DNA of 64,000 bases from Pelagibacterium luteolum. GTDB taxonomy: Bacteria > Pseudomonadota > Alphaproteobacteria > Rhizobiales > Devosiaceae. This document shows, one piece after another, positions 1 through 64,000 of the stretch (the first letter of the stretch is position 1; every line of letters begins with the position of its first letter). The notes under the pieces are model-generated. The model was not told the DNA's origin, searched no databases, and worked only from the letters and a program-made list of their open reading frames with translations. Both the position numbers and the translations under genes were made by a program. The stretch spans positions 355,119 through 419,118 of the forward strand of contig NZ_FNCS01000001.1 of the NCBI RefSeq assembly GCF_900100665.1, written 5' to 3'.

Positions 1-95
1 GCGCTTTGAGGGTAAGTTTGAGGGCGAGGGGGGAGTTAAAATCACAAAAGGCAACAATTCCAACGCGTTGCCCTAATTTAATGGCGGAGAGGGAG
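1..95. repeat. attL, left copy of the flanking direct repeat
   Basis: These 95 bases are identical to 16594-16688. The last 14 bases match the end of the serine tRNA (CCA, discriminator base and acceptor stem), and the other 81 lie outside the tRNA. The sequence contains two TTTGAGGG boxes 12 bp apart (5-12 and 17-24). The repeat starts at the first base of the window, so its true left edge is not visible. Confidence 0.85.
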
Positions 96-174
96 TCCGC
101 AAAACCCCTGTAAGGCGGCGTAATTCGCAATTTGCCGAGAGCCCTTGTCAGCGGGGGATTGCTGGCGAGGCTGT

Positions 175-204
175 CTGTCACTGTAAGATATTGTCTGCTA
201 CAAT
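175..204 (+). promoter_or_regulatory. Candidate integrase promoter
   Basis: A -10-like TACAAT lies at 199-204, with a weak -35-like CTGTCA at 175-180, spacing 18. It is 38 bp upstream of the integrase GTG start. The match is by eye only. Confidence 0.35.
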
Positions 205-214
205 CTGCGTCATC

Positions 215-237
215 TTTTAGGGTGATTTTTAGGGTGA
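215..237 (+). repeat. Tandem TTTTAGGGTGA boxes before the integrase
   Basis: Two exact 11-bp copies (215-225 and 227-237) sit with a 12-bp period directly before the integrase start. They resemble the TTTGAGGG pair with the same 12-bp period inside both att repeats. This spacing suggests arm-type integrase binding sites or an autoregulatory site; that role is inferred. Confidence 0.55.
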
Positions 238-241
238 GGCA

Positions 242-1480
242 GTGGCCAGGGCATCAAAGCGGATAAGCGCTCGCTTTTACGAGACCGTCAAAGAACCGGG
301 CATGCACGCCGATGGTGACGGGCTCTATCTGGTGGTGAGCCCGACCGGATCGAAGCGGTGGGCGTTTATATTTCAGTGGAACGGCAAGCGAACCGAAATG
401 GGCCTTGGGCGCATGGGGGTGGCAGAGGCTCGCCTTGTAGCAGAGGACGCGCGCCGCAAGGTTGCCCAGGGCGTCAACCCGATCGAGGAACGCAAGGCGT
501 CTAAAGCGCAGGCCCAGGCGGTGGCAACGTTCGGGGCCGAGGCCGATGCCTATATTGCGACCCATGCAACATCATTCCGCAACGCCAAGCACGTTGCCCA
601 ATGGCGCATGACGCTATCGGTTCAAAAGGACGACGCCGGCCAGTTCCTAAAGTCAGGGTATTGCCTGGCTATCCAGACCAAGCGAGTTGACCAGATCGAC
701 ACAGCGCAAGTGCTGGCCGTCCTCAAGCCCGTATGGCAGACCAGACCGGAAACCGCCTCGCGGCTTCGAGGGCGCATAGAGCGCGTGCTTGACGCTGCCA
801 AGGTTCGGGGCCATCGCAATGGTGAAAACCCGGCGCGGTGGCGTGGCCATCTCGACGCCCTTCTCCCCAAGCCCAAAAAGCTGACGCGGGGGCACCATGC
901 AGCAATGCCCTATGGGGACGTTCCCGCGTTAATGGGCAAGCTGAAAGAGAGCGCCGGTATGGGCGCCGCTGCCCTGCGGTTCCTTATTCTGACCGCTGCC
1001 CGAGTTGGCGAGGTGGTCGGCGCGAGGTGGGAGGAAATCGACCTCGACAAAGCGGTGTGGATGGTCCCAGCCGATCGGATGAAGGCCGGGCGCGAGCATC
1101 GAGTGCCATTGACCGATAGTGCGGTGGCGATATTGCGCGCGCTTCACACTGAGGGCGCGGTGGGCTTTGTGTTCTTCGGAAATCGCCAGGGCACCCACAT
1201 CAGCGCTGCGACCGTGACCAAGGCGCTGGCAACGGCTGGCGGGTCTGACTTTACCGTCCATGGGTTTCGCAGCTCATTCCGAGATTGGGCAGGCGAGGAA
1301 ACCAGCTACCCCGAGCGGATAGCAGAGGCAGCGCTTGCCCATGTCATCGGGGACGCCACAGAGCGCGCATATAGGCGCGGCGATGCCCTCGCCAAGCGCC
1401 GCAAGCTCATGGACGCATGGGCGAGCTATTGCGCGCCTCGCGCCAACAACGTGCTGCCTATGAAGCGGCAGAGGGCGTAG
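242..1480 (+). CDS. int: Tyrosine integrase, P4 type (DUF4102 + phage integrase)
   Basis: Site-specific recombinase expected to integrate and excise the element at the serine tRNA. Residues 6-88 form the DUF4102 arm-binding domain, followed by a core-binding region and the catalytic domain from about 225. The catalytic set is visible: Arg254 (AARVGE), Lys281, His340 and Arg343 (HGFR), His367 and nucleophile Tyr377 (ERAYRRGD). The length of 412 aa is normal for the family. The start is GTG, preceded by the G-rich GGTGAGG and two tandem boxes that may be its own binding sites. The gene reads inward from attL. All catalytic residues are present, so the enzyme may be active. Confidence 0.95.
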   Translation: MARASKRISARFYETVKEPGMHADGDGLYLVVSPTGSKRWAFIFQWNGKRTEMGLGRMGVAEARLVAEDARRKVAQGVNPIEERKASKAQAQAVATFGAEADAYIATHATSFRNAKHVAQWRMTLSVQKDDAGQFLKSGYCLAIQTKRVDQIDTAQVLAVLKPVWQTRPETASRLRGRIERVLDAAKVRGHRNGENPARWRGHLDALLPKPKKLTRGHHAAMPYGDVPALMGKLKESAGMGAAALRFLILTAARVGEVVGARWEEIDLDKAVWMVPADRMKAGREHRVPLTDSAVAILRALHTEGAVGFVFFGNRQGTHISAATVTKALATAGGSDFTVHGFRSSFRDWAGEETSYPERIAEAALAHVIGDATERAYRRGDALAKRRKLMDAWASYCAPRANNVLPMKRQRA

Positions 1481-1482
1481 GG

Positions 1483-2349
1483 ATGCCCCCGCGCGCCCGT
1501 ATAGCCTACACCCCGGATGCAGACATGCTTTGGGATGGCGAGGCACCAGAAGGCGCGCGCAAGCGCCTGGATGCCATTATCCGCCGCGCGCTCAGTGACG
1601 ACGAATGGGCGGGCTTTTGCAAAGTGGTGCGGGTGTATGCGTTCCGCTTGAACCATGAAGTTCAAAGCGCCTCCCTGAGCGAGCAGCAAAAGGCGGCTGA
1701 TGCCGTGGCGCGCGCTGCCGAGGAATTGCAAGCTGCCATAGACGCGGCCAACGCCGGCAGGATGGGGCGGCTTGTCTCTACTCGGGTGGCAGACAGGTGG
1801 GCTGAGCTAAGAGACCTCGAAGCCGAGCACGAGAACGACACCGAAGCGATGCGGGCCGACATAGCGGTGATTTGTGAAGATGCCGGGTATGAGGCCCCCG
1901 AGGATGAAGCCGATTCGATGATTTACCGCTGGCGGTTCAACGGCTGGCTCACACGGCCCAGGCCGGTGCCTGATTTCATCGAAAGCCTTGGCCAGTTCTC
2001 CAGCGCCGCGTCAGTCTTTGCAAAGAGGCTCCGGGTGGGCAGCGAGCATCACGAGACAGCCGGGAGCGCCTTTACCGAGTTTGTCGGCTTGCTTACGGAG
2101 TGGATGCGCTCGATCGGGCTGCCAACTGGGGCCTCAAAGATTGAAGGCGGGACTGGCGGAATGGTGACGCAAATCGCCATGGAGGTGGACGGCTATATCC
2201 CTACCCTTCACAAGCCAAGCGGCGAAAGAGAGCCTGTGCAGATGCGGCAGCCACCAGCTCAGCCCGAAACATGGGCCGCAAGAGTCATTGCTGCTCAGCG
2301 TCAATACGAGGCAGACCGCCCCGCCCCTTGCTCCGATGGGGACGGATAG
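1483..2349 (+). CDS. Hypothetical protein, 288 aa
   Basis: I do not recognise this protein. The ATG two bases after the integrase stop gives 288 aa; an in-frame ATG at 1417 inside the integrase gene would add 22 residues and is less likely. The product looks soluble and mainly helical, with Ala/Glu-rich segments around residues 60-120, no signal peptide, no membrane segment and no cysteine-rich motif. The C-terminus is Pro- and Asp-rich. Its close coupling to int suggests co-transcription, possibly a recombination accessory or establishment function, but nothing in the sequence shows this. Confidence 0.7.
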   Translation: MPPRARIAYTPDADMLWDGEAPEGARKRLDAIIRRALSDDEWAGFCKVVRVYAFRLNHEVQSASLSEQQKAADAVARAAEELQAAIDAANAGRMGRLVSTRVADRWAELRDLEAEHENDTEAMRADIAVICEDAGYEAPEDEADSMIYRWRFNGWLTRPRPVPDFIESLGQFSSAASVFAKRLRVGSEHHETAGSAFTEFVGLLTEWMRSIGLPTGASKIEGGTGGMVTQIAMEVDGYIPTLHKPSGEREPVQMRQPPAQPETWAARVIAAQRQYEADRPAPCSDGDG

Positions 2350-2444
2350 GCGGCGAAAGCGTCGGCTATAAATCCCTAAGTGTAAGCCCCCGGTGGCAGC
2401 TAGTTTGTTCGTGTCAGAACAACTTGCCTCAAGAGGGTGTGACC

Positions 2445-2648
2445 ATGCTTCGCAAGCCGCTTTATACTGTGAACGACTTCCTTTCCGAGTTCAGCGTAAG
2501 CCGCTGGACGTTCTACCGCCTTGTCAACTCTGGAGAGTTGAAGGCCAAGAAAATGGGATCGCGCACAGTCGTTACCGCAGCCGATGCCCAGGCATGGCTT
2601 GATAGCCTGCCAGGCCGCGACCCCCAGGCCGAGGCGAACGCCGCCTAA
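2445..2648 (+). CDS. Small helix-turn-helix protein, excisionase/AlpA-like
   Basis: A 67-aa protein with an N-terminal winged helix-turn-helix of the MerR/excisionase type. The tract YTVNDFLSEFSVSRWTFYRL is followed by 'NSGELKAKKMGSRTVVTAADAQAWL', the usual layout of HTH_17 excisionase and AlpA-type regulators. The start follows an AGAGGG ribosome site 9 bases upstream; longer in-frame starts would run into the 3' end of the preceding gene. Lying just downstream of the integrase, it could act as the recombination directionality factor (xis) or an activator of int. The HTH call is firm; the excisionase role is inferred from fold and position. Confidence 0.8.
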   Translation: MLRKPLYTVNDFLSEFSVSRWTFYRLVNSGELKAKKMGSRTVVTAADAQAWLDSLPGRDPQAEANAA

Positions 2649-2665
2649 CCAAAACCCAAAAGAAA

Positions 2666-2691
2666 GGCCCCAACGGCAAGAGCCGGGGGCC
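2666..2691. other. GC-rich hairpin between small genes
   Basis: GGCCCC (2666-2671) pairs with GGGGCC (2686-2691), and an inner GGC pairs with GCC. On the plus strand no T-run follows, so it is not a clear forward terminator; on the minus strand it is followed by a T-rich tract. It may shape the mRNA between the HTH gene and the next start. Confidence 0.4.
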
Positions 2692-2705
2692 AGAGAGATA
2701 ATTCC

Positions 2706-2930
2706 ATGACATCGCTATACCACGAGCGCGCCTTGCCGCGCAACGATACCGGCTTGCCTAATTTCTGGATGGCCGACCTATCCCCCACAACTCCCCCCGA
2801 GCGCGATTGCGAGCCCCAGCGCGGGCTAACGAGCGGTGGCCGTCTGGTGTTTTCCCGCACTGGCCGGCCCGCCTCGACTTGCAACGCAATCGCCCGTCTC
2901 GCTGGCATCGGAGAACCCGAACATGTCTAA
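2706..2930 (+). CDS. Small hypothetical protein, 74 aa
   Basis: Unrecognised. It starts with ATG after GAGAGA and ends inside the start region of the next gene (8-bp overlap), the tight packing expected of a phage-type operon. It is rich in Pro, Arg and Thr with two cysteines and has no obvious domain. It could be a spurious frame over a leader region, but position, ribosome site and overlap favour a real gene. Confidence 0.5.
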   Translation: MTSLYHERALPRNDTGLPNFWMADLSPTTPPERDCEPQRGLTSGGRLVFSRTGRPASTCNAIARLAGIGEPEHV

Positions 2931-3288
2931 ACTCACCTTGACCGTTACCATCCACCATGAAGGCCAGCCCCCGGCATCGTTTACCGCAGTGGGGCGCGTT
3001 GCGTGGGCCTTGTTGCACTTGCTCAATGCCGGCCCGAAAGGGATTACCGTGATTGAGCGACCAGCCCCGCGTTGGAGCCAATACATCATGTTGTTGCGGC
3101 GCAGCGGCGTTGCGATCGAGACGAGGGACGAGCCCCACGAAGGCGACTTCGCCGGCCATCATGGACGCTACATTCTGCATAGCCGCGTGACCGTCGCAGG
3201 GGGCAACCTCACCGAATGGCTCCAGAGCCCAACCGGACGCCGCGACTTCCCCGATGGCCTTCGCCCCAGTCGGCTGGAGGCAGCATGA
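2923..3288 (+). CDS. Winged-helix domain protein, phage type, 121 aa
   Basis: The central segment (about residues 24-80) has the pattern of a winged-helix domain found in short phage and island proteins: a helix 'WALLHLLNAGPKGITVIE', a recognition-helix-like 'WSQYIMLLRRSGVAI' and a wing ending in 'GRYILHS'. The ATG at 2923 follows GGAGAA and is preferred over an in-frame upstream ATG at 2836. It overlaps both its upstream and downstream neighbours. Lying immediately before the helicase module, it may bind DNA during replication or control the operon; that role is inferred. Confidence 0.7.
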   Translation: MSKLTLTVTIHHEGQPPASFTAVGRVAWALLHLLNAGPKGITVIERPAPRWSQYIMLLRRSGVAIETRDEPHEGDFAGHHGRYILHSRVTVAGGNLTEWLQSPTGRRDFPDGLRPSRLEAA

Positions 3289-3467
3289 AAGCCCAGGCCG
3301 ACAAGCGGGCAGATGAGGCGGTGGAGTGGCTTGTTGCGAATTGGGCGCAGGCCATCAACAAGCCCTTGACTGTCACCCTCAAAGACAAATTCGGGTTGGG
3401 GCGCGCTGAGTGCCCCGCCATCATCGCTAGGGCGATCCGTCAACGCCAGCTTGGGGGTGCGCAATGA
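3285..3467 (+). CDS. Small hypothetical protein, 60 aa
   Basis: A 60-aa polar, helical protein with overlapping starts and stops at both ends (ATGA with the preceding gene, ATGA with the helicase), so it is almost certainly translated in a coupled operon. The residues 'ADKRADEAVEWLVANWA' suggest an amphipathic helix, followed by a short HTH-like 'LKDKFGLGRAECPAIIARAI'. It has no known family. Its place between a winged-helix protein and DnaB hints at a replication accessory, which is inference. Confidence 0.7.
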   Translation: MKAQADKRADEAVEWLVANWAQAINKPLTVTLKDKFGLGRAECPAIIARAIRQRQLGGAQ

Positions 3468-4900
3468 CTCTCGAGAGTTGGGGCTACGTTGCCGAGATCG
3501 AGCAAGACGTTTTGGGCGGCATCCTTGCGGGGGGCGACCATCGCGGCGTGCTGTCCGAGCTGGAAGACGATTGTTTCCTTGAGCCGATCCATCGCGAAAT
3601 CATGGCTGCAATCCGGGTGGCAAGCGAGCGCTATGGCACGACCGCGCTACCTACCGTCGCAAAGCTCATACCCAAAGAAACGCTCGAATCCTTCAAGCGC
3701 CAAACGGGTGGCGAGCTGGGGCCATACCTTGCCGGCATAGTCGGGCAAAGGAGCTTGGGCGGGGCAATGCTGATCCGGGGCGCGCGGGCCGTCAAAAGCC
3801 AATGGGCGCGCATAGAGATGGGCCTGGAGGTTGCAGCCGCGACCGAGGCGGCACGCGACCCCCAGACCGACCACAAGCGGCTGGCCGTGTCCCTTATGGG
3901 TACCCTAGACGAAATAGCAGCCAGGGCCGGAAAGGGTGCGCGCACTCAAACCTGCATGGCTATTGGTGACGCGGTGGGGGCTGCCTTGGACGAGGCAAGA
4001 GAAGCGCGGGCGCGCGGTGGGCTAGGAGGCATCACAACGGGCCTTGTGGACCTCGACCGGGCAACAGGCGGCTTTCATCGCCGCGACCTCGCCATAATGG
4101 CAGCCCGTCCGTCCATGGGTAAGACGACAATAGGGATCGAGTTTGCAAGGGCCGCTGCAATGGCTGGCCATGGCGTCGGTTTCTTCTCCCTCGAAATGGA
4201 CAACGCCAAGTTGGGCGCGCGCTTCGCCAGCTCGATCGCCAACCTATCGGGCACGCGCGTTCCCTATCAGGACATCATCAAGGGGGACATTGGCGAGGCG
4301 CAAGAGCGGGCCATTGAGGGCGCGCGCGAACGCTTTCGGGATCTGCCTATCATCCTTGAGGACCAGTCGGGGCTCACCATGGCGCAAATGCGCGCCAAAA
4401 CCGAAAGCATGCTGGAGGCCGCAGAGCGCCAAGGCTGCCCAATGCAGCTCTTGCTAGTGGACCATCTGGGCAAGGTGAAGCCCAGTACCCGCTACGCCGG
4501 CAACCGCAACAACGAGATTGGCGAAATCACAGACGGGCTCAAAGAGCTGGCCCGAGAGTATGAGATTGCGGTGGTGCTCTTGTCGCAGCTCAGCCGAGGC
4601 GTTGAAAGCCGAGAGGACAAGCGGCCAGGCCTTATGGACTTACGCGATTCTGGCAACATCGAGCAGGACGCCGACAGCGTGTTTTTCCTCTATCGCGAGG
4701 CCTATTACCTGGAGCGCGCGCGGCCAGACGACCCCGACAAGCGGATTGAATGGGAGGCCGATCTGAGCGCCGTTCGCAACGCTGCAGAGCTGATTATCGG
4801 CAAGCAGCGCAATGGCCCGACATGCACGATCGATCTGTTTATGGACATGGCCGTTTCCAGCGTCGGCAATGCCACGCGGGCACACGAAGCCGCAGCATAG
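3464..4900 (+). CDS. Replicative DNA helicase, DnaB type
   Basis: Ring helicase that unwinds DNA at the element's replication fork using ATP. Residues 10-95 form the DnaB N-terminal helical domain. The RecA-like domain starts near 188, with Walker A at 214-222 (ARPSMGKTT, Lys220), Walker B at 329-335 (Asp333), the LLSQLSRGVE motif at 372-381 and the 'DLRDSGNIEQDAD' motif at 392-404, all diagnostic of DnaB. The length of 478 aa matches chromosomal DnaB. It overlaps the preceding gene by 4 bp and is followed by a DUF1376 protein, so the element likely directs its own replication but would borrow host primase and polymerase. This is an element copy, not the host dnaB. Confidence 0.93.
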   Translation: MTLESWGYVAEIEQDVLGGILAGGDHRGVLSELEDDCFLEPIHREIMAAIRVASERYGTTALPTVAKLIPKETLESFKRQTGGELGPYLAGIVGQRSLGGAMLIRGARAVKSQWARIEMGLEVAAATEAARDPQTDHKRLAVSLMGTLDEIAARAGKGARTQTCMAIGDAVGAALDEAREARARGGLGGITTGLVDLDRATGGFHRRDLAIMAARPSMGKTTIGIEFARAAAMAGHGVGFFSLEMDNAKLGARFASSIANLSGTRVPYQDIIKGDIGEAQERAIEGARERFRDLPIILEDQSGLTMAQMRAKTESMLEAAERQGCPMQLLLVDHLGKVKPSTRYAGNRNNEIGEITDGLKELAREYEIAVVLLSQLSRGVESREDKRPGLMDLRDSGNIEQDADSVFFLYREAYYLERARPDDPDKRIEWEADLSAVRNAAELIIGKQRNGPTCTIDLFMDMAVSSVGNATRAHEAAA

Positions 4901-4914
4901 AAAGAACCCGAGCT

Positions 4915-5808
4915 ATGGCACAATTCCCAGCCTTGCCCCTCTTCACTGATGCGTACCTAGCCGACACGCGCCACCTGTCTGCAGAGCAGCATGGGGCCTA
5001 TTTGTTGCTGCTCATGGAAGCATGGCGGCGCCCGTCTTGCGCTTTGCCAGATGATGACGACACCTTGGCGCGCTTGGCCTGTCTCAGCAGCGAGCGATGG
5101 GCAGTCAATCGTGACACGGTAATGGCATTCTGGACCCTTGACGGCCGCAAGCGAGAATGGACGCAAGCCCGACTGCTCGATGAACGCGCTTATGTAGTCA
5201 AAAAAAGCCAGTCGCAGAGCGACAAAGCCGCAAAGCGTTGGAATAGAACGAAAAAAGCTGATGCCGTGGCAATGCCGGAAGGTATGCCGGAAGCATGCCC
5301 CAGCGATGCCCCCACACCCACACCCACACCCATTAAAGTAGATACTAGCGTATCTACTTTGTCGGATGGACAGAAGCGATCGAAAGCAAGGAAAGCCTAC
5401 ACGCCGGAGTATGAGGGCTTTTGGGCTAACTACCCCTCAACCCAAGGCATGTCCAAGCTAGACGGCTTCAAGGCTTGGCAGGGGCTCACCGCAACACAGC
5501 AAGCCCAGGCGGTGGCCTCTATCCCCGCCTATAAGGCCCTCTTGGCGAGAACGCCCGACCGCAAGGTCAAGCATGTCCAAGGCTACCTCAACGGGCGCAT
5601 GTTCGAGAGCTTTACAGGCGAGACAGTGACCGAGCTGGAAACCCCCGAGCGGTGGAGGATGCGCCTGGAGCACGCGCGGGTTAACCGCATGTGGCATTCC
5701 CAGAAGTGGGGGCCGATGCCAGGGCAGAGCGGGTGCCGGGTGCCGGGTGATTTGCTGGCCGATGGTGATGGCGCTGGCTGGAGAGATGAGGCCAAAAAAG
5801 CAGCGTGA
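4915..5808 (+). CDS. DUF1376 phage replication protein (YdaU-like)
   Basis: Residues 4-85 carry the DUF1376 signature ('PALPLFTDAYLADT', then 'EQHGAYLLLLMEAW'), a domain found in phage and prophage replication-initiation or primosome-type proteins. A low-complexity Thr-Pro linker (about residues 130-140) precedes a C-terminal helical domain that resembles the DnaT/DnaD-like half of such proteins. The ATG at 4915 is chosen because it starts directly at the domain; a longer frame reaches back into the helicase gene. Pairing with DnaB suggests it loads the helicase. The linker DNA holds a striking inverted repeat that may be an origin. Confidence 0.8.
   Translation: MAQFPALPLFTDAYLADTRHLSAEQHGAYLLLLMEAWRRPSCALPDDDDTLARLACLSSERWAVNRDTVMAFWTLDGRKREWTQARLLDERAYVVKKSQSQSDKAAKRWNRTKKADAVAMPEGMPEACPSDAPTPTPTPIKVDTSVSTLSDGQKRSKARKAYTPEYEGFWANYPSTQGMSKLDGFKAWQGLTATQQAQAVASIPAYKALLARTPDRKVKHVQGYLNGRMFESFTGETVTELETPERWRMRLEHARVNRMWHSQKWGPMPGQSGCRVPGDLLADGDGAGWRDEAKKAA
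5312..5360. repeat. Inverted repeat and ACACCC repeats within the DUF1376 gene, possible origin
   Basis: A perfect 11-bp inverted repeat, AAAGTAGATAC / GTATCTACTTT (5335-5345 and 5350-5360, 4-base loop), lies in the inter-domain linker, directly after three or more tandem ACACCC units. It is AT-rich in an otherwise GC-rich gene. Lambda places its origin inside initiator gene O; by analogy this may be the element's origin. The repeat is seen; the function is inferred. Confidence 0.5.
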
Positions 5809-5886
5809 ACGACAGCATCTAACAGCCACTTACGGAATATAACAAAGCCTTACAAATCAATAACTTAGCTTTCTGGAACCCTGTTT

Positions 5887-5905
5887 TTGTGCTAGTCTTG
5901 CACAA
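5887..5905. promoter_or_regulatory. TTGTGC-N7-GCACAA operator-like palindrome
   Basis: Perfect 6-bp arms separated by 7 bases, within the AT-rich 125-bp gap after the DUF1376 gene and 29 bp before the ribbon-helix-helix-like gene. The position suits an operator controlling the downstream cassette. No convincing -35/-10 pair was fixed. Confidence 0.4.
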
Positions 5906-5933
5906 GATTCGATTTGCCCGCGAGGAACGCAAA

Positions 5934-6113
5934 ATGCGCTCGAAACTTCAGACCCGCGACCCTTTGGACGACCGGCTCCATATCGCCATCACCCCCGAGC
6001 AGAAACGCCAGGCGTTTGAAGCGGCGGCACGGAAAGGCGTCAGCGTCAGCCAGCTCATGCGCGTGGCGATCGACAAGGCCATAAACAGCCCCCGCGAACC
6101 GATGGAGGCTTAG
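5934..6113 (+). CDS. Small ribbon-helix-helix-like protein, 59 aa
   Basis: The sequence contains a beta strand 'RLHIAITPEQKRQAFEAAA' followed by 'GVSVSQLMRVAIDKAI', the beta-helix-helix pattern of CopG/Arc-type ribbon-helix-helix regulators. The ATG at 5934 is preceded by GAGGAA; a longer frame from 5889 would begin inside the upstream palindrome. It stands three bases before the first ejection-like gene, so it may autoregulate that cassette through the palindrome upstream. The fold assignment is from pattern only. Confidence 0.65.
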   Translation: MRSKLQTRDPLDDRLHIAITPEQKRQAFEAAARKGVSVSQLMRVAIDKAINSPREPMEA

Positions 6114-6116
6114 GCC

Positions 6117-7232
6117 ATGGCGACCCAGCAGAACCGCACAGGTCTCCTAGACATGATGGGCCAGGGCGACAGTGGTTTCGCCAACTGGCTCAATCCACGA
6201 CGCAACGCAATAATGGGGTTCGGGGCCGGACTGGTCGGGCACGACACGGCCAAGGGGCGAATGGCGGGTGCCGTCCAAGGCATGATGCAAGGGCGCGAAC
6301 AAGACACGGCCTACCAGACGCTGCAGCAAGAGCAGGCCGACCGACAGCAGGCGGTTCTCAAGGCAGCCGGCGCAATGCGCGAACGCGGTTATGGCGACAT
6401 TGCCGATTTTGTGGAGCAAGGCGGGATGGACCCCCAAACCGGGTGGACCTCGATCCTTCGCAACATGTCCGACCGCACCGCTGGCAACCCGTTTGAGTTG
6501 CGGACGGTTGGGGATTCCCTGCTACGTGTGAACACGGCAACGGGCGAGTTCGACACAATTTTCGCGGGCTCGCAAGCGCCGACCCCGACCGACACCCAGC
6601 GCAACCTTGAATGGCGCGCTGCCCAGGCAGGGCTAGCGCCGGGCACGCCGGAATATCAGCAATTCATGCTTTCGGGCGGATCTGGTGGCACCTCGCTTTC
6701 GGTAACGCCGGATGGCGGGGTTACTTTCAGCCAGGGCGGTGGCACGCGCCCTTTGACCGAGCAGCAAAGCAAGGACGCGGTCTATGCTACCCGCGCGGCG
6801 GGCGCACTCGGGACGTTGAACGAGTACGACACAGAGCTAACCAACTTCGTGCAAGGCGCGATGGGCAACGACCCAACCGGGCTCATTCGCGGGCAGCAGT
6901 CCGCAGAGTATCAGGTGGCCGATGTGGCGGGGCGCGAGTTCCTTGCGGCCATCCTGCGCAAAGACTCGGGCGCGGCCATCCAAGAATACGAAATGCAAAA
7001 CTACGGGGCCATGTTCCTACCCCGCCCAGGCGATACCCCCGCAACGATCGAGTACAAGCGCCTCGCTCGCCAAAGGGCGCAAGAGGCCCTTGAAGCGGGC
7101 ATGTCTCCCCAGGCGATTATCAACCAAGAGAACGCCTTGCGGGCTTCGGGCGGCACGGCACCTTTCCAGGTCAATGGCCAGCCCCAACCGGGTGGTGCCG
7201 GTGGCAGCTCTGACCCTCTAGGAATCCGCTAA
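6117..7232 (+). CDS. Putative phage internal virion / DNA-ejection protein, 371 aa
   Basis: A soluble protein rich in Gln, Gly and Ala. Its C-terminal half carries 'LRKDSGAAIQEYE' and, further on, 'FLPRPGDTPATIEYKRLARQ', a pattern I associate with podovirus internal or injection proteins that lie between tail and tail-fibre genes. The N-terminal region has 'GFGAGLVGHDTAKGRMAGAVQGMMQGREQD', again common in such proteins. It has no signal peptide and no clear membrane span. The stop overlaps the next start by one base. Ejection proteins normally travel inside the capsid and form the channel for DNA entry. The family match is from memory, so the product name is tentative. Confidence 0.6.
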   Translation: MATQQNRTGLLDMMGQGDSGFANWLNPRRNAIMGFGAGLVGHDTAKGRMAGAVQGMMQGREQDTAYQTLQQEQADRQQAVLKAAGAMRERGYGDIADFVEQGGMDPQTGWTSILRNMSDRTAGNPFELRTVGDSLLRVNTATGEFDTIFAGSQAPTPTDTQRNLEWRAAQAGLAPGTPEYQQFMLSGGSGGTSLSVTPDGGVTFSQGGGTRPLTEQQSKDAVYATRAAGALGTLNEYDTELTNFVQGAMGNDPTGLIRGQQSAEYQVADVAGREFLAAILRKDSGAAIQEYEMQNYGAMFLPRPGDTPATIEYKRLARQRAQEALEAGMSPQAIINQENALRASGGTAPFQVNGQPQPGGAGGSSDPLGIR

Positions 7233-9451
7233 TGGCCTCGATCGCTGAAATCCGCCAGCAGTACCCGCAATATCAGGACTTGAGCGACCAGCAGCTTGCC
7301 GACGCGCTCTATAGCAAGTTTTACAGCGACATGCCGCGCGCTGAGTTCAACCAGCGTGTCGGGCTGGGGGCGCAACAGCAGCAAGACCCCGCCAACCCGA
7401 CGATAAGCGCGGGCGGGCGACAGATACCGATGGCCGAATATCAGGCGATGAGTGAAGCCGAGCGGCAGGCCATCCGTGGCGAGATTGCCGCAAGCGGTTC
7501 TCACAGTCCAGCCCAGCAGACCCCCGCGCCGCAGCAAGCCAACCCGCTTGCCGAGGCCGCAGCGGCAGGGCTGACTTGGACAGAAAACGCTATTTCGGGG
7601 ATTCCGATCGCGGGGCCGGCGCTCCAGGGAATTGGCGACCTCGCAACCACTGAAATCGGCGGGCGTCTCACAGGGCAAGACCCGGCTGCCATGCGCGAGC
7701 AACTGACGGCGAACCGCGACCAGCGAGCTCAGCAGTTCCCCATGACGGCAGCGTCGGGCAGTATCAGCGGCGCGGTGGTGCCCATGCTGGCCGCAGGCGG
7801 GACAACGCTGGGGGCGCAGGCTCTTGGCGTTACCGGCCCTTCTCTTGGCGCGCGGGTTGCGGCGTCTGGGACGTCGGGCGGCGTCGTCTCGGGGCTCGAT
7901 ACGGCAGCGCGAGGCGGCACGCCAACCGACATTGCGGCAAGTACCGGCATCGGGGCAGGCTTGGGGGCAGCCGTCCCAGGTGTGGCCGCGCTGGCATCAT
8001 CGGCGGGCGGGGCAGGGCAGAACGTGTTTAACACCTTGCGCGGCAGCACAGGGGGCAACGTGGACGATTTGGCGGCGCTCCGTCTGTCCGCTGCTCGCGG
8101 TGTGGACCAGTCCGGTGGCCTTCCAATGCTGACCCAGGCCGACGAGGCAGCGGCACGCCTTAACGGCCAGCCAATCCTAAACATGGACCGGGGCGGGCAA
8201 ACGACGCTTTCCCTGATGCGCTCTGCAGCGAACCGCAACCCCAATGCTCTGGGCACCGTTACCAGCGCGGTCAATGAGCGCTTTGGCATGCAGTCGAGGC
8301 GAACAGTCGATTTTTTCAACCGCGTGATGGGCGGTGACGTTTCGGATCTGGCGCGGCGTGAGGAAATCGGCACCGTGGCCCGGGCCGTCAATGACGTAAA
8401 TTATCAGCGCGCAATGTCGAGCCCTCAAGCGCAAGTCGTCTGGAATCGCGACCTGCAAAACCTGATGCAGTCCGACGCAGTGCAGCGATCCGTCGCAAAC
8501 GTTGGGCGTCGATCGTCAAACCTTGAGGCCTTGAGCGGCCAGGTAGCTATTCGCAATCCGTTTGTACAAGGCCGCGATGGTATCTATCGGGTCGCATCTT
8601 CAAACGGGCGCGAGGCTTACCCGAACCTGGCGTTCTGGGACATGGTCAAGCGAGACCTCGACAGCCAGATCGGCGTAGCTCAGAGGTCCGGCGACAAGTC
8701 CTTGTCCGGTGACCTTATGGCCGTCAAAACCCGGCTTGTTTCAACCCTTGATGCACAGGTCCCGGCCTATGGGAAAGCGCGGGCAGGGGCATCCTCATTC
8801 TTCGGGGCAGAAAACGCATTAGACGCAGGGCGTAATGCTTGGAGGGCACCAAAGGCGATCGATGAATCCCTAGCCGCACTGGGGAAGCTGTCCCCTCCAG
8901 ATCGGAGAGCCTTTGAGGTTGGCCTTGTGTCCCAGATCATGGACGATGTCCGGGCAGGGAACAACCGTGTCAATATGATGCGCTATTTTGATACGCCGGC
9001 GCGCAAGCAGCTTCTGGCTGAAGTCCTAGGCCCCAGGAAGGCGCGGGAGATGGAAGCCTTTGTCCGCATTGAGGATATCATGGAACGGGGGCGGTCTGCT
9101 CTTGGGGGCTCCACGACAACGCGGCAGCTTCAAGAGCTTGGGCTATCCAGTGCCATGGGGGCAGGCGCTGGCGGGTTTAGCGGCCTAATGACTGGCGACC
9201 TTTCAACCGGGCTAACGGTTGGCATGATGGCAATGGCAGGGCGCAGGGGCTATCAGTCTCTTGGCAAGAAAGCAGACGACGCCATCCTGCAGCGTGTGGC
9301 CGAAATGCTGGCCTCTGGCGACCCCGCGCTAATCCAGCGGGCTACCGCGAACGCCATGCTGAGCAAGCCACACATGCAGGCTCTAGAGGCCATCCAACGC
9401 GGCATTGGCGCGGTGGCGCGCGGTTCGGCTGTCATGGCCGCAACCGATTAA
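7232..9451 (+). CDS. Putative phage DNA-ejection protein with membrane-active Gly-rich region, 739 aa
   Basis: Residues 4-45 match a short domain ('IRQQYPQYQDLSDQQLADAL' then 'YSDMPRAEF') that begins many large podovirus internal proteins and some prophage transglycosylase-type proteins. A long Gly/Ala-rich hydrophobic stretch (about 173-262) and a second one near the C-terminus could insert into or cross a membrane. The rest is helical. Size and layout resemble the long ejection proteins (P22 gp16, T7 gp15/gp16 class). It is translationally coupled to the preceding gene. The function is inferred from architecture and from the hydrolase gene downstream. Confidence 0.6.
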   Translation: MASIAEIRQQYPQYQDLSDQQLADALYSKFYSDMPRAEFNQRVGLGAQQQQDPANPTISAGGRQIPMAEYQAMSEAERQAIRGEIAASGSHSPAQQTPAPQQANPLAEAAAAGLTWTENAISGIPIAGPALQGIGDLATTEIGGRLTGQDPAAMREQLTANRDQRAQQFPMTAASGSISGAVVPMLAAGGTTLGAQALGVTGPSLGARVAASGTSGGVVSGLDTAARGGTPTDIAASTGIGAGLGAAVPGVAALASSAGGAGQNVFNTLRGSTGGNVDDLAALRLSAARGVDQSGGLPMLTQADEAAARLNGQPILNMDRGGQTTLSLMRSAANRNPNALGTVTSAVNERFGMQSRRTVDFFNRVMGGDVSDLARREEIGTVARAVNDVNYQRAMSSPQAQVVWNRDLQNLMQSDAVQRSVANVGRRSSNLEALSGQVAIRNPFVQGRDGIYRVASSNGREAYPNLAFWDMVKRDLDSQIGVAQRSGDKSLSGDLMAVKTRLVSTLDAQVPAYGKARAGASSFFGAENALDAGRNAWRAPKAIDESLAALGKLSPPDRRAFEVGLVSQIMDDVRAGNNRVNMMRYFDTPARKQLLAEVLGPRKAREMEAFVRIEDIMERGRSALGGSTTTRQLQELGLSSAMGAGAGGFSGLMTGDLSTGLTVGMMAMAGRRGYQSLGKKADDAILQRVAEMLASGDPALIQRATANAMLSKPHMQALEAIQRGIGAVARGSAVMAATD

Positions 9452-9588
9452 CCGCCAAAGAACGGGGCAATCCACTCATGCACAATTCGGCTGTCATGAA
9501 GCCAGAAAAAGACGGGGGCCAGGACGACCACGGCGATGGCATAGCCAATGTAGTGCCAGGCGTCATAGCGCGGTTCTTCGGGTTGCAT
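9448..9588 (-). CDS. Antiparallel small membrane protein, 46 aa
   Basis: A short minus-strand frame that exactly fills the gap between two large plus-strand genes; its stop codon overlaps the stop of the upstream neighbour. The product has one hydrophobic segment (residues 14-29, 'IGYAIAVVVLAPVFFW'), a polar N-terminus and an aromatic C-terminus ending PFFGG. Only a weak purine-rich site precedes the ATG. A single-span protein next to a cell-wall hydrolase could be holin-like, but the orientation is wrong for co-expression. It may be a separately expressed lysogenic gene or a chance frame. Confidence 0.5.
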   Translation of the reverse strand: MQPEEPRYDAWHYIGYAIAVVVLAPVFFWLHDSRIVHEWIAPFFGG

Positions 9589-9620
9589 GAAGGCTCACTT
9601 TGTTTGCGGGGCTCTAACCA

Positions 9621-11624
9621 ATGGCAAATCTAAACACGCTTTCGCCTCGCGACCAAGAGCTACTCATCAGACTGGCGGCAACCGAGGTTGACCATCGGCT
9701 TGCGGCCATCAACCCGCAAGAGTACGCGCGCCAAGCCCAAGGCGTGATCGATACGGTTCTAAACCGCGTGGCTTCGCCAGAGTTTCCCAACACCATCGAG
9801 GGGGTGGCAAACCAGAGGCGGCAATTCAGCAAGATAACCGGCCCTTCCAACCTAAACCCCTATGGCGAGGTTGCGAGCATTCCCGCAAGCGTGGTGCCGG
9901 CTGAGTTTCGCGACCTTGCCGCCTCTCACTTGCAGTCGAGGCAGTCGGGGGCACCGTCAACAATCGGCGGTGGCCTGCACTACGCCAACCCTGCAGCAAT
10001 CACCCCGAACAATCGTGGGTGGGTTTCGGCCTTGTCGGGGCCAAGGGTGGGCGAGGGGCAATTTACGCATGTCCACGGCACCACAGAGGGCTTTACACCA
10101 GTCGAGGCGACCTTTGCCCCGCGCGTGCCTCCAACGCCCCCCAGGCGTCCCGAAACGGCTCTAGCGGCCATCGACGGGGCAATGGGTGGCGGCAGCCCTC
10201 CAGCGCGACCGGAATCCCTTGCAGCCTATATGCCAGGCTCAACCCAGGCTGCGCCGCCAGCCCTGCCCCCGCAGCTCCCCCGGCGCGATCCTCGCATGGC
10301 CTCGCGGCAAATCAACGCTCTTGCCGGCGCTGTCCCCGATGAGGTTTTGCCAAGGCTCAATGACGCCAACATCAACGAGCGCGTTATTGACGCCTATGGC
10401 CCAGACCCCCAGGCGACGAGCCCCACGCAAGACCTCTGGTTGGATTATCAAGCCTGGATGGAGCAAAGCACGCCGGGAACGCCTTCTGGCCGATACCCTC
10501 GATCGGCTCCCGATTTGCCAGTGAACGTGCCTAGCACGCCAAGCGCGCGCCAACCCCGCATGGTCCCGGCTGTCCCGGCACAGGTGCCAAGCACACCCTC
10601 TGCGCGAGGTGGTCGGGTGGCAAGCTCTGCCCCCGTACCTGTTACGCCGCCCATGGCCCCGCCGCGCCCGCCGATTAATGCGCCGTCAACGCCATCGGCG
10701 CGAGGGGGGCGCAGTGCAGCCCCTGCCTATCCGCAGCGCACAATGGCCTCGCTAGGCAACGTCCTATCGTCTGGCGTCATGGACCCCGCAACCGACATGG
10801 GGCCCTACAATGCCATCATCGACCAGTATCGGCCCGGTTCGGCAGTGCCGCCTTTGCCGCAAGCCGACCCCAGAACCCAAATGGGCAACGTGCCATTCCC
10901 TTGGCCCGACAGCTTGCCGACAGTGGCGACGCCGGGTGTGCCGGGGCCTATCGACCCAGTGACCGCAGCACCAGTTCTAACGGCTGACTTGCCGCCTCTC
11001 CGATCGAGCGCGCCCACACAAGTGGCAAGCGCTCCTGTGCCACCAATGCGCCCCTCTGGGCTATCGGCTCCTCAGTACGCGCCCCCGCCTGCCCCTGCTC
11101 AGGTCGCAGCACTTCCACAAGTGCCGGTGCCGCCTCAGAGGCCACCCATGGCGACGTTCGCAGGCGAAACAGTCGGCGCGAACCCACTAGAGGCCTTTGT
11201 CGGCGGCGTGCAAAACTTCGCTCAGAACGGCGGGCTCTTGGGCATGGGGGCCAATCTCCTGACCGGTCGCGGCTTCTTGCCGGGTGATGCGGGCGTTCTG
11301 CCCCAATTCAGGCAACAGATTCAGGACCGGATGGGCGAAGGCGCGGACCCGATCAGCGCCTTGTTTTCGCGCCGCGTCATGCCTGCCCCAACGTTCTCTA
11401 CGTCGAGGCCAGAAGGGCGGTCGGTGCGGGCAACTCAGGTCGGGCCATCGGGCACGCGGGAAGGCTATCTCACGGCGTCCCAGAAGCCGCGCGTCGGCTC
11501 GGGCAACTACAACGCATCGGTTCGGGACGCCAACATGGCTGCGCTTCGCAATGCCGAGGGCAGGACCATGCGCGAAAAGATCGAAAACCATATGCGTTCG
11601 GGCGGAGCGCTTCATAAGGCATAG
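9621..11624 (+). CDS. Cell-wall hydrolase (SleB-like) with long Pro-rich repeat tail, 667 aa
   Basis: Residues 12-155 resemble SleB/CwlJ-type peptidoglycan hydrolases: 'RLAATEVDHR' with candidate catalytic Glu22, 'GVIDTVLNRVASPEFPNTIEG', the QFS motif (68-70) and 'LHYANP' (119-124). From about 160 the protein becomes a disordered Pro/Ala/Ser-rich chain with four STPSAR-type units (283-294, 303-313, 322-332, 354-364), then a helical C-terminus. Joining a hydrolase head to a long flexible tail without a signal peptide is typical of virion-associated lysins that open the wall during DNA entry. It is the last gene of the ejection-like cassette. The hydrolase call is good; the virion role is inferred. 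Confidence 0.75.
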   Translation: MANLNTLSPRDQELLIRLAATEVDHRLAAINPQEYARQAQGVIDTVLNRVASPEFPNTIEGVANQRRQFSKITGPSNLNPYGEVASIPASVVPAEFRDLAASHLQSRQSGAPSTIGGGLHYANPAAITPNNRGWVSALSGPRVGEGQFTHVHGTTEGFTPVEATFAPRVPPTPPRRPETALAAIDGAMGGGSPPARPESLAAYMPGSTQAAPPALPPQLPRRDPRMASRQINALAGAVPDEVLPRLNDANINERVIDAYGPDPQATSPTQDLWLDYQAWMEQSTPGTPSGRYPRSAPDLPVNVPSTPSARQPRMVPAVPAQVPSTPSARGGRVASSAPVPVTPPMAPPRPPINAPSTPSARGGRSAAPAYPQRTMASLGNVLSSGVMDPATDMGPYNAIIDQYRPGSAVPPLPQADPRTQMGNVPFPWPDSLPTVATPGVPGPIDPVTAAPVLTADLPPLRSSAPTQVASAPVPPMRPSGLSAPQYAPPPAPAQVAALPQVPVPPQRPPMATFAGETVGANPLEAFVGGVQNFAQNGGLLGMGANLLTGRGFLPGDAGVLPQFRQQIQDRMGEGADPISALFSRRVMPAPTFSTSRPEGRSVRATQVGPSGTREGYLTASQKPRVGSGNYNASVRDANMAALRNAEGRTMREKIENHMRSGGALHKA

Positions 11625-11633
11625 GGGTAGCCC

Positions 11634-12017
11634 ATGAGACTCGACCAACAGCAAGCCCAGCTTCAAGGCGACGAGACGCCCCAGGCGGCAACCGGCATCG
11701 AGAGCGCATTGGTCACTGTGCCATTGCGGCAAGCGATTGGTGACGCCGCCTACGGCTATGAGATGATGCTAGACATCGCTTACGGGCTTATCTCCAGCCC
11801 TTGCCCAGAGATGTGGCTTGACTACCTCGACCGCCTCCAGCCTGAGCTTTGGCCAGCTCTGCGACGGAATGGATGGCAGCCCCCAAGGATGCCCGCTTAT
11901 GCGTCGGACCCCATTGGGCACATGCAAATAGCTGCCCCGTACCTCCGAAAGATTCGCCCTCTTGTCGGCGTTGACGCTATCCAAACAGCCGGCACCCCGG
12001 CTGAAAAACAATCATAG
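11634..12017 (+). CDS. Hypothetical protein, 127 aa
   Basis: Unrecognised. It begins 10 bp after the hydrolase gene and is probably in the same transcript. The product is a soluble helical protein with an acidic, aromatic middle ('EMWLDYLDRLQPELWPALRR') and no signal or membrane segment. It converges on the minus-strand exported-protein gene only 4 bp away, with no visible terminator between them. A chaperone or small virion accessory for the cassette is conceivable but unsupported. Confidence 0.65.
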   Translation: MRLDQQQAQLQGDETPQAATGIESALVTVPLRQAIGDAAYGYEMMLDIAYGLISSPCPEMWLDYLDRLQPELWPALRRNGWQPPRMPAYASDPIGHMQIAAPYLRKIRPLVGVDAIQTAGTPAEKQS

Positions 12018-12021
12018 GCAA

Positions 12022-12501
12022 TCAATCGATCGCCTCCAGAGGCGTCAGAAACCCGCCATCGAAGCTATAGGGCACGACATCACCGTTGAAGGTTTCCACT
12101 AACTCGGGGAAGCCATCGCCATCGACATCGCTAAGGGCTGGCACTTCCAGAGGCAGCACAGTCATTCGCCACAGCGCGCCATCGGCATAGGACCATGCCA
12201 GAACGCCAGTAACGGCCCCGTAAGTCGAGGAACGGTCATAGGCCGGGACAAAGGCCACAGGGTCACAGCCCCCACACAAGGGGCCGACATAGACCGCGCT
12301 AGGGTCAACAGCGGCGTTTGCCACAGTGACTTTCAGCAAGTCCGAAAAGTTGCCCCCCAATGCAACAGTGACGTTCCGTTGGTTGTCGTCCTGCACGATG
12401 GAAAGGGTGTCTCCTCCGTCATTAAGCTCAATGGTTGTTTCTTGAGCGACTGCAGACGATGCAGCAAGGCCAAGGCAAAGGGCTATCGCAAGCGTTCTCA
12501 T
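12022..12501 (-). CDS. Predicted secreted protein, 159 aa
   Basis: A Sec signal peptide (residues 1-20, cleavage after AVA-Q) precedes a beta-rich domain. A CGGC pair (near 97-100) and '[10 protein letters not shown]', an Asp-rich loop of the calcium-binding FG-GAP/dockerin kind, are visible. It overlaps the upstream XRE regulator gene by 4 bp, so the two are co-transcribed from the divergent promoter and are likely expressed in the integrated state. Such a pair suggests a lysogenic-conversion gene. No family is recognised. Confidence 0.7.
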
Positions 12502-12740
12502 TCCGCGCTCCCTTTCGGCTTCTCCAGACGCACACCAGCGCCCCCGCCATTCTCAGGGATGAAGCGCACACCGGCTGCCTCAAGTGCCGACTTCATCGCG
12601 GCCAGGTTGTTGGCCACTGGCACCGATCGGCCAGCCTCAAAGTTCCGAACGGTCGAGTTCCCGACATTGGCTGTCTTGGCCAAATCGTCTTGCGACATTG
12701 CAACGAGTGCCCGCGCCGCGCGGCATTGCTCCGGTGTCAT
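12498..12740 (-). CDS. XRE-family HTH transcriptional regulator, 80 aa
   Basis: Residues 3-58 form a Cro/C1-type helix-turn-helix ('[20 protein letters not shown]', '[18 protein letters not shown]'). The protein has no dimerisation or peptidase domain, so it is the short kind common in islands and prophages. It is transcribed divergently from the small-gene operon starting at 12855, with a 114-bp gap carrying repeated TAACGGTTA boxes. It is the best candidate for the element's master repressor. The downstream secreted-protein gene is translationally coupled. Confidence 0.85.
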
Positions 12741-12854
12741 GTGCTTTCCTTGCTGAATAACATTCCTCGTTGTCTATAACGGAAACCGTTTGACAAGTCA
12801 CTAAGTAACGGTTAGCGTTGTGTCTAACGGTTAACGTTACTAGGAGTGAGGACG
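12741..12854. promoter_or_regulatory. Divergent control region with TAACGGTTA boxes
   Basis: Two exact TAACGGTTA boxes (12806-12814, 12825-12833; 19 bp apart) and a degenerate third near 12777 (TAACGGAAACCG) fill the gap between the XRE regulator and the rightward operon. A perfect -35 TTGACA lies at 12790-12795, and the first box falls over the expected -10. AGGAG at 12842 is the ribosome site for the rightward gene. Repressor binding to the boxes is inferred. Confidence 0.6.
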
Positions 12855-13160
12855 ATGGAAATCAAAAAACAGGTAATGACGATGGCTTGGGCAGAGTACC
12901 GCAAACAGGTTGGCCAGGGCTTCGCTTTCAGCCGCAAGTTGTTTGCCGCGCACCTTTCATGCGCTTGGGACGTATGCCGCGCCCTCGCCATGCAAGCGCA
13001 GATCGAGGCGCAAGAGGCTGCCAAGCTCAGCAGCGGCAATGCTCTGGAGCGCCGCGCCGCTGAAATCCGCGCCGACCTTCGCGCGCTGGAAACGGCGGAC
13101 TTCGTTGACTGGCGCGCTCACGGCCAGCTTTCCGCGCAACTCTTTAGCCTCGCCGCATAG
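12855..13160 (+). CDS. Hypothetical protein, first gene of the rightward operon, 101 aa
   Basis: Starts at an ATG 8 bases after AGGAG, preferred over an in-frame GTG at 12846. The product is a basic-to-neutral helical protein ('VMTMAWAEYRKQVGQGFAFS' near the N-terminus) with two cysteines and no known domain. As the first gene under the divergent switch it would be among the earliest made on induction. Cro-like or antirepressor functions are possible by position only; it shows no HTH. Confidence 0.7.
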   Translation: MEIKKQVMTMAWAEYRKQVGQGFAFSRKLFAAHLSCAWDVCRALAMQAQIEAQEAAKLSSGNALERRAAEIRADLRALETADFVDWRAHGQLSAQLFSLAA

Positions 13161-13195
13161 GCGGGGCCAGCATCGATTTTAGGAGGGATCGACCA

Positions 13196-13951
13196 ATGGC
13201 CAACACTTCACTTGTTACCAACCGCCGCCGCGTCCTACTCGGACTTGCCGCCGCAAGCGCAGCCGCCACCACCCCAGTGGCAGCGATGGCACCCGCAGCC
13301 CCAGCCGAAAACCCGGCGCTGCTCAATCTGGCCAAGCAATTCGCCAAGGCCATCCGCGAAATGAAACAGGCCAAGGCCGCGCTGTCAGGGTGTTGCAGGG
13401 ATTGGGCCCACCAGTGGCCAGATGCACCCGAAGCAATCAACGCAACGCCGGGCGGATGGGGCGAAGCTGCCGAGACGTTCAAGGGCCATACAGAGCGCAG
13501 GCACGTTCTGACTTCCGATGGGCTGGGCACCGACATCGCTACCGTTCGCAAGGCTATTGCCCGCAAGCGCAAACACCCGGAGCGCCCATTCCACGTATTC
13601 TTGAACCATTCCGGATGGAGGGCGGAAGCAACCCGTGACGATTGGGAAGCCGAGCTCGAACAGCTTCGGGACCTCCAGCAGATTGCTGCGACATATGAGC
13701 GTGAAAAGGATTTCGTCCGTACTGCATCGCGTGTCCGGGAAATTTCGAGCCGTCAGTGCGCCGCGCTAGAGGCCGTGGTGGGAGTGGTTTCAAACATCAT
13801 GGCCGAACGCCCCGAAACTATGGAGGGAGTTGTCATCCAAGCGCAGGCTTTGGACGTCTGGAAAGCCGATGGGTGGGGCCTTATGGCCTCACTGGAGGAG
13901 GATTGGGCAGGCACGTTTGCAAGGAACTTGCTGCGCATCGCAGCGGTATAG
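13196..13951 (+). CDS. Predicted Tat-exported protein, 251 aa
   Basis: The N-terminus reads 'TNRRRVLLGLAAASAAATTP', a twin-arginine-type signal with an n-region of three arginines, a hydrophobic core and an Ala-rich cleavage zone around residues 28-37. The mature part is helical and charged, with several tryptophans and a coiled-coil-like stretch near 150-185. A strong AGGAGG ribosome site precedes the ATG. No enzyme motif is seen. Export of a folded protein from a mobile element is unusual and suggests an effect on the host envelope. Confidence 0.7.
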   Translation: MANTSLVTNRRRVLLGLAAASAAATTPVAAMAPAAPAENPALLNLAKQFAKAIREMKQAKAALSGCCRDWAHQWPDAPEAINATPGGWGEAAETFKGHTERRHVLTSDGLGTDIATVRKAIARKRKHPERPFHVFLNHSGWRAEATRDDWEAELEQLRDLQQIAATYEREKDFVRTASRVREISSRQCAALEAVVGVVSNIMAERPETMEGVVIQAQALDVWKADGWGLMASLEEDWAGTFARNLLRIAAV

Positions 13952-14024
13952 CGCCCCTTGAAACAAGCGGTTCGGGCAGGCGGCAACCTGTCCCGAGCTT
14001 TCAACCAAACCGATGGAGGTTCTT

Positions 14025-14333
14025 ATGGTTTCGCAGCAAGTACACAGCGGTGCCCGTCGCAGCGCAAGCGGCGCAAAGGCCGTTTCTTGGGGTGATTTTG
14101 TGGAGATGGAAGGCGACATAGCCGACCTGCCACGCCTCGCCTATCTGATATGGCAATCGCTGGACTACGCGGGCCTACTCAATGCAACAAAGAGCGAAGG
14201 CGTCACAGTCAGCCAGGATAGCGCCGAAACACTGATTTATGCAGTCGGCCTCCTAATGGGCGAGACAAAGGCGTTGAACGACAAATTCTATTCCGCTGCA
14301 GAAAAGGCATCAATCGAGGGGAATGCAAAATGA
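14025..14333 (+). CDS. Hypothetical protein, 102 aa
   Basis: The ATG at 14025 lies 5 bases after GGAGG; an in-frame ATG at 14013 sits upstream of that site and is rejected. The product is a soluble acidic helical protein of unknown family ('DFVEMEGDIADLPRLAYLIW', 'AVGLLMGETKALNDKF'). Its pattern resembles short proteins found beside toxin or regulator genes in Rhizobiales islands, but no domain can be named. It overlaps the next gene by 4 bp (ATGA). Confidence 0.65.
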   Translation: MVSQQVHSGARRSASGAKAVSWGDFVEMEGDIADLPRLAYLIWQSLDYAGLLNATKSEGVTVSQDSAETLIYAVGLLMGETKALNDKFYSAAEKASIEGNAK

Positions 14334-14761
14334 AACGCCGCAACCTTCTCAAATGCTTCCCTGGAGCAATGGCAGCGCCGGTCGCTCTTTTCTCAGCCCC
14401 AGCCAATGGGGGCGAACAGACCGCGCAAGAGCGCTTTGACTGGCACCTTGCCGAGTTGAAGCGCGCTGCCGAGGAATTGGACCCGATGATTAGCCATTGG
14501 CATTTAGCGCACCCTAAATGTGCTGGTGACTACCTGACCCTTACAGCCAGACGCGTCACAGGGCGATACACAGGCGACGGGATCTATGAGAGCGGGCAGG
14601 AAACAGTCACAGGCGGGCGCGTTCACTACCGCGTCGAGCTGACAGACGCGGTGATCGATGGAGCCCGAACCTTTAAGGTTTCCTGCTCCGGTGAGCACAG
14701 GCTGTTGTTGGAGTACGTCCTAGAGACACGTATCGGCAAGCGCGTTGGGGTGCTGTCATGA
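14330..14761 (+). CDS. Predicted exported protein, 143 aa
   Basis: Coupled to its neighbours by ATGA overlaps on both sides. The N-terminus 'MKRRNLLKCFPGAMAAPVAL' is a twin-arginine-like signal (KRRNLLK) with an Ala-rich c-region around residues 20-27. The mature domain is beta-rich with two cysteines ('PKCAGDYL', 'KVSCSGEHR') that could form a disulfide in the periplasm. It is the second protein with a Tat-like signal in this operon. No family is recognised. Confidence 0.65.
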   Translation: MKRRNLLKCFPGAMAAPVALFSAPANGGEQTAQERFDWHLAELKRAAEELDPMISHWHLAHPKCAGDYLTLTARRVTGRYTGDGIYESGQETVTGGRVHYRVELTDAVIDGARTFKVSCSGEHRLLLEYVLETRIGKRVGVLS

Positions 14762-14934
14762 CCGAACCCACTACGCTTGCCCTCAAGGCGAAAGCCCTGC
14801 TCGATGCGGTGGACTTTGACCAGCATGGGCGCATGGTTGCCGGCCAGTTTGTCGGCGGCAATGGCGGGCTCATATCGCGCGAGACAATCCGGGCAGCAGA
14901 CGAGTTGCGCAAGGTGCTGGAGGCCAGCCAATGA
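14758..14934 (+). CDS. Small hypothetical protein, 58 aa
   Basis: Begins with ATGA overlapping the previous stop and ends with ATGA overlapping the next start, so it is embedded in a coupled operon. The product starts MTEPTTLALKAKALLDAVDF and is a short helical polypeptide of unknown family. Both overlaps argue strongly that it is translated. Confidence 0.7.
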   Translation: MTEPTTLALKAKALLDAVDFDQHGRMVAGQFVGGNGGLISRETIRAADELRKVLEASQ

Positions 14935-15230
14935 ACCGCGCCGAGATCGAGAGCGAAATCGAGCGGCTTATTGCCCTTCTCGATGCCATGGACGGGGACA
15001 CTGACTTGGAGCCCGACAGCGACGACGAGCACGAGCCCGACCAGTGGGAGAACCCGGTTTCGCTCTGGCGTGACCAGCGACCCGCTAAACAGGTGAGAAG
15101 AGTATGTGTGTCATGCACTCACCCTCCAGCTCTGGCCGCTCACGCTCCAAGCGCAGGCATGGCCCTCACATGTTCCCAAGGGATGGTCATGATGACCACA
15201 CCACAGGGCCGCGCGAGGCGGGCAGCATGA
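14931..15230 (+). CDS. Small acidic hypothetical protein, up to 99 aa
   Basis: The first 50 residues form an acidic helix ('RAEIESEIERLIALLDAMDG') and a Asp/Glu-rich segment similar to short proteins common in Rhizobiales prophages. The last 45 residues are of different character (Cys, Pro, Met, Ala) and overlap the possible start region of the HNH gene. The tail may therefore be a run-through after loss of an earlier stop, or a real overlap. The start is ATGA-coupled to the previous gene. Confidence 0.6.
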   Translation: MNRAEIESEIERLIALLDAMDGDTDLEPDSDDEHEPDQWENPVSLWRDQRPAKQVRRVCVSCTHPPALAAHAPSAGMALTCSQGMVMMTTPQGRARRAA

Positions 15231-15548
15231 CGAGAGAGCAGCGGTATTGCTTCTACTGCGACAGCCTCCTATTGGCCGCACGCACCCCAGGCGACCCCCT
15301 TTCACCTACACGCGACCAATATCATTTCGCGATGGGCCTTGCGCCGCATGCGGTGGTATTTCCCGCGCTCTTGGCATGCAGCCAACACGGTTTGGGCGTG
15401 CGATGGCTGCAACCAGGCCAAGGGAAACTTGATGCCTTGGCAGTGGCTGGACCAATTGCCGACCGAACGAGCGCGGCAACGGTTTCTTGCCCGTTTGCGC
15501 GAGCTTGGCTGTCCCGACCTCAAACCTCTGGAGGTAGCCCAATGTTAG
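15230..15548 (+). pseudogene. HNH endonuclease gene broken by a +1 frameshift
   Basis: Frame one gives a zinc-binding 'RYCFYCDS' and then 'SPTRD'. After one extra A in the AA at 15318-15319, another frame continues 'IISRWALRR', then 'NTVWACDGCNQAKGN'. Removing one A restores a classic HNH layout: CxxC, TRDHIISR, then CDGCN. The gene would otherwise be about 106 aa, or 148 aa if the in-frame ATG at 15104 is used. The stop overlaps the ATG of the next gene. HNH nucleases in such elements act in packaging, homing or defence. It could also be a sequencing error. Confidence 0.7.
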
Positions 15549-15769
15549 CCCCTCGACTGGCCAAGAGCTGGGCACGAATCTATGTCATGCGGTGGTTGCG
15601 CTGGAGAGCCGAACGGGCGGCCCTTCGCTATCTCGACCTGAGCCGCAGGGCCGAAAGGATCTATGACAGAGAGGCCACATTCTTTGGGCTGGGCCAAGAG
15701 GGGCGGCAAACGTGGCGCGTACCGGCTTGCCGATCGATGGCGCTGGAGCGATTGAGGCTTGGCCGATAG
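15542..15769 (+). CDS. Small basic hypothetical protein, 75 aa
   Basis: The ATG at 15542 follows GGAGG with a 7-base gap and overlaps the intended stop of the broken HNH gene, the usual coupling. Because of that frameshift, this frame appears joined to the HNH N-terminus as one long frame, which is an artefact. The product is strongly Arg-rich and helical ('MRWLRWRAERAALRYLDLSR'), possibly nucleic-acid binding. No family is known. Confidence 0.65.
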   Translation: MLAPRLAKSWARIYVMRWLRWRAERAALRYLDLSRRAERIYDREATFFGLGQEGRQTWRVPACRSMALERLRLGR

Positions 15770-16593
15770 GCCCGCCAGAGTGATCGCCTGATAATACAGG
15801 ACGGAAACAGGCAGGGCAGAACCTTACAAAACCTAACATCGCGACCGCGTTTCGGTGGTGGGAGTTAATCGGCTTTCCGGCAATGGCCTCAAGAGCTTGG
15901 CGAGCTGACTCGGGTCAGGCCATATCGGTCAATAGCTTAGCGCTTGAAAACAAGTCATGCGGGAAATTTAGCGACCCCATAAAAGGGCTGGGCAATCTCT
16001 ACTAAATTAGTGGGGGATAGTGGAGCGCCGCCCCGAAAGAACGGGGAAACAACGGGGATGGCCACGCCAGCCATTTCAACGCCTTGGGGCAATTTAATTC
16101 GAGCCCCAGCAGCGGGCAAAGAGTTTTTGTCACTGCATAAAAAGCGGCGCACCCTGAATTTTTGGACGCCGTAAAAGCGGCCTGCCGTTTGAAAAAAAAT
16201 CAAAAGAAATCAACACCCAGCCGATTTTAAAATGGGGCGGCGTCTCTTCCCCAGATGATAACACCAGGGCCGTGGGATTTTGCGGACCAGTACGCGCGCG
16301 CACGCGAGGCGGGCTTTGCCGTCTCGGGGCCGTTTTGTAACGGGGAATATCGGCGCCCATTCGGGCCGGGAAGATTTTATCCCAGTCACCACGCGCGAGC
16401 TCCATGCGCCAGGCCAGCGTAAAATAGGCGCAAATAGGCGTAACTCCTGAAAGGGGCCTGCCTCAATGACTAGCCCCGGAGCTAGTAGCCGCCCCGCCTC
16501 TAATCAAGATCCAATGCGCGGACGAACTGATTAACCCGATCATGGTTGACGTCCAAAACGGACATTTCGTCACCGACCGCACTCAAGCGCCGC
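15770..16593. other. Gene-free right end of the element with degenerate CRTAAAA boxes
   Basis: No convincing gene lies in these 824 bases: the frames on either strand lack ribosome sites. It is AT-richer than the genes and holds four related boxes, CATAAAAGGGC (15978), CATAAAAAGCGGCG (16137), CGTAAAAGCGGCC (16171) and CGTAAAATAGGCG (16418). A tandem AAATAGGCG pair (16422-16430, 16432-16440) and a near-palindrome ACTAAATTAGT near 16000 are also present. It may hold integrase arm sites, a packaging signal or an origin; none is proven. Confidence 0.5.
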
Positions 16594-16764
<171 letters not shown>

Positions 16765-16975
16765 GTATCGATGAACACGAGGGCGTAAAATCCGCCGCCG
16801 CGTTGGGTCGTTTGGGTGCGCGCTATATGGCATAGCGTGTGGCACCGGGCAACACCTTGTTTTGCGATTTGCAGGCCCTGTCGCAAAATATGTTTAAGGG
16901 CGAATAGCCTTGCCGCCGCGGCCCGATGAGGTCCCAACGAGGCGGAAGCGGAGATCAATTCTCCGCGCTAGTCCG

Positions 16976-17869
16976 CTAGAGGCTCATATCCGCAGGAATG
17001 GGCGGAGGCGCATTCAGGACAGTGATCTTGATGCGCTCGTTGGCAGCCAGATAAGGATTGTTGGCGAAATAGGGCTCGCTTCCTGATCGGCCAACCACCG
17101 AATGAATGCGGTCGTCCGACAGCCCAAATTCTCCCAAGAGCCCGCGCACCACGTTGGCGCGATCGCTGGTCAACTCCCAGCTACCATAGCTGGGATCTGA
17201 AAACCGCGCGCCTGCCGCCGAGTGCCCAGAAATGCGAATCTGGTTGGGCAGGCGCTGCAGCACCGGCGCAACGGCCGCCACGGCTCCCCGCACCCATTCG
17301 AAGGGATATTTTGAACCCTCCTGAAACATCGGCCGTCCCTCCTGATTGAGCAGCAGGATATCGAGTCCCTCTTCGGTCTGCTGGACAATGAGATTGTCAG
17401 CGATCTCGGCAATGTCGGGCAGTTCTTGCCAGGCCTGCCTGATGCTCGCCGCGGCACTATGGAAAACCTGAGCCTGGGCCGCAGACATCTCGCTCGACGC
17501 GGAGTCCGGAACGCTCTCCAAATCGCCGCCCTCAAGCGCCGATTGGGCGCTGGCGTCGTTTGAAAGTCCGCCGGTCATCTGGCGCTGGGAGTCGGTTGTA
17601 GCGGTCATGGCGCCGTCCACGTCCATCGCCGTGCCGGCCATGATGCCGCCGGAACCGCTGGTCGTCTGAGAAATATTGGGCGGCGCGAAATAGTCGGCAA
17701 GCCCTTCCTTTTGCTCCGGTGTGGTCATGGAAATCAGCCACAGCAGCAAGAAGAAGGCCATCATCGCAGTCACGAAGTCGGCATAGGCGATCTTCCAGGC
17801 ACCGCCATGATGAGCATGGCCGGACTTCTTGACCCGCTTGATGATGATCGCTTCGTTGCCGCGTGCCAT
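16976..17869 (-). CDS. motB: Flagellar stator protein MotB
   Basis: Forms with MotA the proton-conducting stator that drives the flagellum and anchors it to peptidoglycan. The N-terminal basic stretch is followed by one membrane span (about 27-49) containing the proton-binding Asp31 in 'AYADFVTAMMAFFLLLW'. After a low-complexity linker, residues 180-290 form the OmpA-like peptidoglycan-binding domain ('RISGHSAAG' and 'LTSDRANVVRGLL'). The 297-aa length fits alphaproteobacterial MotB. It lies 11 bp downstream of motA on the same strand, so the two form one operon. Confidence 0.95.
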   Translation of the reverse strand: MARGNEAIIIKRVKKSGHAHHGGAWKIAYADFVTAMMAFFLLLWLISMTTPEQKEGLADYFAPPNISQTTSGSGGIMAGTAMDVDGAMTATTDSQRQMTGGLSNDASAQSALEGGDLESVPDSASSEMSAAQAQVFHSAAASIRQAWQELPDIAEIADNLIVQQTEEGLDILLLNQEGRPMFQEGSKYPFEWVRGAVAAVAPVLQRLPNQIRISGHSAAGARFSDPSYGSWELTSDRANVVRGLLGEFGLSDDRIHSVVGRSGSEPYFANNPYLAANERIKITVLNAPPPIPADMSL

Positions 17870-17880
17870 CGCTTCAGTCC

Positions 17881-18747
17881 TTATCGGGTAGCGAGTTTGA
17901 GGTCGGAGGTCGACTTTTCAATCTCGGCAAAGGTCGGTCGGTCTTCAGACATCACCGCCTTGCGGGCAAACTCGATGGCAATGGCCGGGGCGTAGCCCGA
18001 GACATGGGCCAGGAGACCGGCCTTCATGGAGAGGAAGTATTTTGATTCAGCTTCGTGAATGTTGCGCAAGGCCTGTGCCATCGGGCCAAAAAACCCGTAA
18101 GCGCAGAAAACGCCCAGGAACGTGCCCACAAGCGCACCACCGATCATGTGGCCGAGCACCTCGGGTGGTTCGGAGATGGAGCCCATTGTCTTGATCACGC
18201 CGAGAACCGCAGCGACGATCCCGAGCGCGGGCGTGCCGTCGGCGACCGCCTGAACGGCATTGATCAGGCGTTCTTGCTCCTGATGATGGGTTTCCAGCTC
18301 TTCATCCATCAGCGCCTCGAGTTCGTGGACCGCATAGGTCCCGAGCGTCGTCATACGCAGGTAGTCGCGCATGAACTCGACCGCGTGGTGATTGTTGGCG
18401 AAGGTCGGAAACTTGGCAAAGAGATCGGAATTGTGAGGATCTTCGATGTGCTTTTCGAGTGCCAGCGGGCCCTGCGACTGCACCAGACGGAAGATGGAAA
18501 ACTGCAGGCCGAGCAGATCCACATAGGACTGCTTGTTGTACCGCGGGCCCCGAAACAGCGTGCCAAACACCCCAAGCGATTGTTTCAGCACCGCACGTGT
18601 GTTGGCGATGATGAAAGCGCCAAAGGCAGCGCCCAAAATAATGACCCCTTCGAAAGGCTGCCAGAGCACTTCTAGATAGCCGCCCATGGCCATGTAGCCG
18701 CCTAGCACGGAGGCCAAAACGATGATCGTGCCAATGATCAGTCTCAT
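17881..18747 (-). CDS. motA: Flagellar motor stator protein MotA
   Basis: Four-span inner-membrane protein that couples proton flow to rotor torque. Hydrophobic segments lie near the N-terminus ('MRLIIGTIIVLASVLGGYMA', then 'EGVIILGAAFGAFIIANT') and around residues 165-220 ('TPALGIVAAVLGVIKTMGSI', 'GGALVGTFLGVFCAYGFFGP'), with the conserved prolines and a large cytoplasmic loop between. The ATG at 18747 is used, 9 bases after GGAAGAG; an in-frame ATG six codons earlier overlaps that site. The length of 288 aa is standard. It is first in the operon with motB. Confidence 0.95.
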   Translation of the reverse strand: MRLIIGTIIVLASVLGGYMAMGGYLEVLWQPFEGVIILGAAFGAFIIANTRAVLKQSLGVFGTLFRGPRYNKQSYVDLLGLQFSIFRLVQSQGPLALEKHIEDPHNSDLFAKFPTFANNHHAVEFMRDYLRMTTLGTYAVHELEALMDEELETHHQEQERLINAVQAVADGTPALGIVAAVLGVIKTMGSISEPPEVLGHMIGGALVGTFLGVFCAYGFFGPMAQALRNIHEAESKYFLSMKAGLLAHVSGYAPAIAIEFARKAVMSEDRPTFAEIEKSTSDLKLATR

Positions 18748-18774
18748 ACGCGTATACTCTTCCAATCGAGACTT

Positions 18775-18802
18775 TTGACGTCGAGCTATACAGCGTTAAT
18801 GT
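18775..18802 (+). promoter_or_regulatory. Candidate promoter for the GGCT/MBL pair
   Basis: TTGACG (18775-18780) and TAATGT (18797-18802), spacing 16, stand 28 bp upstream of the GGCT-like start in the short divergent gap with motA. The -10 match is modest. Confidence 0.35.
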
Positions 18803-18829
18803 TACCGAACCCTGATCAAGCCGAGCTTT

Positions 18830-19300
18830 ATGTCACGAGCGCCGCGTTCGCCCTGTCCCAGCGCCGTCAGCCTCTTTGTCTATGGCACCTTGAGAGACAA
18901 GGAGGTGCGTGACGCCGTAGCGGGTAAACCCATAGCACCCCACCGGCTCATGGCTGCTCAAGCCCACGGCTGGCGCACCGTTTATTTCCCCGGCGCCCAT
19001 TTTCCCGGGCTCGTACCTGCGAAGGGACATAGCGCCGAAGGGCTGATCATATCCAATCTTTCAAAGTCCGAACTGGACCGCCTCGATCTCTTCGAAGGTG
19101 CTGACTATGTCCGCACATCCATGGCAGTGATGGGCACAGACGGGCCGCAAATGGTTGAAGTCTATCTTCCCGCCATCGATATAGGCGATGATGCAAAGGA
19201 GTGGTCGCTCTCGCGCTGGGCGCGGCTTCATCGCCGGGCGGAACTGGCGCACTACCGAGCGACTTTGTTTAAAGATTTGGACGAGAGGACGAACCGATGA
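18830..19300 (+). CDS. Gamma-glutamylcyclotransferase-fold (GGCT/AIG2-like) protein
   Basis: A 156-aa cytosolic protein with the GGCT signature 'LFVYGTLRD' (residues 11-19), the loop that binds a gamma-glutamyl amine, and 'LDLFEGADYVR' further on with an acidic residue in the usual catalytic region. Such enzymes release 5-oxoproline from gamma-glutamyl compounds; the true substrate cannot be read from sequence. It overlaps the next gene by 4 bp (ATGA), suggesting co-translation with the MBL-fold hydrolase. The family assignment is firm, the reaction is not. Confidence 0.8.
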   Translation: MSRAPRSPCPSAVSLFVYGTLRDKEVRDAVAGKPIAPHRLMAAQAHGWRTVYFPGAHFPGLVPAKGHSAEGLIISNLSKSELDRLDLFEGADYVRTSMAVMGTDGPQMVEVYLPAIDIGDDAKEWSLSRWARLHRRAELAHYRATLFKDLDERTNR

Positions 19301-19998
19301 CCGATCGCGATACCTATGAGACCGCCAAGGGGCCCCTCGAGATTGCGCCCATTCACCATGCCAGTTTTGCCGTGCAATGGAATGACAAGACCATCTTGGT
19401 CGATCCCGTGGGCAGTCTGGAGCGGTATAAAGAATTCGGCCAGCCGGACCTTATTGTTTTCACCCATCACCATGGCGATCACTTCGACCTCGAAACCCTC
19501 AATGGTGTTATCGCCCCGGATACGCGCATTCTTGCTCCCGACGTCGTCGCAGAGCAACTGCCTGAGGCGCTGGCCGAGCGCACGCAAATCATGGCCAATG
19601 GGGACAGTGGCGACGTACTCGGCATTCCGGTTCATGCGATCGCTATGTACAACACAACGCCCGATCGGCAGAAATACCATGAAAAAGGGGTCGGCAACGG
19701 CTATCTGTTCGATTTTGCGGGGACCACGCTCTACCTAGCGTCGGACACCGAGCCGACACCAGAAATGGACGATCTCGGCCCGATCGATATCGCGTTTTTT
19801 CCCATGAACCTGCCCTACACGATGACCCCCGATCAGGTCGTCACATGCATCGAAAAGACAACCCCGAAATTTGCCTATCCCTTTCACTACCGTTTCCCCT
19901 TTGACGAGAAGGGTACCGAGCCAGAGGCGTTGATCGCCATCATGCCCGGCAATAGCGCCACCAAGATCGTCGCCCGCGACTGGTATCGCGATATCTAG
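19297..19998 (+). CDS. MBL-fold metal-dependent hydrolase (UlaG/UPF0173-like)
   Basis: Carries the metallo-beta-lactamase motif 'THHHGDHFD' (about residues 65-73) and a further aspartate in 'YLASDTEPTPEMDDL', giving a two-metal site. The opening 'IHHASFAVQWNDKTILVDP' is typical of the UlaG/UPF0173 branch rather than of beta-lactamases or glyoxalase II. The length of 233 aa fits. No signal peptide is seen, so it acts in the cytoplasm on an unknown substrate. It is translationally coupled to the GGCT-like gene. Confidence 0.85.
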   Translation: MTDRDTYETAKGPLEIAPIHHASFAVQWNDKTILVDPVGSLERYKEFGQPDLIVFTHHHGDHFDLETLNGVIAPDTRILAPDVVAEQLPEALAERTQIMANGDSGDVLGIPVHAIAMYNTTPDRQKYHEKGVGNGYLFDFAGTTLYLASDTEPTPEMDDLGPIDIAFFPMNLPYTMTPDQVVTCIEKTTPKFAYPFHYRFPFDEKGTEPEALIAIMPGNSATKIVARDWYRDI

Positions 19999-20054
19999 AG
20001 CCCGCCGCCGCCCCTTGACTCTTGGGGCGTTTGGAACGATAAGCGGCCGCGAAC

Positions 20055-20090
20055 GCGCATGGGTCCTGCTCATGCGCCGTTTGTTTTGTT
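20055..20090 (+). terminator. Possible weak terminator after the MBL-fold gene
   Basis: GCGCATG (20055-20061) pairs with CATGCGC (20071-20077) across a 9-base loop, followed by a T-rich CGTTTGTTTTGTTT. The stem is short and the T-run broken. Confidence 0.35.
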
Positions 20091-20223
20091 TCAAATACGC
20101 TGCCACAGGCTGCCCGCCGGACATAGATCCGGCCACAAAAGACCGCGGTTTAATTGGGTATTATCCGCGGCGCCGTCAGGTGCGAAAGCCAAGGGAACCG
20201 GTATATCCTCCGGTGAAAGACAA

Positions 20224-20901
20224 ATGTTTGCAGTCATCAAGACCGGTGGCAAGCAGTACAAGGTTGCTGCCAACGATCTGGTCCGCGTCGAAAAGCTCGC
20301 TGGTGAAGCTGGCGATGCGATCACCTTCGAAAACGTCCTGATGGTCGGCACTGGCGCCGATGTCACGTTGGGCGCTCCGCTCGTTTCTGGCGCTTTGGTC
20401 GCCGGCGAAGTTGTCGAGCAGTTCCGCGACAAGAAGGTTATCATCTTCAAAAAGAAGCGTCGCCAGGGCTATCGCCGCAAGAACGGCCACCGTCAGGAAC
20501 TGACACTGGTCCGCATCACCGAAATTCTTACTGGCGGCGCAAAGCCCTCGGGCAAAAAGGCTGCCGCTCCCAAGAAGGCTGCCAAGACCGAGACTGCACC
20601 CGCTGCTGACGACAAGCCTGCAGCAAAAGCTGAAGCCAAGCCCGCCAAGGCTGAACCCGCGCCCGCTGCAGATTTCAAAGACGACGTAAAGCTGATCGGC
20701 GGCGTTGGTCCCGCACTGGAAAAGAAGCTGGCAGCTGCCGGCATCACCAGCCTGACCCAGATCGCAAAGTGGACCAAGGCAGACGTTGCCAAGTTCGACG
20801 AAGAACTCGACTTCAAGGGCCGCATCGAACGCGACGAGTGGGTCGAACAGGCCAAGGAACTGATCGCTGGCAAGCCCCCGCGCGCCAAGGTCGACCAGTA
20901 A
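20224..20901 (+). CDS. rplU: 50S ribosomal protein L21 with helix-hairpin-helix extension
   Basis: Residues 1-103 are ordinary L21 ('[13 protein letters not shown]' at the start, '[16 protein letters not shown]' near 80-95), which binds 23S rRNA. An Ala/Lys/Pro-rich linker (about 104-155) leads to a C-terminal helix-hairpin-helix-type domain ('[20 protein letters not shown]', about 158-177), giving 225 aa, twice the usual size. This extension is known in Rhizobiales L21. The ATG matches the conserved N-terminus; the longer upstream frame is rejected. It is followed 39 bp later by rpmA. Confidence 0.96.
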
Positions 20902-20940
20902 CCGCACCCGTTTACGGCATTCTGAGAAGGATTTCACACT

Positions 20941-21207
20941 ATGGCACATAAGAAAGCAGGCGGTTCATCCCGCAACGGTCGCGACACAGCTGGACGCCGC
21001 CTCGGCGTCAAGAAGTTCGGCGGCGAAGCCGTGGTCGCAGGCAACATCATCGTTCGCCAGCGCGGCACCAAATGGCACCCCGGCACCAATGTCGGCCTCG
21101 GCAAGGATCACACGATCTTCGCACTCGTTGATGGCAAGGTAACCTTTGCTACCAAGTCGGGCGGCAAGAGCTTTGTTTCGGTCCAGCCACTCCAGGCGGC
21201 TGAATAA
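20941..21207 (+). CDS. rpmA: 50S ribosomal protein L27
   Basis: An 88-aa ribosomal protein whose N-terminal tail reaches the peptidyl-transferase centre. It begins '[20 protein letters not shown]' and continues '[20 protein letters not shown]', the exact L27 pattern. An AGAAGG ribosome site precedes the ATG. It forms the conserved rplU-rpmA pair, closed by a strong terminator, so the GNAT genes downstream form a separate unit or depend on read-through. Confidence 0.97.
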
Positions 21208-21270
21208 ATCTGGCTGTTCAAATGAGCCGCCGGAGACTATCTCCCCGGCGTCTCTCTTGGAATATGATTT

Positions 21271-21300
21271 AAGGGGAGCCGGCGTCGGCTCCCCTTTTCT
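21271..21300 (+). terminator. Rho-independent terminator of rplU-rpmA
   Basis: AAGGGGAGCC (21271-21280) pairs with GGCTCCCCTT (21287-21296) around a 6-base loop and is followed by T-rich sequence. Confidence 0.8.
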
Positions 21301-21317
21301 TGTTTCGGTTTTTCGCC

Positions 21318-21851
21318 ATGCGCATGCCACCCTTGAGCGTTGCTCTGCCCGACCGTCTGGAAACGGACCGTCTTGTGCTGCGCGCGCCGGCGATGAGCGA
21401 CGTACCAGCGATAGCACGCTTGGCCGACAACCCGAAAATCCATGAGATGACCACCTTGCCTTATCCTTATGGCGAGGCGGACGCAGTTGCCTTCGTAGAA
21501 AATTACGCACGATCCGAGACTGAGCATGCATACGCGATTTGCAACTCTGATGGCTTTATCGGAACGATCGGGCTGCATCTCAAACCCGACAGCGCACCTG
21601 AACTCGGCTATTGGCTAGGAGAGCCCTTTTGGGGCCAGGGCTATGCGACTGAAGCGGCAATTGCGCTGGTCCAAGCGGCTCACGCCACCGGCCTCTGCTC
21701 TGTCCTTTACGCAAAGGCGCGCAGCACAAACGCTGCGTCGCGAAGCGTCATCGAGAAAATCGGATTTAAGCTCATCTCTGAAGGCGTCGCCAATTGCGGC
21801 CCACACAAGGATGTGTCGGTCGCGACATATGCTATAGGAGCGGGGCTTTGA
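21318..21851 (+). CDS. GNAT family N-acetyltransferase (RimJ/RimL type), first copy
   Basis: Acetyl-CoA-dependent transferase of the RimJ/RimL branch. It opens with 'LETDRLVLRAPAMSDVPAI' and carries the acetyl-CoA-binding region 'YWLGEPFWGQGYATEAAIAL' plus 'AASRSVIEKIGFK'. The ATG at 21318 is taken because it lies beyond the rpmA terminator; the frame is open from 21300. No strong ribosome site is visible. Its stop shares a base with the start of a second, similar acetyltransferase, so the two look like a tandem duplication. The acceptor substrate is unknown. Confidence 0.85.
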   Translation: MRMPPLSVALPDRLETDRLVLRAPAMSDVPAIARLADNPKIHEMTTLPYPYGEADAVAFVENYARSETEHAYAICNSDGFIGTIGLHLKPDSAPELGYWLGEPFWGQGYATEAAIALVQAAHATGLCSVLYAKARSTNAASRSVIEKIGFKLISEGVANCGPHKDVSVATYAIGAGL

Positions 21852-22399
21852 TGACCGAGCAGCCCGAACTGACCACTGATCGCCTCGTGCTTCGGCGCCC
21901 CCGACTTCGAGATGCGCCGCGCATTGCATCGCTGCTGAACAATTTCGAGGTGACCAAAAATTTGGCACGCGTGCCGCATCCTTATACCATAAACATGGCT
22001 CTGGACTGGCTGGTTCGTCAAAAGCGCGAATGGTCCCCCGACATGGTGACCTTCGCCGTGTGTGACAAACATAACGGGCTTATGGGCTTTTGTGGCATGC
22101 ATCGAGAAGGGCGAACGGCCGAAATCGGCTATTGGCTGGGACAACCCTTCTGGGGCCAGGGGTATATGACAGAGGCTGCGGCGGCGGTCGTCGACTGGTA
22201 CTTCCAGACAACCGGCGCAAACAGGATCGTGTCGGGTGTTTTCTATTTCAACACGGCCTCGCTTGCCGTGCAGGAAAAGCTCGGCTTCGTCCGCACAGGG
22301 ATCGGCAAGCGAATCTGTATTGCCCAGAATGCCGAGATCGACCATATCGAAACAGAACTGACCCGCGACGCCTTCTATAAGGCGCTGGAGACACAATGA
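21851..22399 (+). CDS. GNAT family N-acetyltransferase, second copy
   Basis: A 182-aa paralogue of the preceding gene ('[20 protein letters not shown]', '[20 protein letters not shown]', '[14 protein letters not shown]'). Start and previous stop overlap as TGATG, and its own stop overlaps the obgE start as ATGA, so it is coupled in both directions. It is probably a RimJ/RimL-type enzyme acting on a protein N-terminus or small amine. Substrate divergence between the two copies is likely but unproven. Confidence 0.85.
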
Positions 22400-23442
22400 A
22401 ATTTCTCGATCAAGCCAAGGTCTACATCCGCGCGGGCAATGGCGGCGCCGGCTCGATCGCCTTTCGCCGTGAAAAATTCATCGAATTCGGCGGCCCCAAT
22501 GGTGGCAATGGAGGGCGCGGCGGCGACGTGATCGTTGAATGCGTCGATGGGCTCAATACCCTTATCGACTATCGCTACCAGCAGCATTTCAAAGCCGGCA
22601 CGGGCACGCACGGCATGGGCCAGAACCGCACAGGCGCTGATGGTGAGGATGCCGTATTGCGCGTACCGGTGGGTACCCAGATCTTTGAAGAAGACGGCGA
22701 AACTCTGATTGCCGACTTTACCGAGGTCGGTCAGCGTGCAATTCTGCTCGAGGGCGGCAATGGCGGCTTCGGTAATGCTCATTTCAAGACCTCGACCAAT
22801 CAGTCGCCCCGCCGTGCCAATCCCGGCCTGGTCGGTGAAGAAAAATGGGTGTGGCTGCGCCTTAAGCTGATCGCCGATGCCGGACTTGTAGGCCTGCCCA
22901 ACGCTGGCAAATCGACTTTCCTGTCGGCGGTGACCGCGGCCAGACCCAAGATCGCGGATTATCCCTTTACAACCCTCCATCCTGGACTTGGTGTCGTACG
23001 CGCAGGCGAGCGCGAATTCGTCCTGGCCGACATTCCCGGCCTCATCGAAGGCGCATCGGAAGGCGCGGGATTGGGCGACCGTTTCCTTGGACATGTCGAA
23101 CGATGCGGCGTGCTGATCCATCTCGTCGACGGTACCCAGGACGACGTTGCAAGCGCCTACAAAACAATTCGCAGTGAACTTGACGCCTATGGCGGTGGAC
23201 TTGTGGGCAAGGAGGAGATCCTGTGCCTCAACAAGATCGACGCTCTCGATGACGAGGCGCGCAAGAGCAAAAAGCGCGCACTTGAAAAGGCATCTGGGGC
23301 GGAGGTTCACGTTATCTCCGGCGTGACCGGTAAGAACGTGGAGTCTATCCTTTTTTCCGTACTCGCCGTCCTTGATCACAACGCCGAAAACGCCGCCCGC
23401 TCGTCGAAGTTCGACACCAGCAAGGACAAATGGGTGCCCTGA
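22396..23442 (+). CDS. obgE: GTPase ObgE/CgtA
   Basis: Essential GTPase linked to 50S subunit maturation and stress control. Residues 1-158 are the glycine-rich Obg fold ('[15 protein letters not shown]', '[13 protein letters not shown]'). The G domain has G1 GLPNAGKS (166-173), switch threonines at 192-193, G3 DIPG (212-215) and G4 NKID (279-282). The length of 348 aa is usual for alphaproteobacteria. It overlaps the GNAT gene upstream and shares one base with the proB start downstream, forming the obgE-proB-proA-nadD operon typical of this order. Confidence 0.97.
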
Positions 23443-24584
23443 TGCAGGCCGAACCGGTGCTTTCAGGCAATGCGCTCGCGGGCTATAAGCGTCTGGTCGT
23501 AAAGATCGGGTCCGCGCTGCTCGTTGATGGCGAGACGGGAAAGCTCCGTTCGGACTGGCTGTCTGCCCTTGCCGCCGATATCGCGGGTCTGAAAGAGAGC
23601 GGTTGCGATGTGGTGATCGTATCCTCTGGCGCTATCGCCTTGGGGCGCCGGTTGCTGGGGCTTCCCGGCAAGACCCTGCCGCTCGACCAGAGCCAAGCGG
23701 CGGCCAGCGCGGGCCAGATCGCCCTCAGCCAAGCCTGGGCCAGCCATCTGGGTGAACACGGCATAACGACCGGCCAGATACTCTTGACCCCAAATATCAC
23801 CGAAGAGCGCCGCTATTTTCTCAATGCGCGCACGACGATCAACACCCTGCTTGGCTTTGGCGCCGTACCGATCATCAACGAAAACGATTCCGTCGCGACG
23901 ACCGAAATCCGCTATGGCGATAATGACCGCCTTTCCGCGCGGGTCGCAACGATGATTGAAGCCGACATGCTCGTGCTGCTCTCCGATATCGACGGGCTTT
24001 ATACAGCGCCCCCCGCTAACAATCCCGACGCCGCTCATATCGCCCATGTGTCCGATATCACACCGGATATCGACGCCATGGCGGGCGGTGCGGCAAGCCA
24101 TCTTTCTCGCGGCGGCATGACGACAAAAATCGGGGCAGGCAAGATCGCGACCAAGGCCGGGACGGCCATGATCATCGCGAAGGGCACAAGGCTCCACCCA
24201 CTGCGCGCTCTGTCCGAAGGCGAGAGACACACTCTGTTTTCGCCAAGTCTGGGCACCACGGCAGCGCGCAAGCGCTGGATCATGGGAACCCTCGAGGTCA
24301 CCGGGCACATCACCATCGACGATGGCGCGGTATGCGCGTTGAAATCGGGGCGCTCGTTGCTACCTATCGGCGTGGTCAAGCTCCGTGGTGACTTTATGCG
24401 CGGCGATACCGTAGCCGTCCTCGATCTCAGCGGCACCGAAATCGCACGGGGACTGGTGGGTCTCGACCGCGACGCGGCCGATTTGGTGATCGGCAAGAAA
24501 AGCGAAACGATCAAGGACATGCTCGGCCCTTCGACACGAACCGAACTTGTCCATCGTGACAATCTCGTGCTCTTGAGCCACTAG
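23442..24584 (+). CDS. proB: Glutamate 5-kinase
   Basis: Phosphorylates glutamate in the first step of proline synthesis. The N-terminal amino-acid-kinase domain shows '[14 protein letters not shown]', '[17 protein letters not shown]' and '[20 protein letters not shown]'; the C-terminal ~90 residues form the PUA domain. The ATG overlapping the obgE stop (TGATG) is preferred; an in-frame ATG four codons earlier exists. At 380 aa it has the full kinase-plus-PUA length. It is followed 19 bp later by proA, so both steps to glutamate semialdehyde are encoded together. Confidence 0.96.
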
Positions 24585-24603
24585 GACCTTAGGGGAGGCA
24601 GAA

Positions 24604-25887
24604 GTGAGCGCACTGACATCACGACCCAACACTCTGATCGAGGCGATGGCCGATCTGGGCCGACGCGCGCGCGCGGCAGCATCGGTACTCGCGCACACAA
24701 CGGCAGAGAAAAAAAACCACGCCTTACGCGCTGCCGCCGCCGCGATAGATACCGGTCGCGGTCCCATTCTTGCAGCCAATGCCAAAGATATCGAAGCGGC
24801 CAAGGCGGGCGGCATGAGTGCGGCGTTCATCGACCGATTGCTGCTCGATGACAAGCGCCTCGATGCGATTGTTGCCGCCCTCGAAACTGTCGCCGACCTC
24901 CCTGACCCTGTCGGCATGATCATCGCAAATTGGCAGCGGCCCAACGGGCTCGATATTTCGCGCGTGCGAACGCCTCTCGGGGTTATTGGCGTCATCTTTG
25001 AATCACGCCCCAACGTTACGGCCGACGCGGGCGCGCTGTGCCTCAAGGCGGGCAATGCAGTGATTTTGCGCGGCGGCTCGGACAGCTTTCATTCGTCCCA
25101 CGCCATCCATGCCTGCCTCGTGGCCGGGCTGAAGGACGCCGGATTGCCCGAGGCTTCCATCCAGATTGTGCCCACGACCGATCGCGCCGCCGTGGGTGAA
25201 ATGCTCCAAGGGCTCGGCGGAATGATCGACGTGATCGTGCCGCGCGGCGGCAAGGGCTTGGTGGGTCGGGTGCAGTCCGAGGCCCGCGTTCCGGTCTTTG
25301 CTCATCTCGAGGGGCTGGTACACGTCTATGTCGACAAAAGCGCTGATCTTGAAAAGGCAGTGAGCATCATCGCCAATGCCAAGATGCGTCGCACAGGCAT
25401 CTGCGGGGCCGCCGAAACGCTGCTGATCCACACTGATGTCGTCGCTACCCACCTCGAGCCTATCATTGCCGCTCTGATCGAAAAGGGCTGCGAAATTCGG
25501 GGCGACGAGACGGTCCAGAGCCACATCGCCTCAGTCCTGCCCGCAACCGAAGAGGATTGGCGCACCGAATACGAGGACGCAATCATTTCGGTAAAGATCG
25601 TGGCCGATGTGGGTGAGGCCATTGCCCATATCGAGCATTATTCCTCGCATCACACAGAAGCCGTGATCGCCGAAAACCCAGAGGTCGTGCAGCGCTTTTT
25701 CAACGAGATCGATTCCGCCATTCTCATGCACAACGCATCGACCCAGTTTGCGGATGGCGGAGAGTTTGGGTTCGGCGGCGAGATCGGCATTGCGACGGGC
25801 AAGATGCACGCGCGCGGTCCGGTCGGGGTCGAACAGCTGACGAGCTTTAAGTATCTAGTGCGTGGCACCGGGCAGACCCGTCCTTGA
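24604..25887 (+). CDS. proA: Gamma-glutamyl phosphate reductase
   Basis: NADPH-dependent reduction of gamma-glutamyl phosphate to glutamate semialdehyde, step two of proline synthesis. An aldehyde-dehydrogenase-type fold with '[29 protein letters not shown]' and the active-site cysteine in '[16 protein letters not shown]'. The start is GTG, with a GGGGAGG ribosome site upstream. The length of 427 aa is normal. The stop overlaps a TTG start for nadD, keeping the operon coupled. Confidence 0.96.
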
Positions 25888-26519
25888 GTGCAGCTCAAAA
25901 AATTGCCGGGATTACTGAGCTACCACCGTCCGCGCCAGGCATGCGCATTGGGCTGTTCGGCGGCAGTTTCAATCCGCCTCATGACGGGCACCGTCTCGTT
26001 TCGCGCGAAAGCCTCAAGCGCCTCGGGCTGGACGCCGTCTGGTGGCTGGTAACCCCTGGCAATCCCCTGAAGGACACCTCAGACCTCGCGCCACTTGCCG
26101 ATCGCGTCATTGCGGCGCGTGCGCTCGTCGACCACCCGAAGGTCAAGGTAACCGGTTTTGAAGCCGCCAATGGCTTTACTTATACATACCAGACACTAGA
26201 TTTTCTGACCCGCACCCTGCCTGATCGGCGGTTCGTCTGGATCATGGGTGCCGACAGCCTCGCAAGCTTTGATCGCTGGGAGCGCTGGGACGATATTTTC
26301 GAAATGATGCCGATCGCAGTCTATGTCCGGCCCGGCTCGACCAGTCGTGCGCCACTCTCAAAGGCTGCACAGCGCTTTGCCAATGCCCGTCTCGATGAGG
26401 CTGACGCCCGTCTCTTGCCCATTAGCCCGGCTCCCGCCTGGGTCTTTCTTCATGGACTGATGAGCGGATTATCGTCAACCGCCCTGCGCCAAGGCAATGG
26501 ATCAGCGCCCCTGACATAA
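25884..26519 (+). CDS. nadD: Nicotinate-nucleotide adenylyltransferase
   Basis: Transfers AMP to nicotinate mononucleotide in NAD synthesis. It contains the nucleotidyltransferase motif '[14 protein letters not shown]' and the later '[11 protein letters not shown]' (ISSTxIR-type) motif. The start is uncertain: a TTG overlapping the proA stop gives 211 aa, while an ATG at 25941 would begin at MRIGLFGG and remove 19 residues. The overlap and typical N-terminal length favour the TTG. It continues the obgE-proBA operon. Confidence 0.93.
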
Positions 26520-26709
26520 GGTTACCGTCTCATTAACGACATCGGAATATGCTCTAGGTGTGCTCCTCATGCCCTTGGCAAACGAGCACGGCACACGCAT
26601 ATTGGCTGGGTGCAACCAAATCTGGTTGTTCCCATTGGGTCTTTGACAAAGGAAACAGAACCCACTTGATGACACATACATCCCCTGTTCGGGCGGAGGT
26701 TTTGGCTTA

Positions 26710-27102
26710 ATGGCTCCCACGCCCTCCAAGTCGGTCTCACAAGGTACCGCTCCCAAGGCCACAGCCCGCGTCCCCATGCTCGACGTGATTTTAGCATCGC
26801 TCGATGATGCCAAGGCCGAAGACACGATCTCCATCGACATCACCGGAAAATCCTCTCTGTCCGACCATATGGTCGTGACATCGGGGCGCTCCAATCGTCA
26901 TGTGGCAGCCGTCGCCGATCAGATCGTCACGGCCCTCAGGGACAATGGATATGACAAGCCCCGGATTGAGGGTCTCCCCTCTGCCGACTGGGTTTTGGTC
27001 GATGCGTCCGATGTGATCGTGCATATTTTCAGGCCCGAGGTTCGCGAGTTCTACAACATCGAAAAGATGTGGGCCGCCGAATTCGGTTCCGACGCGCACT
27101 AG
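26710..27102 (+). CDS. rsfS: Ribosome silencing factor RsfS
   Basis: Binds ribosomal protein L14 and blocks subunit joining in slow growth. The Iojap/RsfS domain is seen from residue 23 ('LDVILASLDDAKAEDTISID', 'KSSLSDHMVVTSGRSNRHVAAVADQI', 'GLPSADWVLVDASDVIVHIF'). The N-terminal ~22 residues are Ser/Thr/Pro-rich and extra to the core; an internal ATG at codon 23 is an alternative start. A 190-bp gap separates it from nadD, so a promoter of its own is likely. It is followed closely by rlmH, the usual partner. Confidence 0.94.
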   Translation: MAPTPSKSVSQGTAPKATARVPMLDVILASLDDAKAEDTISIDITGKSSLSDHMVVTSGRSNRHVAAVADQIVTALRDNGYDKPRIEGLPSADWVLVDASDVIVHIFRPEVREFYNIEKMWAAEFGSDAH

Positions 27103-27112
27103 CCCTTAAGGC

Positions 27113-27598
27113 ATGCGCGTTCTCATTGTTGCCGTCGGGCGCATGAAGTCTGGGCCCGAGCGAGATCTTGTGGCCCGTTATCTCGACCGCGCCGTCGCGA
27201 CGGGGAAACCCTTGGGCTTGACCGATTTCAACGTCATCGAACTTCCAGAATCCCGTGCGTCCAGTGTAGCGGCTCGCAAGGCCGAGGAGGCCAAGGCGAT
27301 TCATGCCGCCTTGCCGGACAAATGTACGGCGGTCGCGCTGGACGAACGTGGAAAAGGCATGGCCAGCGAACCCTTTGCGCAAAAGATTGCCGATTGGCGC
27401 GATGCCGGCCGGCCAGCGCTCGCGCTGATCATCGGGGGTGCGGATGGCCTTGCGCCCGAAATCCGGGACAATGCCGATCTCGTGGTTTCGTTTTCGCCAA
27501 TGACATGGCCACACCAGATGGTGCGGATGATGGCCGCCGAACAGCTCTACCGCACGACGACAATTTTATCCCGCCATCCCTACCACCGGGGCGATTGA
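27113..27598 (+). CDS. rlmH: 23S rRNA (pseudouridine-1915 N3) methyltransferase RlmH
   Basis: SPOUT-class methyltransferase acting on pseudouridine 1915 of 23S rRNA in the 70S ribosome. It starts 'MRVLIVAVGRMKSGPE' and carries the trefoil-knot SAM site 'LALIIGGADGLAPEI' plus the C-terminal 'WPHQMVRMMAAEQLYR' and 'HPYHRGD', all diagnostic. The length of 161 aa is standard. Its stop overlaps the next ATG (TGATG). The neighbourhood rsfS-rlmH-envC-ctpA is conserved in Hyphomicrobiales. Confidence 0.97.
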   Translation: MRVLIVAVGRMKSGPERDLVARYLDRAVATGKPLGLTDFNVIELPESRASSVAARKAEEAKAIHAALPDKCTAVALDERGKGMASEPFAQKIADWRDAGRPALALIIGGADGLAPEIRDNADLVVSFSPMTWPHQMVRMMAAEQLYRTTTILSRHPYHRGD

Positions 27599-29037
27599 TG
27601 GGGCGCACTCTGCTATTGTCCGGGCTGATTCGGAGGCAAACCCGCTTGGTCCCCACCCTCGGTCAGAACCGTTTGAACGCCTTTGGCGCGTCGAGCCGCA
27701 AGGCTGCGTTTGGCGCGTTGGCGCTCGCGCTCGCCATGATTTCCCTGTCCTCCATGGCCCAGGACGCCTCGGCCGACGCCGAAGCGGCGGAAGATGCAGC
27801 GCCAAGCCAGCTCGAACAGACGGCAGAGGAAGCTGCGGGAAACCTCGAAGGCGTTCAAGGTGAGATCTCCCTCAACGCCGAGCGCATCAATCAAATTCGT
27901 AGCGAAATCGAAGCTCTCGACGGGGATGCGACGCAGTTGGGCCTCGAATTGACGGCCGCTGCCCAGCGGATCGATTTGGCGGGAGAAGATATCCGGGTGA
28001 TCGAAGACCGCCTGGAGCAACTTTTCGATGACGAGCGCACCATCCGCGTCCGGCTCGATGGTCACGACCAGTCGATTTCCAATCTCCTCGCATCCCTGCA
28101 GCGCATTACCGTCCAGCCACCGCCGGCCATGATCGTTGATCCGGCCGACGCTCTGGCCTCAGCGCGCGCGGCGATGCTTTTGGGCTCGGTCCTGCCGCAA
28201 CTGCAGGAACGCGCTGATACGGTGACTGCCGATCTCAACGCACTTATGGAGCTAAAGCAGGCAGCGCTTGCCGAAGCCGAGCGCCTGAATGCTAATCTTA
28301 CGACACTCAACGAAGAGCGTCTCCGGATTGCCACGGTGATCGAGGCCCGCACCCAGGGGCTCGAATGGTTGAGTGAAGAACTCATCGTGGAGGAGGCCGA
28401 AGCCCGCGCCCTTTCCGATCGCGCCACGTCTCTCGAACAATTGATCGAGGGTCTCGAAAGCCGAATTGCGGCTGTCACTGCAGCCGATGAAGCAACCCGC
28501 GCTGCTAATGCCGGGCAGGCGGTGCCCAGTCTCGACCCCGAGATTCTGGCGATGGCCTTCGCCGACGCCAGCCGGACCGAACCAGCGGTTCCGCTCGCAT
28601 CGGCAAGGGGTTACCTGACCCCCCCTTTGAGTGGCACCCCCCTTACGACTTTTGGGGCTGCCGATGGCTTTGGCGGTACGGCGCGGGGATTGACGCTTTT
28701 GGGTCAACCCGGCGCGCGTGTCGTAGCGCCATCCGACGGTTGGGTAACTTATGCAGGCCTCTTCCTCAATTACGGCCAAATCGTCATCCTCAATGCCGGC
28801 CAGAACTATACGGTGGTCTTGGCAGGGCTTGATTCCGTATCTGTAGAACGAGGTCAGTTCGTACAGATGGGCTCACCGATCGGGATCATGGGCGAACAGG
28901 CCACGTCGACCAACGGTCGGGCTGGTGAGGACGCACCAGCGCTGTATATTGAACTCAGGGAGGCAGGAACTCCCATCGATCCGGAAGGGTGGTGGACCGC
29001 TCATTCCGGCGAGCAACAGGAAAGTGGATCGATCTGA
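27598..29037 (+). CDS. Murein hydrolase activator, EnvC/LytM-like
   Basis: Periplasmic protein expected to activate cell-division amidases. A hydrophobic signal lies around residues 38-57, then a long coiled-coil region (about 70-310) rich in Glu, Leu and Arg, then a C-terminal LytM/M23 domain (about 350-475). In that domain the metal ligands of active M23 peptidases are not visible ('GLTLLGQPGARVVAPSDGWV', 'ALYIELREAG'), as expected for EnvC-type activators. The N-terminus is longer than usual. It is coupled to rlmH upstream and to the S41 peptidase downstream. Confidence 0.88.
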   Translation: MGRTLLLSGLIRRQTRLVPTLGQNRLNAFGASSRKAAFGALALALAMISLSSMAQDASADAEAAEDAAPSQLEQTAEEAAGNLEGVQGEISLNAERINQIRSEIEALDGDATQLGLELTAAAQRIDLAGEDIRVIEDRLEQLFDDERTIRVRLDGHDQSISNLLASLQRITVQPPPAMIVDPADALASARAAMLLGSVLPQLQERADTVTADLNALMELKQAALAEAERLNANLTTLNEERLRIATVIEARTQGLEWLSEELIVEEAEARALSDRATSLEQLIEGLESRIAAVTAADEATRAANAGQAVPSLDPEILAMAFADASRTEPAVPLASARGYLTPPLSGTPLTTFGAADGFGGTARGLTLLGQPGARVVAPSDGWVTYAGLFLNYGQIVILNAGQNYTVVLAGLDSVSVERGQFVQMGSPIGIMGEQATSTNGRAGEDAPALYIELREAGTPIDPEGWWTAHSGEQQESGSI

Positions 29038-30401
29038 TGGCGGTGTTTTTCAAGCGGGTACTGATCGGATTGCTGTCGTTGGGCATTGCCATCGGCCCGC
29101 AGGCAGCGGTGGCCCAGTCCCCGCAGCAGGAGCAGGATGAGATCTATAGACAGCTCGAATTGTTTGGTCTCGTTCTTGACCGGATTCGAGACGAATACAT
29201 CGAAGCGCCTGATGAATCCGAACTGATCCGTGCCGCGATCCAGGGCATGTTGACCTCGCTCGACCCCCATTCGGCCTACCTCTCGCCTGAGAGCTTTGCC
29301 GATGTACGCGAAGACACGTCCGGCACGTTTGGCGGCCTCGGTATTGAGGTGACTATGGAAGAGGGCCTCGTCAAAGTCGTAACACCCTACGACGACAGCC
29401 CGGCGTCGAGCGCCGGCATCCTCGCCAATGACTTCATCGTCGAGATCGACAACCAGCAGGTCATGGGGCTGACACTCGATGAGGCCGTGGAACTGATGCG
29501 CGGCGAGGTAGGAACGGAAGTCGATATCGTTGTCTCGCGCGAGGGTGCCGATCAGTTGATCGACATGACGCTCACCCGCGACATCATCGCCGTAGCTGCA
29601 GTGCGCTGGAGCAATGAGCGCGACATCCCGATTATCCGACTGTCGCGCTTTTCGGGTCAGGCCTATGCCGGACTCGATGAATCGATCAGAGAGATTTTCG
29701 AGGAAAGCGACGGTGTAGCGCCTCCAGGCATTATTCTCGATCTTCGCAACAACCCAGGTGGACTCGTCGATCAAGCTCAGTTCGTGGCCGATGCATTCCT
29801 GTCGCAGGGCTCGGTCGTTCTGACACGCGGGCGTATCGACAACCAAAACTCGCGCTATGACGCCAGCCCCGACGAGCTCGATGCGCTGCTTGATGGCGTG
29901 CCGATCATCGTCCTTATCAATGGCGGCACCGCATCGGCTGCGGAAATCGTGGCTGGAGCACTCCAGGATCATGGCCGAGCCACGCTGGTCGGCACACGCT
30001 CGTTCGGCAAGGGCTCCGTCCAGTCGATCATCCCATTGGGCTTTGACGGCGCCATGCGGTTGACCACTGCCCGCTACTACACTCCCAACAATCGGTCCAT
30101 TCAGGCGCTCGGCATTTCGCCTGACATCCAGGTCCTTCAGGACGTCCCCGAGGAATTCCAGGGTCTCGACGAAATCATTGGTGAGGCCGGGCTGGCCGGA
30201 CATATCTCCGGTGAGGATGAAGAGGCTACAGTTGGATCGTCAGTCTATGTCCCTGCGGACCGCGCTGACGACAACCAGCTTCAATACGCGATCGATTTGA
30301 TTTTGGGTGAAGCTGAAGACGCTGCATTCCCCCCCGACCCAGACGCAGTGATTGCTACGGCACCCGGGGACGAAGAGGTCGAAACCTCGGAAACCGAATA
30401 G
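29037..30401 (+). CDS. ctpA: S41 carboxyl-terminal processing peptidase CtpA
   Basis: Periplasmic serine protease with a signal peptide (residues 1-27, ending AVAQ), a PDZ domain (about 90-170, 'FGGLGIEVTMEEGLVKVV') and the S41 catalytic domain. The Ser-Lys dyad is Ser300 in 'NGGTASAAEIVAGAL' and Lys325 in 'RSFGKGSVQ'. It ends with an acidic tail. The ATG overlapping the upstream stop (TGATG) is used. Paired with the EnvC-like activator, it probably trims envelope factors that control peptidoglycan hydrolases, as CtpA does in other proteobacteria. Confidence 0.94.
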   Translation: MAVFFKRVLIGLLSLGIAIGPQAAVAQSPQQEQDEIYRQLELFGLVLDRIRDEYIEAPDESELIRAAIQGMLTSLDPHSAYLSPESFADVREDTSGTFGGLGIEVTMEEGLVKVVTPYDDSPASSAGILANDFIVEIDNQQVMGLTLDEAVELMRGEVGTEVDIVVSREGADQLIDMTLTRDIIAVAAVRWSNERDIPIIRLSRFSGQAYAGLDESIREIFEESDGVAPPGIILDLRNNPGGLVDQAQFVADAFLSQGSVVLTRGRIDNQNSRYDASPDELDALLDGVPIIVLINGGTASAAEIVAGALQDHGRATLVGTRSFGKGSVQSIIPLGFDGAMRLTTARYYTPNNRSIQALGISPDIQVLQDVPEEFQGLDEIIGEAGLAGHISGEDEEATVGSSVYVPADRADDNQLQYAIDLILGEAEDAAFPPDPDAVIATAPGDEEVETSETE

Positions 30402-30426
30402 TTTGTGCTATAGCCTTTGACTGAAG

Positions 30427-30455
30427 CCGCGCCGGAGCTGATTCGGCGCGGTTGC
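30427..30455 (+). terminator. Possible terminator after ctpA
   Basis: CCGCGCCG (30427-30434) pairs with CGGCGCGG (30444-30451) around a 9-base loop. Only a short TT follows, so it may slow rather than stop transcription before the deacetylase gene. Confidence 0.4.
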
Positions 30456-30522
30456 ATGTCAACAGGCGTGTCGCTGCCTTTATGGGCGGCACATGCAAGC
30501 CAGTTGCAGGGCTGACCGGTGC

Positions 30523-31650
30523 ATGACCGATGACTTGAACGCGCCGCTGGGACGCGGGCGCAGGAAAGCCGACAGACAACGCCTGAACCTGCCATGGGGG
30601 CGGATCGGCGGCACAGCTGTCCTTGCCTTCGCATTGGGCATCGGGGCTTGGATTCTCTTTGTCGATGATCCGCTGGGTGGGCGCCCGGTCGCAGAGGTCG
30701 CCGTCAACACCCAGTCCATTCCCAATCCCATCATCGAAGACGTCGCACCGACACCCATTGAGCCGGCCATAGTGCCGATCGACGCGCCCAACGGCCCCTC
30801 CATCATCACCCTGGGCGCGAACGCTCCTGTTGATTCCGCTGGCGAGGATTTGGGTCCTCAGCAAACCCTGATTGAAATGACAGAAGACGGCCCCTTGCCC
30901 CGCATCGCCAGCGATGGCACGAGACCCCATCAGGCCTATGCGCGCCCGTCGGTGAGCATAGAAAGTGCAGGCGGTCGAAAACTGATAGCAATTGTCGTCA
31001 CCGGTCTCGGGCTCAACGACAGCTCGACACGACAGGCGATCGATACGCTGCCCGGCACTGTAACGTTGGCTTTTGCCCCCTATGGCCAGAGCCTCATGCA
31101 GTTGGCGGGTACTGCGCGCGCCGACGGGCATGAAATCATGCTCGAAGTCCCGCTCGAACCCTTCGACTATCCGCAAAACGACCCAGGGCCACACACGCTT
31201 CTCGTCGAACAACCACCCCGCGAAAATCTGGAAAAACTTCATTGGCTGATGAGCCGGATGGAAGGCTATACCGGCATCATTAATCATATGGGCGCGCGCT
31301 TTACGGCATCGGCGGCCGATTTTTCCCCTATTATGGAAGAGCTCGGATTGCGCGGCCTTTCCTATCTCGATGACGGCAGTTCGAACCGCTCGGTGGCCCC
31401 GCAGTTGGCCCAGCAGAACGGCGTGCCCTTTGCACGGGCGCTGAGCCATCTCGACGACAATCCATCCGGACCCGCGATAACCCAGCAGCTGGAGGTCCTC
31501 AAGGCAGCAGCCGACCAGAATGGTCATGCCATCGGTCTCCTTTCGGCATTGCCCGTATCCATCCGCACGCTGGCCGAATGGGCAGACGCACTTGACCAGG
31601 ACAGCTACCTTCTGGTGCCTGTCAGTGTTTTGACAAATATCCAAGGATAA
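30523..31650 (+). CDS. Divergent polysaccharide deacetylase family protein
   Basis: Residues 28-48 form a membrane anchor ('GGTAVLAFALGIGAWILFVD'), then a Pro-rich periplasmic linker, then a domain of the divergent polysaccharide deacetylase (DUF610) family from about 150: 'IAIVVTGLGLNDSSTRQAID', 'MLEVPLEPFDYPQNDPG', 'GARFTASAADFSPIM', 'VLKAAADQNGHAIGLL'. The usual NodB metal triad is not obvious, as in this family. The start could also be 30 bp upstream. The gene is regularly found between ctpA and rppH in Hyphomicrobiales. Its reaction is unknown. Confidence 0.88.
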   Translation: MTDDLNAPLGRGRRKADRQRLNLPWGRIGGTAVLAFALGIGAWILFVDDPLGGRPVAEVAVNTQSIPNPIIEDVAPTPIEPAIVPIDAPNGPSIITLGANAPVDSAGEDLGPQQTLIEMTEDGPLPRIASDGTRPHQAYARPSVSIESAGGRKLIAIVVTGLGLNDSSTRQAIDTLPGTVTLAFAPYGQSLMQLAGTARADGHEIMLEVPLEPFDYPQNDPGPHTLLVEQPPRENLEKLHWLMSRMEGYTGIINHMGARFTASAADFSPIMEELGLRGLSYLDDGSSNRSVAPQLAQQNGVPFARALSHLDDNPSGPAITQQLEVLKAAADQNGHAIGLLSALPVSIRTLAEWADALDQDSYLLVPVSVLTNIQG

Positions 31651-31655
31651 ATCTC

Positions 31656-32189
31656 ATGGTGCAGCACAACCGCGAAACCATGCCCTACCGCGACTGCGTC
31701 GGCATCGCGCTCTTCAACCCCTCGGGCAAGGTCTTTCTCGCGCGCCGTATCCTCGCGCCGGGCCCTGACACATCTGAAGTCGACGCGCCTTGGCAGATGC
31801 CACAGGGCGGCATCGATGACGGTGAAGACGCGCTGCCCGCTGCCTACCGCGAACTTTTCGAGGAAACGTCCGTCCGCACCATTCGCCTTCTGGCGCAGGC
31901 ACCCGACTGGATCCACTACGACCTGCCTGATGACGTTCTCGGCATTGCACTCAAGGGCAAGTACCGCGGCCAGCGGCAGAAATGGTTCGCCTTTCTCTTT
32001 GAAGGGAGTGAAGACGAAATCAACCTCTCCCACGATGCACACGGCCTTGACCCCGAGTTCGACGCCTGGCGGTGGGAAGAGTTCGCCAAAGTCCCAGAAA
32101 TCATAGTGCCCTTCAAACGACCGGCCTATCTCGAGATCGTCTCCGCCTTCGCCGATATTCCCAAGCAGTTGCGGGGCGGCACACTGTGA
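31656..32189 (+). CDS. rppH: RNA pyrophosphohydrolase RppH (NudH)
   Basis: Removes pyrophosphate from 5'-triphosphate mRNA ends, starting RNase E decay. The Nudix box spans about residues 51-73: Gly51, Glu57, then Arg65-Glu66 and Glu69-Glu70. The residue before the final hydrophobic position is Ser where the consensus has Gly. 'YRDCVGIALFNPSGKVFLAR' and the C-terminal 'VVPFKRPAYLEIVSAFAD' type ending are typical of RppH. The length of 177 aa fits. Its stop overlaps the GTG of the racemase gene. Confidence 0.94.
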   Translation: MVQHNRETMPYRDCVGIALFNPSGKVFLARRILAPGPDTSEVDAPWQMPQGGIDDGEDALPAAYRELFEETSVRTIRLLAQAPDWIHYDLPDDVLGIALKGKYRGQRQKWFAFLFEGSEDEINLSHDAHGLDPEFDAWRWEEFAKVPEIIVPFKRPAYLEIVSAFADIPKQLRGGTL

Positions 32190-32875
32190 AGACCATCGGC
32201 ATCATCGGTGGCATGAGCTGGGAATCGACGGCGCATTACTATGCGGAGATCAACCGTGAGACCGCCCGTCGGCGCGGCGGCCTTCACTCGGCGCCGATAC
32301 TTCTCGAGTCGGTCGACTTTGCCACTATCGAGTCGATGCAACGCGCCGGGCAATGGGAAGAGGCCGGCGCCCGGCTGGCGCAATCGGCCCGCGCCCTGGA
32401 ACGGGCAGGAGCTGAACTTATCGCCCTTGCTACCAACACGATGCACGTTGTTGCTCCTGCCATAGAGGCCGCAACAGCACTCCCCTTTCTCCATATCGCC
32501 GATCCGACCGCCGATGCCCTGATCGCCGATGGAGGCCGTACTGTCGGGCTGCTTGGCACGCGGTTCACGATGGAGATGGATTTTTATACCGATAGATTGC
32601 GTGAACGCGGTTTGACCCCGCTCGTTCCTGAAGTCGACCGCACAAATCTCAACGCCATTATCTACGAGCAATTGTGCAAGGGCATCGTCACCCCCGAATC
32701 GAGAGCGACCTATGTACGGGCAATAGAGGGATTGGCGGCAAAGGGTGCAGAGGCCGTGATCCTTGGCTGCACGGAGATTGGAATGCTGATCACCGACGAC
32801 GACAGTCCACTCCCGGTTTACGACACAACCCAGCTTCATGCCCATGCTATCGTTGCGAAGGCTATGGACGCATAG
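32186..32875 (+). CDS. Aspartate/glutamate racemase family protein (YgeA-like)
   Basis: A 229-aa cofactor-independent amino-acid racemase. It begins 'KTIGIIGGMSWESTAHYYAE'. The second catalytic cysteine is present in 'VILGCTEIGML', but the first site reads 'LATNTMH', with Thr in place of Cys. This Thr/Cys pairing is known in E. coli YgeA, a broad-spectrum racemase, so activity on several amino acids is likely rather than loss of function. The GTG start overlaps the rppH stop by 4 bp. A strong terminator follows. Confidence 0.88.
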   Translation: MKTIGIIGGMSWESTAHYYAEINRETARRRGGLHSAPILLESVDFATIESMQRAGQWEEAGARLAQSARALERAGAELIALATNTMHVVAPAIEAATALPFLHIADPTADALIADGGRTVGLLGTRFTMEMDFYTDRLRERGLTPLVPEVDRTNLNAIIYEQLCKGIVTPESRATYVRAIEGLAAKGAEAVILGCTEIGMLITDDDSPLPVYDTTQLHAHAIVAKAMDA

Positions 32876-32908
32876 CGGGTTTCAAGACCGACTAGGTGGC
32901 CTAGAGGC

Positions 32909-32939
32909 AAAAAAAGGGGCGCTCATTGCGCCCCTTTTG
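32909..32939. terminator. Bidirectional terminator between the racemase and chemoreceptor genes
   Basis: AAAAGGGGCGC (32912-32922) and GCGCCCCTTTT (32928-32938) form an 11-bp stem with a 5-base loop, with A/T tracts on both sides that serve the two convergent genes. Confidence 0.88.
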
Positions 32940-32962
32940 CGTTCAACTGGCCCGATGGCGAA

Positions 32963-35056
32963 CTAGAACTCACTCCACTCGGTGTCCACGGCGGCGTTGC
33001 CATGGCTAAGGTAAGCCCCGGCGGCGTTGCGGACCTTCTGCTGCAGGCCCCGGGCGTCGGACCGAGCGGTCCGCTCAGCCTGGGATCGCGCCGGCGACTG
33101 GCCGATTGCGGTCGCCCTGTCGATCCGGAAGATCTCAACGATACGGTCGAGCGCCGTCGCCTGTTCTTCGGTTTGGGCGATTGCGGCATTGGTCTCCTCG
33201 ACCAGAGCAGCATTGTGCTGGGTCATCTCGTCCATCAGGCGCACTGCGGCGTTGACTTCTTCGATTGAAGACGCCTGCTCCCGGCTTTCGCTGGCGATCT
33301 TTTCCATCTGTTTGGTGTTGGTCCGAGCGGCCTCGAGCATCGCGACCAGCTTTTCGGCAGCCTGGGCCACAAGCTTTGAGCCCCCATCGACTTCATTTGC
33401 GCTCTGCTCGATCAACGCCTTGACCTCGGACGATGCCGAAGCCGCCGATTGCGCCAGGCGCCGCACTTCGACGGCCACCACCGCAAAGCCCTTGCCGGCA
33501 TCCCCGGCCCGCGCGGCTTCGACCGACGCGTTGAGTGCGAGGAGATTGGTCTGGAAGGCGATGTCATCGATCATCTTGATGATGTCGGAGACCTTGGCGG
33601 ACGAGGTCGTAATGCGCTCCATGGCCGATGTCGCCGCATCCATGACCTGACCACCCTCTTCGGCTGACTGGGTCACCGAGGCAGCGGTCTTGGACGCATC
33701 CTGGGCCCGCCGGGCGTTTTCCATCACCGTATTGGCCAACTGCTCCATAGCCGCCGAGGTTTCCTCGATTGTTGCAGCCTGGCGCGTGGTCCGTTCGGAC
33801 AGATCGTTGGCGCCGGAGAGAATTTCGCCGGTGGCCGTCTTGAGCGTCCGCGATGTGCCGCGCAACTCCAGAACGATGTCGGAGAGCTTTTCGGCGACGG
33901 CGTTGGTATCGGACTTGAGTTGGGCAAAGGCGCCTTGATAGTCGCCCTCGACCCGCAGGGTTAGGTCCGTCTCGGCCAAGGCGGCCAAAACGGTGCCGGT
34001 TTCCTTAAGCCCGCGATCGACAGTGCCGACGAGATCGTTGACCGATCCGGCCAGACCGTTGAGTTCTGCATCGGCGAAATTGGCATCGACCCGCCGCGAG
34101 AAATCGCCGGCAATCGCCGCATCTACGACTTCGCCGAAAGCGGCCTGGAGCTCACCCATCATCGCGCGGCGGGCATCCGCGTCGGCAATAATCCTGGCCG
34201 CCTCCGCTTCGGTCATCTGCGCGACCTTCTGGCCGTTTTCCCTGAACACCTCCACGGCGCGGGCCATTTCGCCCACCTCGTTGCTGCGATCGGTATAGGG
34301 CACCTCGACATCGAACTGGTCTTGCGCAATTTTGCCCATTGCCGTCGAAAGCACAGGAATAGGTCGTGCAATCAGGCGGGCAACAAGCACCGAAAGAAGG
34401 CACATCACTACGATAGCGACGCCGGCAACAATCAGCAAAAGCCCCATGGTGTCCGAAACGACAGCGGTGATGGCGTCCTGAGTGACCCCGACATAGAGCA
34501 GTCCCAAAACATCGGTACCCGACAGATAGGTGATCGGCTGGTAGACCGAGTAGTAGTGCTGGCCGTTAAAGTCTGTCTCCGTGTAGACCGCGCCCTGCTC
34601 CAGCATTGCTGTATGGATAGCCCCATTGGCAGGAATGGGATCGAGGGCCATCGTGTTGCCTTCGGCATCGACCAGCGAACCGGTCACCTGCTCGAACTGG
34701 GCCGTTTCCGCATTCCACGCAAAGATCGCCGCGGTCTCGCCGGTTACCCGCGCGACCGAATTCATGACCTCATTGTTATAGAAACGAGGCATGACCCAGG
34801 TGCCGATGCCGGCGACATCGCCCGTCGCCTCGTCCCACTCCACCTGAATGCCACCCATGCCGCCGAGAATGGTCGCAGCGGTGCGTATATTGCTCTGTTG
34901 CGTGGCGTAAGCGACGTTGTCGCTGTTGGCTGACAGGTTGATGTACACCGCCATAACGACGGCACCGACCGAAAGAACGACAGCTGCCACAACCATGGCT
35001 GCAATCGTCGTAGTCATGGACAGACGTCCCAAGACCTTGTTGGCTATGCCCTTCAT
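32963..35056 (-). CDS. Methyl-accepting chemotaxis protein with periplasmic Cache-like domain
   Basis: A 697-aa chemoreceptor. One membrane span near 15-40, a periplasmic domain (about 45-200, '[20 protein letters not shown]') of the single-Cache type, a second span near 203-228, a HAMP domain, then the cytoplasmic signalling helices with the conserved hairpin '[18 protein letters not shown]'. The C-terminus ends in EWSEF, matching the aromatic pentapeptide that tethers CheR and CheB on high-abundance receptors. It is a single gene facing the terminator shared with the racemase. The ligand is unknown; small organic acids are common for this sensor class. Confidence 0.94.
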
Positions 35057-35117
35057 GCTCGCCTGCTCCTTACCGACGAAGTGAGTCCCCCTCCACGGGC
35101 GATTGGGGCAAAACTAA

Positions 35118-35145
35118 GGGAAAGACCATTAAATGATCGTTTCCC
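35118..35145. promoter_or_regulatory. Imperfect 28-bp palindrome upstream of the chemoreceptor gene
   Basis: GGGAAA and TTTCCC arms flank an AT-rich core containing CATTAAATG, about 60-90 bp before the receptor start. It could be a regulator-binding site; no -35/-10 pair was assigned. Confidence 0.35.
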
Positions 35146-35213
35146 CGATCCAGGACTTAGGCATTTACGGCGGTAGAAGCCCCAGCTGTATGCATGAAAG
35201 GCAATTCAAGACA

Positions 35214-35240
35214 AAGAAAAAGGGCGCCGATGGCGCCCCT
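35214..35240 (-). terminator. Terminator of the atpHAGDC operon
   Basis: On the minus strand GGGCGCC pairs with GGCGCCC (35222-35238, 3-base loop), followed by a TTTTTCTTT tract, 28 bp after the atpC stop. Confidence 0.85.
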
Positions 35241-35267
35241 GCAAAATTAACGATGGTCCACTTAAGT

Positions 35268-35687
35268 TTAGTGGACCGTGCTCAGGCTCGCGCTTTCGAG
35301 CAACAGGTTTTTCCAAATGTCGAGCTGCTGCTGTGCGACGGCCTTTTCATCAATCCCCTCAGCGGCGGAGAGGACCTCCTGAGCCTTCGCAATGCGTGCC
35401 TCAATCTCTGCACGACCGAACTCGCTTGCCGGACGAGCTTCCTCGGCAAGAATGGTGAGCCCGGCATCTGAGATATCGGCAAATCCACCACCCACGAAAT
35501 AGCTGGTGACTGTACCCGTCGTGTCGGTCACGGTCACAAAACCGGGCTTGAGCACCGTCAGCAGAGGCGCATGCGGTCCGAGAACGGTCAGATAGCCCTC
35601 TGCACCCGGCACGATCACCGAACGAGCCTCTGCGCTCAAGATGAGCACTTCGGGCGATACGATTTCGATTTTGACGCCTTCGGCCAT
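35268..35687 (-). CDS. atpC: F1 ATP synthase epsilon subunit
   Basis: Central-stalk subunit that couples rotation to catalysis and can inhibit ATP hydrolysis. The N-terminal beta-sandwich is clear ('VKIEIVSPEVLILSAEARSV', 'VPGAEGYLTVLGPHAPLLTVLKPG'), followed by the two-helix C-terminal domain ('EIEARIAKAQEVL'). The length of 139 aa is usual. It is the last gene of the atp operon, 65 bp after atpD, and is followed by a terminator. Confidence 0.96.
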   Translation of the reverse strand: MAEGVKIEIVSPEVLILSAEARSVIVPGAEGYLTVLGPHAPLLTVLKPGFVTVTDTTGTVTSYFVGGGFADISDAGLTILAEEARPASEFGRAEIEARIAKAQEVLSAAEGIDEKAVAQQQLDIWKNLLLESASLSTVH

Positions 35688-35752
35688 GGTTCTGTCCGTT
35701 CTCTAGCGAAGTGAAACCGTGGGCTCAAAAGCCCACGTGTGTTTGTGAAAGC

Positions 35753-37210
<1,458 letters not shown>

Positions 37211-37271
37211 TTAGCGTTCCCAGAAAAAGCTGTACGGCTTTTTCGGTTCGGGAGCGCGAGAGCCTAAGTCC

Positions 37272-38159
37272 TTAGAGCGCTTCGGCGCCCGAAATGATTT
37301 CGATCAGTTCCTTGGTGATCTGGGCCTGGCGCTGGCGATTATAGCTCAGCTGAAGCTTGGTGATCATCTCGCCCGCATTGCGGGTCGCATTGTCCATGGC
37401 GCTCATCTGCGCCCCAAAGAACGAAGCATTGTTTTCGAGCAGCGCGCGGAAAATCTGAACGCTGACATTGCGCGGCAGCAAATCCTCGAGGATTGCCTCT
37501 TCGTCGGGCTCATACTCGTAGATTGCAGAGCCGACCTTTGCCTCGACATCGCCCTCGGCCTTGTCGAACTTTGCCGGAATCAACTGCTGGGCCGTCGGCA
37601 CTTGGGAGATCACCGACTGGAACCGCGAGTAAAACAGTGTCGCCACGTCGAACTCGCCGGCCTGATACATGGCCAGAACCTTGTTGCCGATCTCCTGAGC
37701 AGTCACATAGCCGAGCTGCTTGACGTCGCGCAGCGAAATCTGCTCGGTGATGTTCTTGGCCAGACCCCGCTTCAAGATATCGGCGCCCTTCTTGCCGACT
37801 GTCAAAATCTTGACGGTCTTGCCTTGGGCGATGAGCTTGTGCGCATGATCGCGCGCCATGCGGGCGATCGAGGAATTGAACCCGCCAGCAAGCCCACGCT
37901 CGCCAGTCGCCACGACCAGAAGATGGACGTCGTCCTTGCCTGTGCCGGCCAAAAGAGCCGGCGCATCCGGACGACCTTCATATGCGGCCCCCAGACCCGC
38001 CAACACCTTTTCCATGCGCTCGGCATAGGGGCGTGCGGATTCAGCAGCATCCTGGGCGCGGCGGAGTTTTGCCGCCGCGACCATCTGCATGGCCTTTGTG
38101 ATCTTCTGGGTCGATTTGACCGAGTTGATCCGGTTTTTTAGGTCTTTCAAAGAGGGCAT
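37272..38159 (-). CDS. atpG: F1 ATP synthase gamma subunit
   Basis: Rotary shaft of F1. The N-terminal helix '[20 protein letters not shown]' and the C-terminal '[20 protein letters not shown]' form the coiled coil seen in all gamma subunits, and the Rossmann-like middle includes '[19 protein letters not shown]'. The length is 295 aa. It sits between atpA and atpD with short gaps (35 and 79 bp), consistent with one transcript. Confidence 0.97.
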
Positions 38160-38194
38160 TGCGCCGAAAGCTCCTTGCCAGCCAGTGCCGGAAT

Positions 38195-39729
<1,535 letters not shown>

Positions 39730-39730
<1 letters not shown>

Positions 39731-40290
39731 TAGCTGACCCCTTTCATGGCGATCTTCATGGCCGAAAGTTTTGTCTTGAGGGAAGTGTCGATCATCTGGC
39801 TTCCGACCTTGACCACAAGGCCACCGATCAGGCTTTCATCGACACGTGTAACGAGAGAGACATCCTTGCCGATCTTGTCCTTGAGGACGACGGCGAGTTC
39901 TTTTTCCTGGTCGCTCGTCAATGGCGCGGCGGAGGTGACTTCCGCGCTGACTTCATTACGAGCTTCAGCCGCAAGGCGCTTGAATTCGGCAATGATAGCC
40001 GTAAGCGCAAACAGCCGACCGTTCTTGGCGATCAGCTTGAGAGCATTCCCCACGAGATCGGAGGGATTGGCCTTGGCAATGATCGCATCCAGCGCCGCAC
40101 TCTTGGCGTCGCTTGTAATGGTGGGGCTGACAAGAAACCGCGAGAAGTCGTCGGACGTATCGATGAGGCCCGAAATGGCATCAAGGTCCTTTTCGGTCGC
40201 TTCGACGGCGTTGGTATCCCGGGCCAGATCGAACAGAGCCGATGCATACGGCCGCGCGATGTGGGACAGAACGGATCGTGTTGCGCTCAA
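39730..40290 (-). CDS. atpH: F1 ATP synthase delta subunit
   Basis: Peripheral-stalk connector of F1 to F0. The N-terminal helical domain opens '[20 protein letters not shown]', and the C-terminal half carries '[43 protein letters not shown]', the OSCP signature. The length is 186 aa. It is the first gene of the atp operon; the 231-bp gap upstream to priA must hold its promoter, but I could not fix one by eye. Confidence 0.96.
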
Positions 40291-40521
40291 GCCTTCTAAC
40301 CCCGCTGCATGCCCCGCCCCAGATCGTCGTCAACACCGAATGATCGGCGGCGGCGGCATATTTTGATTTCGTTTTTATCGGATCGGAGAGCTGCCGCATA
40401 CGGGCTGCCCATAATTCCGGGGTGGCCTTACCATGCCAAAATCGCCCACGCAAGCGCATGCGGGCCAAATTGCGGCGGCCCAAATGTCGCATTCATCATA
40501 TGATTGGCCCTGCAATGGCGA

Positions 40522-42690
40522 TCAATAAAAACTCATTGGATCGATATCGACCTGAACCCTGAGATTACCCTTGGCCGGAGGACTGTTTTGCAGCCAGAAA
40601 CGGACATATCCGGAAAGGTCGAATTCCTTGGGACTTTGCACGAGAATGCGAATGCGGTGCCGCCCTCTCACCATGGCCACTGGAGCATCCGCCGGCCCGA
40701 ATCGTCGAACACCCTCTGCCAGTGGCGCCGCAGCCATGATCGCTCGGGCGTAGCCCATCGCCTCCAGATGTTCATTGCCCGAGACGATCAGTGCGGCCAG
40801 CCGTCCGAACGGTGGCAAGCCGCCTTGTTTGCGCACCTCGAGCTCATGGGCATAAAACCCTTCCCGGTCGCCTGAAATCATCGCCCGCATGACTTGATGG
40901 TCCGGATGGTAAGTCTGCAGAAACGCCTTGCCCGAACGCGACTCGCGCCCCGCACGTCCGGTGACTTGCGTCAAAACCTGAAAGGTTTTTTCCGCAGCAC
41001 GCGGATCGCCATGCGCCAGCCCAAGATCGGCATCGATCACGCCGACCAAGGATAGCTTTTCAAAGTGGTGCCCCTTGGCCACCAATTGCGTGCCAATAAT
41101 GATGTCATATTCGCCGCGCGCGATTTCGGCGAACCGATCGCGGATCTGGCGCATCGAGCCCATGTCGGACGATAGGACCACAGTGCGGGCGCCGGGAAAG
41201 CGCGTAGCCACCTCTTCCGCTATACGCTCGATCCCCGGTCCGACCGCTACGAGCGAATCTGTCGCTCCGCATGATCCGCAAACGTCGGGCGCTCGCTCCT
41301 CATGTCCGCAATGATGGCACATGAGAACGCCGCGAAACCGATGTTCGACAAGCCATGTCGAACATTCAGGGCACTGATATTGATGTCCACATGTCCGGCA
41401 GAGCGTGAGCGGCGCATAACCGCGCCGGTTGAGGAACAGCAGCGCCTGCTCCTCGCGATCAAGCGCATCGAACACCGCCCGCGCCAGTTTCGGCGCAATC
41501 CACTGGCCCTTTTCCGGACCATCGATACGCATGTCGAGCGCGGTGATGTCGGGCAGTGCCGCATCCGCAAACCGGCTCTCGAGCCGCACATGCGCATAGC
41601 GCCCTATATTGGCATTGTTGCGCGATTCGACCGACGGCGTTGCCGACGACAAGATGACTCTGGCTTCCGCCATTGCAGCACGGACTATCGCCATGTCGCG
41701 CCCATGGTAATTGACGCGGTCCGCTTGCTTGAACGCACCGTCATGCTCTTCATCGAGCACCAGAAGGCCCAGTTCGCGGAACGGCAGGAACAGCGCCGAA
41801 CGTGCCCCGATCACGGCTCGCACATCCCCTGTGAGCACTCCCCGCCACACCCGTGCCCGCTGCACCGGCGTCATCTCCGAATGCCATTCGGCGGCACGCT
41901 GCCCGAAGCGCTTTTCGAACCTGTCGAGAAATGTGTGCGTCAGCGCAATCTCGGGCAGGATGACGGCCACCTGCCTGCCGGCGACAAGCGCATCGGCGAC
42001 GCTTTCAAAAAACACCTCGGTCTTGCCCGAGCCCGTAATGCCGTCGAGCAGCGCCACCGAAAACCCGCCATTGTCATGCGCACGAATCATGTCCAGCCCC
42101 GCCTGCTGGCCTGCCGACAATGTCGCCGGCGCATAATCGGGCTCGGGTGGAAGCACGGGCGGCGGCGCGGGAATTTCCACCTGCCTTAACGCGCCCGATT
42201 TGACCAACCCATCGACCACCGCCGCCGATACGCCTGAAGCCCCGATCAGCGCCGGCTTTGCCCAGGGAAAGCCATCGTCCATCACCGAAAGGACACGCGC
42301 CCTCGCTTCCGTCATCCGCTCGGGCGGCGACCCCGCACGTTCATAGGCGATGATCGGGCGGGGCGGATCGAGAGCCTCACGGCTACGCAACGCACCCCGC
42401 AACACCATGCCCGGCTGTGCCAGCGTGTAGCGCGCCACCCAATCTATGGTTCTGAGCAATTCTTCAGACAGCGGCGGCACGTCAAAGACATGCGCGATGT
42501 CTTTTGTTCGGTTGTGCGCGAAATTGTCTTTGGGCTCGCCCCAGACGACCCCGAGCGTCGGGCGCGGCCCAAGCGGCACGACAACGATCGATCCGCGCGT
42601 CACCACCATTCCCTCGGGCACCCGATAGGAATAAGGGCCGTCGACGGCGACCGAAACCATGACTGAGACGACAGGACCGAGTGGGGTCAT
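40522..42690 (-). CDS. priA: Primosomal replication-restart helicase PriA
   Basis: 3'-5' helicase that reloads the replisome at stalled forks. The N-terminal DNA-binding domain starts 'VVSVMVSVAVDGPYSYRVPEG'. The helicase core shows Walker A 'DGITGSGKTEVF' and the DEEH box in 'LLVLDEEHDGAFKQ', and an eight-cysteine zinc region follows ('LCRTCGHQYQCPEC', 'CHHCGHEERAPDVCGSCG'). The ATG at 42690 gives 722 aa; the longer frame would overlap xerC on the opposite strand and adds a non-conserved stretch. It is divergent from xerC. Confidence 0.95.
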   Translation of the reverse strand: MTPLGPVVSVMVSVAVDGPYSYRVPEGMVVTRGSIVVVPLGPRPTLGVVWGEPKDNFAHNRTKDIAHVFDVPPLSEELLRTIDWVARYTLAQPGMVLRGALRSREALDPPRPIIAYERAGSPPERMTEARARVLSVMDDGFPWAKPALIGASGVSAAVVDGLVKSGALRQVEIPAPPPVLPPEPDYAPATLSAGQQAGLDMIRAHDNGGFSVALLDGITGSGKTEVFFESVADALVAGRQVAVILPEIALTHTFLDRFEKRFGQRAAEWHSEMTPVQRARVWRGVLTGDVRAVIGARSALFLPFRELGLLVLDEEHDGAFKQADRVNYHGRDMAIVRAAMAEARVILSSATPSVESRNNANIGRYAHVRLESRFADAALPDITALDMRIDGPEKGQWIAPKLARAVFDALDREEQALLFLNRRGYAPLTLCRTCGHQYQCPECSTWLVEHRFRGVLMCHHCGHEERAPDVCGSCGATDSLVAVGPGIERIAEEVATRFPGARTVVLSSDMGSMRQIRDRFAEIARGEYDIIIGTQLVAKGHHFEKLSLVGVIDADLGLAHGDPRAAEKTFQVLTQVTGRAGRESRSGKAFLQTYHPDHQVMRAMISGDREGFYAHELEVRKQGGLPPFGRLAALIVSGNEHLEAMGYARAIMAAAPLAEGVRRFGPADAPVAMVRGRHRIRILVQSPKEFDLSGYVRFWLQNSPPAKGNLRVQVDIDPMSFY

Positions 42691-42797
42691 CACGACCGAG
42701 AACGAAAAGAGACCAAACACCGCGCACCATAGGCGAGTTCTCCGATTCGGCCAGTCCCTTGAGTGCTTCGTAACCTTCGCGGGCTTAGTGTAGCGCC

Positions 42798-43727
42798 ATG
42801 ACAGACACCGGATTTGCCATCGCCGAACCGCTCCGCCTCCATATCGATGGATGGAAACGCGAGCTATCGACAGCACGACGCCTGTCGCCGAAAACCCTTG
42901 AGGCCTACGGCCGCGATCTCGACCAGTTCATGGCGTTTTTGTCCGGCCATGTGGGTGGCACGATCGATGTTGCTGACCTCAAGACACTGCGCCCCGCCGA
43001 TCTGCGCGCCTTTCTTGCGTCGCGGCGAAAGGCCGATGCCGGGTCACGCACGCTGGCCCGCTCGCTCTCGGGCATCAAATCGTTTTTCACCTATCTTGAA
43101 CGCTCCGGCATTCTGGCCCTCGAAGCGCTTTCGGTGGTCCGCACGCCCAAATTGCCGCGGGGATTGCCCAAGCCCTTGAGTGCGCGCGAAGCAAAGGCCG
43201 CGATCGGCATGCCGGCGGAACTCGACGACCGCCCATGGGTCGCGGCACGCGATGCCGCAGCGATCGCACTCTGTTATGGCTCGGGCCTGCGTATTTCCGA
43301 AGCCCTCGCGCTGACACGCGCCGATCTGAATGGGCCGACCCTGCGCATCACCGGCAAGGGCAACAAGGTTCGCCTCGTGCCACTGATTGCCCCCGTCCGC
43401 GCTGCCATCGAAGAGTATCTGCGCCTATGCCCATTCGGCCTCGAACCGGGTGAACCCATCTTCCGAGGCGTGCGCGGCGGCGTTCTGAGCCCGCGCCTTA
43501 TTCAACTGCGCGTCGAACAAATGCGCGGCATTCTCGGCCTGCCCGCATCCGCAACCCCCCACGCCCTGCGGCATTCCTTTGCCACGCATCTCCTCGCCAA
43601 AGGCGGCGATCTGCGCGCCATCCAGGAATTGCTCGGCCACGCATCGCTATCAACGACCCAGATCTATACCCATATCGACAGCGAGCGACTGCTCGAAGCC
43701 TACCGATCGGCCCATCCGCGCGGCTAG
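42798..43727 (+). CDS. xerC: Tyrosine recombinase XerC
   Basis: Resolves chromosome dimers at dif together with XerD. The core-binding SAM-like domain spans residues 10-110. Catalytic residues are Arg165 (GSGLRISE), Lys187 (GKGNK), His255 and Arg258 (HALRHSFATH), His281 (LLGHASLSTTQ) and Tyr290 (IYTHI). The length of 309 aa and the typical priA/atp neighbourhood point to host XerC rather than a phage integrase. It is unrelated to the element integrase at the left end. Confidence 0.94.
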   Translation: MTDTGFAIAEPLRLHIDGWKRELSTARRLSPKTLEAYGRDLDQFMAFLSGHVGGTIDVADLKTLRPADLRAFLASRRKADAGSRTLARSLSGIKSFFTYLERSGILALEALSVVRTPKLPRGLPKPLSAREAKAAIGMPAELDDRPWVAARDAAAIALCYGSGLRISEALALTRADLNGPTLRITGKGNKVRLVPLIAPVRAAIEEYLRLCPFGLEPGEPIFRGVRGGVLSPRLIQLRVEQMRGILGLPASATPHALRHSFATHLLAKGGDLRAIQELLGHASLSTTQIYTHIDSERLLEAYRSAHPRG

Positions 43728-43782
43728 CGCTCGGGCGTTTCGTTCTATAGGCTCGGTGGACCGTCCCAGTTGCAGATTCCCC

Positions 43783-44724
43783 ATGCCCGCCGCCTCCAAT
43801 TCCGAACGCGACCAAATGATTGGTTTGGCGCTGGCCGCTCTCGGCGCTGCGCTCTTTGCCTCCAAGGGTATTTTCGTCAAACTCGCCTACGAGCAGGGTC
43901 TGGACGCATTGACCACGCTCACCTGGCGCATGATCCTGGCGACGCCATTCTTTGCTGCCATGGGCATCATGGCCTATCTCGACCGACGCAAAGGCAAGGG
44001 CCGCCACGCTGGCGAGCCCGTATCACGTCCAGCCATTTTCGGTGCCATCGGCATAGGAATTCTCGGCTATTATGGCGCGAGCCTGCTGGACTTTTTCAGC
44101 CTCGATCTCATCACAGCCCAGCTCAACCGGCTGGTGCTGTTGACCTATCCGTTCATGGTCCTGATTCTGGGCGCCGTCTTGTTCAAGCGTCCTCTGCCCC
44201 TACCCGTTATCGGCGCGGCCCTGCTGGCCTATTTGGGGATCGCCGTCATCTTTGGCCATGACATGATGATCGCTGGAGACACGGTGATCGCCGGCACGCT
44301 CCTCGCTCTCTCCAGCGCTCTGGCCTACGCCCTCTACCAGATTTTTGCCAAGCCGCTGATCGACACCCTCGGTCCGAGGCTCTTTACAGCGATTGCCATG
44401 ACGGCCGCCGCCACCGCTGTATTTGTGCATTATCTCGCGACGCAACCCCTCGCGGATTTGGCAATCTCCCAGCCCGCCTTCACCATCCTTTTCGGCCTCG
44501 CCATCGCCGCGACAGTCGCGCCCGTTTCGATCATTGCCGCTGCGATCGGGTTGATCGGCGCCGAGCGCACAGCGATCTTTGGCAACATCTCCCCAATTTT
44601 GACCATCATTCTAGCGATCTTCATTCTGGGAGAGCCGTTCACCCCAATTCATGGGCTGGGGACGGCACTGGTAATTTGCGGAATTTTGCTGTTCACTCGT
44701 CTGACACGGCGGGCGGATACATAA
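43783..44724 (+). CDS. DMT-superfamily (EamA) membrane transporter
   Basis: A 313-aa inner-membrane protein with about ten hydrophobic spans arranged as two EamA repeats; the first begins near 'IGLALAALGAALFASKGIFV', the second near 'IAGTLLALSSALAYALYQIF'. EamA proteins usually export amino acids or metabolites; the substrate is not readable from sequence. The ATG at 43783 is chosen because the frame upstream overlaps xerC. It lies 55 bp after xerC and could share its transcript. Confidence 0.88.
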   Translation: MPAASNSERDQMIGLALAALGAALFASKGIFVKLAYEQGLDALTTLTWRMILATPFFAAMGIMAYLDRRKGKGRHAGEPVSRPAIFGAIGIGILGYYGASLLDFFSLDLITAQLNRLVLLTYPFMVLILGAVLFKRPLPLPVIGAALLAYLGIAVIFGHDMMIAGDTVIAGTLLALSSALAYALYQIFAKPLIDTLGPRLFTAIAMTAAATAVFVHYLATQPLADLAISQPAFTILFGLAIAATVAPVSIIAAAIGLIGAERTAIFGNISPILTIILAIFILGEPFTPIHGLGTALVICGILLFTRLTRRADT

Positions 44725-44758
44725 GCTGGAAATGCCGCTCAGGATGAGGGACGACATC

Positions 44759-46171
44759 ATGAAAACCACCGGATTGATGCTGGGCGGTGCTGCGCTGGCC
44801 CTGGCTTTGTCGCTTGGTACACCGGCATTTGCGCAAGACATCGACTTCGGCGACGATTCCAGTACATTCGCCAATGATGGCCAATGCGACGATCCTCGAT
44901 TTGAAGGTGTAGGCGCGGCCCTCATACTCAGCCCCGTCGACGAGTCGCGTGACGCCACAGATTGCCAGACCGCTTTCGATGCCGGCGATATCACGTTAAT
45001 CGCACCCGCCGACGAAGACGCCGATGACACAGCTGAGGCCTCGATCACCGAACCTCTCCCCACCAGCGACATCGATTTCGGTGACGATTCGGGCAGTTTT
45101 GCCAATGATGGCGAGTGCGACGACCCGCGCTTTGGCGGCGCCCTGGCCAGCCACGAATTGGCAGACGCCACAGATTGCCGCACAGCCTACGACGCCGGCG
45201 ACGTCACATACGCAGCGCCGACCGATGACGTCGTAGCGGCGACACCCGCAGGCGAGATCGATTTCGGTGACGACAGCGGCACCTTTGCAAATGATGGCGA
45301 GTGCGATGACCCGCGCTTTGGCGGCGCACTGACAAACCATGAACGTGCAGACGCCACAGATTGCCAGACGGCCTATGACGCCGGCGACGTCACCTATAGT
45401 GGCGACACGTCAGTCGATACGCCGATGATCTCGAGTGACGACATCGACTTTGGTGACGATTCCGGCAATTGGGCCAATGACGGCGAATGCGACGACCCCC
45501 GTTTCGGAGGCGGCCTCACGAGCCACGAGCTTGCCGATGCTACTGATTGCCGTGAGGCATATGAGGCGGGCGAAGTAACCTACCAGTCTCCTTCAGACGA
45601 CGCCGCGACACCTGTCGGCGACATCGATTTCGGCGATGATTCCGGGGTCTGGGCAAATGACGGTGAGTGCGACGATCCACGCTTCGGCGGCGGTCTGACC
45701 AGTCACGAGCTGACCGACGCCACAGATTGCCGCGAGGCATATGAAGCGGGCGAAGTGACCTTCACGGAAGGCACGACAGGCCCCACAGGCGATCCCATCG
45801 TCATCGACGGCATCGACTTCGGCGACGATACAGGCAATTGGGCTAATGACGGCGAATGCGACGACCCACGCTTTACGGGTGCAGGCGTAGGCGTGGCACT
45901 GGACGATCACCTGATGGCGGACGCGACCGACTGTTCCACCGCCTATGCGGCGGGTACGGTGACCCTAGCCGAGGACACCGACACGCCCAGCAGCGAGTTC
46001 CGCATCAATTTCGGCGATGATTCAGGCGCGACGGCCAATGACGGAGTCTGCGACGACCCGCGCTTCCAGGGCCGTGGCGGGGCGCTCGAACTGCTGGAGG
46101 CCAATGTGCTATCCGACGCGACCGATTGCCGTGCCGCCTATGACGCCGGGACCGTGACTTACAACCCGTAA
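44759..46171 (+). CDS. Secreted protein of seven Cys-containing DFGDDSG repeats
   Basis: A signal peptide (residues 1-25, cut after AFA-Q) is followed by seven tandem repeats of about 50-65 residues. Each opens with 'DFGDDSG.(W/F)ANDGECDDPRF' and closes with 'DATDC..AY.AG.VT(Y/L)', so each repeat holds two cysteines that probably pair. Repeats 2-5 are closely alike at DNA level too; repeats 1, 6 and 7 carry short insertions. The chain is very acidic, suggesting cation binding at the surface or outside the cell. The repeat type is known as scattered domains in bacterial secreted proteins, but the function is unknown. It ends at a strong terminator. Confidence 0.85.
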   Translation: MKTTGLMLGGAALALALSLGTPAFAQDIDFGDDSSTFANDGQCDDPRFEGVGAALILSPVDESRDATDCQTAFDAGDITLIAPADEDADDTAEASITEPLPTSDIDFGDDSGSFANDGECDDPRFGGALASHELADATDCRTAYDAGDVTYAAPTDDVVAATPAGEIDFGDDSGTFANDGECDDPRFGGALTNHERADATDCQTAYDAGDVTYSGDTSVDTPMISSDDIDFGDDSGNWANDGECDDPRFGGGLTSHELADATDCREAYEAGEVTYQSPSDDAATPVGDIDFGDDSGVWANDGECDDPRFGGGLTSHELTDATDCREAYEAGEVTFTEGTTGPTGDPIVIDGIDFGDDTGNWANDGECDDPRFTGAGVGVALDDHLMADATDCSTAYAAGTVTLAEDTDTPSSEFRINFGDDSGATANDGVCDDPRFQGRGGALELLEANVLSDATDCRAAYDAGTVTYNP

Positions 46172-46194
46172 GGGATACCAGAACCCGAATGTGC

Positions 46195-46224
46195 AAAAGC
46201 CGCGCTCGGTGGAGCGCGGCTTTT
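46195..46224. terminator. Bidirectional terminator between the repeat protein and lpd
   Basis: A perfect 13-bp stem AAAAGCCGCGCTC / GAGCGCGGCTTTT with a 4-base loop; A and T tracts serve both converging genes. Confidence 0.9.
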
Positions 46225-46247
46225 CTATTTTTCTCCGACAGTGCCCG

Positions 46248-47654
46248 TCAGATGTGGATCGATCCGTCCCCAAGTCCAAGCGCCGCCTCGCGCACCGCTT
46301 CGCTCATCGTTGGATGCGCATGGCATGTGCGCGCCAAATCTTCTGCCGAGCCGCCAAATTCCATGAGAACCGCTGCTTCATGGATCATCTCGCCGGCGCC
46401 CTTGCCCACGATGTGACATCCTAGGACGCGATCGGTTGCCTTGTCCGCCAGGATTTTGACAAAACCCTGGCTCGCCAGCATCGCTTTGGCGCGGCCATTC
46501 GCGGTGAAGGGGAATTTGGCTGATTTGTATTCGATCCCCTCAGCCTTCAAATCCTCTTCGGTTTTGCCGACTGAGGCGACCTCTGGATTGGTGTAAACCA
46601 CTCCCGGGATCACCCCGTAATTGACGTGCCCCGCCTGGCCGGCCAGAATTTCGGCGACCGCGATGCCCTCGTCCTCTGCTTTGTGCGCCAGCATAGGCCC
46701 AGCGATCACATCGCCAATGGCATAAATGCCGTCCACATTAGTCTTGTAGTGGGCATCGGTAACGACCCGGCCGCGCTTGTCGCGTTCAATGCCGGCCTCG
46801 TCCAAACCGAGGCCGTCGGTAAACGGCACACGTCCGATCGACACCAATGCGATATCGGTTTCAAGCGTGCTCGCTTCTCCGCCCGCGGCGGGCTCGAGCG
46901 TCGCCACAAGGCCGTTTTCGGTCTTTTCGATGCCGGTCACCTTGGTACCGAGCTTGAATTCGAAACCCTGCTTGGCCAGCATGCGCTGGAACTGCTTGGA
47001 GACGTCCAAATCCATTCCCGGCAGGATGCGGTCCAGAAACTCGACGACGGTAACCTTGGCGCCAAGCCGCGCCCAGACCGAGCCCAACTCCAGACCGATA
47101 ACGCCCGCCCCGATCACCAGAAGATTCTCGGGCACCTTCGCAAGCTTGAGCGCGCCGGTCGAGGTAACGATCCGCTCCTCATCGATCTCGATACCAGGAA
47201 GGTTGGCCGAAACCGAGCCCGACGCGATGACGATGTTCTTGCTTTCGATCTCTGTCACGGTGCCATCTTCCGAGGTGACATTGACCTTGCCCGCTTCAGC
47301 AATCGAGCCCGTGCCGCGAAACGCAGTGATCTTGTTCTTCTTGAACAGATATTCGATGCCGCCGGTGTTCGAGGCTACAGTATCGTCCTTGTGCGCCATC
47401 ATGGCCGACAAATTGAGCGTCGGCGCGCCGACTTCGATACCCAATTGCGGAAAGCTGTGAGTTGCTTCCTCAAACATTTCCGAGGCATGCAGCAACGCCT
47501 TGGACGGGATGCAGCCAATGTTGAGGCAGGTGCCCCCAAAGCTCGGCCATTTCTCGACAACTGCAACCTTCATGCCCAGTTGCGCCGCGCGCACCGCGCA
47601 GACATAGCCGCCCGGGCCAGTGCCGATGATGGTGAGATCGAAGTTTTCGGCCAT
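46248..47654 (-). CDS. lpd: Dihydrolipoyl dehydrogenase (E3)
   Basis: FAD enzyme that reoxidises the dihydrolipoyl group of the 2-oxoglutarate dehydrogenase complex with NAD. The FAD-binding '[19 protein letters not shown]' is at the N-terminus, the redox disulfide is Cys43/Cys48 (GGTCLNIGC), the NAD fold has '[19 protein letters not shown]', and the C-terminal His-Glu pair lies in '[15 protein letters not shown]'. The length is 468 aa. Last in the mdh-suc gene row; a MAPEG gene separates it from sucB. Confidence 0.96.
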
Positions 47655-47723
47655 GATTGCCTATGTCCTTTTCAAAATGTCGGCGCCCGAGCCCCGTGGC
47701 GCCAGTTCAAATTCCGCGCGAAG

Positions 47724-48113
47724 CTAGAACACGATGCCGCAAAACATCAGCAGCAATCCAATGCACGCGCCTATGAAAATCAGCGAACGCAGATAGGGCA
47801 CGCCAAGCAGATAGAGCGGAATATAGAGCAGCCTGAAGAGGATATAAGCCCCCGCGCCCCATTGGGTCAGACCGTTGGAAATCCCGGCTATGCCGGCAAC
47901 CAGAGCGAGAATGATAAAGGCCGGATAGGTCTCGGCGAAATTACGCAGCGCGCGATCCGCTCGCCCGGCCATGACGCCCAGCTCCCGCTTTTCGTCGCGC
48001 GGGCCGGCATTGTAGTCGCTGCCCAAATCTCTGGTCAGCAGTCCGGACTGCAGCCCGATATGCACAAAGAGGATAACGACCGACCAGGTCAGCAGCGTCA
48101 ATTCAAGCGTCAC
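47724..48113 (-). CDS. MAPEG family membrane protein
   Basis: A 129-aa protein with four hydrophobic spans and the MAPEG pattern ('GRADRALRNFAETYPAFIIL', 'GAGAYILFRLLYIPLYLLG'). Eukaryotic members are glutathione-dependent enzymes; bacterial ones are poorly understood. It is inserted between sucB and lpd on the same strand with gaps of 58 and 69 bp, so it is likely co-transcribed with a TCA-cycle operon, with no evident link to it. Confidence 0.85.
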   Translation of the reverse strand: MTLELTLLTWSVVILFVHIGLQSGLLTRDLGSDYNAGPRDEKRELGVMAGRADRALRNFAETYPAFIILALVAGIAGISNGLTQWGAGAYILFRLLYIPLYLLGVPYLRSLIFIGACIGLLLMFCGIVF

Positions 48114-48171
48114 CGCTCTCTCCCGTGGGTGAGTTGGTCGGAAGCGACTGTTCCGCTACCGACCAAGGAGA

Positions 48172-49413
48172 TCAAAGGTCGAGCACGAGGCGCTGGGGAT
48201 CTTCCAGGCTTTCCTTGACGCGCACCAGGAACGTCACGGCTTCCTTCCCGTCCACGATCCGGTGATCATAGGAGAGAGCGAGATACATCATGGGCCGAAC
48301 CACAATCTGCCCACCGACCACCACCGGACGATCCTGAATCTTGTGCATGCCCAAGATGCCTGACTGCGGCGCATTCAGGATTGGCGTCGACATCAGCGAG
48401 CCATAAACGCCACCGTTCGAGATCGTGAACGTGCCGCCCTGCATGTCCGCCATCGACAGCTGGCCGTCACGGGCTGCCTTGCCGAGTCGGGAAATTTCCT
48501 TTTCGATCTCGGCAATGGTCATCTGGTCGGCATCACGCACCACAGGAACGACCAGGCCCTTTTCGGTCCCGACGGCCACGCCGATATGAGCAAAATTCTT
48601 GTAGATGATGTCCGTGCCATCGATCTCGGCGTTGACTGCCGGGATTTCCTTGAGCGCGTGCACCACGGCCTTGGTGAAAAAGCCCATGAAACCGAGCTTC
48701 ACGCCGTGCTTTTTCTCAAACAGCTCCTTGTAGGAATTGCGCAGATCCATCACCGGCTTCATGTCCACCTCGTTGAAGGTGGTCAGCATGGCCGCCGTGC
48801 TCTGGGCGTCCTTCAAGCGCTTGGCGATCGTCTGGCGCAAACGCGTCATCTTGACCCGCTCTTCGCGAGCGCCGTCTTCCTGCTTTGAGGGGGCGCGCGT
48901 CTGCGCAGGCGCTGGTGCCGCAGCGGGCTTTGCCTCGCCGGTATTGTCTAGCGCCTTGAGCACGTCTTCCTTGAGAACCTGGCCGCGCTTGCCCGAACCT
49001 TCGACAGACGAGGGCTCGACATCGCGCTCGGCCATCAGCTTTGCAGCGGACGGCGCGGGGGGCATTTCGGTCTTTGTGGCGGGCGCAGGGGCGTTGGCCG
49101 GCTTGGGCGCCTCAGCCTTTGGTGCCTCGGCCTTGGGCTCTTCCTTGGGCGTCTCTGCCGCTTTGGCGCCAGCCGAACCGGCGGCGATCGCTGCGATCAG
49201 CGCGCCGACTTCAACCGTGTCGCCCTCATTGACCGAAATGGCCTCGAGCGTGCCCGAAACAGGCGCGGGCACTTCGATGGTGACCTTGTCGGTTTCAAGT
49301 TCGACGATCGGCTCGTCGGCCGAGACGGCATCGCCGACCTTCTTGAACCACTGGCCAATCGTGGCTTCGGTGACGCTTTCGCCCAGGGTCGGGACGCGGA
49401 CTTCGGTGGACAT
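48172..49413 (-). CDS. sucB: 2-oxoglutarate dehydrogenase E2, dihydrolipoyl succinyltransferase
   Basis: Core of the 2-oxoglutarate dehydrogenase complex. One lipoyl domain (residues 1-77) with lipoyl-lysine Lys43 in '[11 protein letters not shown]', an Ala/Pro/Lys-rich hinge, a peripheral-subunit-binding domain (about 115-155) and the catalytic domain with His384 and Asp388 in '[12 protein letters not shown]'. The length of 413 aa is normal. It follows sucA by 67 bp. Confidence 0.97.
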
Positions 49414-49480
49414 CTCTCGTATCCTCTATCTCGATAATGGGTCCCGGCCAAATTGGCCGGGGCTCGATCTCTGGGTCGTC

Positions 49481-52471
49481 TTAGGAAAACGCTTCGTCCA
49501 GGAACGCCTGGAGCTGGGCAAGATGGGTGCGCATCAGCCCAGTCGCCGTCGATGCGGACGCTGGACGGCCCACATAGCGCGGACGATCGCCCGGGCGGCC
49601 CATCTGTTCGAGCACCCATTCGATATAGGGCTGAACAAAGGACCACGCGCCCATGTTTTTGGGCTCTTCCTGGCACCAGACGACTTCTGCGTTCTGGAAT
49701 CGGCTCAGCTCGTCGATCAGCGCCTTGGCGGGGAACGGGTAAAGCTGTTCGAGACGCATCAGGTAAACGTCGTTGAGCCCGCGCTTTTCGCGATCTTCCA
49801 GCAGATCGTAATAGACCTTGCCCGTACAGATCACGACGCGCCGGATCTTGTCGTCCGACACGAGATTGACCTCGGTTTTCGGCACGCCCGGAGCCTCGGC
49901 ATCGTCCCAGAGAAGGCGATGGAAGAAAGTCTCGGACCCAAGTTCGTTCAGCCCTGAGACCGCCCGCTTATGACGGAGCAGCGACTTGGGCGTCATGATG
50001 ATCAAGGGCTTGCGGAAATCGCGCTTGAGCTGACGACGCAGCGCATGGAAATAATTGGCGGGCGTCGTGCAGTTGAGCACCTGCATGTTGTCTTCGGCAC
50101 AAAGCTGCAAGAAGCGCTCGGGCCGCGCCGAGGAGTGTTCTGGCCCCTGACCTTCATAGCCATGCGGCAAGAGCATCACGAGACCGCTCATGCGAAGCCA
50201 TTTGCGCTCGCCCGACGAGATGAACTGGTCGATCACCACCTGCGCGCCGTTCACGAAATCGCCGAACTGGGCCTCCCAGACGGTCAGCGCATTGGGCTCG
50301 GCCAGCGAATAGCCATACTCGAACCCGAGCACGGCTTCTTCCGACAGCATCGAGTTGATGACTTCATAACGGGCCTGACCCTCACGCAGATTGTTGAGCG
50401 GGGTGTAGGTCTCGTCCGATTCCTGATCGTAGAGCACCGAATGGCGTTGACTGAACGTGCCACGCTCCACGTCCTGGCCCGAAAGCCGAACGGGATGCCC
50501 ATCGTCGAGCAGCGTGGCGAAGGCCAGCGATTCCGCCGTCGCCCAATCGATGCCCTCGCCTTCAGAGATGATCTTCTTGCGGTTATCGATAAAGCGCTGG
50601 ACCGTGCGGTGGGCGTGAAAATCCGCCGGCACTGCGGTGAGGCGCTCGCCCAGGCTCTTGAGCTTTTCGGCATCGACACCGGTCACGCCGCGGCGCGGAC
50701 CATCGATCTCGGCAAGCTTGATGTTCTTCCAGGCGCCGTCGAGCCAGTCGGCCTTATTGGGGCGGTAGTCCTGCCCCGCCTCAAACTCGGTTTCGAGCCT
50801 GGCGCGCCAGTCTGCTTTGATCTGGTCGGACTCTTCAGCCGTCAGAACACCTTCCTCGATCAGCTTGTTCGAGTAGAGTTCGTAGGTCGACTTATGGCTC
50901 CTGATCTTCTTGTACATCAGGGGCTGGGTAAAGCTGGGCTCATCGCCTTCGTTGTGCCCGAAGCGACGATAGCAGAACATGTCGATGACGACGGGCCGCC
51001 CGAACTTCTGACGGAATTCGATAGCGATCTTGGCCGCAAAGACCACAGCTTCGGGATCGTCGCCATTGCAGTGAAGCACAGGCGCTTCGATCATCTTGGC
51101 CACATCGGTCGGATAGGGCGAGGAGCGCGAAAAACGCGGGCTCGTCGTAAAGCCGATCTGGTTGTTGATGACGAAATGGATCGAGCCATGGGTGCGGTGA
51201 CCCTTAAGACCCGAAAGCCCGAAGCACTCGGCAACAACGCCCTGGCCCGCAAACGCGGCGTCGCCATGCAGCAACAGTGGCAGAACCGTCGATCGATCGG
51301 GCTTTCCCTCGCCAAGATCGACAATCTTGCCTTCGGGCGAGATGTGGTGATCCTGCTTTGCGCGGGCCTTGCCCAGAACCACGGGATTGACGATCTCGAG
51401 GTGCGACGGATTTGCAGTGAGCGACAGATGCACCTTGTTGCCGTCGAACTCGCGGTCCGAAGACGCGCCAAGGTGATATTTGACGTCTCCCGATCCCTCG
51501 ACGTCGTCGGGATAGAACGCGCCGCCCTTAAATTCGTGAAACAACGCCCGGTGCGGCTTGCCCATCACCTGGGTCAGAACATTGAGGCGACCGCGATGCG
51601 CCATGCCCAGGACGATGTCCTTCACGCCCAAAGCGCCACCACGCTTGATGATCTGCTCGAGCGCCGGAATCAGCGATTCCCCGCCATCAAGCCCGAACCG
51701 CTTGGTCCCGGTATATTTGACGTCGAGAAACTTTTCGAACCCCTCGGCTTCGGCAAGCTTGTTGAGGATGGCCCGCTTGCCTTCCTTGGTGAAGGTAATT
51801 TCCTTGTCAGGACCTTCGATACGCTCCTGGATCCAGGCCTTCGCCTCAGGGTCCGAGATATGCATGAATTCGATGCCAAGCGTGCCGCAATAGGTGCGCT
51901 TTAGGATCTCGAGCATCTGCGGGACGGTCGCAAATTCCAGCCCGAGATAGTTGTCGATGAAGATCTCGCGGCTGTAATCGGCTTCTGTAAAGCCATAGGC
52001 AGCCGGATCAAGCTCGGGAGCATCTTCGGGCTGCTCGAGCCCGAGCGGGTCCAGATTGGCATGCAGATGCCCGCGCATGCGGTAGGCGCGGATCATCATG
52101 ATCGCATGGATCGAATCGCGCGTCGCCTGCATCACAGCTTCGTTCGAAACAGCAACGCCCTCGGACTTGGCTTTCTCGGAAACCGCCTTTTGCGTCTTTA
52201 CAGCGACGTCGCCCCAATTTCCGTCGAGAGCCGAGACCAACTCGCCATTCGAGCTGCGCGGCCAGTCGCGGCGCTGCCAGCTCGGCCCGTCAGCGTTGAG
52301 CTGGACCTGTTCGGCACTGTCGGAGAGATTATCGAAAAACTCCGCCCAGCTCGCATCGACGCTTTTAGGGTTAGCTTTGTACTTTGCGTACAGGGCGTCG
52401 ATATAGTCGGCATTGCCGCCATAAAGGAATGAGGTGAGGAGGAACGCTTCGTTCTGATCCTGTCGTGCCAT
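49481..52471 (-). CDS. sucA: 2-oxoglutarate dehydrogenase E1
   Basis: Thiamine-diphosphate enzyme that decarboxylates 2-oxoglutarate and transfers succinyl to E2. The N-terminus 'NEAFLLTSFLYGGNADYIDALYAKYK' is the conserved E1o tail; 'GMAHRGRLNVLTQVMGKP', 'HGDAAFAGQGVVAE' and 'YRRFGHNEGDEPSFTQPLMY' form the ThDP site. The ATG at 52471 gives 996 aa; the open frame extends 96 codons further but without conserved sequence. It lies 154 bp downstream of sucD, in line with a transcript from mdh through lpd. Confidence 0.97.
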   Translation of the reverse strand: MARQDQNEAFLLTSFLYGGNADYIDALYAKYKANPKSVDASWAEFFDNLSDSAEQVQLNADGPSWQRRDWPRSSNGELVSALDGNWGDVAVKTQKAVSEKAKSEGVAVSNEAVMQATRDSIHAIMMIRAYRMRGHLHANLDPLGLEQPEDAPELDPAAYGFTEADYSREIFIDNYLGLEFATVPQMLEILKRTYCGTLGIEFMHISDPEAKAWIQERIEGPDKEITFTKEGKRAILNKLAEAEGFEKFLDVKYTGTKRFGLDGGESLIPALEQIIKRGGALGVKDIVLGMAHRGRLNVLTQVMGKPHRALFHEFKGGAFYPDDVEGSGDVKYHLGASSDREFDGNKVHLSLTANPSHLEIVNPVVLGKARAKQDHHISPEGKIVDLGEGKPDRSTVLPLLLHGDAAFAGQGVVAECFGLSGLKGHRTHGSIHFVINNQIGFTTSPRFSRSSPYPTDVAKMIEAPVLHCNGDDPEAVVFAAKIAIEFRQKFGRPVVIDMFCYRRFGHNEGDEPSFTQPLMYKKIRSHKSTYELYSNKLIEEGVLTAEESDQIKADWRARLETEFEAGQDYRPNKADWLDGAWKNIKLAEIDGPRRGVTGVDAEKLKSLGERLTAVPADFHAHRTVQRFIDNRKKIISEGEGIDWATAESLAFATLLDDGHPVRLSGQDVERGTFSQRHSVLYDQESDETYTPLNNLREGQARYEVINSMLSEEAVLGFEYGYSLAEPNALTVWEAQFGDFVNGAQVVIDQFISSGERKWLRMSGLVMLLPHGYEGQGPEHSSARPERFLQLCAEDNMQVLNCTTPANYFHALRRQLKRDFRKPLIIMTPKSLLRHKRAVSGLNELGSETFFHRLLWDDAEAPGVPKTEVNLVSDDKIRRVVICTGKVYYDLLEDREKRGLNDVYLMRLEQLYPFPAKALIDELSRFQNAEVVWCQEEPKNMGAWSFVQPYIEWVLEQMGRPGDRPRYVGRPASASTATGLMRTHLAQLQAFLDEAFS

Positions 52472-52625
52472 TTCGCTCTCTATTGGGGGTCCCGATCCCC
52501 CTTGCCTTAGATGCTGATCAACCCTGCCCGTTTGGGCCGCCAAATTGGGTTGAACTATGACGGTTGCCCGTCTCGTTTTGGTTAACCGGGGCCTAAGCCC
52601 CGGCACCGGATAACAATCGCGTGTC

Positions 52626-53528
52626 TCAGCCCTTGAGGACGTCGACCAGCGTCGTGCCAAGACGCGCGGGCGAAGGCGAAACGGTGATGCCTGCTGCTTC
52701 CATGGCGGCGATCTTGGATTCGGCGTCGCCCTTGCCGCCCGAAACCACAGCACCTGCATGGCCCATCGTCCGGCCCTTGGGTGCGGTGCGGCCCGCGATA
52801 AAGCCCGCCATCGGCTTCTTGCGGCCCTTTTTCGCTTCGTCGATCAGGAACTGCGCTGCATCTTCCTCGGCCGAACCGCCGATTTCACCGATCATGATGA
52901 TCGATTCCGTCGCATCGTCCGCCAGGAACATTTCGAGGATATCGATGAACTCGGTGCCCTTGACCGGATCGCCCCCGATCCCGACTGCAGTCGTCTGGCC
53001 AAGGCCTTCATTGGTTGTCTGGAACACGGCCTCATATGTAAGCGTGCCAGAGCGCGAGACAATGCCAACCGAACCCTTACGGAAAATCGAGCCGGGCATG
53101 ATGCCGATCTTGCATTCTTCCGGCGTCATGATGCCGGGGCAGTTCGGGCCGAGAAGGCGCGAATTGGAACGGTCGAGCCGCGCCTTGACCTTGACCATGT
53201 CCATCACCGGGATGCCTTCGGTGATGCAGGTGATGAAGGGAATTTCCGCATCGATAGCTTCGATGATCGCATCTGCTGCACCAGCGGGCGGAACGTAGAT
53301 CACCGATGCATTCGCACCTGTGCGCTCCTTGCCTTCGGCGACGGTTGCAAAGATGGGAAGCTCTTCCCCACCCGAACCGGTCCAGGTCTCACCGCCCTTC
53401 TTGGGGTGAATACCGCCGACCATCTGGGTGCCGTAATAGGCCAAGGCCTGCTCGGTGTGAAAGGTGCCGGTCTTGCCGGTCAGGCCCTGCACGAGAATTT
53501 TTGTGTTCTTGTCTACGAGAATGGACAT
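52626..53528 (-). CDS. sucD: Succinyl-CoA ligase alpha subunit
   Basis: Makes ATP or GTP from succinyl-CoA with SucC. The CoA-binding N-terminal domain ('[23 protein letters not shown]'-like start) and the phosphorylated histidine in '[17 protein letters not shown]' are both visible. The length of 300 aa is usual for the family. It is 41 bp downstream of sucC on the same strand and precedes sucA. Confidence 0.96.
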
Positions 53529-53569
53529 ATCTCTCTCAACTCAGTCGGAGTGTCTGGTCACATCGCCGA

Positions 53570-54760
53570 TCAGGCGACGGCGGCAACGATCTTCTGGGCG
53601 GCATCGTCGAGGTCGTCGGCGGCGGTGATCGCCAGGCCGGACTCGTTGAGTATCTTCTTGCCCTGTTCGACATTGGTGCCTTCGAGGCGCACGACGAGCG
53701 GCACCTGCAGACCCACTTCCTTGACGGCTGCGACAACGCCTTCGGCGATGACGTCGCACTTCATGATGCCACCAAAGATGTTGACCAGAATGCCCTCGAC
53801 CTTTGGATCTGCAGTGATGATCTTGAAGGCTGCTGCGACCTTTTCCTTGGACGCGCCACCGCCGACGTCACAAAAATTCGCAGGCTCCTTGCCGTAGAGC
53901 TTGATGATATCCATCGTCGCCATGGCCAGGCCCGCGCCATTGACCATGCAGCCGATATTGCCGTCCAGCGCGACATAGGCGAGGTCCCATTTGGACGCTT
54001 CGATTTCCTTGGCGTCCTCTTCGGTCTCGTCGCGCAAGGCCTTGACGTCATCGTGGCGGAACAGCGCATTGCCATCAAAGCTCATCTTGGCATCGAGCAC
54101 CCGCAAGTGACCGTCGGTCATGACGATCAGCGGATTGACTTCGAGCAGCGCCATGTCCTTTTCGACAAACGCCTTATAGAGCGCGGGAAACAGCGCCTTG
54201 GCATCGTCCGATGCGGCGCCGTCGAGTTCGAGCGCCTTGGAGATCGCCACGACATCTGCATCGGTGACACCGGCTTCGGGATCGATCGCGATGGTATGGA
54301 TCTTTTCAGGCGTATCGTGCGCGACAGCCTCGATATCCATGCCGCCTTCGGTTGAAACCACGAACGCCACACGACCGACTGAGCGGTCGACCAAAAGCGA
54401 GCAATAAAGCTCGCGTGAGATGTCTGCGCCGTCTTCAATATAAAGGCGATTGACCTGCTTGCCGGCGTCGCCAGTCTGCGCGGTGACCAGCGTGTTGCCC
54501 AGCATGTCTTTGGCGTGGGCTACAACTTCGTCGATCGACTTTGCAAGGCGTACGCCGCCCTTGGCATCAGGGCCAAGTTCCTTGAACTTGCCTTTGCCGC
54601 GTCCGCCAGCATGAATCTGGCTCTTGACCACATAAAGCGGGCCGGGCAACGATTTGGCTGCAGCTTCGGCCTCTTCGACCTTTAAGATGGCCACGCCCTC
54701 GGCGACCGGTGCGCCATAGCCCTTCAAGAGCTGCTTGGCCTGATATTCGTGAATGTTCAT
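53570..54760 (-). CDS. sucC: Succinyl-CoA ligase beta subunit
   Basis: ATP-grasp subunit of succinyl-CoA synthetase. It begins '[20 protein letters not shown]', has the nucleotide-grasp region '[20 protein letters not shown]', and ends with the C-terminal ligase fold ('[20 protein letters not shown]', '[14 protein letters not shown]'). The ATG at 54760 gives 396 aa; the extra upstream frame is not conserved. A terminator lies between it and mdh, so it may need its own promoter. Confidence 0.97.
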
Positions 54761-54815
54761 GTCGTGTCGAACCTTCTTCGCGTTCGCTTGGGACCGGCGC
54801 CGGGCGCCATCAAAT

Positions 54816-54847
54816 GGAAAAGCCCGGAGCGTTGCTCCGGGCAAAAA
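54816..54847 (-). terminator. Terminator between mdh and sucC
   Basis: GCCCGGAGC and GCTCCGGGC (54822-54842) form a 9-bp stem with a 3-base loop, followed on the minus strand by TTTT. It ends mdh transcription or partly attenuates read-through into sucCDAB. Confidence 0.85.
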
Positions 54848-54851
54848 TCGA

Positions 54852-55826
<975 letters not shown>

Positions 55827-55984
55827 CTATAGGTAACGTGAAGGTTTCCTCGCGCCCTCCATAGACCTTGTGACCAATGGACGCAAGTGAACCCTTCGTC
55901 TAAGGCCGGGAAATTTGGGTTTTCGGCCCTAGGCGTTTTAGACCTTAGCGCGCGAGCGTCACTTTCCCTTGCAGGGAAACTAGG

Positions 55985-57127
55985 TCAGCGAGACTGACCT
56001 TGCCGCAAGGGCTGCGCTATGTAGTCGGCGGAGCGCATCTCTTCGAGCCGCGACAGGCAGCGGGCGAACTCAAACCGGGTCTTGTCGTCCTGAGCCAACT
56101 CGTCGAGCGGAGCCGCAAAGCTCGCGGCAAGTTTCACACCGCGATCATAGAGCGTATCGATCAACAGAATAAAGCGCTTGGACGCATCGGACTTGAGCTT
56201 TGAGAACACCGGCACATGGTCGATCATCACGGTATGAAAGCTATTGGCGAGCTTTAGATAGTCGCGCGCGCCCAGGGGCTTTTCGCAGAGATCTGAAAAG
56301 CTGAACCGGGCAACGCCCATCGCCTGCGCCGGTACGATGATCACTCGCCCCAAACTCTCGATTGCGTCAGGGCCGGGCTCTGCGCCACCGACAAGATGGT
56401 CGAACAATCGGTCCATATCCTCATCGACCCCGTTGTCGGTGCCGATCTTGTAGACATCCTGCGCATCGAGCTTTTCACGCCGATAGTCCGTGTCCGCATC
56501 GAGATTGAAAACCTCGGTATGCGCAGTGAGCAGGTCGATGAACGGGGTGAACAACTGCCGGTTGAGCCCGTTCCAATAGAGCTTGTCGGGCGGAATGTTC
56601 GACGTCGCGACCACCACAACGCCATCGGCGAACAGGATTTCAAAGAGCCGCTTGAGGAGCATCGCGTCGGTAATGTCGGAGACGAAGAACTCGTCGAAGC
56701 ACAATAGCCTGACCGATCGCGTTATCGGTCGCGCCACCGCCGGGATCGGATCGCGAGCGCCCTTGGTGCCGGGATTGTCCGCCCTGAACTTGGCGATCGC
56801 CTCGTGAACCTCGTTCATGAACTCGTGAAAATGCACCCGCCGCTTGGCCGCAACGGGCACGGAACGATAGAACATGTCCATGAGCATGGTCTTGCCGCGC
56901 CCCACGTCGCCCCAGATGTAAAGCCCCTTGGGAACTTCACGCTTGCGGCGAAACAGCGAGGCAATGACCGAACCCGAGCGTCCTTCGAGCGCTGCCAAAC
57001 CGTCTGATACGTCCTGCAGCTTTTCCACCGCGCGCTTTTGCGCCGCGTCGGGTTTGACCTGCCCGGCGACGACCATATCGGCGTAGGAATCAAGTATGGA
57101 GCCCTCGCTCCCGGTGCTCCCCGTCAA
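55985..57127 (-). CDS. zapE: Cell-division ATPase ZapE (AFG1-like)
   Basis: ATPase that binds FtsZ at the division site in bacteria; the mitochondrial relative is AFG1. Walker A 'IWGDVGRGKTMLMDMFY' and the Walker B region 'VRLLCFDEFFVSDITDAMLL' are clear, with 'ATSNIPPDKLYWNGLNRQLFTPFI' as the family signature. The length of 380 aa is normal. The frame opens with TTG just after the upstream lipoprotein stop; an ATG 17 codons later is a plausible alternative. Confidence 0.92.
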   Translation of the reverse strand: MTGSTGSEGSILDSYADMVVAGQVKPDAAQKRAVEKLQDVSDGLAALEGRSGSVIASLFRRKREVPKGLYIWGDVGRGKTMLMDMFYRSVPVAAKRRVHFHEFMNEVHEAIAKFRADNPGTKGARDPIPAVARPITRSVRLLCFDEFFVSDITDAMLLKRLFEILFADGVVVVATSNIPPDKLYWNGLNRQLFTPFIDLLTAHTEVFNLDADTDYRREKLDAQDVYKIGTDNGVDEDMDRLFDHLVGGAEPGPDAIESLGRVIIVPAQAMGVARFSFSDLCEKPLGARDYLKLANSFHTVMIDHVPVFSKLKSDASKRFILLIDTLYDRGVKLAASFAAPLDELAQDDKTRFEFARCLSRLEEMRSADYIAQPLRQGQSR

Positions 57128-57129
57128 GA

Positions 57130-57765
57130 TCAGCCGACCAACGAGATGGCCTGCCCCCCCGATAGGGTCCCCACGAAGCGATTGCCGCTCTTGAGCAATG
57201 TCCCGACCAAAGTATCGGCTTCATTGTAGAGCTGGATCTGATTGCCAAGCAGCTGCCAGGATGTCACGGAAGCCAGCGTTGGCTCCGCGCAGGCCGGGGT
57301 CGACGCGCGATAGCGGCCCGAAGACCCTTTTGCGGTATAGGTCAGATTGAGCCGGCACTGGTCGGCGCCAACCAGTATGGTCCAGCCACCAAGCAGCTGC
57401 TCCATGGTCACATTGCCCGACAGATCGCGTCCACCGGTCGTGTTCCCCGGCACAGTGGTGTTGCCCATACCGAAACCAGATGTGGACGCTACGGTCTGGG
57501 TATTGCCGCTCACCGAAGCGGTGTTGCCTGGAATTGCGGCCGTGGATGGCGTTGTCTGTGGCGTGGATGTCGTGCCGGCAATCGGAGGCAGGTCGGTTGT
57601 CTGGACCGCCGTGCTCTGAACCGGCGTGATCGGGGCAGGTTGCGACATGGCGGGCGGTACAGCGGGCTGCTGGTTGCCAAACCCGGTCGGCGAGCACGCG
57701 GCCAGCGCAAAAACGGCGAATACGGCTACGCTCGAACGCAAAGGAGTCACGAGATTTCCAAACAT
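57130..57765 (-). CDS. AprI/Inh-type outer-membrane lipoprotein (Omp19-like)
   Basis: A lipoprotein signal with lipobox 'FALAAC' (cysteine at about residue 24) is followed by a Thr/Pro/Asn-rich linker (about 28-120) and a C-terminal AprI/Inh beta-barrel domain ('LLGGWTILVGADQCRLNLTY', ending 'FVGTLSGGQAISLVG') with the two cysteines of the family. Members inhibit metalloproteases or, as in Brucella Omp19, other proteases. The ATG after GGAG is used; an upstream ATG adds 16 residues. Its stop is 2 bp from the zapE start. Confidence 0.85.
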   Translation of the reverse strand: MFGNLVTPLRSSVAVFAVFALAACSPTGFGNQQPAVPPAMSQPAPITPVQSTAVQTTDLPPIAGTTSTPQTTPSTAAIPGNTASVSGNTQTVASTSGFGMGNTTVPGNTTGGRDLSGNVTMEQLLGGWTILVGADQCRLNLTYTAKGSSGRYRASTPACAEPTLASVTSWQLLGNQIQLYNEADTLVGTLLKSGNRFVGTLSGGQAISLVG

Positions 57766-57913
57766 GTTGGCTCCATGATTTCGGATCTGATCCGTCGGCG
57801 TGGCACGCCACAATTGGACTTTATGGCGACAAGCGACCGCCGAAACAAGTCCTGCACGCGCCGGAGCGGTGCGTTAGGATTTGATTAACGGGCCCAATAT
57901 GGCCGTTATGGGG

Positions 57914-58144
57914 CTATTTGCCCACCATGTCCTTGAGCAGGGCCTCGGCTAAAGGCTGCGCATCGCGCGCCTCACTGGCCGGCACGGCAATCGCCAGCCC
58001 TTTGCCCGTCAGTCCCGTACCGATCCCCGGCAAGCCGCCATCGAGAATTTCGCGCGGCGAGAACCCATGCGCTCGGAGGGCCGTCACCATGAGGCGCGCC
58101 ACCGATTCCCGTTCGACGTAAACAATGGTCTCGTAGTCGGTCAT
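57914..58144 (-). CDS. Small DUF2007-like protein, 76 aa
   Basis: A 76-aa protein with the pattern of DUF2007 'putative signal-transducing' proteins: 'ETIVYVERESVARLMVTALR' then 'HGFSPREILDGGLPGIGTG', and a final helix with 'AQPLAEALLKDM'. The ATG at 58144 lies just after the sdhB terminator, so it is transcribed separately. No biochemical role is known for the family. The match is from memory and moderately sure. Confidence 0.7.
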   Translation of the reverse strand: MTDYETIVYVERESVARLMVTALRAHGFSPREILDGGLPGIGTGLTGKGLAIAVPASEARDAQPLAEALLKDMVGK

Positions 58145-58162
58145 CGGTCTCTCCCGGATAAG

Positions 58163-58193
58163 AAAAAGGGCCCGGAGCGCGTAGCTCCAGACC
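58163..58193 (-). terminator. Terminator of sdhCDAB
   Basis: On the minus strand GGTCTGGAGC pairs with GCTCCGGGCC (two G-U pairs, 5-base loop), followed by CTTTTTC, 29 bp after the sdhB stop. Confidence 0.8.
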
Positions 58194-58221
58194 CTCCAAA
58201 CGTCTTGAACCGTCTCAAGGT

Positions 58222-59007
58222 TCAGGCGACCTTGCGTTCGATCATCATCTTCTTGATCTCGGCAATCGCCTTGGCCGGATTCAAACCCTTTGGACACACC
58301 TTGGCGCAATTCATGATCGTGTGGCAGCGATAGAGCTTGAACGGATCTTCAAGATCGTCGAGCCGTTCGCTCGTGGCCTCGTCACGGCTGTCGATCAGCC
58401 AGCGATAGGCCTGCAGCAAAACCGCTGGCCCGAGATATTTTTCCCCGTTCCACCAATAGGATGGGCACGAGGTCGAACAGCATGCGCACAAGATGCACTC
58501 GTAAAGCCCATCGAGCTTTGCACGATCTTCGCGGCTCTGCAGCCATTCGGTATCGGGGGTAGGCGATTTTGTCTGCAGCCAGGGCTGAACAGATTTGTGC
58601 TGCTCGTAAAATGTCGAAAGGTCCGGGACCAGATCTTTGACCACCGGCATGTGCGGCAGAGGATAAACCTTGACGGCGCCCTTGGAGACTTCATCCATCC
58701 CCTTGGTGCAGGCCAGTGTGTTGGCACCATCGATGTTCATCGCGCACGAACCGCAAATCCCTTCGCGGCAGGAGCGGCGCAGGGTGAGGGTCGGATCGAT
58801 GTTGTTCTTGATCCACAAAAGCCCATCGAGGATCATCGGTCCACAATCGTCGAGATCGACGAAATAGGTATCGATGCGCGGATTTTCCTGGGTATCGGGG
58901 TCATAGCGATAGACCTGATACTCGCGCAGATTGGTCGCGCCTTCAGGCTTTGGCCATGTCTTGCCGGCCTTGGGACGCGAGCGCTTGTCGAGAACTAGTT
59001 CAGCCAT
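58222..59007 (-). CDS. sdhB: Succinate dehydrogenase iron-sulfur subunit
   Basis: Carries electrons from FAD to quinone. Cysteine clusters for the 2Fe-2S ('[15 protein letters not shown]'), 4Fe-4S ('[11 protein letters not shown]') and 3Fe-4S ('[17 protein letters not shown]') centres are all present. The length of 261 aa is usual. It is last in the sdhCDAB operon, 11 bp after sdhA, and is followed by a terminator. Confidence 0.97.
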
Positions 59008-59018
59008 ATCCCGCCTCC

Positions 59019-60818
59019 TTAATAGACACGCGCCTTGGGCGCGATCTTCGCCAGATCGATACCGTCGGACAGCGGATCGACATGCACAGGACGATAATCG
59101 AGGGTAACTTCACCCGCATCGTTCACCCAGCTCAGCGTATGCTTGCGCCAATTGGTGTCGTCGCGATCGACAAAATCCTCACGCGCGTGAGCACCGCGGC
59201 TCTCCTTGCGCGCCTCGGCCGAATAGACCGTGGTGATCGCATTGGCCATGAGATTTTCGAGCTCGAGGGTTTCAACGAGATCGGAATTCCAGATCAGCGA
59301 GCGGTCGAAAACCTTTACGTCACCGAGCTCGCCCCAGATTTCCGAAACCCGCTTACAGCCGTTTTCCAGCGTTTCCTGGGTCCTGAACACCGCTGCGTCA
59401 TCCTGCATGGCGTTCTGCATCTTGTCGCGAAGCTTGGCGGTCGGAATAGCGCCATTGGCGTTGCGCAGCCTGTCGAAACGGCTCATGATCTTGTCTTCGG
59501 ATGCCGCGTTGACCTCCGGGACAGGCGCGGTGCGATCAATGATCTCGCCGGCGCGAATGGCCGCGGCGCGACCGAACACCACAAGATCGATGAGCGAGTT
59601 CGAGCCTAGCCGGTTCGCACCATGCACCGAAGCACAACCCGCTTCACCGACAGCCATCAGACCCGGCACGGTCGCATCCGGCCCACCGCGAGAAGGGTCG
59701 AGCGCTTCACCGAAATAATTGGTCGGAATACCGCCCATATTATAGTGCACCGTGGGGATCACCGGGATCGGATCGCGGGTGAGATCGACGCCTGCAAAGA
59801 TCTTTGCCGACTCCGAAATCCCCGGCAGCCGCTCGTGCAGCACGGCGGGATCGAGATGGTCGAGATGGAGGAAAATGTGGTCGCCCTTGGCGCCCACGCC
59901 CCGGCCTTCGCGGATTTCCATGGTCATGCAGCGGCTGACGACGTCGCGGCTGGCCAGGTCTTTTGCATTGGGCGCATAGCGCTCCATGAAGCGCTCGCCC
60001 TCGGAATTGACGAGATACCCGCCCTCTCCACGCGCGCCTTCGGTGATGAGGCACCCCGAACCGTAGATCCCAGTCGGGTGAAACTGGACGAATTCCATGT
60101 CCTGGAGCGGCAGCCCGGCACGGGCCACCATGCCATTGCCGTCACCGGTGCAGGTGTGCGCCGACGTCGCCGAGAAATAGGCGCGACCATATCCACCCGT
60201 TGCCAAAACCACCATCTTGGCGCGGAACCGGTGAATGGTGCCATCATCGAGCTTCCAGGCAATAATGCCTTCGCATTTGCCATCATCGCTCATCAAGAGA
60301 TCTAGCGCGAAATACTCGACGAAAAACTCCGCGTTGTGGCGCAGAGATTGACCATAAAGCGTATGGAGGATCGCGTGGCCGGTCCGGTCGGCCGCTGCAC
60401 AGGTGCGCTGCACTGGGGGCCCGTCACCGTAATTTTGCATGTGCCCGCCGAACGGGCGCTGATAGATCTTGCCCTCTTCGGTACGCGAGAACGGCACGCC
60501 GTAATGCTCGAGCTCATAAACGGCCTGCGGCGCCTCACGCGCCAGATATTCCATGGCGTCGTTGTCGCCCAGCCAGTCCGACCCCTTGACGGTGTCGTAC
60601 ATGTGCCACTGCCAGCTATCGGGGCCCATGTTCGAAAGCGAAGCGGCGATGCCACCCTGCGCCGCGACAGTATGCGAGCGTGTGGGGAAAACCTTGGTAA
60701 CGCAAGCGGTCTTGAATCCCTGCTCGGCCATGCCCAGCGTCGCACGAAGACCCGCGCCGCCTGCGCCGACCACCACGACGTCATAGGCGTGGTCGATGAT
60801 TTGATAAGCCGAAGCCAT
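59019..60818 (-). CDS. sdhA: Succinate dehydrogenase flavoprotein subunit
   Basis: Oxidises succinate to fumarate with covalently bound FAD. The Rossmann motif '[20 protein letters not shown]' and the FAD-linked histidine in '[14 protein letters not shown]' are visible, as are '[19 protein letters not shown]' and the active-site 'SREVGARGEGG'-like region ('[12 protein letters not shown]'). The length is 599 aa. It lies between sdhD and sdhB with very short gaps. Confidence 0.98.
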
Positions 60819-60824
60819 ATGCAG

Positions 60825-61175
60825 TTAACCTCCGAAGGCGAGGACGAGCACCGACACCAGCGCGATCGCGCCGATGATGACGGTGAATGTTGTGTTGGCG
60901 GTCTTGGCCAGTCCGTGGAGCTTTGGCTCGTGGACATAATCCTCGATGATCTCGTACATGCCGATCCGCATATGGACGAGCGCCGAACCGATCAGCACCA
61001 ACGCCAAAATCGCAACGATGGGATTGGCGAAGGTCGCCGCCATCTGTGCGCGATCGGCGCCGGCGAGGTTCACGACCAGCCAGATCAGAAAGCCGACGAA
61101 AACGATATTGAGCGCGCCGGTGACGCGCTGGCGGATAAAGGTGCCAGTCCCTTTTTCACCCGGATGCGTTTTCAT
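60825..61175 (-). CDS. sdhD: Succinate dehydrogenase membrane anchor SdhD
   Basis: Three hydrophobic spans ('ALNIVFVGFLIWLVVNLAG', 'PIVAILALVLIGSALVHMRI', 'TVIIGAIALVSVLVLAF') and the quinone/heme-site pattern 'HMRIGMYEIIEDYVHE' mark this as the small SDH anchor. The ATG at 61175 gives 116 aa; a GTG two codons earlier is possible. It anchors SdhAB to the inner membrane with SdhC, which lies 9 bp upstream. Confidence 0.95.
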   Translation of the reverse strand: MKTHPGEKGTGTFIRQRVTGALNIVFVGFLIWLVVNLAGADRAQMAATFANPIVAILALVLIGSALVHMRIGMYEIIEDYVHEPKLHGLAKTANTTFTVIIGAIALVSVLVLAFGG

Positions 61176-61184
61176 GCCCACCCC

Positions 61185-61568
61185 TTAAAACCAGACAAAC
61201 AGCGCCCAGACCACAAGGGTCGCGGCGATGGAAAAGACGAGCGTCGCAATCGTAATCGTTTCGCGGCTGGCCGCATCGAAACCAGAGCCCGTGTCCCAGA
61301 TGAAATGCTTGATGCCGCCCGCCATGTGGTGAAACAGCGTCCAGGTATAAAGGAACAACCCGACCTGGATGATCGGATGCGCAAAGAAACCCTGCACGCC
61401 ACCGAGCTGATCCTGGCCAAGCGCCGCCGCGCCCAACCACAGCACGAACAAGATCGTGCCCAGATACAACCCGACCCCAAGCACGCGATGGATGATCGAC
61501 ATCGTCATGGTGAGGGTGAAGCGATAGACGGAAAGATGCGGAGAGGTCGGTCGGAACTGCTGCGCCAT
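61185..61568 (-). CDS. sdhC: Succinate dehydrogenase cytochrome b556 subunit SdhC
   Basis: Membrane subunit with heme b and quinone site. It opens 'RPTSPHLSVYRFTLTMTMSIIHRV', the family signature, and has the heme histidine in 'LFHHMAGGIKHFIWD'. Three spans are visible. The ATG at 61568 gives 127 aa; the longer frame has no conserved sequence. It is the first gene of sdhCDAB; the 265-bp gap to the divergent Nudix gene should contain both promoters. Confidence 0.95.
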   Translation of the reverse strand: MAQQFRPTSPHLSVYRFTLTMTMSIIHRVLGVGLYLGTILFVLWLGAAALGQDQLGGVQGFFAHPIIQVGLFLYTWTLFHHMAGGIKHFIWDTGSGFDAASRETITIATLVFSIAATLVVWALFVWF

Positions 61569-61806
61569 TGCTGCCTCGATCTGGCCACACGAGAATACGT
61601 GCGGCAAAGCGAAAGCCGGTTGCCCGGCCAAGAACTCGGGGCCAACTTCTAATCGTGCTTTACCCATTCGTCAAAGGGCGGGACTTACGTCTTTGGTCTG
61701 AAAAGCAAGTTCGATGCGCGGGCTAATATACTGAGTTTCCAAATCATATTTCGCTCGGACGCTGGACAAGCATGGCTAAGTCAAGGCAAACCTGAATAAA
61801 TGTCAG

Positions 61807-61820
61807 CTAGGTTTACCTAG
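61807..61820. promoter_or_regulatory. CTAGGT-TT-ACCTAG palindrome before the Nudix gene
   Basis: Perfect 6-bp arms with a 2-base centre, 14 bp before the Nudix ATG and just upstream of AAGGTAAAG. The position suits a repressor operator for the Nudix gene. Confidence 0.4.
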
Positions 61821-61833
61821 AAGGTAAAGCATC

Positions 61834-62418
61834 ATGTCCCCAAAACCTCTCATCGCCATCACATCGAAAAAAATCCTCGCCAAAGCATGGGGATCGCTGA
61901 CCGAATACGTTTTCGACTATCTCCATAGCGACGGCGGTCAAACTTCGATCAAACGCGAGGTCTACGATCACGGTAGCGCGGCAGCGATTCTCCTTCTCGA
62001 TCCCGACCAAAGATTGATCACGCTCGTGCGCCAGTTTCGGCTGCCGCCGCACTTGAATGGCAACGACCCCATGATGCTCGAAGTGTGCGCCGGCCTGCTC
62101 GATGGTGACACGCCAGAGGTTTGCGCCAAAAAGGAAGCAGTTGAAGAAACCGGCATCGCGCCGCGCGACATCGTCTTCGCCTTCGATATCTATGCCAGCC
62201 CGGGATCGCTCACCGAAAAGGTTTCGTGCTTTATCGGTTTTTACGGAGAGGCCGACAGGATCGGCGCAGGCGGCGGACTGGACCACGAAGACGAGGATAT
62301 CGAGATCGTCACGATCCGCTATGACCAGGCTTTGCCCATGATCGCGTCAGGGGCCATAATCGACGCCAAGACCGTGGCCCTCATCCAGCACGCCGCGCTG
62401 TCCGGCCATTTTGGCTGA
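61834..62418 (+). CDS. Nudix hydrolase, NudK/ADP-ribose pyrophosphatase type
   Basis: A 194-aa Nudix enzyme. The Nudix box reads 'GLLDGDTPEVCAKKEAVEETGI', with the EExG motif intact, in the layout of NudK/NudF proteins ('ITLVRQFRLPPHLNGNDPMMLEVCAG' before it and 'ASPGSLTEKVSCFIGFY' after it). Likely substrates are nucleoside diphosphate sugars such as ADP-ribose or GDP-mannose. It is divergent from sdhCDAB and preceded by a small palindrome that may control it. Confidence 0.88.
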   Translation: MSPKPLIAITSKKILAKAWGSLTEYVFDYLHSDGGQTSIKREVYDHGSAAAILLLDPDQRLITLVRQFRLPPHLNGNDPMMLEVCAGLLDGDTPEVCAKKEAVEETGIAPRDIVFAFDIYASPGSLTEKVSCFIGFYGEADRIGAGGGLDHEDEDIEIVTIRYDQALPMIASGAIIDAKTVALIQHAALSGHFG

Positions 62419-62478
62419 ACGGTGCAACGCGGCAGTTCGGTCGGCGTTAAAGCGATACACGCAAGAGAGAACGGCCCT

Positions 62479-62886
62479 ATGCAATTTCACACAGGACGTC
62501 TGATCGACCACCTCCACCTCCGTGTCGCCGATTTGGAAAAGAGCCGCGCATTTTATCGCGCCGCCCTCGGCGCGCTCGGGCGCGAAATAACCCATGAGGA
62601 CGAGAATCACTTCGCTTCCGATGAACTCTTCGTCGACAAAGCCGATGGCTACGTCTCCCGCGTCCATCTCGCCTTTCAGACGACGGGCCCAGAAATGATC
62701 AAGGCATTTTATGAGGCTGCATTGGCGGCCGGGGGGACCGACAATGGTGCACCCGGCGAACGCAACTACCATCCCGGCTACTACGCCTGTTTCGTCCTCG
62801 ACCCCGACGGCAACAATATCGAAGCTGTCTGGCACGGCCCCCATGAGCGCAGCGCGCCCTCGGTGGTAATGACCACGCCCGGCTGA
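62479..62886 (+). CDS. VOC-fold (glyoxalase/bleomycin resistance) family protein
   Basis: A 135-aa protein with the two-halved VOC pattern: 'LIDHLHLRVADLEKSRAFYR' at the start and 'HPGYYACFVLDPDGNNIEAV' at the end, with metal-ligand candidates His and Glu. Close relatives are annotated only as glyoxalase-like; the substrate is unknown. The ATG at 62479 is chosen as the start of the conserved domain; an in-frame start 57 bp upstream exists. Probably co-transcribed with the Nudix gene. Confidence 0.88.
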   Translation: MQFHTGRLIDHLHLRVADLEKSRAFYRAALGALGREITHEDENHFASDELFVDKADGYVSRVHLAFQTTGPEMIKAFYEAALAAGGTDNGAPGERNYHPGYYACFVLDPDGNNIEAVWHGPHERSAPSVVMTTPG

Positions 62887-62890
62887 ATGA

Positions 62891-63100
62891 TCAAACGTAG
62901 TCGATCAGCTTCTTGTCCGGATCATAGGGCTGATCGGCGACCTCCTTGGTCACCGCCTGCCCGCAGCGCATCTTGCCTGCGCCCGCATCGAACACATAGT
63001 GCGGCTCCCCATAGAGCAGCCAGCCTTCCGAGAGCGCCTTGGTCACCTTGTGACAAAAGGCGGAATCATCCTCACCGGACAAAAACCTGTAGATCACCAT
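62891..63100 (-). CDS. DUF1737 domain protein, 69 aa
   Basis: A 69-aa protein spanning the whole DUF1737 domain ('IYRFLSGEDDSAFCHKVTKA', 'EGWLLYGEPHYVFD'), a short alpha-beta fold of unknown role common in proteobacteria. It ends with an acidic basic stretch 'YDPDKKLIDYV'. It stands alone on the minus strand, converging on the VOC gene with a 4-bp gap and divergent from the carbonic anhydrase gene. Confidence 0.85.
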   Translation of the reverse strand: MVIYRFLSGEDDSAFCHKVTKALSEGWLLYGEPHYVFDAGAGKMRCGQAVTKEVADQPYDPDKKLIDYV

Positions 63101-63207
63101 CTTCCCACCATACGAAATCGATTACGGCAATTGCGGCCGACACATTGATCTTGCGCCCGCCCTAAGCTAATCGCTTAGCGGAGAAGTGGACGCAAGGAAA
63201 AGACGGC

Positions 63208-63852
63208 ATGGCGCAAGTATTCCCCTCCTTCCTGCTCGATGGCTATCGCAATTTCATGTCGGGACGCTACGCGACCGAACGCGATCGCTACCGGTCATTG
63301 GCCGAAGAGGGGCAGCGTCCCCGCACCATGGTGATCGCCTGCTGCGACTCCCGTTCGGCACCCGAGACGATCTTCGATTGCGGGCCGGGCGAATTGTTCG
63401 TGATCCGCAACGTCGCCAATCTCGTGCCGCCCAACGGGCTCGATACGACGTTTCATTCCACCGCAGCAGCGCTGGAATTCGGCGTCATTCACCTCAAGGT
63501 CGAGCATATCGTCGTGATGGGTCACGGCCGCTGTGGCGGCATTGCTGGCGCCCTCGCGACCTCTGCAGGCCACGCGCCCGAAGGTGACTTCATCGGAAAA
63601 TGGCTCACAATGGTCAGCGACATGGCCAACCGCGTCCAGGCGCAGAGCGACCTGTCGCTCTCAGAACAGCAAACCGAGCTTGAGCGCATTTCCATCCGCC
63701 AGTCGGTCAATAATCTGTCAGCATTCCCTTTCGTCAAATCCCGTGTCGATGACGGCCAGCTGAGCCTGCATGGCGCATGGTTCGATATCTCTTCAGGCGA
63801 ATTGTGGACGATGAACGGCGACAGCGGCGACTTCCTGCGCCCCGCCGCGTAG
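63208..63852 (+). CDS. Beta-class carbonic anhydrase
   Basis: Zinc enzyme that interconverts CO2 and bicarbonate. Zinc ligands Cys45 (ACCDSR, with Asp47-Arg49 dyad), His106 and Cys109 (GHGRCGG) are present. 'ELFVIRNVANLVPP' and 'AALEFGVIHLKVEHIVVMGHG' complete the family signature. The length of 214 aa is normal. It is followed at once by a convergent transporter gene whose stop is one base away. Confidence 0.95.
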   Translation: MAQVFPSFLLDGYRNFMSGRYATERDRYRSLAEEGQRPRTMVIACCDSRSAPETIFDCGPGELFVIRNVANLVPPNGLDTTFHSTAAALEFGVIHLKVEHIVVMGHGRCGGIAGALATSAGHAPEGDFIGKWLTMVSDMANRVQAQSDLSLSEQQTELERISIRQSVNNLSAFPFVKSRVDDGQLSLHGAWFDISSGELWTMNGDSGDFLRPAA

Positions 63853-64000
63853 TTACGCCCCCGGCTGAATCGGGGCCTGTTTGGGCTTGATCCTGATCAC
63901 CGTCAGGATCAAGCCACAAAAAACCAGAACGCCACCGGCGAGATCGACCGGATAAAGCGTTTCGCCAAGTATCAAGACACCCGACGAAATGCCTGCGATC
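63853..64000 (-). CDS. DMT/EamA transporter, C-terminal part (cut by window edge)
   Basis: The last 48 residues of a minus-strand gene are visible: 'ISSGVLILGETLYPVDLAGG' and 'VLVFCGLILTVIRIKPK', ending in a polar Gln/Pro tail. This matches the final two spans of EamA-type transporters, as in the intact family member near 44 kb. The 5' part lies outside the window. The stop codon abuts the carbonic anhydrase stop. Confidence 0.8.
   Translation of the reverse strand, partial: IAGISSGVLILGETLYPVDLAGGVLVFCGLILTVIRIKPKQAPIQPGA
63884..63915. repeat. 13-bp perfect inverted repeat in the transporter 3' end
   Basis: GGCTTGATCCTGA (63884-63896) and TCAGGATCAAGCC (63903-63915) pair perfectly around 6 bases, inside coding sequence. 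It lies 32 bp after the carbonic anhydrase stop and may act as a 3' structure for that mRNA. No T-tract follows on the plus strand. Confidence 0.6.

Follow-up and report, generated by a model that had tools for sequence, protein, structure and literature searches.

Positions 80 to 16688 of the window (the whole stretch of 64,000 nucleotides that was analysed) form one complete mobile element of 16,593 bp at a tRNA-Ser gene. It is probable, at about 72%, that this is an integrative phage satellite of podoviruses, equipped with a DNA-ejection module of its own. Judged from its sequence, it is a satellite in the broad sense, namely an integrative element in which complete virion genes of its own were not found; its transfer in phage particles and the part played by the ejection genes are what we infer. 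The suggestion that this is a satellite, made in an earlier sequence-only reading, gains support from the att sites, an attP junction, four like elements, two small-terminase (TerS) genes among these, a pac-like match and the known satellite EcCIMP1. The features of the element, in window coordinates, are as follows.

1 to 95: attP-type junction, composed of the right end of the element (1-79) and the 16-bp att core (80-95), with the left end from 96
242 to 1480, plus strand: tyrosine integrase, 412 aa (phrog_1, 1e-44; Pfam Phage_int_M, Arm-DNA-bind_3 and Phage_integrase)
1417 to 2349, plus strand: 310-aa ORF overlapping the integrase gene, no strong family in PHROGs or Pfam
2445 to 2648, plus strand: small HTH protein, excisionase- or regulator-like (phrog_66 'excisionase and transcriptional regulator', 3.6e-9; HTH_17 match below cut-off; start codon inferred)
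2923 to 3288, plus strand: winged-helix protein (Pfam HTH_91, 2.1e-33; start inferred)
3464 to 4900, plus strand: DnaB-like replicative helicase, 478 aa (phrog_19, 1.6e-78; Pfam DnaB_C, 1.7e-72)
4915 to 5808, plus strand: primosomal/replication protein (phrog_9327, 1.9e-30; DUF1376, 7.1e-15; start inferred)
5889 to 6113, plus strand: 74-aa ribbon-helix-helix (RHH)-like protein (RHH and NikA-like matches weak, below cut-off)
6117 to 7232, plus strand: gp20-position ejection (injection) protein, 371 aa, intact ORF
7232 to 9451, plus strand: gp16-position large ejection protein, 739 aa, intact ORF (phrog_5880, 7.2e-64; similarity to prophage C37; synteny)
9621 to 11624, plus strand: SleB-like cell wall hydrolase, 667 aa, intact ORF in the slot after the ejection genes (Pfam Hydrolase_2, 4.5e-8)
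11634 to 12017, plus strand: 127-aa ORF, no family in PHROGs or Pfam
12498 to 12740, minus strand: 80-aa repressor-like protein (Pfam HTH_3, 2.4e-5)
13196 to 13951, plus strand: right-end gene for a Tat-signal-like protein, 251 aa (no family; Tat reading by eye)
15230 to 15548, plus strand: HNH-like ORF, frame disrupted (weak HNH_5 match, 0.016)
16279 to 16310, plus strand: candidate packaging (pac) site (30/32 match to terS of the resident C37 prophage)
16673 to 16688: attR core AATGGCGGAGAGGGAG, a 16-bp repeat common to attL and attP
16675 to 16764, minus strand: tRNA-Ser (cga), intact attachment gene (ARAGORN)

Three junctions occur in the assembly, attL, attR and the joined attP, and since all three are present the element either excises or sits in tandem. 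Window positions 1-95 are identical to 16594-16688, and the attL tail (L003 19714-19808), which lies upstream of a 10-N scaffold gap, has exactly 95 bp in common with window 80-174. Overlaps of exactly 95 bp in each case are what a de Bruijn assembler would be expected to leave when integrated and circular (or tandem) copies are mixed; the attP junction could thus reflect a circle or, instead, a tandem duplication. All 13 genomes of the genus, this one included, match the tRNA and/or motB stretch at 16660-17400, and with this query the homology to relatives at the tRNA gene starts at window 16671-16675. In the three genus regions that were compared for an empty site (L100-L102) the left flank had no match, so that no empty site emerged from this comparison.

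The three adjacent genes picked out in the sequence-only reading are intact ORFs where it had placed them, and its description of ejection-type proteins holds, for the 371-aa protein by matches to injection proteins and for the 739-aa protein by position (synteny). Residues 270-314 of the 371-aa protein are 51% identical to the 'injection gp20' of APSE-2; other matches are to Rhizobium phage entries annotated 'putative injection protein' (30-32%) and, over residues 198-340, to gp28 of EBPR podovirus 2 (47%), which is annotated there as a peptidoglycan hydrolase. The protein is a chimera, its N-terminal part resembling a protein of the C37 prophage (59%) and its C-terminal part resembling other podoviruses. 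The 739-aa protein is 62% identical to a 722-aa C37 protein, and its PHROGs matches are to phage families with no assigned function alone (phrog_5880 at 7e-64, and phrog_10691). An ejection role is assigned to it because it occupies the slot after the gp20-type gene, as in C37, Rhizobium phage RHph_N3_2 and APSE-2; the proteins in the same slot of the latter two gave no sequence match. The SleB-like nature of the 667-aa hydrolase was confirmed by its Pfam domain and by comparison with the SleB-like protein in the same slot of RHph_N3_2 (45% identity over 160 residues); it is 52% identical to its C37 counterpart. For all three proteins the closest relatives found are those of C37.

In a P22-type cassette, as in APSE-2, gp7, gp20 and gp16 are adjacent; here the gp20 and gp16 positions are filled and the gp7 position is empty. 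To call the cassette a full entry apparatus, as had been done, therefore goes too far, because the gp7-position gene of C37 is missing and low-confidence models yielded no structural match to known ejection proteins. The AlphaFold models of the 371- and 739-aa proteins have mean pLDDT values of 57 and 67 (low confidence); Foldseek searches of both against the PDB returned nothing with E < 0.001, and profile-based comparison with PDB sequences gave no match below 0.5. With models of this confidence, the structure searches leave a structural relation to P22 or T7 ejection proteins, and ejection function itself, neither supported nor refuted.

The integrase and replication genes that had been read from the sequence were recovered as an integrase, an excisionase-like HTH protein, a DnaB helicase and a primosomal protein. 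The reading of an element with no visible morphogenesis gene was likewise borne out by PHROGs and Pfam scans and by a large-terminase search of the whole genome, which had no match inside the element. Eighteen window ORFs were scanned with PHROGs, 17 of them also with Pfam, and capsid, portal, large-terminase and tail families were absent among these 18, as was a TerS gene; intact podovirus prophage genes (terminase, portal, capsid) were not found in the element.

Such genes are present in C37, a full podovirus prophage of the same genome with terminase, portal and capsid genes, whose capsid protein is 74% identical to that of RHph_N3_2 and 47% identical to that of Sulfitobacter phage pCB2047-A. 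The ejection and hydrolase genes of C37 and RHph_N3_2 are in the same order as in the window element; however, the annotation of RHph_N3_2 includes portal and capsid, and that of pCB2047-A capsid and terminase, none of which was found in the window element. Near its right end, the element has a 32-bp stretch with 30/32 identity to the small-terminase gene of C37, both differences being silent in the terS frame. In P22-type phages the packaging site lies inside the small-terminase gene. Compared with 2.9 million viral contigs, this pac-like stretch matched one stretch, in the same prophage, and its score of 28 exceeds the highest values reached by 40 shuffles (18) and by 20 host targets (17). 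The host control gave one weak match between the chromosome and the prophage (24/28, E 0.036), well short of the match made by the element.

The search for elements of the same layout, as had been suggested, found four further att-bounded ones in Hyphomicrobiales (G502, G215, G504 and G498), of 18.7-28.9 kb and sitting at other tRNA genes. TerL, portal and capsid were not found in any of the four (for G498, no TerL match with phrog_2). TerS genes occur in G215 (phrog_309, 5.8e-18) and G504 (phrog_641, 1.1e-5), with no TerL found in either. At an E-value of 0.01, no pac-like match was detected between G502, G215 or G504 and five TerL regions from their own genomes, nor between EcCIMP1 and its helper Kapi1. 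The recombined attP junction is seen in the window element alone among the five. The start of the G215 contig beside its element was considered as a sign of excision and rejected, since the break coincides with a host repeat.

The elements share integrase and backbone genes with one another, and ejection genes with different prophages. The window integrase is 47% and 44% identical to those of G215 and G504; HTH_91 frames recur in G502 (47%), G215 (36%) and a full prophage, G497b (38%); the 74-aa RHH-like protein is 40% identical over 50 aa to a G504 frame; and the 251-aa right-end protein has a 27% homologue in G498. The G502 homologue of the HTH_3 protein matches the window, G498, G504 and two non-satellite regions (G497b and G386). 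By our reading, gp20-type genes are present in three of the five elements (window, G502, G215), and SleB-type hydrolases also in three (window, G502, G504, the last two below the Pfam cut-off). An unassigned protein encoded among the structural genes of a full Aminobacter prophage has homologues in G502 and G498, so that a minor virion part is possible in these two. In the ejection tree the window is sister to C37 with support of 100/100; five label changes are needed, at least four of them forced by well-supported branches, where shuffled labels average 4.8. On these comparisons of sequence, the ejection genes of the elements are derived from different phage lineages.

P4-like satellites carry the capsid modifiers sid and psu, and no P4-type family is named among the PHROGs and Pfam matches of the window element. 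The closest known counterpart is EcCIMP1, reported as a PICI of E. coli MP1 with the helper vB_EcoP_Kapi1, of the P22-like genus Lederbergvirus, by which it is transduced at a rate described as extremely low (PMC11773190). It is 19,963 bp long and carries int, a primase gene and genes of the gp7/gp20/gp16 type; its annotation names neither capsid nor terminase, and its DNA similarity to the helper is strongest at the start of the cassette. Like the window element, EcCIMP1 has a tRNA att site, an integrase, HTH/AlpA regulators and a replication protein, followed by the ejection cassette. It differs in its three ejection-type genes, which make up a complete gp7-gp20-gp16 set, in a DUF2824 gene, in a TOPRIM/DUF927 protein in place of DnaB, and in its P22-type sequences. 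The PICI core is given as an integrase, an AlpA-type regulator and a primase/helicase (PMC11773190); the window element has the integrase and replication genes, but its HTH protein matches phrog_66 and no AlpA Pfam family. It also lacks the packaging-redirection TerS of PICIs, which is not universal, EcCIMP1 having no identifiable terminase genes.

PICMI of Vibrionaceae are likewise described as integrative, with their own replication gene and no capsid-size genes, and full-size helper heads are found to contain their DNA in concatemeric form, the ends suggesting headful packaging (PMC10803314). PICMI115 measures about 6 kb, has six main genes and uses a virulent phage as helper; no ejection or hydrolase gene is named, and no pac or cos site identified, in the available passages of that paper (PMC10803314). 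These traits of integration, own replication and no capsid-size genes recur in the window element, which at 16.6 kb and with other genes is nevertheless not of the minimal ~6 kb int-alpA-prim type. The cf-PICIs and the Mulch and Flayer satellites of Streptomyces phages are reported to supply their own head and packaging genes (PMC10690885). Here too the satellite would provide part of the virion; in the window element, however, this would be the ejection or entry part alone, and own capsid, portal and terminases, as in cf-PICIs, were not found. In literature mostly outside subscription, the available passages of six papers (PMC6893505, PMC11389934, PMC10690885, PMC11773190, PMC10803314, PMC8954989) propose no ejection-supplying satellite, and a satellite with DNA-transfer-like genes is described among them in PMC11773190 only.

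The following life cycle can be proposed for the window element. On induction of, or infection by, a helper such as C37, the satellite would excise by means of its integrase and HTH protein, and its DnaB/primosome set would replicate it to give circles or concatemers. This DNA would be packaged by the headful by the helper terminase, guided by the pac-like copy of the terS segment, a task for which other elements may have their own TerS. A helper head of ~42 kb would take about 2.5 copies of the element, so that no shrinking of the capsid would be needed. Ejection proteins of the satellite would enter the particles together with those of the helper or as their replacement, the helper-like N-terminus possibly being the region required for a fit to the helper head, and would then carry out the passage of DNA through wall and membrane. 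By this, the satellite would secure its own entry step or interfere with that of the helper.

More tentatively, and at somewhat under even odds, the Hyphomicrobiales elements and EcCIMP1-type PICIs may represent a recurrent, scattered class of podovirus satellites whose contribution to the virion is the ejection machinery alone; the helper would build and fill the head, and the satellite would decide how the envelope is crossed, re-capturing ejection genes from each helper. Satellites described in the source passages available alter capsid size, redirect packaging or, in the cf-PICIs, make their own heads. If entry machinery alone is supplied, the ejection step would be a separable trait for satellites. 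If this is true, natural swaps would allow a test of which ejection proteins a podovirus head accepts, and 'incomplete prophages' that have ejection genes but no head genes would deserve re-examination as satellites, as with EcCIMP1.

A rival reading that overlaps with the one preferred here, and that we regard as unlikely, accepts the satellite and treats its ejection genes as weapons or cargo: faulty virion subunits would lower helper infectivity or confer superinfection immunity, and the satellite would enter by the ejection proteins of the helper. The empty gp7 position is consistent with this, as is the chimeric 371-aa protein, helper-like at its N-terminus and unlike the helper at its C-terminus; yet a SleB-type hydrolase in three of the five elements and the complete gp7-gp20-gp16 set of EcCIMP1 exceed what a dominant-negative effect would need.

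Slightly less likely still, yet the chief competitor of the satellite reading as such, is repeated prophage reduction. In this view a Maritalea-like podovirus prophage, with replication, head, ejection and hydrolase genes, is in decay after loss of the block for head and packaging, and each of the five elements is an independent remnant. The Maritalea prophage and G306 have DnaB- and/or DUF1376-type replication genes in common with the window, and in the former the head block lies between replication and ejection genes. As a simply deleted copy would predict, related prophages have capsid and terminase in the equivalent place; against simple deletion, capsid-less versions recur from separate lineages, and five elements with at least four ejection lineages retain integrase, replication and large ejection genes between intact att sites. 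The HNH-like ORF, whose two halves lie in two frames (read by eye), fits decay, but divergence of the cassette from C37 looks constrained: dN/dS is 0.23 for the hydrolase, and in the 739-aa gene no stop is observed where 13.4 would be expected on average under neutral divergence. As dN/dS spans both branches, constraint on the satellite side alone is not proven. The 30/32 match, with its silent differences, may be what is left of a former terS gene, although the similarity ends abruptly outside the 32 bp. The attP junction and the two elements with TerS but no TerL found also argue against a remnant, and EcCIMP1, first called a defective prophage, was later shown to be transduced (PMC11773190).

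Very improbable is a plasmid-like integrative element that acquired its ejection genes by chance and spreads through natural transformation or with the help of a conjugating host element. It would accord with the replication genes, with a match of the 74-aa RHH-like ORF to the mobilisation protein NikA below cut-off (0.0021) and with the distant relative G386, whose contig also has relaxase-like and recombinase-like genes (read by eye). Against it, Pfam scans of the window ORFs revealed no relaxase family, the 739-aa protein had no match among 72,556 plasmid records, and ejection cassettes recurring from several phage lineages are hard to obtain by chance.

The mobile island at the left of the window can be read as a phage satellite of podoviruses that supplies its own ejection proteins, with a probability of about 0.7. 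This reading is favoured over that of a decaying (reduced) prophage, which is considered unlikely. The nearest variant, in which the satellite's ejection proteins interfere with the helper (the phage whose particles a satellite uses), overlaps with the satellite reading, so that the estimates do not sum to one. The extents considered are as follows.

G000:C14:355119-419118, the window
att core upstream of the window (L003 19714) to 16688, the element, adjoining tRNA-Ser(cga) at 16675-16764

The element encodes, in order, an integrase, a 310-aa ORF, a small excisionase-like HTH protein, a winged-helix protein, a DnaB helicase, a DUF1376 primosomal protein and an RHH-like ORF. Next come ejection proteins at the gp20 and gp16 positions, a SleB-like hydrolase, and then some small genes, a minus-strand HTH repressor and a Tat-signal-like protein. 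Head, tail and large terminase families were not found among the scanned ORFs, and a genome search for the large terminase (TerL) family phrog_2 gave matches on contig C37 (two places) and contig C25, with none inside the element. The sequence-only reading, which had described an ejection cassette on an element without capsid, portal, terminase or tail genes, is confirmed as an observation.

A 10-N scaffold gap lies immediately upstream of window base 1. Positions 1-95 equal 16594-16688 (right end and core), with the left end of the element directly after, and the attL tail before the gap has exactly 95 bp in common with 80-174. The assembly thus holds attL, attR and the joined attP, each overlap being 95 bp, and the unit is 16,593 bp (the distance 16594-1). 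Such overlaps would be the pattern expected from an assembler meeting integrated and circular (or tandem) forms; the attP junction may alternatively stem from a tandem duplication. Near the right end, an HNH-like ORF at 15230-15548 is disrupted in frame. A stretch at 13969-14039, upstream of a small ORF, matches another prophage-like region in this genome (G000:C25, L111 2444-2516) at 86% over 73 bp of DNA, and is possibly a shared regulatory sequence.

Contig C37 carries a full podovirus prophage: genes for a small terminase of Sf6 type, a large terminase, a portal of SU10 type, a scaffold, a major capsid protein and an adaptor are all present. The capsid protein shares 74% identity with that of Rhizobium phage RHph_N3_2 and 47% with that of Sulfitobacter phage pCB2047-A, and a 42,143-bp IMG/VR contig is identical to the prophage over the 8,236 bp fetched. 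The ejection region consists of four genes (363, 386, 722 and 604 aa), named by position; RHph_N3_2 fills these slots with a structural, a putative injection, a second structural and a SleB-like protein, and the APSE-2 cassette comprises injection gp7, gp20 and gp16. The element matches the last three C37 genes at 59%, 62% and 52% identity, the first figure applying to the N-terminal 80 or so residues of the 371-aa protein alone, and a counterpart of the first gene is absent from it. Compared with C37, dN/dS was 0.23 for the hydrolase (dS 1.65, near saturation) and 0.11 over the first 80 codons of the gene for the 371-aa protein (dS 3.08, near saturation); for the 739-aa gene dS was saturated, and simulated neutral divergence introduced a mean of 13.4 stops and never fewer than 3 in 500 simulations, all these figures summing the element and C37 branches. 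The divergence of the cassette looks constrained.

The element would be a variant form of phage satellite, and its layout has a precedent mobilised in experiments, EcCIMP1 of E. coli. PMC11773190 describes it as a 19,963-bp PICI at tRNA-Thr, first labelled a defective prophage and later found to circularise with phage Kapi1 and to be transduced by it, at a frequency the authors call "extremely low"; they read its ejection-type genes as packaging candidates. The annotated record lists int, HTH, a TOPRIM/DUF927 protein, DUF2824, a 225-aa protein, a 'phage DNA ejection protein' and a 906-aa transglycosylase-domain protein, parts of which match APSE-2 gp7 (61% over 192 aa), gp20 (45% over 187) and gp16 (39% over 133). 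At least 80% of its primase-ejection stretch occurs at one place in 65 of 5,426 complete E. coli genomes. In a DNA comparison with Kapi1 the strongest match (81%) spanned DUF2824 and the beginning of the gene that follows it, and no terS match appeared.

Outside the cassette, the sole DNA match between the element and a 60-kb C37 stretch (E 0.01) lies at 16279-16310, where 30 of 32 bases match the interior of the C37 small terminase gene, terS; similarity vanishes beyond the 32 bases. With the ejection genes removed, the best ungapped score of the element to terS was 28, against maxima of 18 in 40 dinucleotide shuffles and 17 in 20 host targets, and a 29-mer with one free base found one stretch among 2.9 million viral contigs, in the same C37 prophage. 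In P22-type phages pac lies inside terS, and the stretch is a candidate packaging signal. PMC11389934 names shared pac or cos sequences as a way of pairing satellites with helpers. Neither mismatch changes an amino acid when read in the terS frame, so the stretch may alternatively be what is left of a terS gene.

Most likely, the satellite would excise and replicate by its own genes and would depend on a podovirus helper for head, tail and terminase. Its own ejection proteins would most likely join the particle, and we infer both this entry and their action at cell entry. PMC8954989 describes ejection proteins as mosaic and as necessary for infectivity. A helper head of 42.1 kb would hold about 2.5 copies of the 16.6-kb element, as PICMIs do with concatemers (PMC10803314).

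The 739-aa family matched 3 of 201 relatives, 13 of 397 genomes of the order and 2 of 385 of the class (own genome included in each), together with 9 loci in a contig collection of 84,980 species searched by short peptide patterns and at least 19 loci in viral contigs. Genome matches were sorted from ORF lists by eye, not blind, and viral contigs were not sorted one by one. Five elements have the same layout and defined ends; many remaining matches have head or tail genes, G386, G476, G388, G246, L017 and L021 were ambiguous or too short, and class match G547 was left out.

Elements with the same layout and defined ends
Window element: tRNA-Ser(cga), 16.6 kb, 16-bp core
G502, Aminobacter aganoensis: tRNA-Glu, 22.5 kb, 49-bp repeat
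G498, Mesorhizobium MAG: tRNA-Glu, 19.8 kb, 31 bp
G215: tRNA-Ser(gct), 18.7 kb, 14 bp
G504, Devosia ureilytica: tRNA-Ala, 28.9 kb, 15 bp

Capsid, portal, large terminase and tail families matched none of the 97 ORFs (48 + 49, at least 110 aa) of the four other elements in Pfam at E 1e-4; a PHROGs scan covered 22 of their ORFs. The small terminase (TerS) was matched in G215 by Pfam (GP3_package) and PHROGs (5.8e-18), and a TerS-like protein in G504 by PHROGs (1.1e-5). A small protein encoded directly ahead of TerL in full prophages is present twice in G215, and G502 and G498 each have a homologue of a protein with no assigned function whose gene, in a full Aminobacter prophage, is surrounded by structural genes. 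All five elements have the large ejection gene; the gp20-type gene and the SleB-type hydrolase occur in three each.

In the Aminobacter element, the replication and ejection genes are separated by a two-gene unit (L020:6620-8163, minus strand; a phrog_18731 protein and a DUF6932 protein) that could be defence cargo. DUF3800 matched once in the G502/G498 set, by eye at L014:16526-17269 (minus strand) of the Mesorhizobium element, and again in the G215/G504 set. RhuM, PAS/GGDEF/EAL, SRAP and nuclease families in the latter set lie, by eye, within the Devosia element (L011, L012), which may be a composite of satellite and other cargo. In two Sinorhizobium species, L017 and L018 have the ejection cassette and downstream genes in common; their upstream sides are unlike, a portal-type gene being present in L018 and absent from L017, which is possibly a true deleted prophage. 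At L060/L061 (G386:C21) a distant cassette adjoins, by eye, DnaB-like, recombinase-like and relaxase-like genes, and the contig may be plasmid-like.

One integrase is common to the window element, G215 and G504, and another to G502 and G498; excisionase-like HTH, winged-helix and right-end genes are also common among elements. A few backbone genes occur in full prophages as well (DnaB in Maritalea and in G306; the winged-helix and HTH genes in G497b), and the ejection genes of the elements match different prophages. A 30-row tree (5 satellite, 23 prophage or viral, 2 unassigned) placed the window row as sister to C37 with 100/100 support. On this tree the satellite label has to change 5 times, and well-supported branches force no fewer than 4 of these changes; shuffled labels need about as many (4.8). 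Viral rows were assumed to be full phages, L017, of ambiguous status, was labelled prophage, and some long branches are unsure. The elements thus most likely acquired their ejection modules on several separate occasions. The Tat-signal-like right-end gene seems to move between phages and satellites, because a 39% homologue of the Mesorhizobium copy occurs in a full prophage adjoining tRNA-Phe (L098/L099, G497:C12).
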